Part shown: positions 1-64,000 of the stretch, piece after piece | Layout of the letters: each line of letters begins with the position of its first letter | Position numbering within the stretch: position 1 is the first letter of the stretch | Assembly (NCBI GenBank): GCA_025617745.1 | Contig: CM046869.1 | Span: 5,604,244 to 5,668,243, forward strand | Length of the DNA stretch: 64,000 nt | Direction: 5' to 3' | From: Heliocidaris erythrogramma | Taxonomy: Eukaryota > Echinodermata > Echinoidea > Camarodonta > Echinometridae | The notes under the pieces: model-generated | Seen by the model: the letters and a program-made list of their open reading frames with translations, nothing else | Told to the model about the DNA's origin: nothing | Database searches by the model: none | Made by a program: the position numbers and the translations under genes

Positions 1-1400
1 CACAACAACAAGCAGATTTTCCAGTTTACCCATGGAAGTCTGTAGATTTCAGATGATCTTGCTAGCCCTGTTACATGTATGTAATCCCATTCCAACATCT
101 TGATCATGATTGATGACCAACATGCAGCAGCAGGTATGTCCCTGTTTATTTACATAGTGGATTACTGAAGCCAAGACAATGCAGTTCCACTATTGGCCAT
201 CTCCCTAGCACTTTTCCATGATAACTTAGACCTCATTTCATAATGACACTGGTTTTGTGGAACTGCTTTAGTGCATGTTGCAGATACATGTAGTTAACTT
301 TCTTTCTTTAAAACTGATGTGAATCATTCAGGGCATTTTCATGATATGTTCAAACTTTTGATCAGGTCTGGTTCATTAAGTTTTCTTTGCCTCAAAGCTT
401 GAGACGTGCTCTACTTTGTTGTATGTTGTTGTGGTACTCTAAGCATTATATTCCATGCATTGTAGTATAGTTGTTAGATCACTAAAACCTGCAAAAAAGA
501 ACTTAGATGTGTTACTATTTAACATTTGGTAGTAGTACTGAGCTGTTAGTTTTGTCTTTTTTATGCCAAATGTTTTTTTGAAAGAAAGAAGTGAAGATAT
601 GGTTCACTTCACAAGGGTGTCATGTCCGTTACGCTAGCATATTAATACTATCTGAGAAATATTAGCCTATAAAGGAGAAAACACCATAGCATCAACTAAT
701 AATTTGTTCTGTTTTGGTATGGAGGGTAGTATTAACTAAAATGTATCATAAATTGTAGCTAGCTGGTGCAGAAGCAAGTTTGCTTTATTTTTTATATCTT
801 GTGTAAACATTGAAAAACCAACCCTTCTAAAATTACAGAAATATATGAGATAGTACAGAATACCAGTTATGATGTGTGTCCCTATCTTTCAACCTTACTA
901 TATGAACAATAAAATATCTGCCATATCTCGTAATAAAACAAATATGTCCGCTCACAAAAAGTGGACAAAACTGTCATGTCCGTTACGCTCAATGCGTCAT
1001 GTCCGTTACGCTACATTCTGAGCTATAAAAAAAGAATGCAATGTAAAACTAATCTCAAACATGAATTTATGATTACAGCATGACTTTAAGTTTTAATTAA
1101 TACCCAAACCAGGTTCATTCTATCCCAAAACTCACAGGAATTTTCATAATAAAAAGTAGGTTAAAAAGCCTTGTCCATTTTGTGTCATGTCCGTTACGCT
1201 CACAACGAGTGCATTTTCTCCACGACCGTTCAATAAAATGATGTGAAATTTCATGAGTATATCCCTGATAGTCAAATGTGTCTGATAAACTCAATAAAAA
1301 TTGTTTGGAGACTGCCAATTCTATTGTGTGATGTTTTGAATTACAAAAAACTGTCTGAATGTCATGTCCGTTACGCTGGAATTGACCACATGCTGATGCC
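1..1400. repeat. Repeat copy A with five exact 17-bp motifs
   Basis: GTCATGTCCGTTACGCT occurs exactly at 619, 973, 996, 1184 and 1361 (start positions, same orientation). Flanks of several copies (AGTGGACAAA before the motif, CTGAATG before the last copy, GGAA(T/C)TG after it) also occur beside the related motifs at 14945-15677. The block is therefore one member of an interspersed family. The left edge is probably outside the window. Sequence between motifs is AT-rich and encodes nothing recognisable. Confidence 0.7.
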
Positions 1401-1440
1401 TGGCTTGCTTTTCGCTGAAACTACATATATTTTAAATTGA

Positions 1441-2035
1441 AGAAGTAAACTAAAACTTCAACTATGGATTGATTGCATTACTTACGTTAAATTTGGTTAA
1501 CCAACCTACAACTTACCCAAATTTCCAAAACAATGATTTATCATGTTTATTGCGTCTGCCCACAGTTAGCCAGGACTCCGACTAGCTTTGTGAGTGTAAA
1601 AGAAAAAAAATTTGGCTATACGCCTTTTACATCACAAAGCTAGGTGTTTTTTCCGCCAATCTAATTGCGCACGGGTTAACAGGACATGGAAAATGCCCTG
1701 AAATAACACTTTCCTGATAACTCCTGCGACCGACAGGTCCTTCAGGCTTCACCACAGCATCTCCTAGGGAAACTTTTGGAATGATTATTTGTTTATGATT
1801 ATACATATTTTACAAAAGAATACAAAAAAAAACATAAAAATTTCAGAGAACTCACAAGTGTTTGTGTCCATGCCTCCACTTGTCATGCAGATTTAAAATG
1901 GCAGCTGCGTGCGATTATTGAAACTATACGTTGCCAACAGCGCACGCAGTCGCTCGGGATTGGATTTCAATACATGTACATCCAACAAAGCAATCACAAT
2001 ATCATGAATATTGACTTTTGCCAGCCATGCCAGCC
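1441..2035. other. AT-rich DNA, no feature recognised
   Basis: No convincing exon, RNA gene or terminal repeat was seen. It sits between the 17-bp-motif repeat and a LINE tail. Confidence 0.4.
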
Positions 2036-2290
2036 AGACCACTTCTTCACAGTGCACTCAACCCGCGGAACTGGAGGTCAATCGTTGAGAATCTTCAAGC
2101 AACGATACAGGCTCAACCTAAGAGGGCACTTCTTTAGTCAAAGAGTTAATAATGATTGGAACAATCTTCCCCAGTCAGTGGTCACTGCACCTAATTTGAA
2201 TACATTCAAAAGATGACTGGACAATCATTGGTCCAAACTAAAGTATTTGGCACGTGATCCAACTCTCTCTAGCGTGCCCTTAAAGTAGTT
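2036..2290 (+). pseudogene. Decayed LINE reverse-transcriptase C-terminal tail
   Basis: The + frame reads HSTRGTGGQSLRIFKQRYRL, then NLRGHFFSQRVNNDWNNLPQ and SVVTAPNLNTFKR, a TGA, then LDNHWSK. This F-SQR-V-x-WN-LP-x-VV-A-x-x-x-x-FK-x-LD-W pattern is typical of the extreme C-terminus of jockey/CR1-type non-LTR retrotransposon polymerases. An in-frame stop and the absence of upstream RT motifs mark a dead 5'-truncated fragment. Confidence 0.7.
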
Positions 2291-2330
2291 GTGTCTGTTA
2301 ACCCCTAAGAAGAAGTGACCGGAAGACTAA

Positions 2331-5300
2331 CAGTAGGGTGTACGAATGCGCCACTCATAGCTACATTCCTATACTTCGTGTGTATAATGTAGGCAGTCAT
2401 ACACCTCAACTTTTTAAAACACCACTGCACAAAAGTCACAAACATTCACTCAAAATCGGCATTTAATTTACAAAAACCGACCACTAAATATCCAAGAAAT
2501 ACAATAAATTCAACTCACCGATGTTGGAAAAGATATTTCCAAAAATCAAATCTGTAATTTACTGTTGATTCTCGCGGAACGAGCTATCGGAGTCATTGTG
2601 TACATTTCCTGGTCGCCGCGGGCACTGACATCTCCCCCAAAGATTTTTGTCCTTAAAAATTCGGTCCCTATGTGGCATACACGGAAAGTCCCGATTTTCT
2701 GTGTGCGCGATCGTAAAGATCGATGTGCGCTTGCGATCCCGAGTTTCTTCGTGGACAAAAATTTTATTGGCCGATTTTAGTCTAAGACATCGGCAGTATG
2801 TTAACAACACGCGATCGCGAAACAAATCGGCGGGGATTTCTCCCGTTTTGGACAAGATTTTGACTTTAGATTTTGCTGAAAATATCAAAAGTTCTTTGAT
2901 ATTTGGCCATTTGAGGTAGGAGTGAGATTTTTAAGGGCTGAATTTGAAAGCAAGTATTTAAAATATTTATCTTATTTTTTCCCCCATACCTTTAGTACAT
3001 GCGACAGAAAATACCAACTATTTTACAGAAATGTACCCGTGAGTGGAATGCGCCACGTTTTGCCTTTTGCACTCGCGTACAAAAAACTAGCTCCACAAAA
3101 ACTGACATGCCTTTAAACATTTTGTTGTAGAATCATGCAGCACATTTTATTTAAAAAAATGACTAACAAATCAAAAAAGCTTTTTTTTTCAAAACTTTTT
3201 CACATACAGATGATATTTGAGTAAAGTAAAGTGATTTGGGGGGGGGGGGGGTGATTGAAAACCACCAATGCGTCCTGTTTTTGATCAGCACCGCGATCTC
3301 CACACACACAAATCCAATGCGTCGCGTAGGTCCTCATAACTCGTCACGGTTTTGGGATAAAATTCAACTTTAAAGCACTTCTGACAAATGTTCCCATTAT
3401 CAAATTATCATACTGTATGTGGTACCAAAAGAAAGAGAATTTTGTGCTCAAAGCCGATAGGGGTCCATTAAATCACTACAACTACATTGTATGTCAGCGA
3501 GGCGTTTAAAAGAGATCTTCAAATTCCCATATCCCAATATCAAAGTCATGGACCCCAGACTCATTTTAGTATATCGATCATGCCAAATCCGATTATGATG
3601 TTCCTTTTTCGCTTATCCCTGAAGATCATGTTGTAAAATGTACTTGAAAATACCCTTAGCTACTCAGCAAAAATTATAGGTGGGGCTTTAATAATTCATG
3701 ATGCCATAGCTACATGCGTGGGCTCTGGCGTGAAAAGGAAAGGTTGCAAGACCTTTGCCGCGTGTGCTGTGCATGTAACCTATGCTGTTTTCAGTGCAAC
3801 ACAGCTCATAACTTCCATTGAGAACGTGTTATTTTCATACATTCCAAGCCCATCGTATATATTCACCCATATTTGTTTTTGATTCTGTGTTATTATTTCA
3901 ATTGATTTTGTGATTGAAAATTACTGTATTGATGTTAAATATTTTATTATTGAAAAAAAACATGGACAAGGTACAATTTATTCACATGATGAGACAAAAA
4001 AACCATTACCAACAGTTGACAAACACAGAGTCATAAATGAGGCTACACAATTTTGCCGTCATGGCCATGCATGGTAAACAAACACATACATGTGCACAGC
4101 TAGCTAGCTAGCTATACACACTATAAAACTGCGCAGGTCCGAGGCATGCCAGCGAGCTTACATCAAAAAGACAAATGAAATTGAGAAATTTGGCTGCTGT
4201 AGGCAAGGTTTAACTTCTCCCATAAGAATAAAAATATAGGTTTAGGTGGGTCTGTTATTCCTAAAACTCTTTGGGGATGCAATCTTGTTGAAATCTAGTA
4301 ATGATACGATCATTAAATTTTTTTTACTACCGGTATACCCAGACGTTGTAATTACGGACAGGTTGTTAATCTGGACAGGTGATTTTTTAACAGTAAATCA
4401 AACAACTTTTCATGCAAATTGTCACCAATCTTTTACAGGATAGGCTTAAAATCATGTGAATTCCAAATATTCACTTGTTTGAGTGTTACTTGGTGCATGT
4501 TTTTCGTAAAATCTGACGGCAAAATTGACAGGCTAATTTTTGTTATATGTCCGGAAATGCAACCCCCCCCCCAATCTGACTGGTCAACGAAACAAGCAGC
4601 TACATACATGTACATTCATCATGCATGTGACAAGATCGTGCCTGTGTATTTGTGTGTTCTCAAATAAATGACAGATTGAATGACTCTGGCCTGTGTGCTT
4701 CTGTGAGTGAGAGCGTACAGCTGAGGGACAAAAGCGCAGCCGCTGCAACTTCTGCAGCATCACCAAGTGCAGCTGGCTGGCACTGAGCTCACATGAAGCA
4801 CACGGGTACCCAGCCTTGGCCCATCAAGAATGTGGGGCTTTCCGCAGAGCTGGTGCCCAGCGAGGTCTGCCATAGACAAGGCACGCAATTTCATCATGGT
4901 TGCGCGCTCTCTCCGGCTCTCTCCAAGGAACAAAATTTGAGAATCTGTGACCCCAAAAGCGTACACGGAGGGGTCCATGGGGTCACAAGAATGTGATTAG
5001 CATATCACGCGCTACAGTATTCTTAGCAACACGCGCATACTGAGGGAAGATAAACGCTAGACTTCAACACTCCCATTATTTAATGTTGACAAGCGAACAG
5101 TGACCATATTTTCAAGTCATTTTGACAATGTTTGGCAGAAAAATGACCAAACTGTGTTTGGCTATAACAGAGATGCCAAGTTCAAAAAAATTTTATGCGT
5201 GAGATTTTCATGACTCAGCGCGCGCCGTATCGACGCACGATCCATGGCCATTGGTAGGCCTACGTACAAGAACCATGCGATGCGCGCGCGCGATTCATCG

Positions 5301-6570
5301 TACTAATACAGTATATCATGTACGTACCGTGTACGTAGTAGCTGATATGTACATTCATTTGCTGCAGTGCGCTCTCGATTCGTCGCACGTGCCAGGCTAG
5401 ATGGCTCGTGCGAAGGCGGTCGGCCAGTGCGTAGTCTAGCAAATAATGCTACTTTTTTTTTTTTCCCCTGCCGGGTCCCGATGCGTGAGAAAAAAACGTA
5501 GCTCTGCTATAATTCAGCATTAAAATGAAATTACTCTTTGAAATTTGAAATCCCGGGTCATTTATTTTTTTCCTTTTAAATGAATCTAAATATTTAGTCC
5601 AATTCTACTCTATTCAGAAGATAACATTTTACCCCGGACACCCTACTGACAGGAGTACCTTCTCTTTCGTATAATGCTGATGTAAAATTGGAGGCTTAAC
5701 ATATATTTTCAATTAATTTTGTACATTGTTTTTAGCGACATTGAAAGTTTAGTGACACAGAAGCATGGGGTCTGGTCGGGCTAGTTGTAGACCAAATGCT
5801 TCAATCGCTCTGAGCATGCTGAGACTATGTCTCGCTCCACTGACCTCCAGGAAAAGCTGAAAAATGTCAGTAATATTAAAGATTTCCCCATAACAGACGG
5901 TTATTTCTGTCTGGTCTGGTCTGGTCTAGATCTAACATTAATACTTTCAGTTAAATTTTTAAATTTTGCATGTGACAAACAAAGTTTGCAGATGCTAAAA
6001 TAAATATTGATGGGCGTGATGGTGAGGTGACCATATTTCGCACACATTTAAACAACTTTCAGGAATGTGATATTCGATCATGTCGATTCTTGATTTCTCA
6101 TATTCTACAATAATTTTTTTACGTAGACTCGTACTGATTGGAAAGCAAAATTCTGGAATAAAAGTGGTTCCAACAAGAAAATTAATCGACCAAGAATTTA
6201 ATTCAGAGATATCGCGATCTCAAAATCCGGTGTCTAATCTCAACGCACTGGAACTGAAAAAGGACATAATAAAAACCATGGGACCTAAGTTAGGGCACGT
6301 GAGTTTACATCTGAGTTATCCAACATGGGCTAGTACTCGGTCCAAGGAGTGCTAGTAGACCTATTTGGTAGAAAGAGCTTACCTTCTTAATTCGTAGTGA
6401 CGTTTCTCTAGCCCACCTTCGGAGGGCATACAGTGTATGATCAGATCTCTTCTTCGAGACCTCTGCATTTAGCACCATTGGAGATTTTGTCAGAGCTATC
6501 CACTACTGCTCCACTACTGCACCACCATGTAAGATCCTAGGAATCCCCCAAAGTGTAGCAAATGAATCTG
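2331..6570. other. Region without recognisable gene upstream of ATF6
   Basis: Short open frames only, none with a recognisable domain. Contains a poly-G run near 3238-3251, an AGCT microsatellite near 4100-4113 and GC-richer patches near 2570-2860 and 5215-5300. The missing first exon(s) and promoter of ATF6 could be here, but I could not identify them. No TATA box with a matching first exon was convincing. Confidence 0.4.
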
Positions 6571-6576
6571 TCTACC

Positions 6577-6612
6577 TGCCTGATCCCTGCCTGATCCCTG
6601 CCTGATCCCTCT
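6577..6612 (+). repeat. 12-bp tandem repeat (CTGCCTGATCCC)
   Basis: Three back-to-back copies of the 12-mer, directly before a 93-bp imperfect duplication. Confidence 0.8.
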
Positions 6613-6613
6613 C

Positions 6614-6798
6614 TACTCCCAAATGGAGCTAAACAGCTTCCTTCTATTAGATCAACCCTGATCCCCCCAAATCAATTCTAGAAGAGGACCCTTCTCCATC
6701 CCTCTCCACTCCCAAATGGAGCTAAACAGCCTCCCGCTAGTAGATCAACTCTCCAATCTTCTTCCAAATCAATTTGAGAAGAGGACCCTTCTCCATGC
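6614..6798 (+). repeat. Imperfect tandem duplication, period 93 bp
   Basis: CTCCCAAATGGAGCTAAACA recurs 93 bp apart and is followed in both copies by matching text (TAGATCAAC, CAAATCAATT, GAAGAGGACCCTTCTCCAT). The second copy leads into the LINE-like open frame at 6716, so part of a retrotransposon was duplicated after insertion. Confidence 0.8.
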
Positions 6799-7117
6799 AA
6801 TCATCTCACAGGTACCCCTCATTAAGGCTTGGGACAAAATCCTCTGGAAGTACGAGTTACCTGATCTCCCAAACCTAATGGAATTACCTATCCCCTACCC
6901 CAAATGGAAATCACTGGTTAAGAAGCTTGTCCACCAAGTAGTGCTCAGTGAGGTTTCTGAGGCCATATGTACCAAAGCTACATGTACACTCTCTCTATGG
7001 AATGTTCTGGATCAACTCCCATCTTCTTCATCACTATTCTCCCCTAATTCTAGCACCTCACCTAGGCAAGGCACTGATTGCCAGATCCCAGCTCTTGACT
7101 CAAATTTACAAATTTAA
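6716..7117 (+). pseudogene. LINE ORF2 C-terminal fragment (probable)
   Basis: A 133-codon open stretch contains FEKRTLLHAIISQ, a Trp/Leu block (ILWKYELPDLPNLMEL), KWKSLVKKLVHQVVLSEVSE and SLWNVL. The order 'small helical block, Y-LP...L, (P/S)-x-WK-x-LVKK-I-x-W/E' is seen after the RT domain in several invertebrate LINEs. No RT or zinc-knuckle motif remains, so the call rests on a pattern. A lineage-specific exon is the alternative, but no splice sites of the right phase were seen. Confidence 0.4.
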
Positions 7118-7457
7118 TCCTGAATAAATTTATTTCTCTATCAGATTTTCTTCCCAGTCTTGGTGATTTCTATCTCATTATTCTTCTTTTGCTAACTTCT
7201 ACTTGATTCCAGGTTGACAAATAGAAACAGTTCTTAGATCAGATTATTTTTAATATTGAACAGATGACAACCACCATCAAACGAGACAACAAATTAGTAA
7301 AATGTTTCACATGTGTACAATCCAATTAACTTATGATGCATTCAGAAAACTTTGCATATTGTCTGAAGTTTGTTGCCAGATCCTAAAATAAAGTAAGACC
7401 AATGATATACATGTAGGTTGTTGACCAAAATTTAACTTAAAATAAATATTTTTGCAG

Positions 7458-7555
7458 GTGATCCAGGGTTCTACAATGGAAATCATGTACAAGATTTATC
7501 AGAAGATTTAAGTGTTGCTGAAGAAATAGCTTTTAATACTGGACTGGATGAGGAG
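7458..7555 (+). CDS. ATF6: ATF6 exon: N-terminal acidic region
   Basis: The exon follows TTTTGCAG and ends before GTAAGT. It needs one base from an upstream exon to complete its first codon, then reads 32 codons with no stop ([11 protein letters not shown]...TGLDEE). The D/E-rich composition fits the N-terminal transactivation region. No upstream exon ending in the right phase could be recognised in 1-7457. Confidence 0.75.
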
Positions 7556-10500
7556 GTAAGTAACACTGTATGTAAATATGATTTTTTTTTCTTCCAAATC
7601 AGCTCTTCCTGGATTTCATGTAAAATTCTTTTATGGGGTGGGTAATTTCTTTTTAGTTTTGGTCTCATCAATGTTAACTGCCCAGTTTTTAGCAATGGTT
7701 GAATGGAAATAAAAAAGCCCAAGATGTTAGATATATATAATATTTGTGATATTTTACAATTGCTGTATACATGTATGTAGACAACAAAGGCAGGACTTTC
7801 TGGTTGCCCAAGAGGATTTGAATAGGTCAGTGGCGCCAGGGCAACTGCTCTTTTTGAGCTAACCCTAGCTCACTGTTGTGATTACATTTATCTCAGTTGA
7901 AATTGAATGAGGATAAAAGTAATATTGTAAATTTTTTTAATGATTTTCTTTCATTTTATTTTATATTTTTTTTGCAGGATGCTCTGTCTCGATCAAGTGA
8001 CTTTTTATCCAATAGCTCCTTTACAGGGGGCTTGACCTGCGATGACCTTAATATTGACTTGACTAAAACCTGGCTTGGCATAACCGATGAGGAACACCAC
8101 TCAGATGGTAAGTTCAATCAAGAAAGATGATTTTAAACAGTGTTCTGAATAAACCTATTACCTGCTATATAAAGTCTACATGGAAATCTGAGAATGTAGT
8201 AATCAATGGGTTCATCAGCCTTAGCTTCTCGCATTGAGCCCACTGCACACTATACCATCGACTACGATCCAATTTTGGAAATTAATTGCAAAGCATTATA
8301 TACAGAGTGGCTAGTTTGCAGGAAATTTTGAAAAGAAAAGCAGTATTTCAGGGGGGAAAAAGCACAATATGCTTGAGAAGAAGGCAACAAAGCTTTTGAC
8401 TTTCTTAATGTGATATTTGATTCATTTAAACAGCTTAAGGTGGGCTTTTGACCTCAGATACCAGGAAACTTTGTGTGTTAATGATGTAGTTCAGGAAATT
8501 CTTACAAGTTCAACTACATGTAGCATCTCTGAATATAGGCATTTTAACAAGTGAAAGCTATCCGATTCAGGTTCTGAACAATAAAAATGAATACTCAACA
8601 TAAGAATTTGGTGTGATAAGGGCCAAATCAGTTTCAAATCGTAGACAATTGCAGGACTGCTCTGATGTCTCTATGATTTAGAGCCGATTTGGCCTTTCCT
8701 GCGACTAGAAGGCTCATAATTTAGGGCTGTAATTTCATTTTTTTCTCTACAAACATGTAACTATTCTGAATCTCATTAGACCTGTTTACTAATTTTATGC
8801 ATACTTTTTGAACAAAAGTTTCTCTTGATGACCTGAAAGCTTGCCAGAGGCTTTCCCCGACATAGCAACAACTAATCAGGCATGTGAAATTTCCGCGTTT
8901 ACCTGAATTTCTGCGTTTTTACAATCATTTTCTCACCTTTTTATTCTCTTTCTGTGCTTTTGTAAATTTCGGAGGCAATGAAAAACCATAGATTCACGTA
9001 TCATGCTACGTGAGCAATTTGTATAAAACGCCTGGTAATAGAGACTATCAAAATCACCCAGCATGCACTTGGCGAGACTGCACTGGGCGAGTGATCGCTT
9101 TGCGCGGGGAAACTCTGGCCGGGCGACAGGGCCGGGGAGCTCGCCGAGTTGGTTAAGCATGTGGGGATTCGTGCGTGTATTGCGTTGCATGGATCCGCTG
9201 CTGGATGTGTCTTCGTTTTCGAGTGCAAGTGGGACTTCGTTTGGATATATTTTTTCTGCTTTTCTGTAACTTTTTTTACTGATGTTAACTTCACAAAAAT
9301 GAAACAGAGCCACAAGAAGAAGGTGTTAAAGAGACTAGGAAAGAGAAAAATTGTGTAGTCTGTATCAAAATAAACAATGAATTACATGTAATCTAGAATT
9401 GTGAACGTGAATAGCATATGTGAATAAGTAATATCTGTGTATGTTTGCGTTCTAGGGTGCATATTTGTCAGTGTCTCAATTACTATAGAAATTTGTGGTC
9501 TATCATAACACACCTATCCAGAAACAGTTTTTCCTAATTCCTATGCCTGAATTTCCTCTCTTGGTATGCACCATATTAAATAATTTCCAAATATAAAATG
9601 CAAGAGCTCCCTACCGTGGGAGGGGCGTGCCCACCGCGGCGGCCCTATACCCTACCCCTGCTCGGTCGCTCCGCTCGCTCGCTCGCATTGTTTGCTCGCT
9701 CGCATTGTTTACTTTCCTCTTTTTTTTTTTTTTTACCTCACTCACATGCCTGCTAATGTATGCAAAATGGATTCCATCTATAGAGACACCATTATGCGTA
9801 GCAGGTGCACCAAATAGTTGGTAACTAAGGATTCTGGAGAGAAACATGCATAAATTGAAATACATTAGTAAACAGGTCTATTAAACATAGAATATACATG
9901 TATATAGTGCGACATTTTCTTTCAAACTCTGATCGTAGACCAATCGTTTATTGTGCAGTGGGCTTAAGAATATCTTTTGCTATTAATAACTAATGGCCCA
10001 GTCACAATGTCGGCGATCTGTCGGGGATTAGTTTTGGCCGGGGGTCGTCGTAGAAAATAAAGAATCCTTGAACAATCCTAGCAATAATCCTAATAAAAGT
10101 GGAGCAGTCACATTGTCTGAGATTTTTTCAAGGATTTTGACCCGGTTTTGTCCAAAAATCGTGGGATTAGCCTCCGATCGCCTCCGATTGCATCGGAGGG
10201 GATCGGAGACGATATCTGCGAGCGTCTTTTCTTTTAAATTTTTTCCCCCTGGGTATATGTGGGGGAAAAGGAGGGTTTCTTGACCTCGGTCATCTGTATT
10301 TCTCCCTGTACACTGTAGCGCATCTGGTTGTACATAGAACAGTCACTTCAACAGCCTCCTGCAGCAAGAGCGTCTCAAACTTTTAGCGTTCCGGTCGGAG
10401 GCGCCCTTATATACACGGCGATTTACTACCGTCACGATTCCACCGTACGATTCGTCGGAGACGATCACAGAAAGCGTACGAATCGTCGCAGGGCGCCTCC

Positions 10501-13500
10501 GATTCAGTCGGAGGGCGCCGGAGACTACTCGCAGACATTGAATCTCAACCTGAATTTCCAATCCCACACAGAATCTTGCGACTAGTCTCAGATTATTCGG
10601 GGGACGCCTCCGATTAATCGGAGGTCATCAGAGATTATGTCTGGGATGCCCAAAATGGGTGAAAAATCATGCGAGCAATCTCAAAATTTTAAGTTCAAAG
10701 TTGGGGACCGCAACGGGTGTGGCGATGCCTAAAAAATCTGCGACAAGCCGCAGGCGTCCGGAGAGCGCCTCCGACCGGTGCAAAATCATGAGATCTGTCT
10801 CAAAATTTTGTTAAAATTTCCCGGGTTTTACCCATCGCCGACGCATCGCAACTGATTTGTGACTGGCCCATTACCACCTTTGAGATGTAAAATATGTACA
10901 ATGTATTACAGCATGCATTAATGGGTTTGTCTACAAAGTTGCTATCTTCATAGAAATTCACTGCTAATTGTAGGCCTACAAACAGGTACATGTATTAGTC
11001 TGTGTAAAGCAGACACTTTGCAATATTGGAGGTAAAAACACACTATCCAAACATACATGCTGATTCCTTGTAAGAAAAAATAAGTATTAAGTTTTGGTGT
11101 CCATCATCAATTTTTTCATGATGAAAAAATGTGACATGCACATATAAATATTTTTGGCCTACTTATTTCCAGGAATGAAATAAAAAATTGATTGCAATAA
11201 CGATAAGCAATATACTCTTTAACATCAATTGTACTTGTACATGTAATCAAAATCGAAACAGGATGGATTCGTGTAATATTTTATAGCAGACTTCGCAAAG
11301 TTGGCATCACTGACTCAGCAGGATGGTGTCCACTAATGTTGAATAGGAAGCATAGGTATTTTCAGCCAATGTTTTATTTATGGGATAGTTATAATCATAA
11401 ATCTTACTCTCCATACTACATGTACATGTATGAGGTAATTATCTTGCCAGTAATATTTGATAAATCAGAATATGATCATGCATTCTTACATGTAGGTATC
11501 ACCCAGGCAGTGTCCATGTGGTTGAATGAAGGGTTGGTAAAATCAAAACAATCCCATTAAAAATCCCACCTTTATCATAATAGATTGGTCCAGCAAAATC
11601 TTGATAAGTCACAGCGGTTGAAGTACATAGCTGGTTTAGCACCGTTTAATAGTGCAAAGATTGAAATCTCTTTGTCGAGTGACAAACTTTTAAATATTTT
11701 ATTGCATTAATATTAATATTATTTGGAAATGAAACATCTGGTTTTGTTCCACTGTGACACCATCCCAAGGATGTAGCTCCACAATAGGAGAACATATAAA
11801 ACTATGACACACTGTAACCTTAAAAAAGATAAAACTAAAGTACATGTCGTTGTGCGATTTTGAAAATTTGGCTCTCATGTCACACATTCAACTCAACTAC
11901 ATGGACAGACCGATATAAAAACAATGCTGCAAAAGAGAAAAAAATATGGAAAAATAATTGTACTTTAGTAATACTAGTTCATTTAGTTGTGTGTTGCCAA
12001 ATTGAAGATGATATTATGCATGTTCACATTTTTACACTCAGCTGTTAATTTGTGCAATGAACAAAGACGGACAAAAGATTTATTTGAAGAAAAAAACAAC
12101 AAAAAAATCCATACGGAAACATTACGAACCTGAGAAATTTGACTCTCATTGTATTATAATATACATGTATACTTCAACCAAAAATGAAAAAAGTAACATG
12201 ACTACTGTACATACATTTAATTACATGTTATGTTGAACTGTACATGTTATCAGGTTCTTTTCACTTTCCTCATTGCGCATTTATGTCTACTTGAAGTTAG
12301 GGGAAGTCCACTCTGGTATATATTAGACTTTGATAAAAGAAATAAGAATAAGAAGAAAAGATCAGCAAAACTATTAAGGTAAATCTGATAAAGAATAGAT
12401 AAATGTGTAATCATTATGTATAAAAGATATTATTGGTCAAACACAACATAACAAAGAAATACATAAGAATTAAAAAAAAAGAAATACATAAGAATTGGTC
12501 AACAAAGTGCAAAAAGAAAATCATCAATCTAAAAAAAATTGCATATTTGCATAATTAAATAAGAAAAACAATGTTATCTTGCACAATACATGATGAGACA
12601 CAAACACGCCAAGTTTGGTCTCAATCGGTCTATAAATGGCTGAGATCTCAGGCCCCCCCGGGCTATATAGAGTTAATAAAGATGCATGTATGTAACTTGT
12701 TGTGAGGGTAGAATTCCCCTTTAATATTGATCTGCTTTCTGCATGCACAGAAAATTTATTGCCACTTAAGAAAACAAAATATGAGACATGCTATTGGTCG
12801 CTATGGTGACCATACATTAGTGCTCTTGTACTAAGTGGTAAGTGTTGAAAAAATTTATAAATTGAAACATGATGGAACCATTTGCCTATTCATTGTAGTG
12901 CTCAGTTGGTGATAAATCTTTTTTTTTTTTTTTCCAAGGCCTGCCATCAGTGAAATATAGTACCTTATTGTTCACAGGAGCTTATTGCAGATTTTTAGTA
13001 GTAACACTGAATTGAATTTGCAAAAATATTTCTCTCTCTCTCTTACACACAGCTCTTTCTGCAGTTCTTTTTGAGATTTTTACAGCAAATTTGTACACCA
13101 CTCAATGTGTACTGCTTACTTCTCCTACACTAGAATTACAATGGGCCTTCACGTACATTACATGTATGTGATACTCTATTGTAAACAAAGAGCTACTGTA
13201 CACTGTACTGTTTACACTGACATGGTGGTTAGGAAACATAATGATCCTGGCTTGACAGAGAAAAATCACAAATCAATTTTTTGTTAATGTAAATATATAC
13301 ATTGTGGTAAATGATTAATTTTATACCTTATTGTTTGTTCCTTTTAATGGCACTTGAGAAGTCAACAATTTACTCCTTTCCTTATGATAACCCTCTTATT
13401 TTAGGGTTGTTCATGAATAGAATTTACATACTTTACTGAAAATATACATTGACTAAAGCTAACTAAGAGCAATGTATATTTTCAATAAAAGTATACATAT

Positions 13501-16500
13501 CATTTAAATACATATCAATTGTTTTTTCTTACATGTTTCGACAAATTAATAAACAATCCAATTCTTTTCATGACCAAGACAATTTTAAACAATACCTTTG
13601 GTGTGGAAATTATTTATGAAGGAAATACACTGGTGATTGGGCAATGCCATGAAAAATGGAAGGGAGAAAAAAATGAAAATCAAGGAACAACTTTGTTTTA
13701 CCCTGGAAAGTATTCAGGAAGGGTCATATCAAAATGATATACATACATGTACATGTATGTAATAAAAAAAAATGTGGCCCAGTTTGGAAAAAACCTTTTT
13801 TTTTAGCTATTGGAATAAAGTGTTTGTTCACAGAGATTGCAGAAAAATTCAATGTGATTTGCATGCATTTCTTCTAAAATAAAAATTGTCACCACAAAAT
13901 GACTTTCAGGAAATTATTCTTATGCTATGATTAAGCTGAGGACTCATTTTAACACCATCCTGCTGGATACCAGAAGAAAATAATTCTTTTCTGAAAATTG
14001 GCCATTACAAATTTGTTCATTTCCATCTCGCTCAAAGTGTAATGTCCGTAACGTTTTAGATGTAAAAGTTTTTATAGCACATTGTGTTTGGTCCAATTTT
14101 GTTCTAAATTTAAATGCAAAGCTAAAATGTGACATCACACAACATATGTAGAGAATTTTTCAAGAATTTGCATAATTCATAAAAAAAGCACAAGTACAGC
14201 TGCATATGATTGCAGTAAAACATCTACACTGCAATGTTGATATCTGTCATACACGTAAATGGATGCCCTAGTCATTACATTAACATTAATTTGGGACATT
14301 TCCTCAGCAACAAATTTCACTAATAAAGGTTTTGATTAATCCTCTACAATCTTGTTATCTACTAGTATGATGGGGGACCTAAATTCTACGCACTTTGTTT
14401 CCAGTGGCTAAAAAGTCATTTTTTTCAATTATAAATGTGAATTTTCTTTTATATCTTGGTTCTACAGACTCTGAAATTAAATCCCTGAGAAAATTACGAC
14501 GTACATGTATCAATAACATTAATTTTCAAGTTGATGTCGATACCCATGTCAAATTTGGCCGACAAAATGAAAGGGTCCTAAAGCTGTGCACACGTAAAAA
14601 TGAATACAAATCTTGATTTTGAAGCTTACTGATGTGAATTTCACCCTGATTTTCAAATAGTGATAATGTCACAAGAATAAAGGAAATTTATTCTTTCTTT
14701 TTGACAAACGTAAATCATAATCTCGTTGCACAGTCACATCAAAAGTTTGGAGCATTGAACACCTAGCTTTATGACCCCTTGCTATACTACCCTGCCAATC
14801 ACTCTCTGATTAAGATAAGACTCTCTCGGGCATGGCTGCAAACTGTGTGTAACAGCAACTGCTTAAATTTAATTAGAATAAAAGTTGTTTATTAGTGTAG
14901 AGTTGTGCTCAGCCATGGGCATACATGTGGATGTGAATGACAAGTGTAATGTCCGTAACATTTCTTTGACATCACATTTTTATTTGTTCTGAGTTTGAAT
15001 ATCGTTATAGAATGTCAAAAGGCTGATCTACATGTCATTTATACATGTAGATCACCATTCTATTGCTGACAAAATAAGTTTTAAATTCCAATATAATAGA
15101 AAAGTAAATAAACTAATGAAGTAGGGGTCTATGCCTAACAAATAGTCCTCAAATTGGCAACTCGTAAAATAAAAGATCTCATGAAAGTACTATGGCAGCA
15201 TTTTGAAATGTGTACTGTACATATATTGCCATCCAGGTCAAAAGAATAAAAATTATCAATACAAGCTTGTGACCCCTACTACTTAATGAAAGTGGACAAA
15301 TCTGTAATGTCTGTAACGCCACAGTCATGGCTCTAGAGGGTACATGCTTCATCTTTTTCACTAAATTAAATTTTATTCTAATTTAACATTTCCTTACCTT
15401 TCAATTTATGGGTAAATTGGTCTGTGCGCTTAAACTCAGACTTTTCAATGAATATATAGTCCATGCAAAAAGTCATGTGCAAAAAATGTAATGTCTCTAA
15501 CGGCAAACATTATATGCAGTAACTACAACACGATGTGCTAAAATGGATTGAAACTTTCTATAATTTAGGGTCATTTGTTTGCGATTCCATTTCATGAGTT
15601 CAGAATAAAAAAGCTGTGTTATCTAAATGACCTTTTGAAGTTGCAAAAATTATCTGAAATGTAATGTCCGTAATGCTGGAACTGCCCTGATTGTTTTGTT
15701 CTTTCACTAGGTGTATTTTTCCCCCAAGCCTCAACATTGCTTTAATTACTTAAACTGCAGACAGGGATGGTATTCTAAAATTAATTTTTCTTTAATTTTA
15801 GTAAAGGGTCATAGCGAATCTGATTTGCAAATTGATATCTACATGTACATGTATGTTTTCTGAAATGTCTGATTATGCAGCAACATACAAGTACATGTAT
15901 ACTGTTAATACGTGGTTGGGAGTGTGTTAGTGCGATCCGGCAATACAAAGGTTTTGCGTGTTGCCGATTCGCACTAACGGGTCTACAATCTTAGTGCTTT
16001 CACTTACCTCAAACTGTCATGGCATGTCCCATGCATGAATCCTGCTCAGCAAAACATGTAGTAGACTGTTGCAAACGTACAATGTTCATTTACAATGTTT
16101 AGGCCTAGTCTAGACGGTTGCGAACGTATATACAATGTTTATTTACAATGTTTAGGCCTTGTCTTAGACCTATTTGTTAGTAATGTGAACCTGACAATAT
16201 GGAAGTGCTATTGAATCTGGTTCACCAATGTATTTTCACTTCCTTGAGCTTGGCTGAGCATGTTCGAATTTGAGCTTATATTGAAGCTTGAAGATGAAGA
16301 CAAGGTACCATCAATGACACTAGGAGTAGGACTAGTACCAGTACTAGCACTCGTAGTAGTAACAGGACTAGTACTAGCACTAGTAGTAGGAGTAGGACTC
16401 TGAGTAGGAATCACTTGGCACAGTTTTGTTCTTCTCTTTTTACAGCTACTGTTTTTTCCATCAAGAATGAGCCCCTGTCACCCCCTCCATCTTCAGATTC

Positions 16501-17914
16501 ATCAGATTCCTCCAGTGAATCTAGCCAAGCTTCACAGGTAAAAACCCTCTTACAAAACATTTTATTGGGTAAACATAGTGTCAGTCATATAGTCACATAC
16601 CAAAAACAGATGAATGAAGAAGACGTGAAGTCATGTCGTAATCACATTTTTTTGGCATACATGTATGTAAATGTCTTTGTTTGCAATTGTGTTACAAGAT
16701 TTATTTCAAGTTGTTTATTACAAAATGTAATATCATTTGAATCATCATTCTAATTTTTAAACTTGACAACCAGTAGCACCTGTTCCTCCTACATCCATTG
16801 TATTGATGGCAAATCTGACTGCATTAGAATAACTCCCTGTTTAAAATTAGACTTTGCAGAATGGTCATCTCGCTCATGTGCACATCAAGCTAGAGTCCCC
16901 ACCCCTCACACCACCCCGCGATTCCAGCACAGACTCCCCATCTCCTCCCATCGTTGGTCAGCAAACCTTTTTCACTATCGCCAACGGAAACTTGCCAAAT
17001 AAGGTCACCAAGTCCCTCGCGAGCGGGTTGATAAATGGTACCAAGAAGGGTGTAGCCATCGCCCCCAAGCCTACTAATGGTGCCATCAAGTTGCCCCTTG
17101 CTCCCAAGCTGGAACCAGTGGTCACAAAGACATCCATACAACACTCATCTACAAAGCCAACAGTTACTATTAAACAGATACCAGGTAAATGAACATGTAT
17201 ATCATTAGTCTCTCCCTGTTCTCCCTTCTCTCTCTGCCTCTCTGCCTCTCTGTCTCTCTGTCTCTCTGTCCTCTGTCCCTCTCTCTCTTTCTCTGTCCCT
17301 CTCTCTGTCTCTGTGTCTCTGTATATATGTCTCTCTCACACATTATTACATACTCTCTCTTTCTCTCTCCTAGCCTCTTCTCATCTTTTACTTATTTTTT
17401 AAAATTTTAATTAAAATGAATAAATCTGAGAAATTGTTCTTTTAGTTTATTCAATATCGGCAGGTTCATGCATATCTCAATGCTGAGCTTTTTATTGCTG
17501 TGTTGTGAGTATGATGCATCTATAAGTTGAAAAACAATTCAGTTGAATGATATGGGATTAGCAGTCTCCAAATGTGTCATCATTGTTATATTCCAGATGA
17601 TTTTTTTGTAACGTTCATCTTTCTTGTCCATTCCATGTGTGGTTTATTCTCGTAAAGCTGCTGTGAGACCAGCCATTGTAGTCAAGCAGAGTTCTCCATC
17701 AGGGCATGGTTCCTGTACCCCTCCCCCAGCTAAACAAGCCAAGATTATACCAGTATCCAATCATAACAACATTCAACCATCACAACAACATGTAGCAGTA
17801 ATTACTCAGCCTTGCCCTCCTGATGTAGATGTAAGTCATTGCTATGATGATTGTAATGATATTGAGTTTGGTGGCGATGGTGGCGATCATGACGACCAAG
17901 TTTGGGCGATGACG

Positions 17915-17961
<47 letters not shown>

Positions 17962-20900
17962 ATTGGTGTTTATGCTGATAATGATGCTGATGATGCTCGT
18001 TGTGATAATGAGGAAGAAAGTATTGATAATGATGATAATGAGGATGATGATGATGACGATGATATTGGTGTTAATGCTGATCATGCTGCTGATGATGCTG
18101 GTTGTGATAATGAAGAAGAAAGTATTGATGTTGTTAATGATGATAATGAGGATGATGATAATGAGGATGATGATAATGAGGATGATGATGATGACGATGA
18201 TGAGGATATTGGTGTTACTGCTTATCATGCTGCTGATATACTGGTTGTGATAATGAGGAGGAAGAGGGTATTGTTGATGTTGATGATGCTGATGCTGATG
18301 GAGATGGTTATCATTGTTTTGATTGTAATGTTCAGGGTTATACTGATTGCTAAATGACCATGATGATGTTGATAGCAATTTAGGTGCTATTGTATAAAGT
18401 TGGTAACAAAAGAAGTTGACTTACATGTACTAGTATCAGTTGCCTTTGGCATAGATAGAAACATGAATTGTAATCCTTCTATTAAGAGTACTGTGAAACG
18501 TGATATTTATAAGATCTGGACCCATATTACCGTTGAACTTAACTGTTTTATTTTATAGGTGAAAGCTTGGAAGAGGCAGCAAAGAATGATAAAGAATAGA
18601 GAGTCTGCATGTTTATCTAGGAAGAAGAAAAAAGAGGTAAGAATAACCATCATTCATATGTGACTTTCACAGAGAATTTTATTACCCACCCACGCCGATC
18701 AAATCGGCAACATGTATGTAAAGGGCTCCGTATGTTTGTTTTTCTTTTTTTTTGTTTGTTTGTTTTTTTTTGTTTGTTTGTGTACAAGATAACTAGAGAA
18801 TGGGTGAGTGGATTTGCACCAAATTTTCAGGGAATGTTCGGATAGTGACAGGAAAGAAACGATTAGATTTTGGTGATGATCGGTTATAGGAACTTCAGTT
18901 CGGATAGTTTTTTTTTATATTTTATTACTTTTCAAAATAAAATTTTTCACAATAATCAAGGTAAAATACACAAATATATTCACACGCAGTATCATTGTGC
19001 CAAATTACATAATAATAACAATAAGTAACCATAATATTTTACATGCATGTATTTAATAGATTATGCCAAATCTGGAAGTCTTTATTGCGATAAAAAAAGG
19101 AGAAAAATATAAAATATAAAATATAGTGACAGGAAAGAATCGATTAGGGAAAGAACGCAACTACTCTGTAGCGCCGCTAAGGCGTGGGTCTGCCGCCTTT
19201 GACGGCCTTTCTAGTTACATTTAAAATAGAACCATGGTCCACTGTGAGAGTTGGGCAAAGATCAATGGCATACATATAGCTACAGGGAGGCATGTGCCCC
19301 CTCCCGATTGAATGGTGAAAAAAAGAAGAAGAAAAAAGAAAGAAAGAAAGTATGAGCGGAAAAGCAATGTAGAAAGGATGTCTACACCCATCTCTGCCTG
19401 TATGGCATCTTCATTCTTTAATATAATCCAGTTAATATTTCCCTTGATACCCACCACTTATGATGCCTGTAGACCTCAGTGGTTGGAATCATACACTGGC
19501 AAAGATACATGTCTTACATGTAGTCTCATTAGTCTCATTGGATTATCCAATGTGGAAATGTTAAATTGCTCTTGTTTTTATCTGGGATTATTACATTGAA
19601 AATTATCTCAATTACTTGTCTTTAAATCTATATTTTCTCTACATGTACAGTATATCCTCTCCTGTCAATTCTCATTCTTTGTCTCTCAATTTCATTTTTG
19701 CTTCTCTTGAAAATCTGTACCCACATATATAAACATTAAAATGTATGTACATTGTTTTTTTCATATTTCACTGTCCTGTATCTCTCTCCCTTGTTCACCA
19801 CTGACTTCTCTCCACCATTCTCTCTTGTCCTCTTTCAAAATATTCTTGTTCTCTCTCTCTCTCTCTCTCTCTCGTTTTTCTCTTACAAATACCCATTCTC
19901 TCTTTTTCCGTAACTCTGTCTCTCTGTCTCCTGTCTCTCTTTCATTCCTGCTCCCTATCCTCTTTTCCTACATATCTCCTGTTTTAGTATGTACAAGAGT
20001 TAGAATGCAAAGCACAGAGTATGGAGAAAGAAATCCAGAGATTAAGATCAGAAAACCTTTCTCTCAGAAGTAAGATGGAAACTTTGGTAAAGGAGGTAAG
20101 CTACTACATTCCATATTTTCAATCCTTTGTTTAATACACAAATATCATGCATTATTCATTTTCTAGGGCAGCTTTCCAGATTCCGTGTGGTTTATAGTGG
20201 GGAAGGTAAGGATGCTAGTTTTCGGGTTTTCAGCTGATTTTCGGCCATATCACTTCGCTGTTTGTAGTATTTTTTCAGAATCCATATTGTACAGAATGTA
20301 CTGGGCTCCTACATTCAGGCTAATTGGGGATACCAAGTGGTATCCACTTTCTCTAAGGATGCTTGGTGCATTATCATCCCCAACCTTGTTACGTGTATGG
20401 CAGGTCCAAACAACACTCCCACAGTTTATCTTAAAGTCTTGGTGACTAGTGAGGCTGTTTCATTTAACTTTTTATTGAAACATGCAAATTATCAGGGTTT
20501 GAAAGTTTCTACATTATTTTTTAATTGTGATTATGAATCAGTGCTTTATTAGAAAAAAAATCATTGAAGTTACCAATTTTTTGTTCTCCCCCAGTATATG
20601 TTTAAACAGTGATTTTAATTGGTGTTTATTGGCCAGTTCTGTAAATATTTTTGAAGGAATGAAGACAAACAAAACACATTTTCTTAGAGTTCTTCATTAT
20701 TGTGTTTATTTCTGGATGTGGTTGATAATGCTTCACCTTCAAGTTGTCTGTTCCATGCTCTATTATTTTTTAGGAGCGTACTTCACAGTTGACGTAGAAA
20801 TACACCCTGAAACTGTACTCAGCATCTTTTATCTTTTATAAACAGGAAAGATGGTATTAACATAATTAATCCAGCTATATGGCATCTTGTAAGAATTCAA

Positions 20901-22230
20901 AGAAGAATAGGCTAACCAACTTCAACTACATGTTATATACATGTACATGTAGATAAAAAACTAGAATGGTTAGTGGATGCAAGTGGAATCTAAGGACGTT
21001 TGTCACAATGTTTGCCTCTTTATTTTTTCATCTTTGAATCATTGAAAACTGACAAGATGATTTTCAGCAGTTGAATTTCATGAAGCTGATATTTATTGAT
21101 GGCTTCATACAATCTTGAGATTTAAATTGTTTAACTGAAAATTTAACTGAAAATTACTCAAGCTTGCTTTTGAATCTTGGAGAGTGTTTGGGTGAGGGAA
21201 AGTTATGATGATGAGCTTTTCTTATTAGGTGCTTCTTCTGAAGTTGTTGAGGCTGCAGGCATTACGTAAGACCTGTCGGTCATAAAAGTGAAGTCCTCTC
21301 TCAGTGAATTATAACACTGGTTATCAGGTAAACACCCAAATGATGTGGAATTCCCCATGTGAACCTATATGATTATGTATTTTTAAAGGGGTATGGGGGT
21401 ATTTACAAGCCCTGCATCATGATTTCCTTCACTTTCCTTTTTTCCTTTTTCCACAGAACACAACTCTCAAGAAAATGCATTCTTCTGTTTTTTCATCGCC
21501 TGGCAGAACAGCTACGTATCTGCTAGGAATAGTGCTCATTATTGGATTTAACCTTTCTCCATTAAGGTAATTTTAAATGAAATGAGTGAAGTAGGTAATC
21601 ATTTGTGCGATCATTAATCAACAGCATTTTGGGTGATATATTTTCAAATCATTGGTTGATGAATTTTGGCAATGGTACAGTTGTTAAAGATTTCTTTTTC
21701 AGTATAGATTTCAGCCATTGCATTTTTGTTGTTGAAAGTTTAGATAAAAATTAGTATTTTATCTATATTTGATGATCTGTGTATTATGTAGTATTATGAA
21801 TTTTAATGTTGAGTTAGGTAGCTTAGCTAAATAATATTCCACATAAAACCGCCACTTTTGACAAAAGATTGCATCTAGTCAATCAACATTTGTCTTTCTC
21901 ATTTCTTATACTTCTTAAGGTAGCTTAGTGAAATGTTGTGGCACGTAAGGACATGGGAAAGACGCATATATGACAAATTATTCAAAATCAAAATTTCATT
22001 CTATTTCAATTCAATTTCAATTCAAAATCATTTTATTTCCAACAATAACACTTACAAATAATACAGAACATTCATTATATCAATTACAAAGTACACAAAA
22101 AGTACAACAAATTTCGTTTAAAATGTTCAAAATACAATGGAAAATAACATATAGGAAAAGAGAGACCCACTAAAAAGACAAGCTTGTAGTTTGTGGGTCA
22201 CTCAAATAAATAAATATGTGTGACGGACTA

Positions 22231-22264
<34 letters not shown>

Positions 22265-25200
22265 AAGAAAAGGAAAAAAAATAGATAAAAGAAAGGGACG
22301 CGACACGCAACAGTAAAACAAAACACATATAGGATGCAGAAGAGAACAAGACAGGCAGCGTCGGAACAGAACAGTAGATAGTAGAGGGGGAGAAGAGGGA
22401 AGGAGGAGAATAGATTGGAAGAGGAGCAGAGGTCTACAGCGCAATCGATGCTTACGGTCGTCATTCGTCATTAGCCGGTGGACGATGCTTAAAAGAAAAA
22501 AAAAAATAATGTAAAATATCAGTCTCGTGTGAAAAGCATGAAGGCTTGGTGGGAGATATAATGTTGAATTAAATATTTCTTTAGCTTTGTTTTAAATGTT
22601 AAAATACTTGGGGCATTTTTAATATTTTCATCCAGTTGGTTCCAAAACCTTGGGCCAGTATAAACAAAAGTATTTTGAGCTTGTATTATTCGTAATAATG
22701 GTAAATGATATTCATTGGTCCGGCGAGTAGGGTAATTATGGACATGATCATTTCTAAGAAAGATATTATTGAATATTTTAGGTAGTTCGTTATTCTTAAA
22801 ATTAAACATTAATTGACCTAGTTGATGAAGATATAAATCTTTGACTTTAAGTATATTATTATTGAAAAATAATTCATCAGTATGAGCACGAAATTGTAAA
22901 TTAAATATTATTCTCAATGATTTTTTCTGTAACAATAACAATTTATCAAGCAAATATTGGTGTGTATTTCCCCATATTAGAATACCATAGTTTAAATACG
23001 GTAATATCAAACTATGGTATAAAGTAAGCAGAGTAGATTGAGGAAAACATAATTTCATCTTATTGATGATGCCGATATTACGAGAAATGGTTTGACAACA
23101 ATTATTAATATGGTATTTCCATGATAATTTGTTATCCACATGTACTCCAAGAAATTTAATACAAGTGACTTCTTTTAAAGGGGTGTCATCAATTATTGCT
23201 TTGTCAGGCAAAGAATTTAAGGAGTTACTAAATAGCATGACATTAGTTTTTTGCAAATTAATAGACAGTTTGTTTGCTCTTATCCACTGGGTCACACTTT
23301 TTAGTTCATCATTCATTGTACGTAGAAGAATATCGGAATCAGAATGAGAATAAAATAAATTTGAATCGTCAGCAAATAATATGAAAGATAATTTCTCAGA
23401 AGATCTATAAAAGTCATTAATATAAATAATAAATAATAGTGGCCCTAGAATGCTGCCTTGGGGAACACCACAAGAAATGTCGCACATAGCGGAAGCATGA
23501 TTGTTGACAGAGACAAACTGTTGTCTGTCCGATAAGTAACTCCTGAACCACTCCAAGGCCTTTCCGCGGATACCATAGTGATATAACTTATTAAGTAAAA
23601 TGTCATGGTTGACTGTATCTATAGATGCAGAACCAAAATATGAGGATGCAGAAAAAGTATTTAAATCTTTGAAGAATTTAAAGTAAAATAATATGAAAAC
23701 TTTTATTCAGATATGTCTCATTCTAATTTTAGAAGCACAACAAAATGGGCAGTTTTCCTCTTTGCGTCTTTCCCGCGTCTTTGTGCGCCATTGTGATTTG
23801 CTAAGCTCCCTAACAAAGTCAGGCATGTATTTGATTTTGAATCATGATATTTGATATATGCGTAATTACATGTAACTGCATCCCAAATAGGTGATAGATG
23901 ATTAGCCAGATGCAATCTTTTGTTCAAAAGCTGCAGTTTTATGAGCAACTACATTTTGCTCAGCTACCTAATGCTTTTTTTCTTCACATGCATACATGTA
24001 TGTGATTAAAGATGTATTTATTCTTCTCATCTAGCCTTTTCAGTCAAAATGGTGGTGTGCCCTCGGACTATCAAACGAGTAACCATGCAGGTCGAGCACT
24101 TCTCGGTTTCTCTGGGACATCTAATGAGAATGCGTCTCAGCTCTACAGCCAGTCCAATCAAGCCATTCCCAGACATGCCTCCATTCATGACATCATGGAA
24201 GATGTACATCTCTGGGAGAGCATAGCCAATCAGTCAGCTTCAGATGTTGCCATAGCAACCATGAAAGAGATCCGTTATCTACTGCCTCAGGGCAACAAGT
24301 CTTGCCCCCATCAGATGAACATTACAGACACTATCAGGTAGATTGAATTGAAATGAAATGAATGGGATTAAATGGGATTGCATAGAATAATCTATGTTTC
24401 AGGGCAACAAGTCTTACCCCCATTAAATGAATATAACTGACACTGTCTGGTAGTAGAATATAACTGGATTAGATTGAATGCAATTTGAATTCAATTCAAT
24501 TTGGATTAATGAAATTGAATTTAATTAAATTGAGGTGAAAAAGTCTTGCCCCATCATATGTATATAAGAGACAATCTATCATTAAATGGAGGAACCATAC
24601 TTAACCCATTATATTAATTCTATTACCAAATGAGAAATATAAGAAACTGTATATTGGTGAGGTAGCAATAGGAGTCATCTGGACACGATTAATCCCTTGC
24701 CTAATTCACTAAAGTGTTTATTGTCTGAAGTTACAAATGATGTCATATTCAAGCCATAAATGTGATGGAGTTATAAGCTCGGGTGTACAGCTCCAAAAAA
24801 AGTTCTGAGTATCATTGTCAATAATAATGCTGACAAACTTTCTAATTTAAATCAATTATTTTATATTATACTGTTCCATTACTTTCTTATGTATTGGATT
24901 ATTTGTATTTCGTATGTATTCTTCTTTTAGTTTTGGCGGTGTCTTGAGCAATTTGTGAAATTTGTATTTCCCATGTGTTTGTACACTAACGTATGCAAAA
25001 TGTTGATTTTTGTCCAACTTTGGCCTGACATGCTACTTTAAAATGTGTAAACTCACAACAGATGGTCCGCTTTCCACAAATTGGTCTTAAGCATTGCATG
25101 ACAGAAGGCATGTCTCAATCTGCAGTTGTTGTACTCAGTGATTTTAGGACAAAGTATTAAGGTATTTCAAAATATGCCTCTGGATATCTCTTATAGTGAT

Positions 25201-28200
25201 ATATAAGTTAATTACGTTTATAAATTTCACTTATATGATTTGCTGTTTAACAGCATAATATGCAGCTAAATGCAGATCTAATCTAGCAATCCTGTTTTAT
25301 GTTTGATTGACAGGTTGACTGATGTCCTTCAGTTCTGGGCTAAAAAACAAACTGTAGAGCAGAAGAAGTCTAAGAAAGAGGAGGAACTACAAAAGAAGGT
25401 ATTTTGGAAGTCAGAGGTCACAGTTGTATTTTACAAGTTTCCAAGGGGGGGGGGGAGCTGCTGTCTTTTGCCCAAATACAAACTCTCTTTTTCTAAACAG
25501 TTTTAAAAATCAGCGAGTAACTGGTGGAGCATTATACATTAATTTGCAGTGTTCGTAGTAATTTTATGCATTGAAGTACAGATTACCCCTGCCCCTGCCC
25601 TATGTACCAAGGTACATATTATGTCCCATATTTTACCATGTGTGATAGGTGATGAATGTAAGGAATATTGCAATGTCATTTTACTGGATATTTGTTCTGA
25701 TCTGAGCTTTAGTACGGCTATCATGAAAATATGATCATCAAGTACACTAAAATTCTGAGATGTAATGGTTACTTTATGGAACAAAATATCATGGACTTGT
25801 CCATGTGTATGGCTGTAACTATACAATAAGCTGGAATTCAGTGGCATAGTAGATTGTATTGATTTTATTTTCTTGTTAATTTACAGTAAAACTGAATGAA
25901 AAATGATGCCAAAATTTAAATTTTTTTAGGAGGGACTGGCTTAAAATTTTCAGCAGCTATACATTATCCACCAAAATTATTGGGCATACAGTGTAAGTCT
26001 TTTATAGTCTTGAAATGTCAGTGTAAGCTTTAATTTGACTCTGTTAGAATTAATTTTCATTCATTACAAGAACTCAAGATTACTTTTAATTCTGATTTTT
26101 GGATCACACTTTTAATGGTCAATATCTTTTTTCCAATGTTTGTCATGCTATTGTTAACATTCCATAACTCAACTTTTTATTGCCTTTTCTGTTTTTAATA
26201 TCTCTTTCTTTCTAGAAGAAAAAAAAAATACGTCAGTCTCAGTACAGGCGCTTCCGCTCTGGGCCACCACTCCATGTGGAGTCAGAAGAGAGGGCGCTGC
26301 AGCTTTACGATCATTTTTTTCAGAGGACGTACGACAATCTGCTTGAGGCTCTAAACAGGAGAGATGATACCTTCTATGTGGTGTCTTTCAGAAATGTAAT
26401 TATTGCCTTTTTGATTTGTTTCAAACTAATTTTGTTGAGGATATTCACTCTTTCCCTTTTAAATGTAATCTCTAGTTGTGATAAGTTTCTAAGAGAGAAT
26501 TTTGCTGTAACTCCTAGTGTGTGAGTTTGGCTGTATGATCAATCTGTAAATGAGGAACAGTTCTTTTTTCATATTTGTGTACTTTATAAACTCAAAGAGT
26601 TTATACTGGAGATATATTCCATATTAATCTTTAGTGCCTTACATTTATAGTTCTAGTAATAATAAAAGAAGATATTACAGAATTCTTTGAAATTATACCC
26701 TGAATGTTAGACTAAAGAATTCTGCATTTTGATATGAAATTTGTACTTATTAAAAGTATGGAGTAAAGAAAGTCTTGTAAATCAGTTTAATGGTGCTGCA
26801 AATAAAATACATGTCCCCATATTTGATTTGTCTCTGCTGATTCTTTTCAGTGCGTGGGTAATTTTCACTAATTTTCCTGTAATTCAAACAAGTTTTGTAA
26901 ATATATCACTATTTTATCTAGTCAGAACAACCTTTCTAACTATAGCATAATGAGATATAGTAGAATGGTTATTTGAAGAAAAAAAAAATTAAGAGCAGAA
27001 CTCTAATGTTGACTCTACAATTTGATTTTTCTTCTGTCTGTGCATAGAGTTGCTTGTTGTACAGCTGCTGTATGGAAAAACAATGTGAATTTAATTAAAT
27101 GAGAGTGCAAGATTCATGTTATGAAGTGTTTTGAAGTGTTTTGAAAAAAAAAATATTTTCCAGAAGATGTTTATCTTATGGAGATTGATAATAACAATTT
27201 GGAGAAAACAATGTGTTTATACCACATGTTACAGTCAATAATGATATGTACATGTACATACTATTTATGGAGCAATTACTTCTAGATTACCTTGAGAAAA
27301 TGTTTGTTTCACAAGCAACAATTTTCAAGATCATTGTACACAAATCGCCCTAGCATTTATCCTATGAACTACTCTTCATTTGTGTTGTACACAAAATTGT
27401 CTTCCCTTCTATCCCCCGCCCCTCACCCTCCCTTCATTTTCCCCTTCCCCTTCCCTTTCCCTATCCCCCTCCCTTCCCTATCCCCCTCCCTTCTCCTCCC
27501 CTCCTTTCCCTCCCCTCCCTTCCCTTCCCCTCCCTTCCCTTCCCTTCCCGTCCCTTCCCCTCCCCTCCCATCTCCCCTCCCCTCCCCTCCCTTCTCCCCT
27601 CCCCTCCCCTCCCTTCTCCCCTCCCCTCTCCTCCCCTCCCGCCCCTTCCCCCCGTTTCCCTCCCTCTCCAGACCCTCCTATTCCTATCTCCCCTCCCCCT
27701 TCCTTTTCCCCTAATAAATAAATATTATTAATCTCTATCAATTATCATATTTTCCTGAATCTTAATGCCATTTATTTTTAGGATCATTTACTGTTGCCTG
27801 CCACAGCTCATAACAACACCCACAGACCGAAGATGTCCCTTGTCATGCCAACGGTCACAGCTAATGGTAAGCTCTTTCTCCTGTTATAAAGCAATAAATA
27901 CAGTTATTGTGGTAGTTCAAAGATGTGAATAGTAGGCCCTCTAATAGTGAATGCATTTATAGGTAAACAATCGCATTATGAAGCAGAATAGAAAATTTTT
28001 TCTGTTGCTCTTGCTTGAGGGTTTGAAAAGAGAATGCAAGTGAAATACATGAAGCTATAATTTAATACATTCAATGGCAGGAAAGTATGCATTTTGACCA
28101 TAGACGATCCGCCCTTTTGTTGATTGTGCCCCCGCCCCCTTTTAGAATGAAACCTTCTTTTTTTTGCTTGTCAGAGAATTATGGAGGGACCCCCATAACC

Positions 28201-29924
28201 ACCCCCTCCTGAGCGAATTTTCTAGGTCTAACAAAAAAAAAATTCTCGCCACCCCCCCCCCCCCCCCCCCCCCTGGGCTGCCTTTTCCAAAAGTTGACAA
28301 ACCTGCACTTGTTTTCCCCACCTTATACTAAATTCTGGATCCGCCCCTGATCATGTGAATATGTCTTATTTATCCAAAGCTTGCATGAGTTCTGAAGAAA
28401 ATTCCTTTTAATCTTGATGAAAATTGATGATATGGATATAATAATGTTCGAGTAGAATATCCATGCATAGACCTAGAGGGAGCGATTTGATCTTGCCATG
28501 TTTCTGTGGTTTATTAATACTCAGAGTAACATCCATAATTAGCGGTAGGTCCCCTGTAAAGGATGCAATAATGAGAAAAAACGAATTTGTCATTTTATTT
28601 TCAGGGGGATTATGGCCCCCTTATATGTGTCTTGGGAGGACCGACGGATTGACTTCCCCCCTACTACCCCCCCCCCCCCCCCTCCAGCTCCCCCCATTCC
28701 ATTGTCATCCCATCAACCCCAGGGCGAGGGGAGAAGGGATTAATATCATTATACGTATTCATAATCATTATGGAAATATTTTCGAAGGAATTTTGTTCTT
28801 ATCAGATTTTCTGATAAAGTGTCAAATTACCGGTAGCGAACGTCGTGAAACATACACACTAAACTGTGTGTGTGACCATGAAGCTTCAAATGATGTAACT
28901 CTATACCTGTATGATGACCTGTACACGTACGTGCGAACGATCTAACACGTGTGTATAATACTGTACTGTACACTGAAGCCATGCGGATATATGGCCATGC
29001 TGTTCTTTGGCATAGCTCCCCTTCACAGGGAAAGGTATATGGGTTGGCTGGGCCTGAAGCTACCAACCCGCTTCATGGGTTGGTGGAATTATTAGGCCTA
29101 CTCCCTGCGGAAATTCAATGTTTAAAAATGAATTTATGAAACATGGACGGGACGTCAGCCCTCAAGAAGTGCCTCCCACCACCCTAAGAACCCTTCCCCA
29201 CCTGTGGGTACCAAAAGGCGGGGACCGAAAGGGCCAGGGGAGGAGCCTATTTGAACCAAAAAAAAGAGCCAGAAATCCTTAGTGTATTATATTATAAGAT
29301 ATATATATGCTGTTATCTATATGATTTTGATCCTGAATCAAATTGACTCTTCATATATTTTCTATCTTTCTCTCGCTCTCCCCTTTTCTCGGTATCTTTC
29401 TCTCGCCTTTCTCTTTCTCTCTCTTATGTAGCACTTAAAAGTAGTTTAGTAGTTAAGTAGCTTTGTCGGATCACTGTGGTTATTGTTGCTTGAAATGACT
29501 GTCATTGAGTCACTTGTTGTCCTGTGGGTATGTAAACTAATAACATATTTGGTTCCAGAAGTAAGAGCTTGGAGGTGGCAGAGTCATGTAATTATGGAAA
29601 CATATATCATTGTTCTTACTGTACTGGTTGTGTTTGTTTGTAGAGTCGATGTGGAACACACCTAAGCATCACATCTCCATGATGCAGATTGATTGTGAGG
29701 TGGTAGATACCAAGGTAGTACATGTCAAGGAGCACACCTCTACCCCTCACCCAGTCGACAACAACAAAACCACCTATCACCATCACACACCCGTCCCCGC
29801 CGCCCCGCAGCATAGGGATGCAGCAGCAGCAACACAGCCCTTGGCCAGAGCTCCTCCTACTTACGTGGCTACTGATGAGCTTGGGTATCACCCAAGGAAT
29901 CTCACAGCCGTCAATACGCCCTAG
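7458..29924 (+). CDS. ATF6: ATF6, ER-stress bZIP transcription factor (13 exons, N-terminus missing)
   Basis: Thirteen exons with GT-AG borders and consistent phase encode 682 residues, close to human ATF6-alpha (670). In order: acidic/Ser-rich activation region; S/T/P-rich linker; bZIP (about 274-335) with the NRESACLSR basic motif; one membrane segment (about 353-371); luminal domain. ATF6 is a type II ER membrane protein. Under ER stress it moves to the Golgi and is cut by S1P and S2P, and its N-terminal half enters the nucleus. Visible processing features are an S1P-type R392-A-L-L395, an S2P-type N367-L-S-P370 in the membrane segment, the two luminal redox cysteines (C462, C607), and N-glycosylation sequons including N467 and one before RPKMS. 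CPPDVD before the basic region resembles ATF6-beta, while other parts resemble alpha, as expected for a single invertebrate orthologue. The first exon in the window begins mid-codon, so a short upstream exon with the start codon is missing or unrecognised. Confidence 0.95.
7978..8107 (+). CDS. ATF6: ATF6 exon: activation region with [11 protein letters not shown]
   Basis: Acceptor TTTTTGCAG and donor GTAAGT; 43 codons plus one base. It is Ser/Asp-rich at first and then has a Trp-containing acidic stretch, corresponding in position to the PWESDIWD-type segment of vertebrate ATF6. Phase joins cleanly to the exon at 16446. Confidence 0.8.
8108..9990 (+). other. ATF6 intron, 5' part
   Basis: Intronic. 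A GC-richer patch at 9054-9200 gives overlapping open frames on both strands that resemble no family and are probably chance. 9610-9700 holds a GC-rich stretch with CTCGCTCGCT repeats and a poly-T tract. No exon joining the flanking ATF6 exons in phase is needed. Confidence 0.5.
9991..10873. mobile_element. Non-autonomous DNA transposon with hairpin-rich interior
   Basis: TAATGGCCCAGTCACAA at 9991 is matched by its reverse complement at 10857-10873 (16 of 17 identical). The inner bases GTCGGCGA / TCGCCGAC also pair. The interior has no gene but repeats CCTCCGA/TCGGAGG words arranged as hairpins, for example around 10494-10518 and 10603-10625. No clear target duplication could be set. PIF/Harbinger-like is a guess from the GTCACAA terminus shared with the element at 44692. 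Confidence 0.75.
10874..14038 (+). other. ATF6 intron, middle part
   Basis: AT-rich intronic DNA with several ACATGTACATGT-type words and short A/T runs. Apart from the hairpin listed at 13437 nothing recognisable was found. Confidence 0.5.
13437..13484. repeat. Perfect 15-bp inverted repeat
   Basis: TGAAAATATACATTG at 13437 and its exact reverse complement at 13470 flank an 18-base loop. Probably a relic of a miniature transposon or a chance AT-rich hairpin. Confidence 0.6.
14039..15677. repeat. Repeat copy B with five diverged 17-bp motifs
   Basis: Variants of the motif (GTAATGTCCGTAACGTT and similar) start at 14039, 14945, 15304, 15488 and 15661. The last four have spacings 359, 184 and 173. 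Copy A near the left edge has 354 (or 377), 188 and 177. Flanking text is also shared (AGTGGACAAA, ATCTGAAATG, GCTGGAACTG). It is therefore an older or differently mutated copy of the same family, lying in an ATF6 intron. Confidence 0.7.
15926..15978. repeat. Strong stem-loop, 18-bp arms
   Basis: GTTAGTGCGATCCGGCAA at 15926 pairs with TTGCCGATTCGCACTAAC at 15961 (two mismatched positions), with a 17-base loop. GC-rich compared with surrounding intron. Could be the core of a small transposon. No promoter or mature small-RNA evidence is available. Confidence 0.6.
16069..16172 (+). repeat. About 49-bp tandem duplication
   Basis: Two copies of a unit holding GTTGC(A/G)AACGTA, ACAATGTTTAGGCCT and GTCT(A/T)AGAC lie head to tail in the ATF6 intron. 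Confidence 0.65.
16305..16412. repeat. AGT/ACT-rich cryptic microsatellite
   Basis: Irregular runs of GTAGTA, CTAGTA and CACTAG words next to the exon at 16446. The - strand reads as a Ser/Thr-rich frame, which is a by-product of the repeat. Confidence 0.7.
16446..16537 (+). CDS. ATF6: ATF6 exon: [12 protein letters not shown] segment
   Basis: After a TTTTTACAG acceptor the split codon gives Ala, then [20 protein letters not shown]. This matches the I-K-x-E-P-x-SP motif and Ser run of ATF6 alpha and beta. Donor GTAAAA. An 8.3-kb intron precedes it. Confidence 0.9.
16860..17184 (+). CDS. ATF6: ATF6 exon: second K-x-E-S-P motif and Pro/Lys-rich linker
   Basis: Acceptor TTTGCAG, donor GTAAAT; 108 codons plus one base. 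It starts [19 protein letters not shown], a second copy of the V-K-x-E-S-x-(S/T)P motif seen twice in ATF6-beta. A basic/Pro-rich linker ([21 protein letters not shown]) follows. A shadow open frame lies on the other strand. Confidence 0.88.
17200..17385. repeat. CT-rich microsatellite in ATF6 intron
   Basis: Near-continuous TCTCTCTGCC/TCTCTGTC units begin about 15 bp after the exon donor at 17185. Confidence 0.85.
17658..17830 (+). CDS. ATF6: ATF6 exon: linker ending CPPDVD
   Basis: The acceptor is TCGTAAAG, which completes an Ala codon. 57 codons follow, ending ...[10 protein letters not shown] before GTAAGT. The end closely resembles the CPPEVD that precedes the basic region in ATF6-beta. 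The frame stays open past the donor into the GAT microsatellite, so read-through here is not stopped at once. Confidence 0.88.
17900..18345. repeat. Large interrupted GAT microsatellite
   Basis: About 430 bp of GAT/GATGAT with diverged higher-order repeats: the block from ATTGGTGTT to GAGGAAGAAAGTATTGAT occurs three times with changes. All frames are open for long stretches (poly-Met, poly-Asp, poly-Ile), which explains large false reading frames here. It starts about 70 bp after the donor of the CPPDVD exon. Confidence 0.9.
18559..18636 (+). CDS. ATF6: ATF6 exon: bZIP basic region
   Basis: Exactly 26 codons from [16 protein letters not shown] through [10 protein letters not shown], with TTTTATAG acceptor and GTAAGA donor. 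The N-x-x-(S)A-C-x-S-R pattern contacts DNA and is diagnostic for ATF6 ([12 protein letters not shown] is nearly invariant). Confidence 0.97.
18735..18785. repeat. TTTG microsatellite
   Basis: TTTGTTTG units mixed with T-runs, in the intron between the two bZIP exons. Confidence 0.8.
19780..19975. repeat. TC-rich tract before leucine-zipper exon
   Basis: Pure (TC)n near 19849-19874 and irregular CT-rich sequence extend to the acceptor at 19988. It may form an unusually long polypyrimidine tract for that exon. Confidence 0.8.
19988..20095 (+). CDS. ATF6: ATF6 exon: leucine zipper
   Basis: 36 codons ([20 protein letters not shown], then [16 protein letters not shown]) between TTTTAG and GTAAGC. 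The heptad Leu/Met pattern continues the basic region of the preceding exon in phase. Confidence 0.95.
20096..21456 (+). other. ATF6 intron
   Basis: Intron between the leucine-zipper and membrane-segment exons. No transposon ends or other features recognised. Confidence 0.6.
21457..21566 (+). CDS. ATF6: ATF6 exon: transmembrane segment with S2P site
   Basis: Acceptor CCACAG, donor GTAATT. After a short cytosolic stretch it encodes [19 protein letters not shown], a single membrane span. The N-x-x-P pair needed for site-2 protease cleavage in ATF6 is present. The last Ser codon is split with the exon at 24035. Confidence 0.95.
22232..22263. repeat. Poly-G run of 32
   Basis: Uninterrupted G homopolymer within the 3' region of the antisense LINE. 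Length is likely unreliable in sequencing. Confidence 0.95.
22519..23556 (-). CDS. Non-LTR retrotransposon reverse transcriptase fragment
   Basis: 345 residues without a stop, and the frame continues upstream to about 23628 ([20 protein letters not shown]). Motifs in order: [28 protein letters not shown], the F-A-D-D catalytic box; [40 protein letters not shown]; and the C-terminal LFTRD end. It copies RNA into DNA at the target site in intact elements. This copy lacks the endonuclease domain and the N-terminal part of RT, so it cannot move alone. The clean frame implies a recent insertion. Confidence 0.92.
   Translation of the reverse strand: MEWFRSYLSDRQQFVSVNNHASAMCDISCGVPQGSILGPLLFIIYINDFYRSSEKLSFILFADDSNLFYSHSDSDILLRTMNDELKSVTQWIRANKLSINLQKTNVMLFSNSLNSLPDKAIIDDTPLKEVTCIKFLGVHVDNKLSWKYHINNCCQTISRNIGIINKMKLCFPQSTLLTLYHSLILPYLNYGILIWGNTHQYLLDKLLLLQKKSLRIIFNLQFRAHTDELFFNNNILKVKDLYLHQLGQLMFNFKNNELPKIFNNIFLRNDHVHNYPTRRTNEYHLPLLRIIQAQNTFVYTGPRFWNQLDENIKNAPSILTFKTKLKKYLIQHYISHQAFMLFTRD
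24035..24337 (+). CDS. ATF6: ATF6 exon: luminal stem with S1P site
   Basis: Acceptor CATCTAG, donor GTAGAT. It encodes the luminal stem including [11 protein letters not shown], where R-A-L-L fits the R-x-x-L site-1 protease consensus (R-H-L-L in vertebrates). It ends [12 protein letters not shown], with the conserved luminal Cys and an N-glycosylation sequon. Decayed copies of this exon end lie just downstream. Confidence 0.95.
24400..24585 (+). pseudogene. Two decayed copies of an ATF6 exon end
   Basis: CAGGGCAACAAGTCTTACCC at 24400 and the text after it (ATTAAATGAATATAACTGAC, ACTGTCTGGTAG) closely repeat the last 50 bp of the exon ending at 24337, donor included. A third, weaker copy (AAAGTCTTGCCCCATCATAT...) starts near 24540. 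Both have in-frame stops in the exon's frame and are not needed for the ATF6 reading phase. Confidence 0.75.
25314..25398 (+). CDS. ATF6: ATF6 exon: luminal [12 protein letters not shown]
   Basis: The split Arg codon is completed after TTGACAG. 28 codons follow ([18 protein letters not shown]...), matching the ESLRL-x-x-EL-x-x-W segment of vertebrate ATF6. Lys/Glu-rich, donor GTATTT. Confidence 0.92.
26216..26395 (+). CDS. ATF6: ATF6 exon: luminal [12 protein letters not shown]
   Basis: Acceptor TTTCTAG, 60 codons, donor GTAATT. It contains [19 protein letters not shown], a hallmark of the ATF6 luminal core. The 5' end encodes KKKKI through a run of ten A bases (26219-26228), a slippage-prone coding homopolymer. 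Confidence 0.95.
27405..27715. repeat. 300-bp polypyrimidine (C-rich) tract
   Basis: Almost pure CCCCTCCCTTCC-type sequence, so the opposite (template) strand is an unbroken G/A tract with dozens of GGG and GGGG runs. It can form G-quadruplex or triplex DNA. It ends 66 bp before the ATF6 exon at 27782. Frames read through it are Pro/Ser or Gly/Glu artefacts. Confidence 0.9.
27782..27866 (+). CDS. ATF6: ATF6 exon: luminal DHLLLPA...RPKMS
   Basis: 28 codons plus one base ([20 protein letters not shown]...), nearly invariant in ATF6, with a conserved N-x-T sequon before RPKMS. It lies 66 bp downstream of a 300-bp C-rich tract. Donor GTAAGC. Confidence 0.97.
28108..28350. mobile_element. Probable hAT-type element ending GGATCCGCCCCTG
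   Basis: The right end reads CTGGATCCGCCCCTGATC; reverse-complemented this is the CAGGGGCGGATCCAG terminus common to many invertebrate hAT elements. The left side has CGATCCGCCC near 28108. A 23-base poly-C lies inside. No clean target duplication was found, so the borders are approximate. Confidence 0.4.
28660..28690. repeat. Poly-C run in ATF6 intron
   Basis: About 15 C bases followed by CTCC and CCCC. One of many G/C homopolymers in the window. Confidence 0.85.
29644..29924 (+). CDS. ATF6: ATF6 terminal exon and stop
   Basis: Acceptor TTTGTAG; reads [20 protein letters not shown] and onward to a TAG at 29922-29924. MMQIDCEV carries the second conserved luminal Cys. The tail is His/Pro/Ala-rich and ends NLTAVNTP, with two more N-glycosylation sequons. 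It is longer and more low-complexity than the vertebrate tail. Confidence 0.95.
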
Positions 29925-30075
29925 TCAATGTAAGTTATTTTACTTTCTGTTTATTTTAGGGTACTGAAAAACCAGAAAAACAGAAAATGATGGAATCAAT
30001 ATCAAGGCAGATTTAGCCCAAAAGGGCAACCAGATTTGACTGATTTTGCTTTCTGATGGCTAGTACACCGGTTTG

Positions 30076-31830
30076 GTGGCCTAGATTTACAATAAATTAC
30101 AAACAAAATGTTTCTCATTTTGTATTTATGCACCTTATATCTGTAGTCACGGTCTTCCTGACTGCTTACAAATAATATGAAAAAGAAAATGAATCAGGCA
30201 AGTCTTTCACTCTTTCTCTAGCTTATAAATATTTGATTGCACTACAGAGCAAGTGTCAAACCAGTGGTTGGTTTTTTCCACATACATGTGGAAAACATAC
30301 ATGTGGAAAACTCTGACCAGTGTTGGTTTACATACATGCATTCTGCATGTCTATTAAGTGACCTACATTTATGTCAGTGGGGAAGTTGTACTGCTATCCT
30401 GTGCATCATTTGGAGCTTCACAGATGAAGGTTGAAAGAAGATGTATAGATTCACAGCTCTATGGTTTTATGCCTTAAAATGAATCTCCTTTAAACAGGAT
30501 TTGGAAAATGTCTGTGTATGCATCATTTTCCCATCATGCACCAGTTTCCCTTGTAGAAGCTTAAACTGTACTTCCGGGCCATTTTCTACATTTGCCAGTC
30601 AACAGTAATAATTTGAAATAAAAAATATGTTTATATTTAAAGACAGTCATTTGTTAGAATTAAAAATATAATGCAACTAATCTGTAATTATAATCTTAGG
30701 AATGACTAAAAGATGGTGCTGCTCATATTCTACCAGTTTAAGGCAACTTTAATGACACTGTCAGCTTTTTGCAGTGGTTCATGGTTTACCCTCTTATTAT
30801 GGGTTCTCTATAAACATACATGTATGTGGAATGTGTGTGCAATTTTAATACATGAAGAGGCTCCATTCTGTAAATTATTGTCAAAAATATTTGCAATTAA
30901 TGCACACTAAAGCCTGAAAATGCCCGATATAAATTAATTCCTCGCGTACATGTACATGTAGTTTTTTTCAAAAATTATTTTGTCCATAGCTTATTTTCGG
31001 GCTTTTCTTGTGAAGTGAAGGGATTTTGATTGTCATGACAAATTTTATTTGTGTCTTTTCATTAATTAGTCTTTGCAGATGTGGTTTTTTTTGCACAGTC
31101 ATTAGCCAATGACTTGTCATTTAGATTTGTTGGGACAATTGAAATAGCTCTCCCTTAAAATAAAATGTATAATAATTATCAGAATACCAGCCATGGACTG
31201 ATTTTGTTTTACTGTCCATTTTGGGACATCGTAGTAGACTGGCAACCCACAAAAATCGACAGCCCACGAGACCAACCTGCAAGACCGACCTGCAAGACCG
31301 ACAGCCCAACAATGTTTGATGTAGTGAACCCTCAAAAAAGTTTTCAGAATGCCCGCTTGACCAACATGTCAGTCTGGTGGGCTGTAGCTCTCTATTTCAA
31401 CAATTGCAAATGACTGACAGCACACCTGATTATTATTAGTAGGGAAGCAACTCAGTCTAATGCAGCTTTAATAATGGTTTCAGTGATGTCGCCATAAACA
31501 CAATTTACTTTTTGTACAGCTTTATCATTAATGGTCATTTAATACTGCAGTCAGTGCACTGCTTGTAAGTTTTCAGCTGTGCAATATAAAAAGATGTGCC
31601 TTGATATCACTTGTATGGATTCCATGAAGTATTTTGAGTTCCCTTCTTTGTTTTTCCTTGTTTATCATATATGTTATGTACAAGTTTACATGTACTGTAG
31701 AAATGGCAGTTTTTGCAAATTTTGCAAGTGGTTCAGATTTGCTACAGTTCCATGCAACAAATCCATTTAATCACAACACTGAATGTTTGCATTTTGCAAA
31801 AAATGACTGTTAACAACTTTTGAAAGATTT
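30076..31830. repeat. 1.75-kb duplicated block, copy 1
   Basis: From GTGGCCTAGATTTACAATAA to TTTTGAAAGATTT this block is repeated at 32983-34738. The only difference noticed is one extra T in a T-run of copy 2. It begins about 150 bp after the ATF6 stop, so it probably lies in or just beyond the 3' UTR. No coding frame is recognisable. Confidence 0.97.
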
Positions 31831-32982
31831 TTGTTGCAGGAGTCCCAGTTTCAGTATACATTGCTGTATTATTATTGTTTTGTTCTATGAAATTTACATT
31901 TCTTATATTTCTCTCTCTTTCTCTCTGTTGCCATCTCTCTATTTCTGTTTCTCTTTCTTCCATACGCTTCCATTGCTGCCTTTTTCTCTCGCTGTCTTTC
32001 CTTCTTTCTCTGTCACTTTCCTTCTTATCTTATTGTGTTTCTCCATTTCTGTCTCTTACAGTGTAGTCTCTGTTTGTCTGTCTCTTTAACTTACTGTACT
32101 ATCCTTATTCTATTCTTTCCATATCTCTCCAATTTGATATGCATATCAGTATGTTGTATAGCTTATTATCGGTGGGGTGATAAAACCGTTACTTTTTTGT
32201 GTTAATCTTCAGATAATCAGTCAAGTGATGTCGTGTCCAAATCCCAGCTCTCTTACTCCAAAAATGGCCACTGTGGCATGTCAAAGGGAAGACAATACCA
32301 TTTCTTAGAGTTATGGCAGCCATGTTTTTTTCACTCTCCTGAACATTTAACTTTTTTTGAGATACAAGGGTTTTGTCGCCCCCAACATTGTTATGTTGAT
32401 GTATAATCAAAGTGCATCGTTTCTCTCTAGAATATATTAGTATATGAATCATTTTTTTTCTTTACCCCCCTCGCCTCTTTCTCCTTACTCTCCCTCTTTC
32501 TCTCTCTTTCTCTGTTGATCTCTCTCCATCTCTCTCTCTCTCCTCAGCAGTGTGTGAAGCCTTATATCCGGAGAGTGCAATCTCATCGTCCATTGTGTTT
32601 TAAGAAGAGGTATATGAACAAATTTGTCACGCATTCCATAGATGTCATGTAAGTGTATGTCTCTTAGAATAGTTACAACTTGAAGCAAGTGTTTGTTTTG
32701 TCCCAAAGCTGGATGGTTGATTAGCTTATGTGAATTGCCAAATGATTTTGTTGCAAAATTTGAGTGATTTTTTAATCATTCACTTGTTGTCATGATTTTT
32801 TTGTTAAATCTTGTTTATTCTGATTTAGGGGAAGGGGGGGGGGGGGGTGTAGAACTGGCATTGTATGATAATGTTAGTATGATATGTTAATACTGATATT
32901 AATACTGACATTCTTTGTTTACCAAGAATAATATATGTACAGCATGAAGGTCTTTACATGTGTTCAGTTATATATGTGGATT
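31831..32982. other. Spacer between the duplicated blocks
   Basis: Unique sequence with a CT-rich stretch (31905-32080), a second TC-rich stretch (32475-32545) and a poly-G run (32835-32847). No gene recognised. Confidence 0.6.
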
Positions 32983-34738
32983 GTGGCCTAGATTTACAAT
33001 AAATTACAAACAAAATGTTTCTCATTTTGTATTTATGCACCTTATATCTGTAGTCACGGTCTTCCTGACTGCTTACAAATAATATGAAAAAGAAAATGAA
33101 TCAGGCAAGTCTTTCACTCTTTCTCTAGCTTATAAATATTTGATTGCACTACAGAGCAAGTGTCAAACCAGTGGTTGGTTTTTTCCACATACATGTGGAA
33201 AACATACATGTGGAAAACTCTGACCAGTGTTGGTTTACATACATGCATTCTGCATGTCTATTAAGTGACCTACATTTATGTCAGTGGGGAAGTTGTACTG
33301 CTATCCTGTGCATCATTTGGAGCTTCACAGATGAAGGTTGAAAGAAGATGTATAGATTCACAGCTCTATGGTTTTATGCCTTAAAATGAATCTCCTTTAA
33401 ACAGGATTTGGAAAATGTCTGTGTATGCATCATTTTCCCATCATGCACCAGTTTCCCTTGTAGAAGCTTAAACTGTACTTCCGGGCCATTTTCTACATTT
33501 GCCAGTCAACAGTAATAATTTGAAATAAAAAATATGTTTATATTTAAAGACAGTCATTTGTTAGAATTAAAAATATAATGCAACTAATCTGTAATTATAA
33601 TCTTAGGAATGACTAAAAGATGGTGCTGCTCATATTCTACCAGTTTAAGGCAACTTTAATGACACTGTCAGCTTTTTGCAGTGGTTCATGGTTTACCCTC
33701 TTATTATGGGTTCTCTATAAACATACATGTATGTGGAATGTGTGTGCAATTTTAATACATGAAGAGGCTCCATTCTGTAAATTATTGTCAAAAATATTTG
33801 CAATTAATGCACACTAAAGCCTGAAAATGCCCGATATAAATTAATTCCTCGCGTACATGTACATGTAGTTTTTTTCAAAAATTATTTTGTCCATAGCTTA
33901 TTTTCGGGCTTTTCTTGTGAAGTGAAGGGATTTTGATTGTCATGACAAATTTTATTTGTGTCTTTTCATTAATTAGTCTTTGCAGATGTGGTTTTTTTTT
34001 GCACAGTCATTAGCCAATGACTTGTCATTTAGATTTGTTGGGACAATTGAAATAGCTCTCCCTTAAAATAAAATGTATAATAATTATCAGAATACCAGCC
34101 ATGGACTGATTTTGTTTTACTGTCCATTTTGGGACATCGTAGTAGACTGGCAACCCACAAAAATCGACAGCCCACGAGACCAACCTGCAAGACCGACCTG
34201 CAAGACCGACAGCCCAACAATGTTTGATGTAGTGAACCCTCAAAAAAGTTTTCAGAATGCCCGCTTGACCAACATGTCAGTCTGGTGGGCTGTAGCTCTC
34301 TATTTCAACAATTGCAAATGACTGACAGCACACCTGATTATTATTAGTAGGGAAGCAACTCAGTCTAATGCAGCTTTAATAATGGTTTCAGTGATGTCGC
34401 CATAAACACAATTTACTTTTTGTACAGCTTTATCATTAATGGTCATTTAATACTGCAGTCAGTGCACTGCTTGTAAGTTTTCAGCTGTGCAATATAAAAA
34501 GATGTGCCTTGATATCACTTGTATGGATTCCATGAAGTATTTTGAGTTCCCTTCTTTGTTTTTCCTTGTTTATCATATATGTTATGTACAAGTTTACATG
34601 TACTGTAGAAATGGCAGTTTTTGCAAATTTTGCAAGTGGTTCAGATTTGCTACAGTTCCATGCAACAAATCCATTTAATCACAACACTGAATGTTTGCAT
34701 TTTGCAAAAAATGACTGTTAACAACTTTTGAAAGATTT
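32983..34738. repeat. 1.75-kb duplicated block, copy 2
   Basis: Direct repeat of 30076-31830, offset 2907-2908 bp. The left flank (TTACATGTGTTCAG...GGATT) and right flank (CTAGCAAAAATAGATATGC) differ from those of copy 1, giving an A-B-A layout with a 1.15-kb spacer. Confidence 0.97.
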
Positions 34739-36578
34739 CTAGCAAAAATAGATATGCTTTGTGATAAATTAATGTTACATTAAAACATTTATGGATTAAA
34801 ATGTGTAAAATTGTCTGATTTTAGTTTCAAAATGCATTACAGTTGTGTTATAATGCTTATTGCTATCATAATGGCTAGTTCCAATCAGAGTCATACTGTT
34901 GATTCATGTGTTAAAACTGTTATAGTATTGAGAAAGAGATTTAAAAGCTATCACAAATATCTTGTTTCTCTATTTCTAATATGATGTTGCAGTTTTTCAA
35001 ATATGTGAGTAAATATTTGTATAGATTTGCCGTAGATTTGATGAATGTTTGTTATGTCCTCTTGGAATTCGCAATTTTTTAAAATGGTAATTTAAAGATT
35101 CATTTTTTCTGAAATATTTAAAGTAAAGTTACTTGTGTATACATAGATAGGGGAAATCTTAAAGGTGAATAGTGGCAAGAATATCTGTTTTCATCAAAAG
35201 CGTAAAAATAAGTTTTTCGGCAATTTATTGATTTTCAGGGAATATTGCTCTTGGTATGAAATATTATAAAAACAACTTACAGGAATATATTTCCTCAAAG
35301 TTATTAAAAGTTCATTTTGCTGCTTCATGTGTTGTTATTTGTATAGTACATCTTTACATATGAAAATAAACCAATGAAAATATAGTGTGAAGGTCACAAA
35401 TTTCACTTTTTCTATATACATGTAGCTGTAGGGTTAACTTTGTGATGGTTAATTTACATTGTAGGAGTATCAACATAATTATCTTTGTTTGCAAACAGAA
35501 ATTATATTAATTTTAGCAAATTAAAGAGAGTTTTATAGAAATGGAAGGAAATGTTTGGTATCGATGGAAACATTTCTAGTATTATGTATTCAGGAGGAGG
35601 ATTTAAAGAAATTGGGATTGATATGCACAGGTTGTCTAGGTACTTCGAATCTACAGATTATTCCAGAATATTTTTCAGATATTGCCAGCTTGCATAGCAT
35701 GGAAAGAACAATATATATGATTATGGCGCATTTTCATGCTGTTGTGACATGATACATTTATGAAATATATAACATTTCCTTTTTGTGTGGTCCCAGTACT
35801 CTTGTTTCTTGAGCTACATACATTGTAATGCTTTTCACCCCAGATATTACTTTCATATATGTCATATGGTTGTTATAACCTTTAAGCTTTGAATTTTATA
35901 GATTCAGTTAAAAATCCTCTCTGTTTTTAGTTGACTAGTTGATATTTGCAAAACTCTCTACTCATTCAGTCATTTAATGTATAAACTATTTGAAATTCAA
36001 TGTAGCCAAAATATAGAATTTGCAACTCAGAAAATGTAAGTAATTAATATATTCCTGTAGCAGCTGGACATTTATACTGGATAAAAATTATGAAATTGAC
36101 AAGGTAAGATGATTTCTAGAGCACTTTAACATGTTGACAGTCCTCATTTTTGTTGAACATAGGAAAAGCTGTACTACTCGTTTGTTTGTTTATACATGTA
36201 TTTGTATTTAGTTTCAGGTAGAAACTTAAGTTAAAACAACTATTTTGAGCCCTAAGATATTATGCACTACCAAGCTTGTTATGAAGAGCTCCGATATAAC
36301 AAAATTCCTGATATAACAAGGTAATTTTTGCTGGTCCCAGATCTTTATTTCTTTTGTTATTCTTTTTTAGCTTGATATAAGGAGATTCCTGATATAAGCC
36401 AGATAATAATCATGGTCTGTAGTTGGAAAAAAAAGTTATAAATTAGTAGATAAATCGGTGATCTTGGAGTCAAGGCACCTAGTGTTTTAAATAAGTCATT
36501 GCGCTATTCTATGTGCTATTTGATGAGGCATAAATCCTCTGTGGCATAGTCTGCAATGTGACTTCATGTCTAAGGTCC
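34739..36578. other. Intergenic AT-rich DNA
   Basis: No gene recognised. The stretch 36285-36410 contains GATATAACAAAATTCCTGAT and related words that look like the end of an old dispersed repeat. Confidence 0.5.
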
Positions 36579-36582
36579 TTAA

Positions 36583-36798
36583 CCCCTACCATGCCGTGGG
36601 TGGCTAATCCCGCCCAAAAATCTGAGTGTTGAACATCTTTTTTAGGCTGCGAATGGCTTGAAATTTCTTCCTCATACAGAAACCTGTGCCTTCAATATAA
36701 TGCTTATTCCTATGCAATATATCTCTGCCCAGTTTGCTCAAGAAAATTTCATTGAAAGTTAATATTTAACTCTTGACAATTCTGGTGGCATGGAAGGG
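36583..36798. mobile_element. piggyBac-like MITE
   Basis: TTAA (36579) is followed by CCCCTACCATGCC, and GGCATGGAAGGG is followed by TTAA (36799). TTAA target duplications with CCC-starting terminal repeats are characteristic of piggyBac-type elements. It is 216 bp long with no coding capacity. Confidence 0.6.
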
Positions 36799-36905
36799 TT
36801 AAGTATTGGCATCACTAGCTGTTGGCTGGTAAGGAACATTGTAAACAACATACAGTCAAACCTGTATACATGAAGTTTAGAAAAGTAGTCTTTGAAGACG
36901 AAAAG

Positions 36906-37133
36906 TAGATCAGTTGTCTCACGATGTGCAAACGAGGAAAGCTACAACGTTTCGACCGCTACTGCTAGACTTCGTCAGGCAATGAGCATAGACTTCGCTG
37001 CGCGCGAGTTATATAGCAGCGGCGGGGAGCCCGGGTGCGTGCTATTGTTTGTCTCAACTCGGGCGCTGTGATTGGTCTGTGCCGCTGACCAATCACCGGA
37101 CACTCGTTTGCACATCGTGAGACAACTGATCTA
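36906..37133. mobile_element. MITE with 31-bp perfect terminal repeats
   Basis: TAGATCAGTTGTCTCACGAT followed by GTGCAAACGAG at 36906 is matched exactly in inverted form at 37103-37133. Weaker pairing extends outward (GAAGAC...) to about 36890 and 37150. The interior is GC-rich. The family is unknown to me. Confidence 0.8.
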
Positions 37134-37454
37134 ATTTTTGTCTTCATCTTTCGCAACGATGAACCTCTTCCTAACCAATGTAGTCTTTCTTTGCAGGTTT
37201 TCATTATGTACAGATTACATAAGTGCATTGTTTTAATGAGACAGTCAGTTCAAGGGAAACCAAATGAAAAGTGGGTTGTAATAGACAGGTAGTACGTAAT
37301 GCAGGTCTTATTTTGTTACCTGTAGAACTGAAGGGGTTAAAGTCCTTGATTTAGGTCTGATAGTGATGTGCAAGTATATTGTACAATGCTTATATGTGGA
37401 TTCCCAGGTTGTTATATTGTGTATGAAATAATGTATGTTACATCTGGCTGTGGT

Positions 37455-37577
37455 TTTGTTTGATTATAGAATGTAGTGATTTCTGATAGTATAATATAAT
37501 TCACTGTAAATGTTCTTTGTTTGATTATAGAATGTAGTGATTTCTGATAGTATAATAGAATTCACTGTAAATGTTCT
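37455..37577 (+). repeat. 61-bp tandem duplication
   Basis: TTGTTTGATTATAGAATGTA...TTCACTGTAAATGTTC occurs twice head to tail with one or two changes. Confidence 0.9.
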
Positions 37578-38840
37578 GTTTGATATTCACATCTTCCACA
37601 TCGAAGTGCCAACCCATTTCATCATTGCACTGTATGGTATATGAATGGATCTTATGAATGGCGTGTGTATTGGTACATAGATCTCTGTTGTTTGTGTATA
37701 ATAGATTACATAATGTAGTTTATTGCATATTATTGGGAATTTTAATTGATATTGTCACTGTGTTGAAGATGGATTATTATGGGTATATATTTTAGAGGTA
37801 TATTTAGAAATAGAGGGATTTTGATCAAGATGTTTAAGGCTTTTAATGGACTTAATGAAATGTATTTGCAGAACTATCTCTAATATAATTTATGGCCTTG
37901 ACAGTTCAGACGTTTGCATTGAGAATTTAGTGAGTTTGTAATGCCAGGAGCGATAATATACTTCAAAATCTGTGATTTTTCCCCCCCTCTCTAGTTGTGA
38001 TAAGCCATATGCTTTTAGTGCTTTCTCAAAGATGGAAAATGGAAAAGTAGAACATACATTTAAAAGATTACTAAATGACTGTATCCAAAGAATTAAATTA
38101 TGATTTCAATACTCTTAATACCCATGAGGAAAACGATGCCTGAAAGATAATTTTGAATTCTGGTAATGATAAGGTTTGAATTCTTAAAGAGTCACTGAAA
38201 AGCTCAAGGTTACAAAGAATTGATATCTTCTGAACATATTTTGGGAAGAAATGCTGAACAAGGTGACTGATAATAGATGAGATGATTGATCAGAATGATG
38301 TGTGCATAGTAGCAATGGTCACATTACATGTAAATGGAAGTTATGCTTTCAGTCAACTTGATTTCTAGAAGTTTTTGTTAGTTTATTTATTTCTGGCTGG
38401 TTAAACAAATAGTCCATCTACTACATGATATACAAATAAATAAACATAAGTCAGTTTCTTTTGAAATGCATTTCCTTTTCCAGAACTCTAAATTGGCTTA
38501 AAGTGAACCAATCGCCAACAAATATTTTGTTGTGTATGTTAGTGGTTCTTTGTTGATATACTATAATCAAAATACATGTACATTATGAGCTTCAAATGTT
38601 GATTCTATGAAGAAATATTGCAATTTGAAAAAATATAGTCCCAATAAAAAATATAGGAACTTGTGAGGAGACTAGTCCATGCACGCTCGCCTAGAATAAG
38701 GGCCTGCGTGGAACCCAACTCCAAGTTCGGTTCCGCGCAAGAGGGTTTTATTTCTTCCTCTTCTTTCTTCATACTCCTTAACCGTTAACCCATGGAAGGC
38801 CAGGTAAAGTGTTTTGAGGTTGATTTTATACATAATAATA
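37578..38840. other. Intergenic DNA, no feature recognised
   Basis: AT-rich. A GC-richer patch near 38675-38750 does not fold as a tRNA and matches no element known to me. Confidence 0.4.
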
Positions 38841-38844
38841 ATAA

Positions 38845-39165
38845 TATAATAATAGACATTTATAACGCGCCATCTATCTAGGTAACCTATTCCGAGGCGC
38901 GGAAGAATATTATTACCCTGGCTTTAGCCAAGATGCCTTAAGGTGCTAAAAGCATTCAAGGAATTATTTCCTACCAGGTACCCATTTACTACACATGGGT
39001 GGAGAGTGGCAAATGTAGATGAATGTCTTGCCAAAGGACATTAGTGCCGTGGCGGGACTCGAACCGCGAACCATGAGATCCACAGTCCGGTGACGTATCC
39101 ACTAGACTACGACACCTCTACGACCACGACACCTCTACGACCACGACACCTCTACATTTTAGCTG
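38845..39165 (-). mobile_element. tRNA-derived SINE
   Basis: On the - strand a tRNA-like head (about 39049-39121) shows an A-box-like TAGTCTAGTGGATA and a B box GGTTCGAGTCC in GCGGTTCGAGTCCCGCC. These are internal RNA polymerase III promoter elements. A body follows containing GGCATCTTGGCTAAAGCCAG and CGCGCCTCGGAATAGG. It ends in a TATTATTATTATTATG tail at low coordinates. The 17-bp head segment CGACCACGACACCTCTA-type is repeated three times at 39104-39156. Confidence 0.82.
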
Positions 39166-39675
39166 AACACAAGTTATTTTTTGAGGTGATTGGTACACTT
39201 TAAATCTATAATGTTTTTATTACAATGGCACAACATTCATTTTAGTGCTATGAAGTCCATGAATGCTACATTTGTGAAATATTGTTTTCAATGTTACTAG
39301 AATTGAGACTGTTCTATGTAATGTAGTCTTGTTTATCTGTATTCACCTTTTAAAATAATTTCCTATATTTGCACAAATAGTGATATAAAAGCATGATCTT
39401 TTTACACAGATGTGTAAAAAAACACATGAAAAGCAGTGTATTATTCACTGTGCAATCAATTCAGTTAAACCTAGTTTACCCTCACAGTAGAAAGAATTAG
39501 AGTAAATTTCATGTCTTTTGGTCACGTAGGTACCTAATACATGTATGTATGTTTCTAAACCTTGTAAATATTTTTAAAACCAAGATCTTTGGAATAAAAG
39601 TAGAATGCACTGAACACAGTGATAATGGTGTCCATTTATTGTATGGATGTTGTCAAATCAATTGTAATCTTTTAA

Positions 39676-40577
39676 AGGAGAATTAACCCCTGATTACAAA
39701 TTTACTTATATTGGAAGGTGTAATATATTCCTACTTGTTGGCCTAAATCATTTTCTAATAAGATATCAGAAAAGGGTATAAATAAAGATATTCCAACACC
39801 CGGTATCGTCTCCTACCCATTTACATGGGGGCTGCCATTTTCTTGCTGATTTGGAGTTGTACATGAACCATTGAGAAATGTTCCAGTCAGGAAGATATTT
39901 TGAATCCAAATCCTAAATTGATTTTCTTCATTACCTAAAATCCCATATGTGACGAAAAATATAAAGTGGGTGTTTACATGTATTATAAAAATTAAATCTT
40001 TATAATGATACTTTTAAATTGTCTGGTTTTGCTTAACCAAAATATATTTTCTTGGGTTTGCCAAACAGAGCAGAACATAATATATGCAGCATGCATTCCG
40101 ACTTTTCAAGTCCATTATCCGAAAGCAGGTGAATGCATAGTTTGCCGCTATAGATGCTCAGGGAAGAAGCATCCATAAAATTTGAATTAATTTGCTCCGT
40201 CCCATACGTCCAGTATCGAGATAATAGATTTCTATTAAGCGAATATCGATTTTCAACAGAAATATATAAGGAAATCTTCAGTTTAAAAATAAATTGACAT
40301 ATCTATTCTATATTTTTAATCTCAAATGGGTTTTTAATTTTGAAAAAGGCAATTGAGCATTTGGATTAAGAAAATCTTCTTGCACACATAAACAAAATGG
40401 CAGCCCCCATGTGCTGCTAGCAGACGATACATATTGCTAGCAGATGGTAAATTTTGCTCAGAAAATCTTGATTCGTATCGATCTCGTATATTTTGACGCG
40501 AAGCCATATAGTCTAACAAGTAGGAATAAATAACACCTTTGAACACTATCGTCTTTATTTTTGAGCGTAATTCTCCT
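39676..40577. mobile_element. T2-like TTAA element
   Basis: Flanked by TTAA on both sides, with ends AGGAGAATTAACC and (inverted) AGGAGAATTACGC. Subterminal stretches are also related (TATTCCTACTTGTT on both arms). TTAAAGGRR termini define T2/Kolobok-type MITEs in vertebrates. A related copy, disrupted by insertions, is at 52746-55720. Both contain GGCAGCCCCCATG near the right end. Confidence 0.75.
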
Positions 40578-41044
40578 TTAATGTCTTAACAAAGGTATGT
40601 AATAAGCCAGTTCGGGGTTAGCGCATGGTACAAATGACCCCAAATATCCACAGATATTTTAGACATGGAGGGTCCCTTTATGTGCACTTCAGAAAAATAA
40701 CTCTGGGAGTGATAGTGGTGCCTCATGAATAGCTTTTGTTTCCCCCTTTAAAAAGAATACTTCCACCTGGATATCATGGAATGCACCATTAGTGCATAAT
40801 TGAATAATGATTACATGACATTCATGAGCACATATCGAATATTAGTGTCAGTGGGTTTTAGAATTTTGTACAGATGACCTTTATCTGCTCATGCTCAGAT
40901 TGCATCTCCGAAATGGCTTATTACAACTCAATTACCAAACATAATGCTAACACACAGATTTTACATGTTCCCTCTATGTCACAGAGTAGCTTAGGCGTCA
41001 AGACAGTCAGGAGAAGATGTTGCACCATGCCAATGACACCATAA

Positions 41045-41067
41045 GGGGGGGGGGGGGGGGGGGGGGG
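41045..41067. repeat. Poly-G run of 23
   Basis: Uninterrupted G homopolymer just left of a fold-back element. Confidence 0.95.
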
Positions 41068-41179
41068 TTGGGGTGCACGACACATCATGCTCTATGGCCA
41101 ATCTATCCTACACCAACCAAATTCCTTTAAACCCTGCCCTGGACCAAACACTCTTAGGGTAACTTCAGATATCCCATTG

Positions 41180-41734
41180 TCAATAGGCCATTTTCGTAAT
41201 GCATTCAAATTTAATGCTCACCTCTTTGTCAAACTCCTAGTAACGAACTGTTACATCCACCCGTTACAAGTCATTGTATTTTAATAGTCAGAATGCAGAT
41301 TGCATACATATTAAGTGTTACTAGGTTGTGCAATCAAAATGTTTGTCCAACCCTAACAATGCCTAATACATGGAATTCACATTCTTACTATTGAAAAAGA
41401 ATGGGTTTTTATAGGTGAATGGACAAACTCTTCCATTCACCTATAAAAACCCATTCTTTTCAATAGTAAGAATGTGAATTCCATGTAGAGTTTGTCACTA
41501 GGCAAATGTGTATAAATTTGTGTCTATTGTATCTAGAGTCGTATCTTGGTGTGGCGCATATGGTTCTGTGTTGAATCTTTGAGTAGCGGAGGTCAACTGA
41601 ATTTCGCATGGCACAGTACCTGATCTAAGTAATCTGCAGTCTGACTTTGAAAGCACAACAGGCGTAGACGTACTTGCCAATTTGACCAAGAAGTGATCAT
41701 TGTATTTGAATGCATTACGAAAAGGACCTATTGA
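41180..41734. mobile_element. Fold-back type MITE with central palindrome
   Basis: TCAATAGGCCATTTTCGTAA at 41180 is matched in inverted form by the end at 41715-41734. Pairing continues inward through GCATTCAAAT and TCACCTCTTTGTCAAA-like text. A near-perfect 53-54 bp hairpin (41369-41422 with 41433-41485, 10-base loop) sits in the middle. The termini resemble the 229-bp element at 50642. Confidence 0.75.
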
Positions 41735-41739
41735 TCGTT

Positions 41740-41880
41740 CACCTCTATATAGAGATAAAGAGAGATACAGAGAGAAAGAGATAGAGAGAGAAAGAGGCAT
41801 AGGGACAGATGTATATACATAGAGAGTGAGAGATAGAGAGAGAGGGGGGGGGGGGGGGGGGGAGAAAGGAGGGGATAGTG
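41740..41880. repeat. GA-rich tract with poly-G
   Basis: AGAGAGATACAGAGAGAAAG-type purine run and a poly-G near 41846-41861. Confidence 0.8.
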
Positions 41881-44352
41881 ATAGAGACACACGGGTGTGG
41901 CGTAAGTCAAAAGCATGAGAAAAAAAAACACAATAAGACCCTTTCGCTCACCCTCCCCCTAACCAGTGACCTTGTTAATTCACATTTTGAAATTTGCAAG
42001 TAAAACTGGTGCCCCCCCCCCCCCCCCAGTGCTACCCATGCAATTACTCAATTAATACAAAGTCACTTGTCTAAAGATGGATACTAGCATTTTCCACAGC
42101 CCAATCTGTATCCTCTCAGAGTCTCTGTTTGAGACATGGCTACTAGTATGATAATGAAGATAAAGTTCCTACAGGTTGGAAGCTTATTCAGATCCGCCCC
42201 CATGACCTATGCATTCCCTATTTTTTCCATTTTCATAGTGATTATAATACCTTACGAGATCGACATCTCGCCAGACCATACAGGCGAAGAAACAAAATTT
42301 CACCTGGGGCTGTCTCTTGCTCGTAAATCAATTTTCCATACCTAAAAAAAATTGCAAGAGAGTGAAACGAGGAAGCAAAATATCCGACACTCTGTTTACT
42401 TGCAAACCATTTTATATTAGAATGGATTTCTTCTGTGTTTGATACTGTATCTATTATATGAGTATTATTGGAAGAACAGACAGGCCTAAGTGAGAAAATG
42501 GAACTTTTGTAATAATGAAAATTCTTGAGCAGTAGATAAAGAAAACATATTTTGAAAACTATTAAATTTAAATGTATCTTTACATTTCTCGTTCCTCCTA
42601 CTTGATGGAGGGAAACGCCCCCGTTAGTGACTCTATAGTAGACCGGGTTTCTCAAATTATTATTTTTTTAATAAACCCTGCATCTATTAAACTACATCAT
42701 TGTACTAAAAATAATACTACACATATGTCCATTTTTGCGGAGGCTCGTGGGGGGGGGAATCAATTTTCCTTCTCCACTTAAATCATTATTAGTGGCATCG
42801 ATCCGCTCCCATATACATGACTGTAATGCAAATTCTCAGGAATTAATGGGTGTGTATATACACGTGACAGCTTGTATTAGAAATATTAGAAAAAGGTTTT
42901 TGATTGGTGAATGTACTTTAAGCAAGATATATCTTTTACACTCCCCCTCCCCCCCAAAAAAAAATCAACAACAAACTTTGTGATCAACTGGACGTCAGGT
43001 CACAATTCATAAGTCATCAACCCCGCCAAAATATTGAGCGCCCCGCTGGGAAAAATCCCAAACTCCCCATGGCCAGTCCGCCCCTTGTTAGGTCATAGAC
43101 AAGCGTGATGGATACACACATTCCTGAACATCACTTAACTGTCTCTTAATAAACTGATGTAATGACATTGCTTTTGTGAATTTTGAAATGTGGTCTTTTT
43201 GTATTTTGTGCTTGTCAACCGTGATGTTATGGATACCACAGAAATATTTTTGTCAAGAAGCAAATTTTAAAAAAGCTTACTTGAAGGGGGGGGGGGGGAC
43301 TTTCTTTTGTGTTGTATTTAGATCGTTATGATTCATTTATGAGTTTTAGATAACATATGACAACCTAGCAGCATCTCGTCCGTCCTAAGCATTATAGGCA
43401 ATGCTGAAAATTTTTTAAAAATAATTTCACTCCAACTAATGTGTGCAACCTGCCTTCTGACAATCCGACTGAAATACAATAGACGAATTCACATATATTC
43501 AAATTGTATGCTTGCCTCCATAACAATGGTTAGCAGAAAACTAAGTATGCAACTTGCATCTTGAGTAATTCAGTGTAAAAACCAAAACAGGTGAATGGAA
43601 TTATCAATAAGGCCTATAAGAAGAGTTCATAAATGTGAATACTACTGATTCTAATGTCAACATTTGGTATGCAGAAGTTGTTGCTAGTTTGGTTTACCTC
43701 TGACAAGTTTCAGAAGTTGTCAGTGATAGCTTTTATCAAGAAAGTGTGCAAATCATTCAAATCTTTGTAAACCGTTGTTTTAAGAGACTCTATGCCCCAT
43801 TTCTCCATGCTCTCTCTCTCTCTCTCCGAATGTCTGCTATCTCCATCAGTATCCCCTCCTTTCTCACCATTAGGATATAACCAATCTCTTCTTCAAATAT
43901 AATCTCTTTTCATCATTCTTTTATGATCGGCTGAGAGAAAATTTGTCAGTAAAAATCACTGACAAACGCTTGATGAAACGCTCCCTGGAATCAATTTTAC
44001 TTACCCTGCAGTTATGAAAGGAAACAAGTCTTTCTTTGAATAACATGATAAACAGCAGCATAAACAGCAAATTTGTTACTTCCAATTAAATGCATTACAG
44101 TACGTTTGATTGACAATATCTCTAAAATAAACTGTATTAGTGGTGAACACAACACACCTTTATGAGACACATTGAAAGAAAATCGTTTAATACTAAATAT
44201 ACAAAATCACCAATGTTAGTAAAAGAGACGATATTCCAGTCCAAGAAATCTACAACCCAGAGTTAGTATACACTGTCTGTCAAATACCCTCTCAAGTCAA
44301 CAATAAATACATTTTTTCCTCCAATCAACCATGGTCTATCATGCAATACTTT
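41881..44352. other. Intergenic DNA with a MITE fragment
   Basis: No gene recognised. Poly-C near 42013-42027 and poly-G near 43287-43298. Near 43940-43987, AAAATCACTGACAAACGCTT then GATGAAACGCTCCC matches the end of the MITE at 54039 and is likely a partial or diverged copy. Confidence 0.45.
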
Positions 44353-44531
44353 CACCTTGCACTAGAGCTCTGCATCACTCTCCTATAGATCCTAAACTCA
44401 TGCACAAGACCAACATAGAGTTCTACATGTATCAAGTCCCACACCTTGCACTAGATATCACAAGCTCTGCATCACTCTCCTATAGATCCTAAACTCATGC
44501 ACAAGACCAACACAGAGTTCTATCAAGTCCC
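44353..44531 (+). repeat. About 90-bp tandem duplication
   Basis: CACCTTGCACTAGA...CTCTGCATCACTCTCCTATA...CACAAGACCAACA(T/C)AGAGTTCTA...TCAAGTCCCA is present twice in succession with a few indels. Confidence 0.85.
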
Positions 44532-44691
44532 ATACTGTACAATGGAAGAATGAACACAAAGAAAGGCCAAAAGTATCAGTTTACTTGATACCTAAGTATG
44601 TCTATGGAAAATGGGACATTATATGCAATTGTTTTCCCTTGTGCAATAAGTTCCTAGCTCTCTATCCAACAAAGGGACTCCTCCATCTTTA

Positions 44692-45740
44692 GCCTTAGTC
44701 ACAACTGCCCGTACGGGCTTGTACGGCTGGTTTACGGGCAGAAATTTGGCAAAACGCAAGGGGGACGCAGGTTGTTCGTACGGAATTTCGAGTTCGCAGA
44801 CAGCACGCTAAAGCCGTAGGCCGAAAATGTGTATGCACATTATTTTCTGCGTTCTCGCTACGACAGGCAGCCCGTGGACAGGACGTAATGAACACTCACA
44901 GTCTCCGCAAGAGGGTAGTGCGAATAGCGTGGGTGGGTCGCACGTTTGCTGGGGGTAAAAATCGCGCGAATACCGCACGCAGCACTCACGAGGCACGCAT
45001 GTGATGGTCACTCAAGTGTGCATGCGCTCCTTGCGGGCCACGTGCGAGTCACGCGGGTATCCAATCATATCTGAAAACGTGCATGTGACTTGCGTGCTTC
45101 GTGTGTCCCACCCACGGCGCATGCAAACACGTGCGTGCAACGTACGGCCAATTTGGGGCCGGTATAAAAACCGTGCGGGCAACAGAGTTCTCACACTTTC
45201 GCTCTGAATTTTCAGTGTCTTCAGAAGGTCCGACGTTTCTTCAAGACATTTTCTAAATCAGGACTGACTCTTGAATCACAATGCCTGGAGCAAGAGGCAG
45301 GGGTCAGAACACGTGGGGCTAAGAGGGTGGAAATCCACCGCTGACCATACTGTCGCCGTACGGTTTTAGTACGTTCATCTTGCTTTCACCCTACTACCGG
45401 CGTGAATGTGGCGCAACAGGCCCGTACGTTCTTGCAACACGTATGGTGTACGTGCGATTAACGGACGTGAACCTTGCGTCATCTGCACGGAGCACATACA
45501 AATAGCACGGCATTTGCACGTTACACTCACGATTAAATTTCCGACTGAGGCGTACTGACGCCTTGCGTGCAGCACGTTAACTGCAAGACATACGTGCTCC
45601 TTGCGTATGAAGCCCGCGCAACCACGCTACTACTTATACTCCCTGTGCGAACTGCCACGGACCTCTACGTTTTTTCCAACCCCGAAAAAACGCAGAAACC
45701 GTGCGTCCTGAAAAAACGTACGGGCAGTTGTGACTAAGGC
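44692..45740. mobile_element. CpG-rich TIR element with promoter-like interior
   Basis: GCCTTAGTCACAACTGCCCG (extending through TACG) at 44692 is exactly inverted at 45717-45740, a 24-bp perfect TIR. The interior is rich in CGTACG/CGTGCG words, unlike its surroundings. It has a TATA-like GGTATAAAAA at 45161 and an ATG at 45281 opening MPGARGRGQNTWG then a stop. Flanks on both sides are TTT, which is not decisive. Probably a non-autonomous PIF/Harbinger-like or related element. Confidence 0.82.
45161..45322 (+). promoter_or_regulatory. Putative TATA promoter and aborted ORF start inside the TIR element
   Basis: GGTATAAAAA is followed about 110 bp later by an ATG with a 13-codon Gly/Arg-rich opening that stops at 45320. 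It could be the remains of the transposase-gene 5' end of the autonomous relative. Sequence-only inference. Confidence 0.35.
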
Positions 45741-45754
45741 TTTTCTTACCTCTC

Positions 45755-45991
45755 ATTTTATGCAATAATCATCTCCCTCCACCAGAAGCTCTAATTTCTC
45801 CACAGGTCTACAATGAAACTTACTCACTCCTTCTCTCTTATCTTATGCAATTAATTTTCCCTGCACAAGAAATCTCAAGGACTCCACCTCTCTCCCAACC
45901 TTAATTTTATGCAGTCATCTGTCCCTACAACAGAAGCTCTGAATATCTCCACCTACAATGAAATTTAATCACCCCCCCCCCCCCTCTTATC
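45755..45991 (-). repeat. Decayed tandem copies of the POMT1 stop region
   Basis: The text around the POMT1 stop (+ strand CTTATGCAATCATTTTTCCC then TGCACCAGAA) recurs at about 45755, 45841 and 45906 as TTATGCAAT(A/T)A... / TTTATGCAGTCATCTGTCCC with CCAGAAGCTCT or ACAAGAAATCTC after it. Spacings are about 85, 66 and 83 bp. The 3' UTR region of POMT1 is therefore built of diverged repeats that include the last codons. Confidence 0.65.
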
Positions 45992-46175
45992 TTATGCAAT
46001 CATTTTTCCCTGCACCAGAAATCCCCAGCTCTCCAGCCATCTTAGAGATTCCACCTCCTCCTCAGTGAAATCTTTATTTCCATAGCACAGTGGTAAAAAG
46101 CTTCTGAAGACCATGAAGACACATGTCAACCAAACAACCAGAAGGCTGGTAAAAAGACTACGCTGAGTGGTATTC
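45992..46175 (-). CDS. POMT1: POMT1 terminal exon and stop
   Basis: Acceptor CCATTAG on the - strand. It encodes [20 protein letters not shown] (last membrane segment), [20 protein letters not shown], then [13 protein letters not shown] and TAA. The LCYG-x-x-x(F/L)-E-L-RW-SW pattern matches the C-terminus of human POMT1. The end of this exon, stop included, recurs in decayed form downstream (45755-45935). Confidence 0.95.
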
Positions 46176-49100
46176 CTAATGGTAAAAAAAAAATATAGAA
46201 TATTATTAATATAACAAATATGCTTCTCATTTTGCTTATATATAAACTAGAAATATCACTGGAGATGATGATTAATACCCCCGCCCCGTGAGAACAGCCT
46301 TTCTTGACTTTTGGTCGAAAACTGAGGAAGTAGTTCGATCCGCAAGATTTTTCCCTGATTTACTGCCATAGATATGCCGTTTCCATGGCAACGCAGCTTC
46401 CGACACATCAAAAAAATATGTTGTACACATCTTCCCAGTAAGACCAATGTGTGTACCAAATTTCATGACTTTCGGTCAAAAACTGAGGAAGTAGTTCGAT
46501 CCGCAAGGCGTTTCCTTGATTTTCTGCCATAAATATGCCGTTACCATGGCAACGCAGATTCCGACTGATCCGAAAAATATGTCTTGCACATCTTCCCACC
46601 AAGACCAATGTGTGTACCAAATTTCATGACTTTTGGTCAAAAACTGAGGAAGTAGTTTGATCCGCAATGTGTTTCCTTGATTTTCTGCCATAAATATGCC
46701 GTTACCATGGCAACGCAGATTCCGACTCATCCGAAAAATATGTCTTGCACATCTTCCCATCAAGACCAATGTGTGTACCAAATTTCATGACTTTCGGTCA
46801 AAAACTGAGGAAGTAGTTCGATCCGCAAGCTGTTTTCCTTGATTTTCTGCCATAAATATGCCGTCACCATGGCAACGCAGATTCCGACTGATCCGAAAAA
46901 TATGTCTTGCACATCTTCCCACCAAGACCAATGTGTGTACCAAATTTCATGACTTTCGGTCAAAAACTGAGGAAGTAGTTCGATCCGCAAGATTTGCAAC
47001 GGACCGACCGCCCGCCCGACCGACCGACCGCCCAACCATCGACTGATTCCAGTATACCCCCTTCAAACTTCGTTTGGCAGGGGTATAATGATTATAAGCA
47101 CAGTAGAGTGTTTCATAGGTGTTTATAAGTTATGAATGACATTACGCATGACTGGTGATATGTTCTTGTGCTAAATGATTGAGAATCTGATAGTATAGCA
47201 CCTAAGAACATGTTCGAGTCGTTCGTAAATTCATTCGTAACTTTACAAACAGCTTTATGAAACACCACCCAGGTTTTATATTACCATCTCAGTAAGGGAA
47301 ATCCTATTACTCAGAAATGATAAGGAGAAGTGTGTGATCTAAGGGAAATACTACAAAATAGTTTCAAATCAACAACTTTTCATCAATTGGGTGACACAGT
47401 TCACCAATATTCCTAAAAACATGTTATCTATACTCACTGACTATTAAAGCAGGAAGAGTTCATAGACAGAGCACCAAATGTCAACCTGTTCATCCTATAT
47501 AAATTATCATCATTCTATATCTACATGTCATCACGTCATCATGAATGGAATTCCTCATTTCATTTCATGACTTCATCTATTCATTTATTTATTTTGCTAC
47601 AAAATTACACTACAGTAATCTCTAAAAATAGAAGGGTTGACACTTATAAATACTTAATAAATCGGAGAACAACATTTGAAAGTTAAGCACGGTTTAATTC
47701 AGTCCACTTTTAGAAGCTTGAATGTTTGGAAGAAAGATGAGGACTTACTGGAGGATATGGAAGTAAATGATCTCTATGGTAGCAGCTAATAGGAGGATCT
47801 TTGAAAGACAAGCTGGTAGGTAGTGATGTAAGAACAAGGTACGATCCATCATGAAATAAGGAAGATAGTTCACAAACCATGACATAAAGAGGGTGCCGGT
47901 AAGGAGAAGACGAATCCATTCATCTGAACAAGAAATATAAAGTTAGAAAATACAAGGTACATGTATGAGGTAATATGGCTCAGTGGACAAAGAGAGACTG
48001 TCTTTGGAACACGGAATCATGTAACTAAACAGAACAGGACCTAATGCTGTAAATACTTTGGAAACTTAGAAACATATACGGTACTTGCTTTAATATTCAG
48101 TAAAAGAGGCTTGGGATTTACATTATGAGGTAATGACCTGGCTTTCTTTCCAATTTCCTCTTTGCTATCAGAACTAAAGATTATCTGTAGCACACATTAA
48201 TAAGGTATTAAAAATGTAAATATAGGTACATGTACATGAATATAGCATTTATTGTCATAAAGAAAATTATTATTCCACTGGTCAAACATAATCATATGAT
48301 ATATTCATTCACAAATAGATGGTAACAAAGTAGAAACATACAAATACAAAGGTACAATGTTATGGAAAAAAACATTACATGTAATTTGATTTGTATATCC
48401 ATAATCTATTTGGCTTATATAGTTATCAGAATTAGTCTTTAGAATATCAATCTTAACCCATAGACTACGGGCACCGGGTGGTTTCTGTATTAAGCCTATG
48501 AGAGTTAAAAAATTCAGTAGTCAACGGTTAACCCATAGACTACGGGAACCAGGTAGTTCCTGTATTAAGCCTATGAGAGTTAAAGAATTCAGTAGTCAAC
48601 GGTTAACCCATAGACTACGGGAACCAGGTAGTTCCTGTATTAAGCCTATGAGAGTTAAAGAATTCAGTAGTCAACAGGTTAAATCGGCTAGTTAATTCAT
48701 TTAATATATAACAGAATATTGTAATTGATTACATTTACATAATAAAGCTGAACCGTCATATTTGAACAATCGATTCCATATTAATCGGTTTCAATAATTA
48801 ATCAACATGAGTTTTATGTACATGCTGTATCCCAATTAATTCCTCTGAGTATATTTCACCTGGCAGGTAAGTGTGATCAGATTTGAAGCAAGAGGATGAA
48901 GGAGGAGGGTAGAAAGAGAGAGAGAGAGAGAAAAAAACAACAACACATGAGATCACATCATACACTGTCCTACATTTCCATGGTGCATTCAAGACATTGA
49001 GCCTCATCTAACTTAAGAGTTGAACAGGTGAATGGAGTCTGGGACAAAAGACCATCAGAAACGTGCATGCTGGGAGCGTGATTTACAAAGATATTGTCCC

Positions 49101-52100
49101 AATCGATTTAGTGGTCATTTTTATAAAGGGTGCAAATGATCTGGCATTACCTGTATACATGTAGTACATTTTTCGGGTATAGGTCATTGATGGAAGGTAA
49201 ATCAACCTCTATGATACGTTTTCTAGGTTTCTTGGGCGATTTAGCATCTCTCTGTCAACACATGTGGCATTTGCATAGTAGCATATAAGACTAAATGTTA
49301 ATACAATAATTACGGACTTGAAGCACAAAATAAAACCTCCTACCATTTGTGAGATCATTGCAAGCTCTCTGATGTCGTATAATGCAAATTACCATGACAA
49401 CCAGATAAACAAGGATGCCCAGGTTAGCTGTCCACCAGATGATTGCATTACCAAGGAGATGAATCTGGGCCTGAAAAACAAAATGATCATCAAAGTATGT
49501 ATTACATATAATTACATGTATTTAGGTAGAACAAAGTTGTATGTATAGTAACAAATCTAAATCAAATATGTGGAGGAACAAATTGGCTGTAGTGCAAGAA
49601 TGAACCAAATGCTTCCTATAAGCTCACACACAGAGGCTAACAAGATGAATGCGACTGCGTCTCCTATATGCCTCCGCCTAAATTCAGTTGATGGCTCAAA
49701 CTGTTCTAGAAATATTTGATAACGGTGCTAAAAACCAGAAATTCCATGTAATTTCATGTAAATTGACCTCTGTGACCTCTGAACTTTGACCTACCTACCC
49801 CAAAATCTAATCAGTTCCTCTTTCTATGGGGATACATACTGGTACCAAGTTTGCAGTTCTTACCTCAAATAGTTCTTCAGAAATCGCGGTAACGGTGCTA
49901 AAAACCAAGAATTTCATGTAATTTCATGTAAATTGACCTCTGTGACCTCCTTATCCCAAAATCTAATCAGTTCATCTTCGTATGGGGATACATACTAGTA
50001 CCAAGTTTGAAGTTCTTACCTTAAACAGTTCTTGAGATATCGCAGTAACGAGGCTAAAAACCAGTAATTTTATGTAATTTCATGTAAATTGACCTCTGTG
50101 ACCTCTGACCTTTGACCTACTTACCCCAAAATATAATCAGTTCATCTTTCTATGGGGATACATACTGGTACCAAGTTTGAAGTTCTCACCTCAAACTGTT
50201 CTTGAGATATCGCGGGAACGGTGCTAAAAACCAAGAATTTCATGTAATTTCATGTAAATTGACCTCTGTGACCTCTGACCTTTGACCTCCTTATCCCAAA
50301 ATCTAATCAGTTCATCTTCGTATAGGGATACATACTAGTACCAAGTTTGAAGTTCTTACCTCAAACAGTTCTTGAGATATTGCGGTAACGAGAAGTGGGA
50401 CGGACGGACGGACGGACAACCCGAAAACATAATGCCTCCGGCACCCACCTTCGGTGGGCGGAGGCATAATAAAAATACAAATTGGTGGAGGAGACTAACT
50501 CTTGTCTACAACCATGTCACTTTGGCAAGAATACATATTTCCCATGTCTGTGTTTATTCTTCCTCTTTTATTAATGGAATTTGACTGGTGAATTATTAAG
50601 GTGCTACAAATTCCCATTTTCTTATTTGGTCAAGTTTTGCCTCAATAGACCGCTTCTGTAATGTATACAAATTTATGGGCATATATTCTCTGACCGCCTA
50701 GTGACGAGCTATTCCATGAACCTGCATTTTATAAATAAGCCTCAATGCTTGGAATCCAGTTTGCATACATTATTTGCAGCTATGCCCGGCAAGCTTTCAG
50801 GTTGTCGAGAACAACCTTTATTGGAAAGGTATGCATAAAATTTGCATACATTACTGAAGTGGTCTATTGAATATTGTTATTGGGCATATTCAACTGCATG
50901 TGATCGCTGAGCATGATAAATTTGTTGATTTATTTTTCAAACTAGTAATTTACAATAAAAACTTTTTATTGCTAAGTCATGACAAGCATTGTTCATGACA
51001 AAAGATCTAAAAGAAACCCATCAAAGCACTTCAATAAAGAATTTCTTGCATGCTTTTTTCTTTGAATCAAATATTCGGCTGTGCAGACACGAAACATTAA
51101 ACCAAACACACAAGGCACACTTACATTAGTGGTAGGATTCATCCAGTATGCAATTCCACGTTCCATAAGAGGCCATTCTAAGGGATCAGATTGGTACTTG
51201 TGATCTTCTGTAACATACTTATTGGCTTCAAGCATCTTACACTGAATCAAGAACATGACATGAATTAACAATCATCAGCATATAAATATATCATATGAAT
51301 TCCAAAATCCTTGATTCTTCACATAATTTAAAGTTTGAACACAATAATAAAAAAAATGAACAAACTATATTTAATAATCCTTCACTTTTAAGAAACAAAT
51401 TATATCTAAGGTAATGCACAGCCTTGGTAAAAATTGAAGGGATTTAGAAACAAACTTCCTGAATATAAAATAGAATAAATTAAGCCTGAGTCGAATCGAT
51501 TGGTTAGCCGGTGTTCGATCGAAGACATCGAATCCTGAATACGTTTTGGCAAATTCGGTGCATCGATTTGTAGTCCGCCAGATTTTTGACTACCGTAGCC
51601 ACCATGAAAAAATCAAATAAAAAATTAAAGAAACTCCGTAACGTACAGCATATACATGTATACCAGCAGAGAACGTGAAGGCGACTTCAAAGTTCAAACT
51701 GTTGGCTAACTTTCGCTAATTCGCTCGCGGAGGACGTCGCGCTTTACCTGTGCTTTCTCTATGGAAAAATCGTTTTGTCGTTACGAACTGAAGTTTACGA
51801 TAATTTTCTTGCACTCTCTCTGCATTGTCAATTTGACAATTGTATAATTGAACATGATAAATACGAGCATGAGTACGAGTGTTTGTACTTAATTCGCAAT
51901 AACTAATATCACACTCTCATCAAATTGGCAATTACTTCTGAATGATCTCTGAAGCTGAATGAAGTCGAGTCTATATTGAGCGACGAAAAGTTTATTTCGT
52001 ATTGTTTTGTTTTTTTGGCATCGAACAAACGTGTTCCATTCAGCTCTCCAAAGACAAAGTAAGATTATTAATTCTTTGAATTTGAATCATTGTCGGGTGT

Positions 52101-55100
52101 GTCGACAATGAGCATCGCTTCGTGCGACACTAGTGACATTTTGGCTAGCCATACGGACTAGAAACTTAAGATTTTGGCTCGTCCGCTGTGATTTTTACTA
52201 GCCATTGGCTAGCGGGCTATCGTTAATTTCGAGCAGCGAGAGCCCATACATATGCCCGCGATGCCAGCGGACCGGTCACCGGTGCATGGTGCATGCACTG
52301 CGTGCAACTGTGTGCAACTCTGTTTTCACCGCACATCATTTATCGATTAACCGGTATTCGATCGAATCAAAGCCGTCGAACCCCGGTTTATGAAATATTT
52401 GATATGACTCAGGCTTAGAATAAATCAAAGACTTTTGTTCCAAACTTAAAATTCATGAAAAAGCTTTTTTACATGTTGCTACATGTGTATATCTCAAAAC
52501 AGCTAAACTGAGATCCCCCCCAAACAACAATGTATTTTAAAGACAAAACAAATTTGTCTGGTTTGAGAGATAACCTCTGACATAGAAATTCCCTCTTTTA
52601 GCTTCAAAAGGTCACTGATGAGAAATAATTTGAATTACCATGACCAATATTAACTCAACGGAATAGATTTAGGTGAAAAAAGGGCTGTTATTTCTTTTCT
52701 CAGTAGTGATTGTTGTAGTTTGTTTAAAGGGAAATCCAACCTTAAAGGGGAATTAACCTCACAATATAAATGTGCTTATATTCAAAGATGTAATCTATTC
52801 CTTCTTGTTGTCCTACATAGTTTTCCATTAAAATATACGAGATGGGTATAAATCGAGATTTTCTCAGCAAAATTTATCATCTGCTAGCTATACCGCCATT
52901 TTCTTGATGTGTACATAAAGATACTTTTAATCCCAATGCAAAATTGTCTTTCTTCCTGGTAAAATCCCATTTGAGATTTAATATATTTAACAGATATATA
53001 CATATATTCTTAAAACGAAAATGTGTTTTATATTTCTTTGAAAATTATGATTTTACTAAATACAAATCTATATTCTTGATACTATGACATATGCGACGGA
53101 GCGAATTAATTCAAATTTATGCCAGATGACTTTCCCCCGAGCATCAGTAGTGACAAACTATGCATTCACCTGCTTTTAGATAATGGACTTCAAAAGTCAG
53201 AATGCATGTTGTATAAATTATGTTCTGCTCTGCCAGGCAAGCCCAAGAAAACAATTTCCAGTTAGCAAAACCAGAGAATTTAAAAAGAAATCTATAAATT
53301 TCAAATTTTAGAATATACCGTATTTTCCGCATTAAAAACCGCGGCCGATTATAAACCGCACCCCCAACTTTTGACACTTGATTGAGAAAAAAAAATCCAG
53401 AGGAAAAAAAAAAATCCAGAGGAAAAAAAAAAAATCCAGAGGAAAAAAAAAATCCAGAGGAAAAAAAAGAAGAAAAAAATACAAGCAGATTTAAGACAAT
53501 GATTTCAACTGCACGCTGATTTCTAGAGTTTGCCAGCTTTGTTTGATAATGCTCCATGAAAAAGGAGCGAGAGAAATAAATTGTAATTTTTAATTTAGGG
53601 AAAGAAACCAATCCTCACATTCTTCCTAATCACGTCGCGCGCACACACACAAACATAGTGTCATACCATTGATACCAAGGAGGTATTCCTGGCTTGGTCA
53701 TACAGCCAGCTACATGTAATAGCAGAACTCATGACACGATCATACTCGTATCTCAGTCAACTACAAAATGTCTGAAAAATTACAAAACAGACCAAGTACC
53801 TGTTTGTGTTTGAGAAAATACGCCAAAAATATTCTTTATTTATATCCAATAAATGCCACAGAATTTACAGTACTTTTAAGAGAATCAACGGCCCGATCAA
53901 TGGTCACTAGAACAGTTGGAATTTTGTTTCCCTCCCTGGCCTCCTTTTATCGAGCGTACCCAATTACAACCGCGCGTGCGTATTCTTAGAAGGGAGAGAG
54001 GGAAGAGAGAGAGAGAGAGAGGGGGAACAATAGACCAAGGGAGCGTTTCATCAAGTGTTTTGTCAGTGATTTTTATCCACAAATTTGTTCTCAGCCAATC
54101 AGATGCAAGGATTGCAGTAGCTTATAACAGTTGTCCGTAAAAATCACTGACAAGACACATGGTGAAATGCTCCCCGGCCCTGGAGGCGTCATGCTGTGAC
54201 CCAGTTCATGCATGAGATAAACACACATTTACGAGTGTCATAAATCTTCAAACACTGGTCTTTTCAGGAGGAATTTAAAGGGGCGAGTTAGCTTGATATT
54301 AAATATAAATTGTGTTAAATTATTGGATGCAGAGGAAATTTATGGTCTTATAGCCTGATATTTAAAGGGGAGGACTACCATTTATTAACTTGGTTCTAAA
54401 TGTGAAAACGAGAGATGTGAGTGAAGAAGAAAAAAAGGAATCAAAGGAATTATGAATTTCTGTTACATGTGTGATTTCTTGAAATTCATCGATATATGTT
54501 CATAGGGAGGGGGCAAATAAGAGAAGAAAGACAGAAAAAGAGTAACACAACAAAATAAAGAGAATTATGAATTATGTTTCAAGTGTGATTTCTTGAAATT
54601 CATCGATATGTTCATAGGGGGGGGGGGGGGGGTCAAATAACTTTTTATATCCTAGCTTGCCCATAACGGCATCATCAAAGACATCTTGTCATCCAACAAA
54701 AGTACAAAAATCAGACAATGCTCATACACGGATACGAAGTGACTCAATAAATACACAGCCTAAAAAATATCCTCCAAGGCTTTAAATATTGATTTTCTAT
54801 TCAATTGGCTGTAAGCTAGGGCACAATAGAGGGCTCCTATTCAATGTCTGGGTCATCAGCTCAGTTACTAAGCTTCCTATTGAGTATTGTTCAAGCTGCG
54901 AAGTTACGTAAGTTACCAGTGGGACCAAATCTGGGTCAGCAAACAATACTTGTTTTTTAAGAACTATAGGCATGGGTATTGTCTCGCTGTTTTAATAATG
55001 AAAGGGACAAAATCACAGCGGCTTTGTAAGGTCAGGGGGCGTAAATTTTGCACGCAAAATGTTGTGATTACCGGCCGGTACCCCAGCCTTCTACGCGGCT

Positions 55101-58100
55101 GCTGCGGCGGAGACACTGACTGTGTGCCCGCTACTCGCGCTGATTCTGTTGAAGCATAACGCAAAAAATAACGACGACAAAGAGAGATACATGATGCAAA
55201 AAAGTGAGTTTTATTTCATCATCTTGACAAAGACAAGTAGAGATGACATTGAAAAATGATTGACAATCGTTAGACTGAGAAATCTGGTCAAAATGTTGGG
55301 TTTTGTAATGATTAATTTCCTTATATCCGTGTACTAACCGCCCCTCCTTTTTGGGAGATTTTCCAGAAGGAAAAACCCGCGGTTTATATTCCGGAAAATA
55401 CGGTATGTATATATCTGTTATGTATTTTCCATCATATATGGGGATTTTTTATAATGAAGAGAAGCAATTTAGCTCGAGGATTACAAAAATCTTCCTGACC
55501 GGAACGGTTTCCAATGGTTCATGTACAACTCCATGTCATCAAGAAAATGGCAGCCCCCATGTTAAGTGTTAGCAGATGATACCGTGAGCTAGAATGTCTT
55601 GATTTAAACCCTTTTCTGATATTTTATTTCTAAAGTGATACAGGTCAATGATTAAGAATATATTACACCTTTGAACGTAACTACAAGTACATTATTTTAT
55701 ATTCTAGTGTTAAGTCTCCTTTAATAAATTGAACAAGCAATAAGGAAATTATGAATTCTTAAAAGTTGTAGTCACTATACATATGGAAATTTCAAATTGG
55801 CCGAATACGTAATGTCACTGTGATGTATTTGCGGACAACTCCCCCATTTGCTCCTACACACAAATGACTGAAAAGTAAGTTCTTTTCAAAGTCCATTACT
55901 AAGTAGGATGTTTTTCATTCATGAGGACCTATAACAATATGCTATCTCCAATATACCTTATTTAGAGTACTGCCCTAAGGGTAAATTCGCTTCCGAGAAA
56001 ACCGCAAATCAATGATATTTTTGTGTAAGACAAACGGGGGAGTTGTCCGCAAGTATGTCACAATCGACTCACCAAATTGCAATTTAAGATTCACATACAT
56101 GTAGATCTAGTGATCTCATTTTTCAAACATCCATAACTTTCTTATTCCTTGTCTGATTTCTTTCAAACTTTCACCACCCAGTTTTTCTGCTTTCACACAA
56201 GTCATCTTATTACAAAGGTTGGATTGCCCTTTAATGTATGTGCTTGTGTGTTGCATGCATGTCAAGCATTTATCTAATCCATCACTTCATGCCTGAGGCA
56301 AAGAATGCCACTTTTAGCGGTGTGTCGTAGTCTCATGTGAAGGGATGAAATTTAAAATCATAGTTAAAAAAAAAAAAAGAGTATCGGCACATTAAATGTT
56401 AAGTCAAAATTTAAAAAATATCTCAACACTTATAATGCCTTCGGAGGCAAAGCCTTGCTAAGAATCTCAAAACAGAAACATGTACATGAAATCTAAATAT
56501 GAACTGGAAAACCTTGTGGCACAGAATGACACAAAGAGATGAGAATGAAAGAAGAATCTTACCTGTAATTCCCAGAATTTACTGAAGAAACTCAGCTCCT
56601 TTGTCTCATCCCAGAACTCTTCTTCTTTGTCTGCAAACATCAAGATTAACAGTGGATTTTATCATTAATTTACTGGAAAGGTTTCATTTTCATTTAATCT
56701 GTAGAATAAGAGCCTGATATAAATCAAACTGAGGTATATGGCAAATGTGTGTTATAAATACATACATTCCGCAATCATCTCTGGCTTAATCCCTAATGCA
56801 TTACAAATTTCACCTCTACTATTCTATTGGTAAAGATATTACATGATAACCATCCCTGCTAAAGAAGAAGTACTACTGAGGAGGTCATTTTAATTACCAA
56901 CAGAATATTTATTTTCCTCCACATTCCAGATGTTGGAATCCTGAACCATGACACGATCTGTAGCAACCTCATACTGGTAGAAACCCCAATCAGGAAGTTG
57001 CTGACCAGTCACCTAGAGAAATAAGGAACATAATAATAATGATGATAATATAACTATAAAAATGTCTTAAGAAATTATGTGATCCATAGTGACCTCACAC
57101 TGGAAGACGTAGAAATATAGGCTGACAAGTAGCCTGTAAGATCATTAATTTTGATGATACTGAAAGTGTAGATAGACTTGTTGTTGAAAGGAACCAGTCA
57201 CACACCATAAATTGCTTTGTTTGTTTGGGGTTACATGTTGGCATACTGTATCAAAAATATTAGCTTCAAATATTACATCTACAAGAAACTAGATGATTCT
57301 CGACTGCGCGCAGTCAAATTTTATGCCTTCGCCGTTGCCAGGTCAGAAATATATTGCACATTCATGTTGATTTTTTTTAAAATTTTGATTGAACCAGAAT
57401 AAAAAGCCTATAATTACATGTTAATTGACCTCTTTGAAATTTGACCTTACACCTTATAACTAAGCCTGAGTCGAATCGATTGGTTAGCCGGTGTTCGATC
57501 GAAGACATCGAATCCCGAATACGTTTTGGCAAATTCGGTGCATCGATTTGTAGTCCGCCAGATTTTTGACTACCGTAGCCACCATGAAAAAATCAAATAA
57601 AAAAAGAAACTCCGTAACGTACAGCATATATACTAGCAGAGAACGTGAAGGCGACTTCAAAGTTCAAACTGTTGGCTAACTTTCACTAATTCGCTCGCGG
57701 AGGACGTCGCGCTTTACCTGTGCTTTCTCTATGGAAAAATCGTTTTGTCGTTACGAACTGAAGTTTACGATAATTTTCTTGCACTCTCTCTGCATTGTCA
57801 ATTTGACAATTGTATAATTGAACATGATAAATATGGGCATGAGTACGAGTGTTCCTACTTAATTCGCAATAACTAATATCACACTCTCATCAAATTGGCA
57901 ATTACTTCTGAATGATCTCTGAAGCTGAATGAAGTCGAGTCTATATTGAGCGACAAAAAGTTTATTTCGTATTGTTTTTTTTTTTTTTGCGTCGAACAAA
58001 CGTGTTCCATTCAGCTCTCCAAAGACAAAGTAAGATTATTAATTCTTTGAATTTGAATCATTGTCGGGTGTGTCGACAATGAGCATCGCTTCGTGCGACA

Positions 58101-61100
58101 CTAGTGATATTTTGGCTAGCCATACGGACTAGAAACTTAAGATTTTGGCTCGTCCGCTGTGATTTTTACTAGCCATTGGCTAGCGGGCTATCGTTAATTT
58201 CGAGCAGCGAGAGCCCATACATATGCCCACGATGCCAGCGGACCGGTCACCGGTGCATGGTGCATGCACTGCGTGCAACTTAACTGTGTGCAACTCTGTT
58301 TTCACCGCACATCATTTATCGATTAACCGGTATTCGATCGAATCAAAGCCGTCGAATCCCGGTTTATGAAATATTCGATATGACTCAGGCTTACTTATAA
58401 CCCAAAGTCTGATCACTTTATCTCCTCTAGTCATGAATACAAAATAGTTGATATACATGTATGGTAATTAATTTCACATACACCTGTATAATGACCACTA
58501 TGACCTGTCACCTTTGACCTACATGAACAAAATCTAATCAGTTGGCCTCACTATGGTGATGCATGCTAGTTCCAAGTTTGAAGTTAATGGATCAAATGGT
58601 TCTTGAGATATCACGTTAAGGCTAAAACCTGCAATTTCAGAACTGACCTCTATGACCTTTGACCTACGTATCCCAAAATCTAATCAGATACTCTTCCTAA
58701 GGTGATACATACTAGCACCACGACTAAAGTTCATACCTCACATGGTTCTGAGTTATCGCTAGAACGAGGCCAACACCTGCAATTTCATAAATAGGCCTCG
58801 TGACCGTGACCTGGACCTTTGTCCTACATGTACGTACCCAAAACCTAATCAGATTGTCTTCCTATGGTGATACATACTACCACTAAGTTTGAAGTTCATA
58901 CCTCATGTGGTTCTTGAGTTATCGCTAGAACAAGAAAGCGGAACGGACGGACAACCCGACAAACATAATGCCTCTGGCACCAACTTCGGTGGGTGGATGC
59001 TTAAAAAGAGATCATTTTGGATGTCCTAATTTGGCAAATACAGGAAAGTTATGAGGAACCTTGACTGAGTCAGTAAAAAGTCTGCCTGCCGAACCAAAGC
59101 TTGTGGGTTTGAATCCTATCCAGGAAGATGACTGAAGCCTTTGTTGTGTGCCAACATACCCCTCCCCTTGTTTCATAAATGCATGCTAGTTACATGGAAG
59201 ACGCTTTATCCTTTCGATAGGATGGTAAATGGAGGTCCCATGTGTAAGAGAGTCACCACCTATATACATGTTAAGGACCCACTGCACTCTTTGTAGGAGT
59301 AGTGGGAAACTCCAGTATAGTGGTAACCTGTACATCTCAATCAATTATACCAGGAGAGACCCACGGATTACAGTAATTTGGTTCACTTTTCCTCTCCGAG
59401 GCCCAAGTGATGCCAAATACCTAATTAAATAATAAATAATAGTAATTGACAGTGGTGGATCCAGGAATTTAAAATGGGGGGGGGGCAGTGCCAGCGGCGA
59501 GGGAGCAGAGTGTGTGGGTAAAATCACAAAACAAAAAAATTAACCTTTTAGTCACCGAGGATTACGTGTATTGTGGTCATTTACTCACTGAACTCAGTCT
59601 CAGTAAACCATCTTGTGGCATAGACTCTGCTGTACAAAAGATCTTCCAACAGTAAAGCATCGCTTCAGTGCAGATTCTAATTGGCTTATGTGTAAAAATA
59701 GCACGAAGTTTCAGCGTTCAATATCCCCAACAATGCATTTGTATTAGTAGTGTTACACAGGTCTAAGTCCAAGGGTGGTTCCGGACAGTCCTGTGAATAA
59801 GAAGGACGGTCCTGGGTGGTTTAGTTGCTAAAGGGTTAAAGGAGGGGGGGGGGGGCGCCAAGGGCCTGCCTGGATCCGCCACTGATTGAAAAAAATATTG
59901 GTCAAGTCAGAGATGATTTCAATATTTTGGTGTATCTTGTCCAATGTTTCTGTGTATACACCTGAAGTCCATCCAGTGTCGTATCTTACCTTCATTGCTT
60001 GTGATGTATTCACATGTATTAGTCTGATGTGTGAATGGATGGCTTTCCAAACATCACCCTTGATATCCTTGTTCACTATTTCCTGAACATAAAAATAACA
60101 AAAACAAAAAATTAAATTCAACATTGGGAGGTGGGATTGATATGGTAATTGATATGGTATATTGTAATGAATCTATCTCATGTATACCATAGATGACAAA
60201 CTTTTTGTACATGTAAGTCTTGTGAGTGAAATTAAACGTACCTCCAGGAGAAAGTGGCTAATCCAAAGAGTTTTTTAAAAATAATGTGTATAATTGACGA
60301 CTTACCACTTTCCAAAGGTCTTGAGATGGAAATGAAATGTTGTAATCAATATAACATGAAACCTCCATGAACTGAGGTGACATGGGAGCAGCTACATCAT
60401 GACTGAAAAAAAAAATGAAATGGATTTGTTTATTTGGTGCTTTATATACAACAGTTAATCTAAGAAACTGGGATGTTTCAGAAATTGGTAAATGTCCTTG
60501 GATCAGTTAAATATCTAGTTATTTTTAGGATGCACATGACTACACATACATAATCAATTTTTTGCAGATGATTAATTTGTATTTACAAAATCATCTTGGA
60601 AAATTTGAATTGAAAATTTGATGAAAAATCTTTAATTTAGGAAATTGATTTCCTAAACCTTTCTGGCTTAAAATTAAAGAATTTCTTTTCTTTGAGGCAT
60701 TAGAGGCTTAAAGTTAAAATATAATGCACATGAAACAATCAATATATATCTCTGGTGGTCAATTGAACAAAATATAAGCTAGAGAGAGAGAGAGGGGGAA
60801 AGAGACAGAGAGAAAAGAAAAGAAAAGAAAAGGAAATGGAAAAGTACCTGACTGGGTGTGTTGTTCACCCATAGTTTAGGTTAGGGGCAAGGCCCCCATA
60901 GGTTCATCATTCACGGGTCACAATCTCCCAGTCAGGCAGTACCTATACAATTAATGCCATGACCACCAGAAAATGGAGACGTTCAATTTATTTAATTCTA
61001 TAACTACACGTACTGTACAGTGATAAATGAACTCTGAGAGTTAAGTATACCTATTTTGACTTTATTTGTCATATCATGTAATTGGGCATTTAACACAAGC

Positions 61101-61362
61101 GGGAATAATATTTGCAAAAAATGCACCAGATTCTGTTTTTCAATCCAAAAAAAAAATTACTATAGACACTTAGTACAAGATTTACATTCTCACAAGATGT
61201 TCATCACACAGAAAGGTTTAAGGACTGATACCTGTTTAGTCTACGACCAGTCGTCCCATGTATGAGCTGGACAATGTCACCATCTTTGACAGGTCTTGGA
61301 GGACTCTCAACGGCAAGTTCTTCTTTCTCTGGGTCTTTAACTATCCACCAATTATTCACATC
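45992..61362 (-). CDS. POMT1: POMT1, protein O-mannosyltransferase (C-terminal nine exons)
   Basis: Nine - strand exons with matching phases encode the last 368 residues of an ER protein O-mannosyltransferase (PMT/GT39 family). With POMT2 this enzyme moves mannose from dolichol-phosphate-mannose to Ser/Thr, for example on dystroglycan. The first half carries MIR-repeat sequence ([47 protein letters not shown]). Then come PLEW...[19 protein letters not shown] and the hydrophobic C-terminal membrane segments ([25 protein letters not shown]). The [16 protein letters not shown] and VNYLP-F signatures favour POMT1 over POMT2. The gene runs toward ATF6. Upstream exons (catalytic loop, first MIR repeats, start codon) lie beyond the window. 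Confidence 0.95.
46262..47092. mobile_element. Tandem-array element with terminal ATACCCCC hairpin
   Basis: About 4.5 copies of a ~157-bp unit (each with GAAAACTGAGGAAGTAGTTC-like, CCATGGCAACGCAG and CACATCTTCCCA blocks) are followed by a CCGACCGACC run. The element ends in a hairpin, ATACCCCCTTCAAAC...GGCAGGGGTAT. The left end is TTAATACCCCCGCCCC. This architecture resembles the non-autonomous Helitron-like/Pearl-type elements of marine invertebrates. It lies in the last POMT1 intron. Confidence 0.7.
47096..47748 (-). other. POMT1 intron, no feature recognised
   Basis: Intronic DNA between the last two POMT1 exons with no repeats or exons that I can support. Confidence 0.5.
47749..47923 (-). 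CDS. POMT1: POMT1 exon: [21 protein letters not shown]
   Basis: Completes an Asp codon ([10 protein letters not shown]), then [20 protein letters not shown] and [20 protein letters not shown]. These are the best conserved C-terminal membrane segments of POMT1. TTCAG acceptor, GTAAGT donor on the - strand. Confidence 0.96.
48455..48682. repeat. 75-bp minisatellite, three copies
   Basis: AACCCATAGACTACGGG...TATGAGAGTTAAA...TTCAGTAGTCAACGG repeats at 48455, 48530 and 48605 with few changes. The period is a multiple of three, so an open frame crosses it, but nothing suggests it is coding. Confidence 0.95.
49344..49470 (-). CDS. POMT1: POMT1 exon: AQIHLLGN and first C-terminal membrane segment
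   Basis: 42 codons plus one base. [13 protein letters not shown] is followed by a hydrophobic stretch ([15 protein letters not shown]) and the basic loop [11 protein letters not shown]. Acceptor is a T-run ending CAG, donor GTAGGA on the - strand. Confidence 0.95.
49668..50468. mobile_element. Tandem-array element with ATGCCTCCGCC ends and TGACCT clusters
   Basis: Begins ATGCCTCCGCC and ends GGCGGAGGCAT. About four copies of a ~165-bp unit contain CATGTAATTTCATGTAAATT, GACCTCTGTGACCTC and GGGGATACATACT. Then come GGACGGACGGACGG and a terminal hairpin around CACCTTCGGTGGGCG. A diverged relative is at 57322-59003. Each unit carries clustered TGACCT words. Confidence 0.75.
50642..50870. mobile_element. 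229-bp MITE (TCAATAGACC ends)
   Basis: TCAATAGACCGCTTCTGTAA at 50642 pairs with the inverted right end ...GTGGTCTATTGA at 50870 over about 30 bp with few mismatches. Same terminal family as the element at 41180. Confidence 0.75.
51125..51241 (-). CDS. POMT1: POMT1 exon: [20 protein letters not shown]
   Basis: 39 codons ([20 protein letters not shown], then [19 protein letters not shown]), ATTCAG to GTAAGT on the - strand. The H-KY-S-PLEW and IAYW-x-P motifs are PMT-family landmarks. The 5.3-kb intron upstream contains one hAT-type element and a nest of transposons. Confidence 0.95.
51481..52417. mobile_element. hAT-type non-autonomous element, copy 1
   Basis: Ends TAAGCCTGAGTC...GACTCAGGCTTA, flanked by the perfect 8-bp direct repeat GAATAAAT (51473-51480 and 52418-52425), as expected for hAT insertions. 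937 bp, no transposase frame. Subterminal regions also pair (GGTTAGCCGGTGTTCGATCG against CGATTAACCGGTATTCGATCG in inverted order). Confidence 0.9.
53386..53470. repeat. A-rich minisatellite (ATCCAGAGGAAA...)
   Basis: Four copies of A-run plus TCCAGAGG, period about 18-20 bp. The - strand reads as a Phe/Ser repeat, an artefact. Confidence 0.9.
54039..54173. mobile_element. Fourth-level MITE with GGGAGCGTTTCATCAAG ends
   Basis: About 135 bp. Left GGGAGCGTTTCATCAAGTGT and right, inverted, GGGAGCATTTCACCATGTGT. Both arms continue with TTGTCAGTGATTTTTA. The nearly whole-length hairpin is typical of an old hAT-type MITE family, also seen in part at 43940-43987. Confidence 0.75.
56563..56630 (-). 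CDS. POMT1: POMT1 exon: [12 protein letters not shown]
   Basis: A 68-bp exon, TTTGCAG to GTAAGA on the - strand, encoding [20 protein letters not shown] then ELQ. It corresponds to the LSFMARFSELQ region of human POMT1. Confidence 0.9.
56898..57012 (-). CDS. POMT1: POMT1 exon: [11 protein letters not shown]...WNVEEN
   Basis: Acceptor CTCTAG, donor GTAATT on the - strand; 38 codons plus one base. Contains the conserved LPDWG and IWNVEENKY blocks. The intron to the previous exon (57013-59989) hosts a tandem-array element, a hAT-type element, a SINE and a CAGTGG element. Confidence 0.95.
57322..59003. mobile_element. Diverged tandem-array element, interrupted
   Basis: Relative of 49668-50468. 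Left end near TATGCCTTCGCC; units with ATTGACCTCTTTGA, TGACCTTTGACCTAC and TGATACATACTA; right end GGACGGACAACCCGAC...ATGCCTCTGGCACC then GGTGGATGC. The hAT-type element at 57461-58393 splits it. Confidence 0.65.
57461..58393. mobile_element. hAT-type non-autonomous element, copy 2
   Basis: Near-identical to 51481-52417 (small indels and a handful of substitutions), same orientation. Flanked by a perfect 8-bp duplication CTTATAAC (57453-57460 and 58394-58401). It is inserted inside the tandem-array element 57322-59003. Confidence 0.92.
59052..59440 (+). mobile_element. tRNA-derived SINE (probable)
   Basis: A tRNA-like head contains a degraded B box (GGGTTTGAATCC at about 59104). The body then has ACGCTTTATCCTTTCG, GTTAAGGACCCACTGCACTC and GTAGTGGGAAACTCC, and a TAAATAATAAATAA tail follows. 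The A box is weak. Different family from the SINE at 38845. Confidence 0.6.
59450..59884. mobile_element. CAGTGG(C/T)GGATCCAGG element
   Basis: CAGTGGTGGATCCAGG at the left and CCTGGATCCGCCACTG at the right (15 of 16 bases pair), flanked by the direct repeat ATTGA. Poly-G runs lie near both ends. The termini match a hAT-related family widespread in invertebrates; the 5-bp duplication is shorter than the usual 8 bp. Confidence 0.78.
59990..60082 (-). CDS. POMT1: POMT1 exon: [13 protein letters not shown]
   Basis: 31 codons in phase 0 ([31 protein letters not shown]), matching the VWK...VHVNTS-x-x-x-K stretch of the MIR domain. Acceptor TTCAG, donor GTAAGA on the - strand. Confidence 0.95.
60306..60402 (-). 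CDS. POMT1: POMT1 exon: MIR region, HDVAAPMSP
   Basis: Acceptor after a T-run ending CAG, donor GTAAGT on the - strand. The split Ser codon is followed by 32 codons, [20 protein letters not shown] through SQDLWKV. Very close to vertebrate POMT1. Confidence 0.95.
60781..60843. repeat. GA / AAAAG microsatellite
   Basis: AGAGAGAGAGAG followed by AAAAGAAAAGAAAAG in a POMT1 intron. Confidence 0.85.
61232..61362 (-). CDS. POMT1: POMT1 exon: MIR region, [10 protein letters not shown]
   Basis: On the - strand it follows ATTTCCTAG and precedes GTATCA. It reads [16 protein letters not shown] and onward to [13 protein letters not shown] plus two bases. This is the most 5' POMT1 exon I can find; 61363-64000 shows no further MIR or catalytic-loop sequence. 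Confidence 0.95.
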
Positions 61363-62155
61363 CTAGGAAATAAATAAAATTAGTAAAATAAAAAAAAAAC
61401 ATGAGAGCTCTTCGGATAAATACAGAAGTATCAATTAGCAATCACAAGGAGGATCTAAATAATCACACAGGACATATTGTGAAAAAACAAAAACAATCTT
61501 TACACTGAAAATATTAACAAAAAGTTCAATGACCTCTTTACACAAAATGTGACTATCCATTTTCAGATAGCACTTTAAGAGTAGATTTAGCTCTAGCTGC
61601 TGGTTACAGGGCAGTTCCTCGTTGACGAAAAACATAGTTAAAAACAATTTAATGACACCTCTCTCAAATTTTATGTTTGTTAAAAAAAAAGTTATTACAT
61701 ATAAAAAAAAAAAAAAATTCAATATTAACTTCATTGACAAAAATGATAGAGTCATGAAAGTTCGTTTTTGACAGTTTAAAAAGGATTATCATATCTCGAA
61801 GCCTTCCAAAGAATGCAAACCATATATGGAAAAAACAACATAATATGATATGATAACAAAAGATCAACTTTAAAAGTAATATCGATCAGTGATAGTTATT
61901 GAAACTAATCCATGTCATGCAATACTATAAGCAAACATGCATATAGCTGTAAACAGCTGAAAAAGGTAGTTTGGGGATTTTAACTTATCTACCATCTGAC
62001 AAAATTTCAGGTCAAAATACCTTGTTGAAATATATATTTTTACTCTCATTCAAAATAACCATGTATTCCTGGACATTAAACTTCACATTGCATTTCTGAT
62101 GCAGTATATAAACTATGTATTGTCTGATATTCAAAATCTAAAAGGAACAAAGAAA
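61363..62155. other. POMT1 intron, upstream side
   Basis: AT-rich with A-runs; no further POMT1 exon recognised. Open frames on the - strand are Phe/Lys-rich and resemble no protein. Confidence 0.5.
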
Positions 62156-62157
62156 TA

Positions 62158-62331
62158 CGGTCAAACCTGCTTTAGCGACCACCTGTCTACAAAGACTACA
62201 ATTTTCGTTTCCCTTGAAACAATGTTTCTCATTGAAATGTGTATTAAAGGAACCTGTCCATAAAGACCACCTGCTCATAAAGACCGCTTTTCTTGTCTCC
62301 CTTGAGTGGTCTTTATAGACAGGTTTCACTG
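62158..62331. mobile_element. Tc1/mariner-like MITE
   Basis: TA|CGGTCAAACCTGC at the left and GACAGGTTTCACTG|TA at the right. Internal repeats of AAAGACCACCTG/CTTTATAGAC also pair. The (C/A)AGT(C/G)AAACCTG terminus with TA flanks is a common Tc1/mariner-derived MITE type. A lone end of the same kind lies near 36853. Confidence 0.7.
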
Positions 62332-62527
62332 TATATCTATTCTGAAGATATTTCAACCCAATCCAATTAGTACTTCACTGTGGATGCTACAGAGTTTTGA
62401 CTCAACCTTTTGTGTGCCAAACAATAGGACATAGATTAGGCGCTCTTCAATGGTCACTCTTCTTTAGAGCCTGTTTTCTCTATTGTTTTGCTCCTTAGCC
62501 TGTCTGACACATTGACTTTCTCATTGT

Positions 62528-62697
62528 AATTTACAAAGGTTTGCTTAGTCCATACAAGGCAAGTTATATATTATTTTAAAGCTTAGAATCTAAGCTTTCA
62601 AACTGTGTTGAAATTTACAAAGGTTTGCTTAGTCCATACAAGGCAAGTTATATATTATTTTAAAGCTTAGAATCTAAGCTTTCAAACTGTGTTGAAA
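62528..62697 (+). repeat. 84-bp perfect tandem duplication
   Basis: TTTACAAAGGTTTGCTTAGT through TTTCAAACTGTGTTGAAA is present twice head to tail with no difference seen. Each unit contains the palindrome AAAGCTTAGAATCTAAGCTTT. Confidence 0.95.
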
Positions 62698-62857
62698 TTT
62701 TTAAAACCCAAATTTCCGACTCATTGGTCGTTTTGTGGTGGAGGGTCACCTATATACAGTGCGCATCAAAAGAAAAAAGTATACCCAACTTTGATAGCTT
62801 CTAATTAGAATGTTATAAGATATGTGAGTTTGAAATTTATTTCATGGTGAAGAGTAA

Positions 62858-63966
62858 GACCCCGTTTACACAGAGACTGAAGTCGACTTTAGTCGAATTT
62901 GAACTCGAGTTCATTTGTGTGTAAACAGGGTAGTCGCAATTAGAACTCGAGTTCAAAACTCGAATTCGAATGACGACCCAGAGCAACATTTATCGAATTC
63001 AAACGCGACTTTTATCGAATTTAAATTCGCTATTTGCTGTGTGAACGGACACGTAATTGAAAGTCAACTAGCAAATATCCAGCCAGTGACCCCATCATAC
63101 GTCACTTCCGGTATTGCTAAGCAACGCGTCAGTAAATAAGCGTCATCCAACAAGTGAACCACAACGCACGAACGATCCTACAAAACCCGCCGAAGTCACC
63201 AGGAAAATTCAGACAATGCATCCAAATCAATAGAAAAAGCTGGCTATTTGAGCAATTTAGCTACAAGCAAATCTTTAAAATAAAATTTTATCCATTACGG
63301 CAGGTTTGTGGGAGCGGGTCACATATTGATTCTGACCCATGTACAAAAGGTAAATGTGTGAAAAACTGACATGGAGGCTTAACAGAGTTGTCAAGTTTAT
63401 AGCTAGGTTTATTCAGGCAAAGATATTGGCAAATTACACTATAAATGAAGCATTGCGTTGCATATAGCTCAAACTATTTTAATGTTAAACAATTAACCAG
63501 TAAATCACTGAAGTATCTTGTAAATTCTACCTTTTGCAGTCTTTGGCCCCCCCCCCAAAAAAAAAGGCGGCTGGATTGAAGAAAAAAATCTTCCCACCAT
63601 CTTCTTAAACGTTCTGCTCGACGAGCAGATCTGACACGTTGCTGTCGCATATAATTATTGATCAGGATATTCCTATTCCGACGTAAAATCATACGAAACC
63701 AGATCAAAATGACTGCCCTTACAATACTCGCTACCACCATTTTGAACTCACTCGCGGGGTTTTCACAAATTTAACCTGGATGTTGATAATCACGATATTC
63801 CCACCAAGCGAGGGCGTAATCAAGTCGAATTCACTTTCCTTCTGAATTCGAGTTCGTCCAATGCTTGGTGTAAACAGCCCACCGAAAAATAATTTATGCT
63901 AATCCAAGGTCGCAATTGAATTCGCTGTCGAATTTGAACTCGAGTTCACTCTGTGTAAACGCGGTC
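62858..63966. mobile_element. PIF/Harbinger-like element with TAA duplication
   Basis: TAA|GACCCCGTTTACACAGAG at the left and CTCTGTGTAAACGCGGTC|TAA at the right. Subterminal ACTCGAGTTC and TCGAATTTGAACTCGAGTTC words occur on both arms in inverted pairs. A 3-bp TWA duplication is the PIF/Harbinger hallmark. The interior is GC-richer and holds a basic 88-codon frame on the - strand. Confidence 0.8.
63474..63740 (-). pseudogene. Basic ORF inside Harbinger-like element (unknown)
   Basis: Opens MVVASIVRAVILIWFRMILR, then RQQRVRSARRAERLRRWWED, before a low-complexity C-rich part and a stop. The Arg-rich helix recalls N-termini of Harbinger-encoded proteins, but no catalytic motif is present. Possibly the remnant first exon of the element's protein; could be chance. 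Confidence 0.3.
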
Positions 63967-64000
63967 TAAGTGTCTGTCCAGTGGTACCTCATTTATCACA

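Follow-up and report, generated by a model that had tools for sequence, protein, structure and literature searches.

The two box ladders described here are most simply accounted for as two copies of a lineage of cut-and-paste DNA transposons, one from a young, internally deleted family (family A) and the other from an old sister family (family B). On the strength of the sequence comparisons below, the 17-bp box that makes up both ladders is most likely a transposase-binding site, a reading to which we assign a probability of about 0.8. The window, that is, the whole 64-kb stretch of DNA analysed (C17:5604244-5668243), belongs to a genome of 1.064 Gb in 26 contigs. Searches of this genome recovered three families, A, B and C, with three box variants.

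The first-pass annotation had described five exact occurrences of the 17-mer GTCATGTCCGTTACGCT at 619-1377 and five diverged ones at 14039-15677, and both ladders proved to be real (Table 1). At three or fewer mismatches the window holds seven matches (the five exact A boxes and two of the B boxes) against 0.04 expected, a number reached in 0 of 100 shuffles. A weight matrix made from the ten sites, five from each ladder, and run over the window gives the B boxes scores of 18.8-26.6; the next-best score is 10.8, with nothing comparable outside the ten sites, all of which lie on the + strand. The consecutive spacings are 354, 23, 188 and 177 in ladder A and 907, 358, 184 and 173 in ladder B. 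For ladder B, the 184 and 173 reported earlier stand, and the 906 and 359 reported with them are to be read as 907 and 358, the second B box starting at 14946 and not at 14945 as those values implied.

Table 1. Coordinates of the transposon copies, terminal repeats, target duplications and boxes in the 64-kb window
Feature	Position	Strand	Remarks
Family A copy (non-autonomous DNA transposon of 2,076 bp), right-hand 1,387 bp	1..1387	+	99.4% identical to consensus 711-2091
Right terminal inverted repeat of A, TGGAATTGACC	1377..1387	+	left end of family GGGCAATTCCA; 10/11 match
Target duplication ACAT of A	1388..1391	+	ACAT also precedes left end in L067
Box A1	619..635	+	exact 17-mer
Box A2	973..989	+	exact 17-mer; first of doublet
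Box A3	996..1012	+	exact 17-mer; second of doublet, 23 bp apart
Box A4	1184..1200	+	exact 17-mer
Box A5	1361..1377	+	exact 17-mer; abuts right terminal repeat of A
Family B old copy, 2,049 bp, GGGCAATGCCATGAAAAATGG ... TGGAACTGCCC	13639..15687	+	ends and BLAST to L058-L061
Left terminal repeat of B, GGGCAATGCCA	13639..13649	+	
Right terminal repeat of B, TGGAACTGCCC	15677..15687	+	
Possible target duplication TGATT of B	13634..13638, again 15688-15692	+	5-bp match; family A rule is 4
Box B1 (GTAATGTCCGTAACGTT)	14039..14055	+	weight matrix; positional counterpart of left + box of family A
Box B2	14946..14962	+	weight matrix
Box B3	15304..15320	+	weight matrix
Box B4	15488..15504	+	weight matrix
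Box B5	15661..15677	+	weight matrix; abuts right terminal repeat of B

Across the genome, the 17-mer is matched with two or fewer mismatches at 2,425 places, divided between the strands as 1,191 and 1,234; the backwards control finds 69. The first-pass annotation had anticipated such a multi-copy family and had pointed to terminal repeats around the loci as a thing to look for; both were found, the latter together with exact target duplications. The first 100 places listed fall into at least 23 loci with two to five sites each, and the commonest box intervals among the matches listed are 188 (18 times), 23 (17), 177 (17) and 354 (12). Twenty of the 23 listed loci were fetched, and every one of them carries the same element of ~2.09 kb, the piece taken for L031 not including the left end; the long matches for five query copies put the identity between copies at 95.9-99.7%. 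The element starts with GGGCAATTCCATGAAAAATG and ends with GCTGGAATTGACC, with few point differences among copies, and its terminal repeats, GGGCAATTCCA and GGTCAATTCCA, are short and imperfect, matching at 10 of 11 positions. Of the 19 copies in which the two ends are present, 18 are flanked by exact 4-bp target duplications, where shuffles average 2.1 and never exceed 7; at other lengths the same 19 copies give no match at 5 bp, one at 6 bp and none at 7 or 8 bp. The duplications vary (ATAT, ACAT, CTAT, ATCT, ACCT, AAAT, TTAT and others), the commonest bases at the four positions being A in 13, T in 12, A in 13 and T in 15 of the 19. Ladder A is the internal part of this dispersed, young DNA transposon with its terminal repeats and 4-bp duplications. 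The left end of the window copy, read in L067, lies at C17:5603555, 689 bp before the first base of the window. From the 2,425 places and up to eight boxes per copy, we estimate the genome copies at roughly 300 or more.

In its full form (2,091 bp in L043) the family A element has eight boxes: a + box at 382, a minus doublet at 534/555, a + box at 1323, a doublet at 1677/1700, and single boxes at 1888 and 2065, in the order + -- + ++ + +. They reach ~770 bp from the right end, where the box at 2065 abuts the terminal repeat. The left boxes are of mixed orientation (+ and then two -), so orientation is no simple marker of the ends. By a strict test all eight are intact in 10 of the 20 copies; the box at 1677 is missing from five, those at 1323 and 1888 from three each, and that at 382 from one.

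A candidate for the protein partner of family A came from a decayed relative of family B, L058, which has a piece of protein between its box clusters. This broken peptide has 31 genome matches, the best of which, at C2:52595609 (-), falls inside a 399-aa open frame. The 6-kb piece around it, L065, lies on another contig than the window and contains an element of 4,653 bp whose ends are of the A type: it starts with GGGCAATTCCA, ends with TGGAATTGACC and is flanked by the duplication ATAA. A doublet on the left and five boxes on the right, each exact across a 15-base core, enclose transposase-like frames of 165, 399 and 176 aa, which were taken as they stand, with none mended. The right 1,150 bp are 98.5% identical to the 2.09-kb consensus and the left pieces 99-100%; 44 bp are missing around the first left box, and 66 bp of the right side, a box included, recur in inverted orientation. 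The Repbase rule for non-autonomous members looks to the same duplication length and to terminal positions 1-11 with at most one mismatch (PMC4455052), and by it the 2.09-kb family belongs with the L065 element. In view of the common ends and boxes and the near-identical sides, the family most plausibly arose from an L065-like element by internal deletion, and the window A copy is to be seen accordingly as a putative non-autonomous derivative of the same kind.

We infer that the L065 frames encode the active transposase of the lineage. Short motifs in them are presumably DDE-like; Pfam returns DUF7869 alone, below the cut-off (E 0.0017, 18.4 bits, cut-off 26), and a PDB sequence search with the frames gave no match at E up to 1. 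The 399-aa frame has 103 genome matches. Among those that exceed 50% identity across at least 100 residues, the L065 copy itself is alone in being free of stops: its next relatives, at 70-86% identity, are interrupted by them, and further uninterrupted frames of 360-898 aa are 31-34% identical to it. Only one uninterrupted frame of the A lineage was found, so its current activity is no more than possible.

The second ladder belongs to what is, to judge from its ends and its relatives, an old copy of a family sister to A (window 13639-15687). It keeps five boxes, at element positions 401, 1308, 1666, 1850 and 2023, the first of which compares with 382 for the left + box of A. In L059, a fresher B copy, there are eight boxes in the same order as in A, one of them with three mismatches. 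The right ~450 bp of A are homologous to those of L058 and L059 at 60-61% identity (E 1.6e-18 and 4.2e-18), which makes A and B sister families. An impression that A and B share only their boxes was due to the old window copy of B and was dropped once the fresher copies proved homologous. The B box variant, TGTAATGTCCGTAACG, has 172 genome places at one or no mismatch against 22 for the control, and the peptide piece in L058 is of the L065 type.

A third box variant, TGTAGTGTCCGTAACR, has 324 exact genome occurrences against 5 in the control and defines family C. The first 100 places listed give at least 26 loci, five of them with eight sites in the order +++--+++ or its reverse. The left sites of L063 are at 0, 156, 174, 524 and 546, the right sites of the family are spaced mostly 362-375 among the matches listed, and the apparent left end is GGTATAGCC. 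Compared with the A consensus, the 3.1 kb of L063 gave no similarity beyond the box (best E 0.38). A match to the L065 frames was sought in L062-L064 (6 kb each, that of L063 covering part of its element) and was not found; the one in L066 falls outside the apparent left end of that C element.

Each family's box variant recurs at the same positions throughout the boxes of that family, which fits co-evolution with a family-specific protein. The first-pass annotation had guessed at a transposase-binding site, and this is the best-supported reading of the elements with their duplications, the family-specific variants and the L065 frames. The box would then be the predicted recognition site for a transposase from an autonomous partner. 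With so many boxes in each element, some of them as doublets, several transposase molecules would be drawn to the DNA, which may help to pair the two ends ahead of cleavage at the short terminal repeats and insertion with a 4-bp duplication. Box variants and transposase would have co-evolved, and the ~180-bp spacing may matter for assembly. It is unlikely that the boxes bind a host protein or serve as promoter, enhancer or silencing-target sites inside the transposon. Such a role would agree with their depth, ~770 bp from the right end and thus beyond the repeats of Hermes (PMC10368747), with their richness in CpG (16 of the 26 CpGs of the family A consensus sit inside its eight boxes) and with the presence of the box in family C, where the parts fetched showed no transposase. 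However, each family has its own variant at all inspected sites, which fits a family-specific protein better than a shared host factor, and in both A and B a box abuts the right terminal repeat.

The regular spacing of about 180 bp pointed out earlier was borne out. Taken together, ladders A and B best fit a period of about 181 bp, with p = 5e-5 to 1e-4 when the period is left free; with one layout per family and doublets collapsed, the best common period of families A and C is 183 bp at p ~1e-4, a value only indicative because the collapsing choice and the interval range of the null were set by the analyst. Among the listed intervals of family A, 57 of 59 differ from 182 or 364 by no more than 16 bp, the copies of one family not being independent. 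Family C has 31 of its 42 listed intervals of 100 bp or more in the same range; of the 11 listed that fall off the lattice, nine measure 155-156 and the other two 339 and 426. As families A and C keep the same lattice without detected likeness outside the box, it is conceivable, though rather doubtful, that the ~183-bp spacing is itself selected: the boxes would stand one or two nucleosome-lengths apart, and the transposase would grip linker DNA at successive nucleosomes and fold a kilobase of chromatin into one synaptic complex.

The same spacing had suggested a ~180-bp satellite that decayed while its box was kept. That the element captured such a tandem array, or grew from one, is very improbable: the intervals do fit multiples of ~180 bp, and a weak motif-like word is present at three of the 11 empty lattice positions (P 0.009, 0.009 and 0.017), but the other eight have P above 0.1. 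The sites have little likeness to one another outside the box (identity by bin 0.22-0.35 within ladder A and 0.21-0.42 within ladder B), neither ladder shows up as an array in Tandem Repeats Finder, and what is repeated in the genome is the 2.09-kb element, dispersed and bounded by terminal repeats and target duplications.

How far the box is kept better than its flanks, as the first-pass annotation had claimed, depends on the comparison. For the matched A/B pairs in the window the claim clearly holds. Box positions 3 and 12 differ in all five pairs and most other positions are kept; in the 20 bases upstream, 56% are common to matched A/B pairs, against 22-27% between ladder A sites and 26-42% between ladder B sites. 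The A and B intervals show little similarity, with z of 0.1-0.4 over shuffles for three segments. When eight interval segments were set against 500 shuffles, the one beside the last box was matched by 2/500 and two outer ones by 22/500 and 25/500, the other five by at least 92/500. For the fresher B copy the claim holds modestly: a gap-tolerant alignment of A with L059 agrees at 70/85 box positions and at 433/603 outside. Within family A it fails, the raw rates of difference over 20 copies being near-equal at 7/2538 in the box and 153/38561 in the flank (0.28% and 0.40%); with flanks as conserved as the box, ladder A taken alone is a plain young repeat. That the boxes are functionless hitch-hiking internal repeats, alike in A and B through common descent, would suit this near-identity within A, the homology of A with the fresher B copies over the right ~450 bp and the modest advantage of the box there, but is barely credible given that in the window's A/B pairs the core of the box has persisted although most interval segments are no more alike than shuffles, and that family C has box and spacing in common with A and no other detected sequence.

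Several other candidates were tried. An open minus-strand frame spans two boxes; coding repeats were rejected, as 188 and 23 are not multiples of 3. A 14-bp inverted repeat at 327-340/1689-1702 was discarded as a terminal repeat, 1689-1702 lying outside the element. The best + strand partners of the box by RNAduplex, at 58.9 and 45.4 kb, have -23.1 and -21.9 kcal/mol, scores given without a null. Rfam at gathering thresholds gave 0 matches. A degenerate 16-mer found 19 single matches in viral contigs, none with two sites, and paired boxes 166-196 bp apart numbered 0 and 0 in prokaryote and viral contigs. In the literature no title or abstract on such a box arrangement was found among the 10 of 29 papers listed, the Hermes paper aside, Repbase and most subscription papers lying outside the search; the 12-mer box cores, sought there as six literal strings, had no match.

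Three families with three variants and a countable layout amount to a natural experiment on how transposase and site change together, and the nucleosome-scale box spacing offers a testable case of whether chromatin spacing has a part in shaping transposon ends. There is also a caution: a ladder of motifs that resembles a decayed satellite can turn out to be two transposon copies that differ in age.

Among known systems, alpha satellite with the CENP-B box has a 17-bp box in units of ~170-180 bp; box and unit length are alike by description, but the arrangement here is neither tandem nor satellite. Target duplications are 8 bp in hAT elements, and 7-8 bp for hAT and P together; with 0 of 19 copies matching at 7 or 8 bp, membership in either was rejected. 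So was membership in piggyBac, which integrates at TTAA (PMC7351741), the duplications here being variable. The elements come closer to Sola2, for which 4-bp AT-rich duplications (AWWT, ATAT, AAAT, ATTT), terminal repeats of 12-13 bp, or 21 bp and imperfect, and families with most of the transposase region deleted are described (Bao and Jurka 2013, PMC3627910). The first and the last of these have counterparts here, 4-bp AT-rich duplications in 18 of 19 copies and internal deletion; the terminal repeats are short and imperfect, but at 11 bp a base or two shorter than those described. A difference is that the passages on Sola2 in that paper mention no subterminal box ladder (PMC3627910). With duplications that agree, and with DUF7869, below the cut-off, as the one Pfam match of the frames, we call the element Sola2-like in behaviour and not a proven member.

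The boxes themselves find parallels elsewhere. Hermes, a hAT element, also has several short repeats inside its ends: AAGT repeats, of which each end has five within its first 55 bp and the innermost one mentioned is at 276 bp; the BED domains of the transposase bind those closest to the left tip, and auxiliary binding inside the ends is there considered unlikely to support transposition in cells (PMC10368747). On that view, internal repeats need not be working transposase sites. Here, in contrast, 17-bp boxes extend over ~380-770 bp from the ends at ~180-bp steps. Galileo, of the P superfamily, is described as having three THAP-domain binding sites inside its ends, with subfamilies that differ in cross-binding (PMC3688188); its sites, however, lie inside terminal inverted repeats of more than 1 kb, whereas here the boxes are found outside terminal repeats of 11 bp. 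Subterminal repeats are thus known in kind, and it is the length of the box, its reach to ~770 bp and its regular nucleosome-scale spacing that look unusual.

A search with the human protein sequence matched exons of a gene for an ATF6-like stress transcription factor at 18559-27865 (+) of the window. Judged by eye, further frames at about 7.5, 8.1 and 16.4 kb resemble exons, and the ATF6-like gene may include these as well: were they part of it, element B, the old copy of a family B DNA transposon, would be intronic. Another family B copy, in the fetched genome piece L060, carries an insert of about 280 bp at 1263-1544 with the ends GGGTAATTCCA and TGGAATTACCC; this is perhaps a miniature relative.

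Two transposase relicts, decayed stretches resembling the transposase-like frames of an A-lineage element, are found near boxes of the third, C-type variant. The first (L066 3037-3850, +) lies about 0.5 kb outside the apparent left end of the L066 element, and the second (C4:39836264-39837391, +) has a C-type box in minus orientation about 3.2 kb away. The relative orientation of the relict is equal at both loci.

The window also contains a LINE-like element, recognized by its reverse transcriptase frame, and a peptide near 61308 (-) that resembles a protein O-mannosyltransferase MIR domain. A direct repeat of 1,756 bp (30076-31830 and 32983-34738; 99.9% identity) is either an assembly effect or a very recent duplication; a further repeat pair of about 946 bp (51478-52417 and 57458-58393) shows 96.6% identity.

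Genes and repeats located in the window
Feature	Position	Strand	Basis
ATF6-like basic-zipper exon	18559-18651	+	match to human protein
ATF6-like luminal exon	26297-26392	+	match to human protein
ATF6-like luminal exon	27782-27865	+	match to human protein
LINE-like reverse transcriptase frame	22519-23706	-	RVT_1, E 2.4e-22
Tandem array, 161-bp unit	46300-46991		4.3 copies
Tandem array, 170-bp unit	49787-50392		3.7 copies

The two arrays are ordinary tandem repeats, from which the 17-bp box series of ladders A (619-1377) and B (14039-15677) differ.
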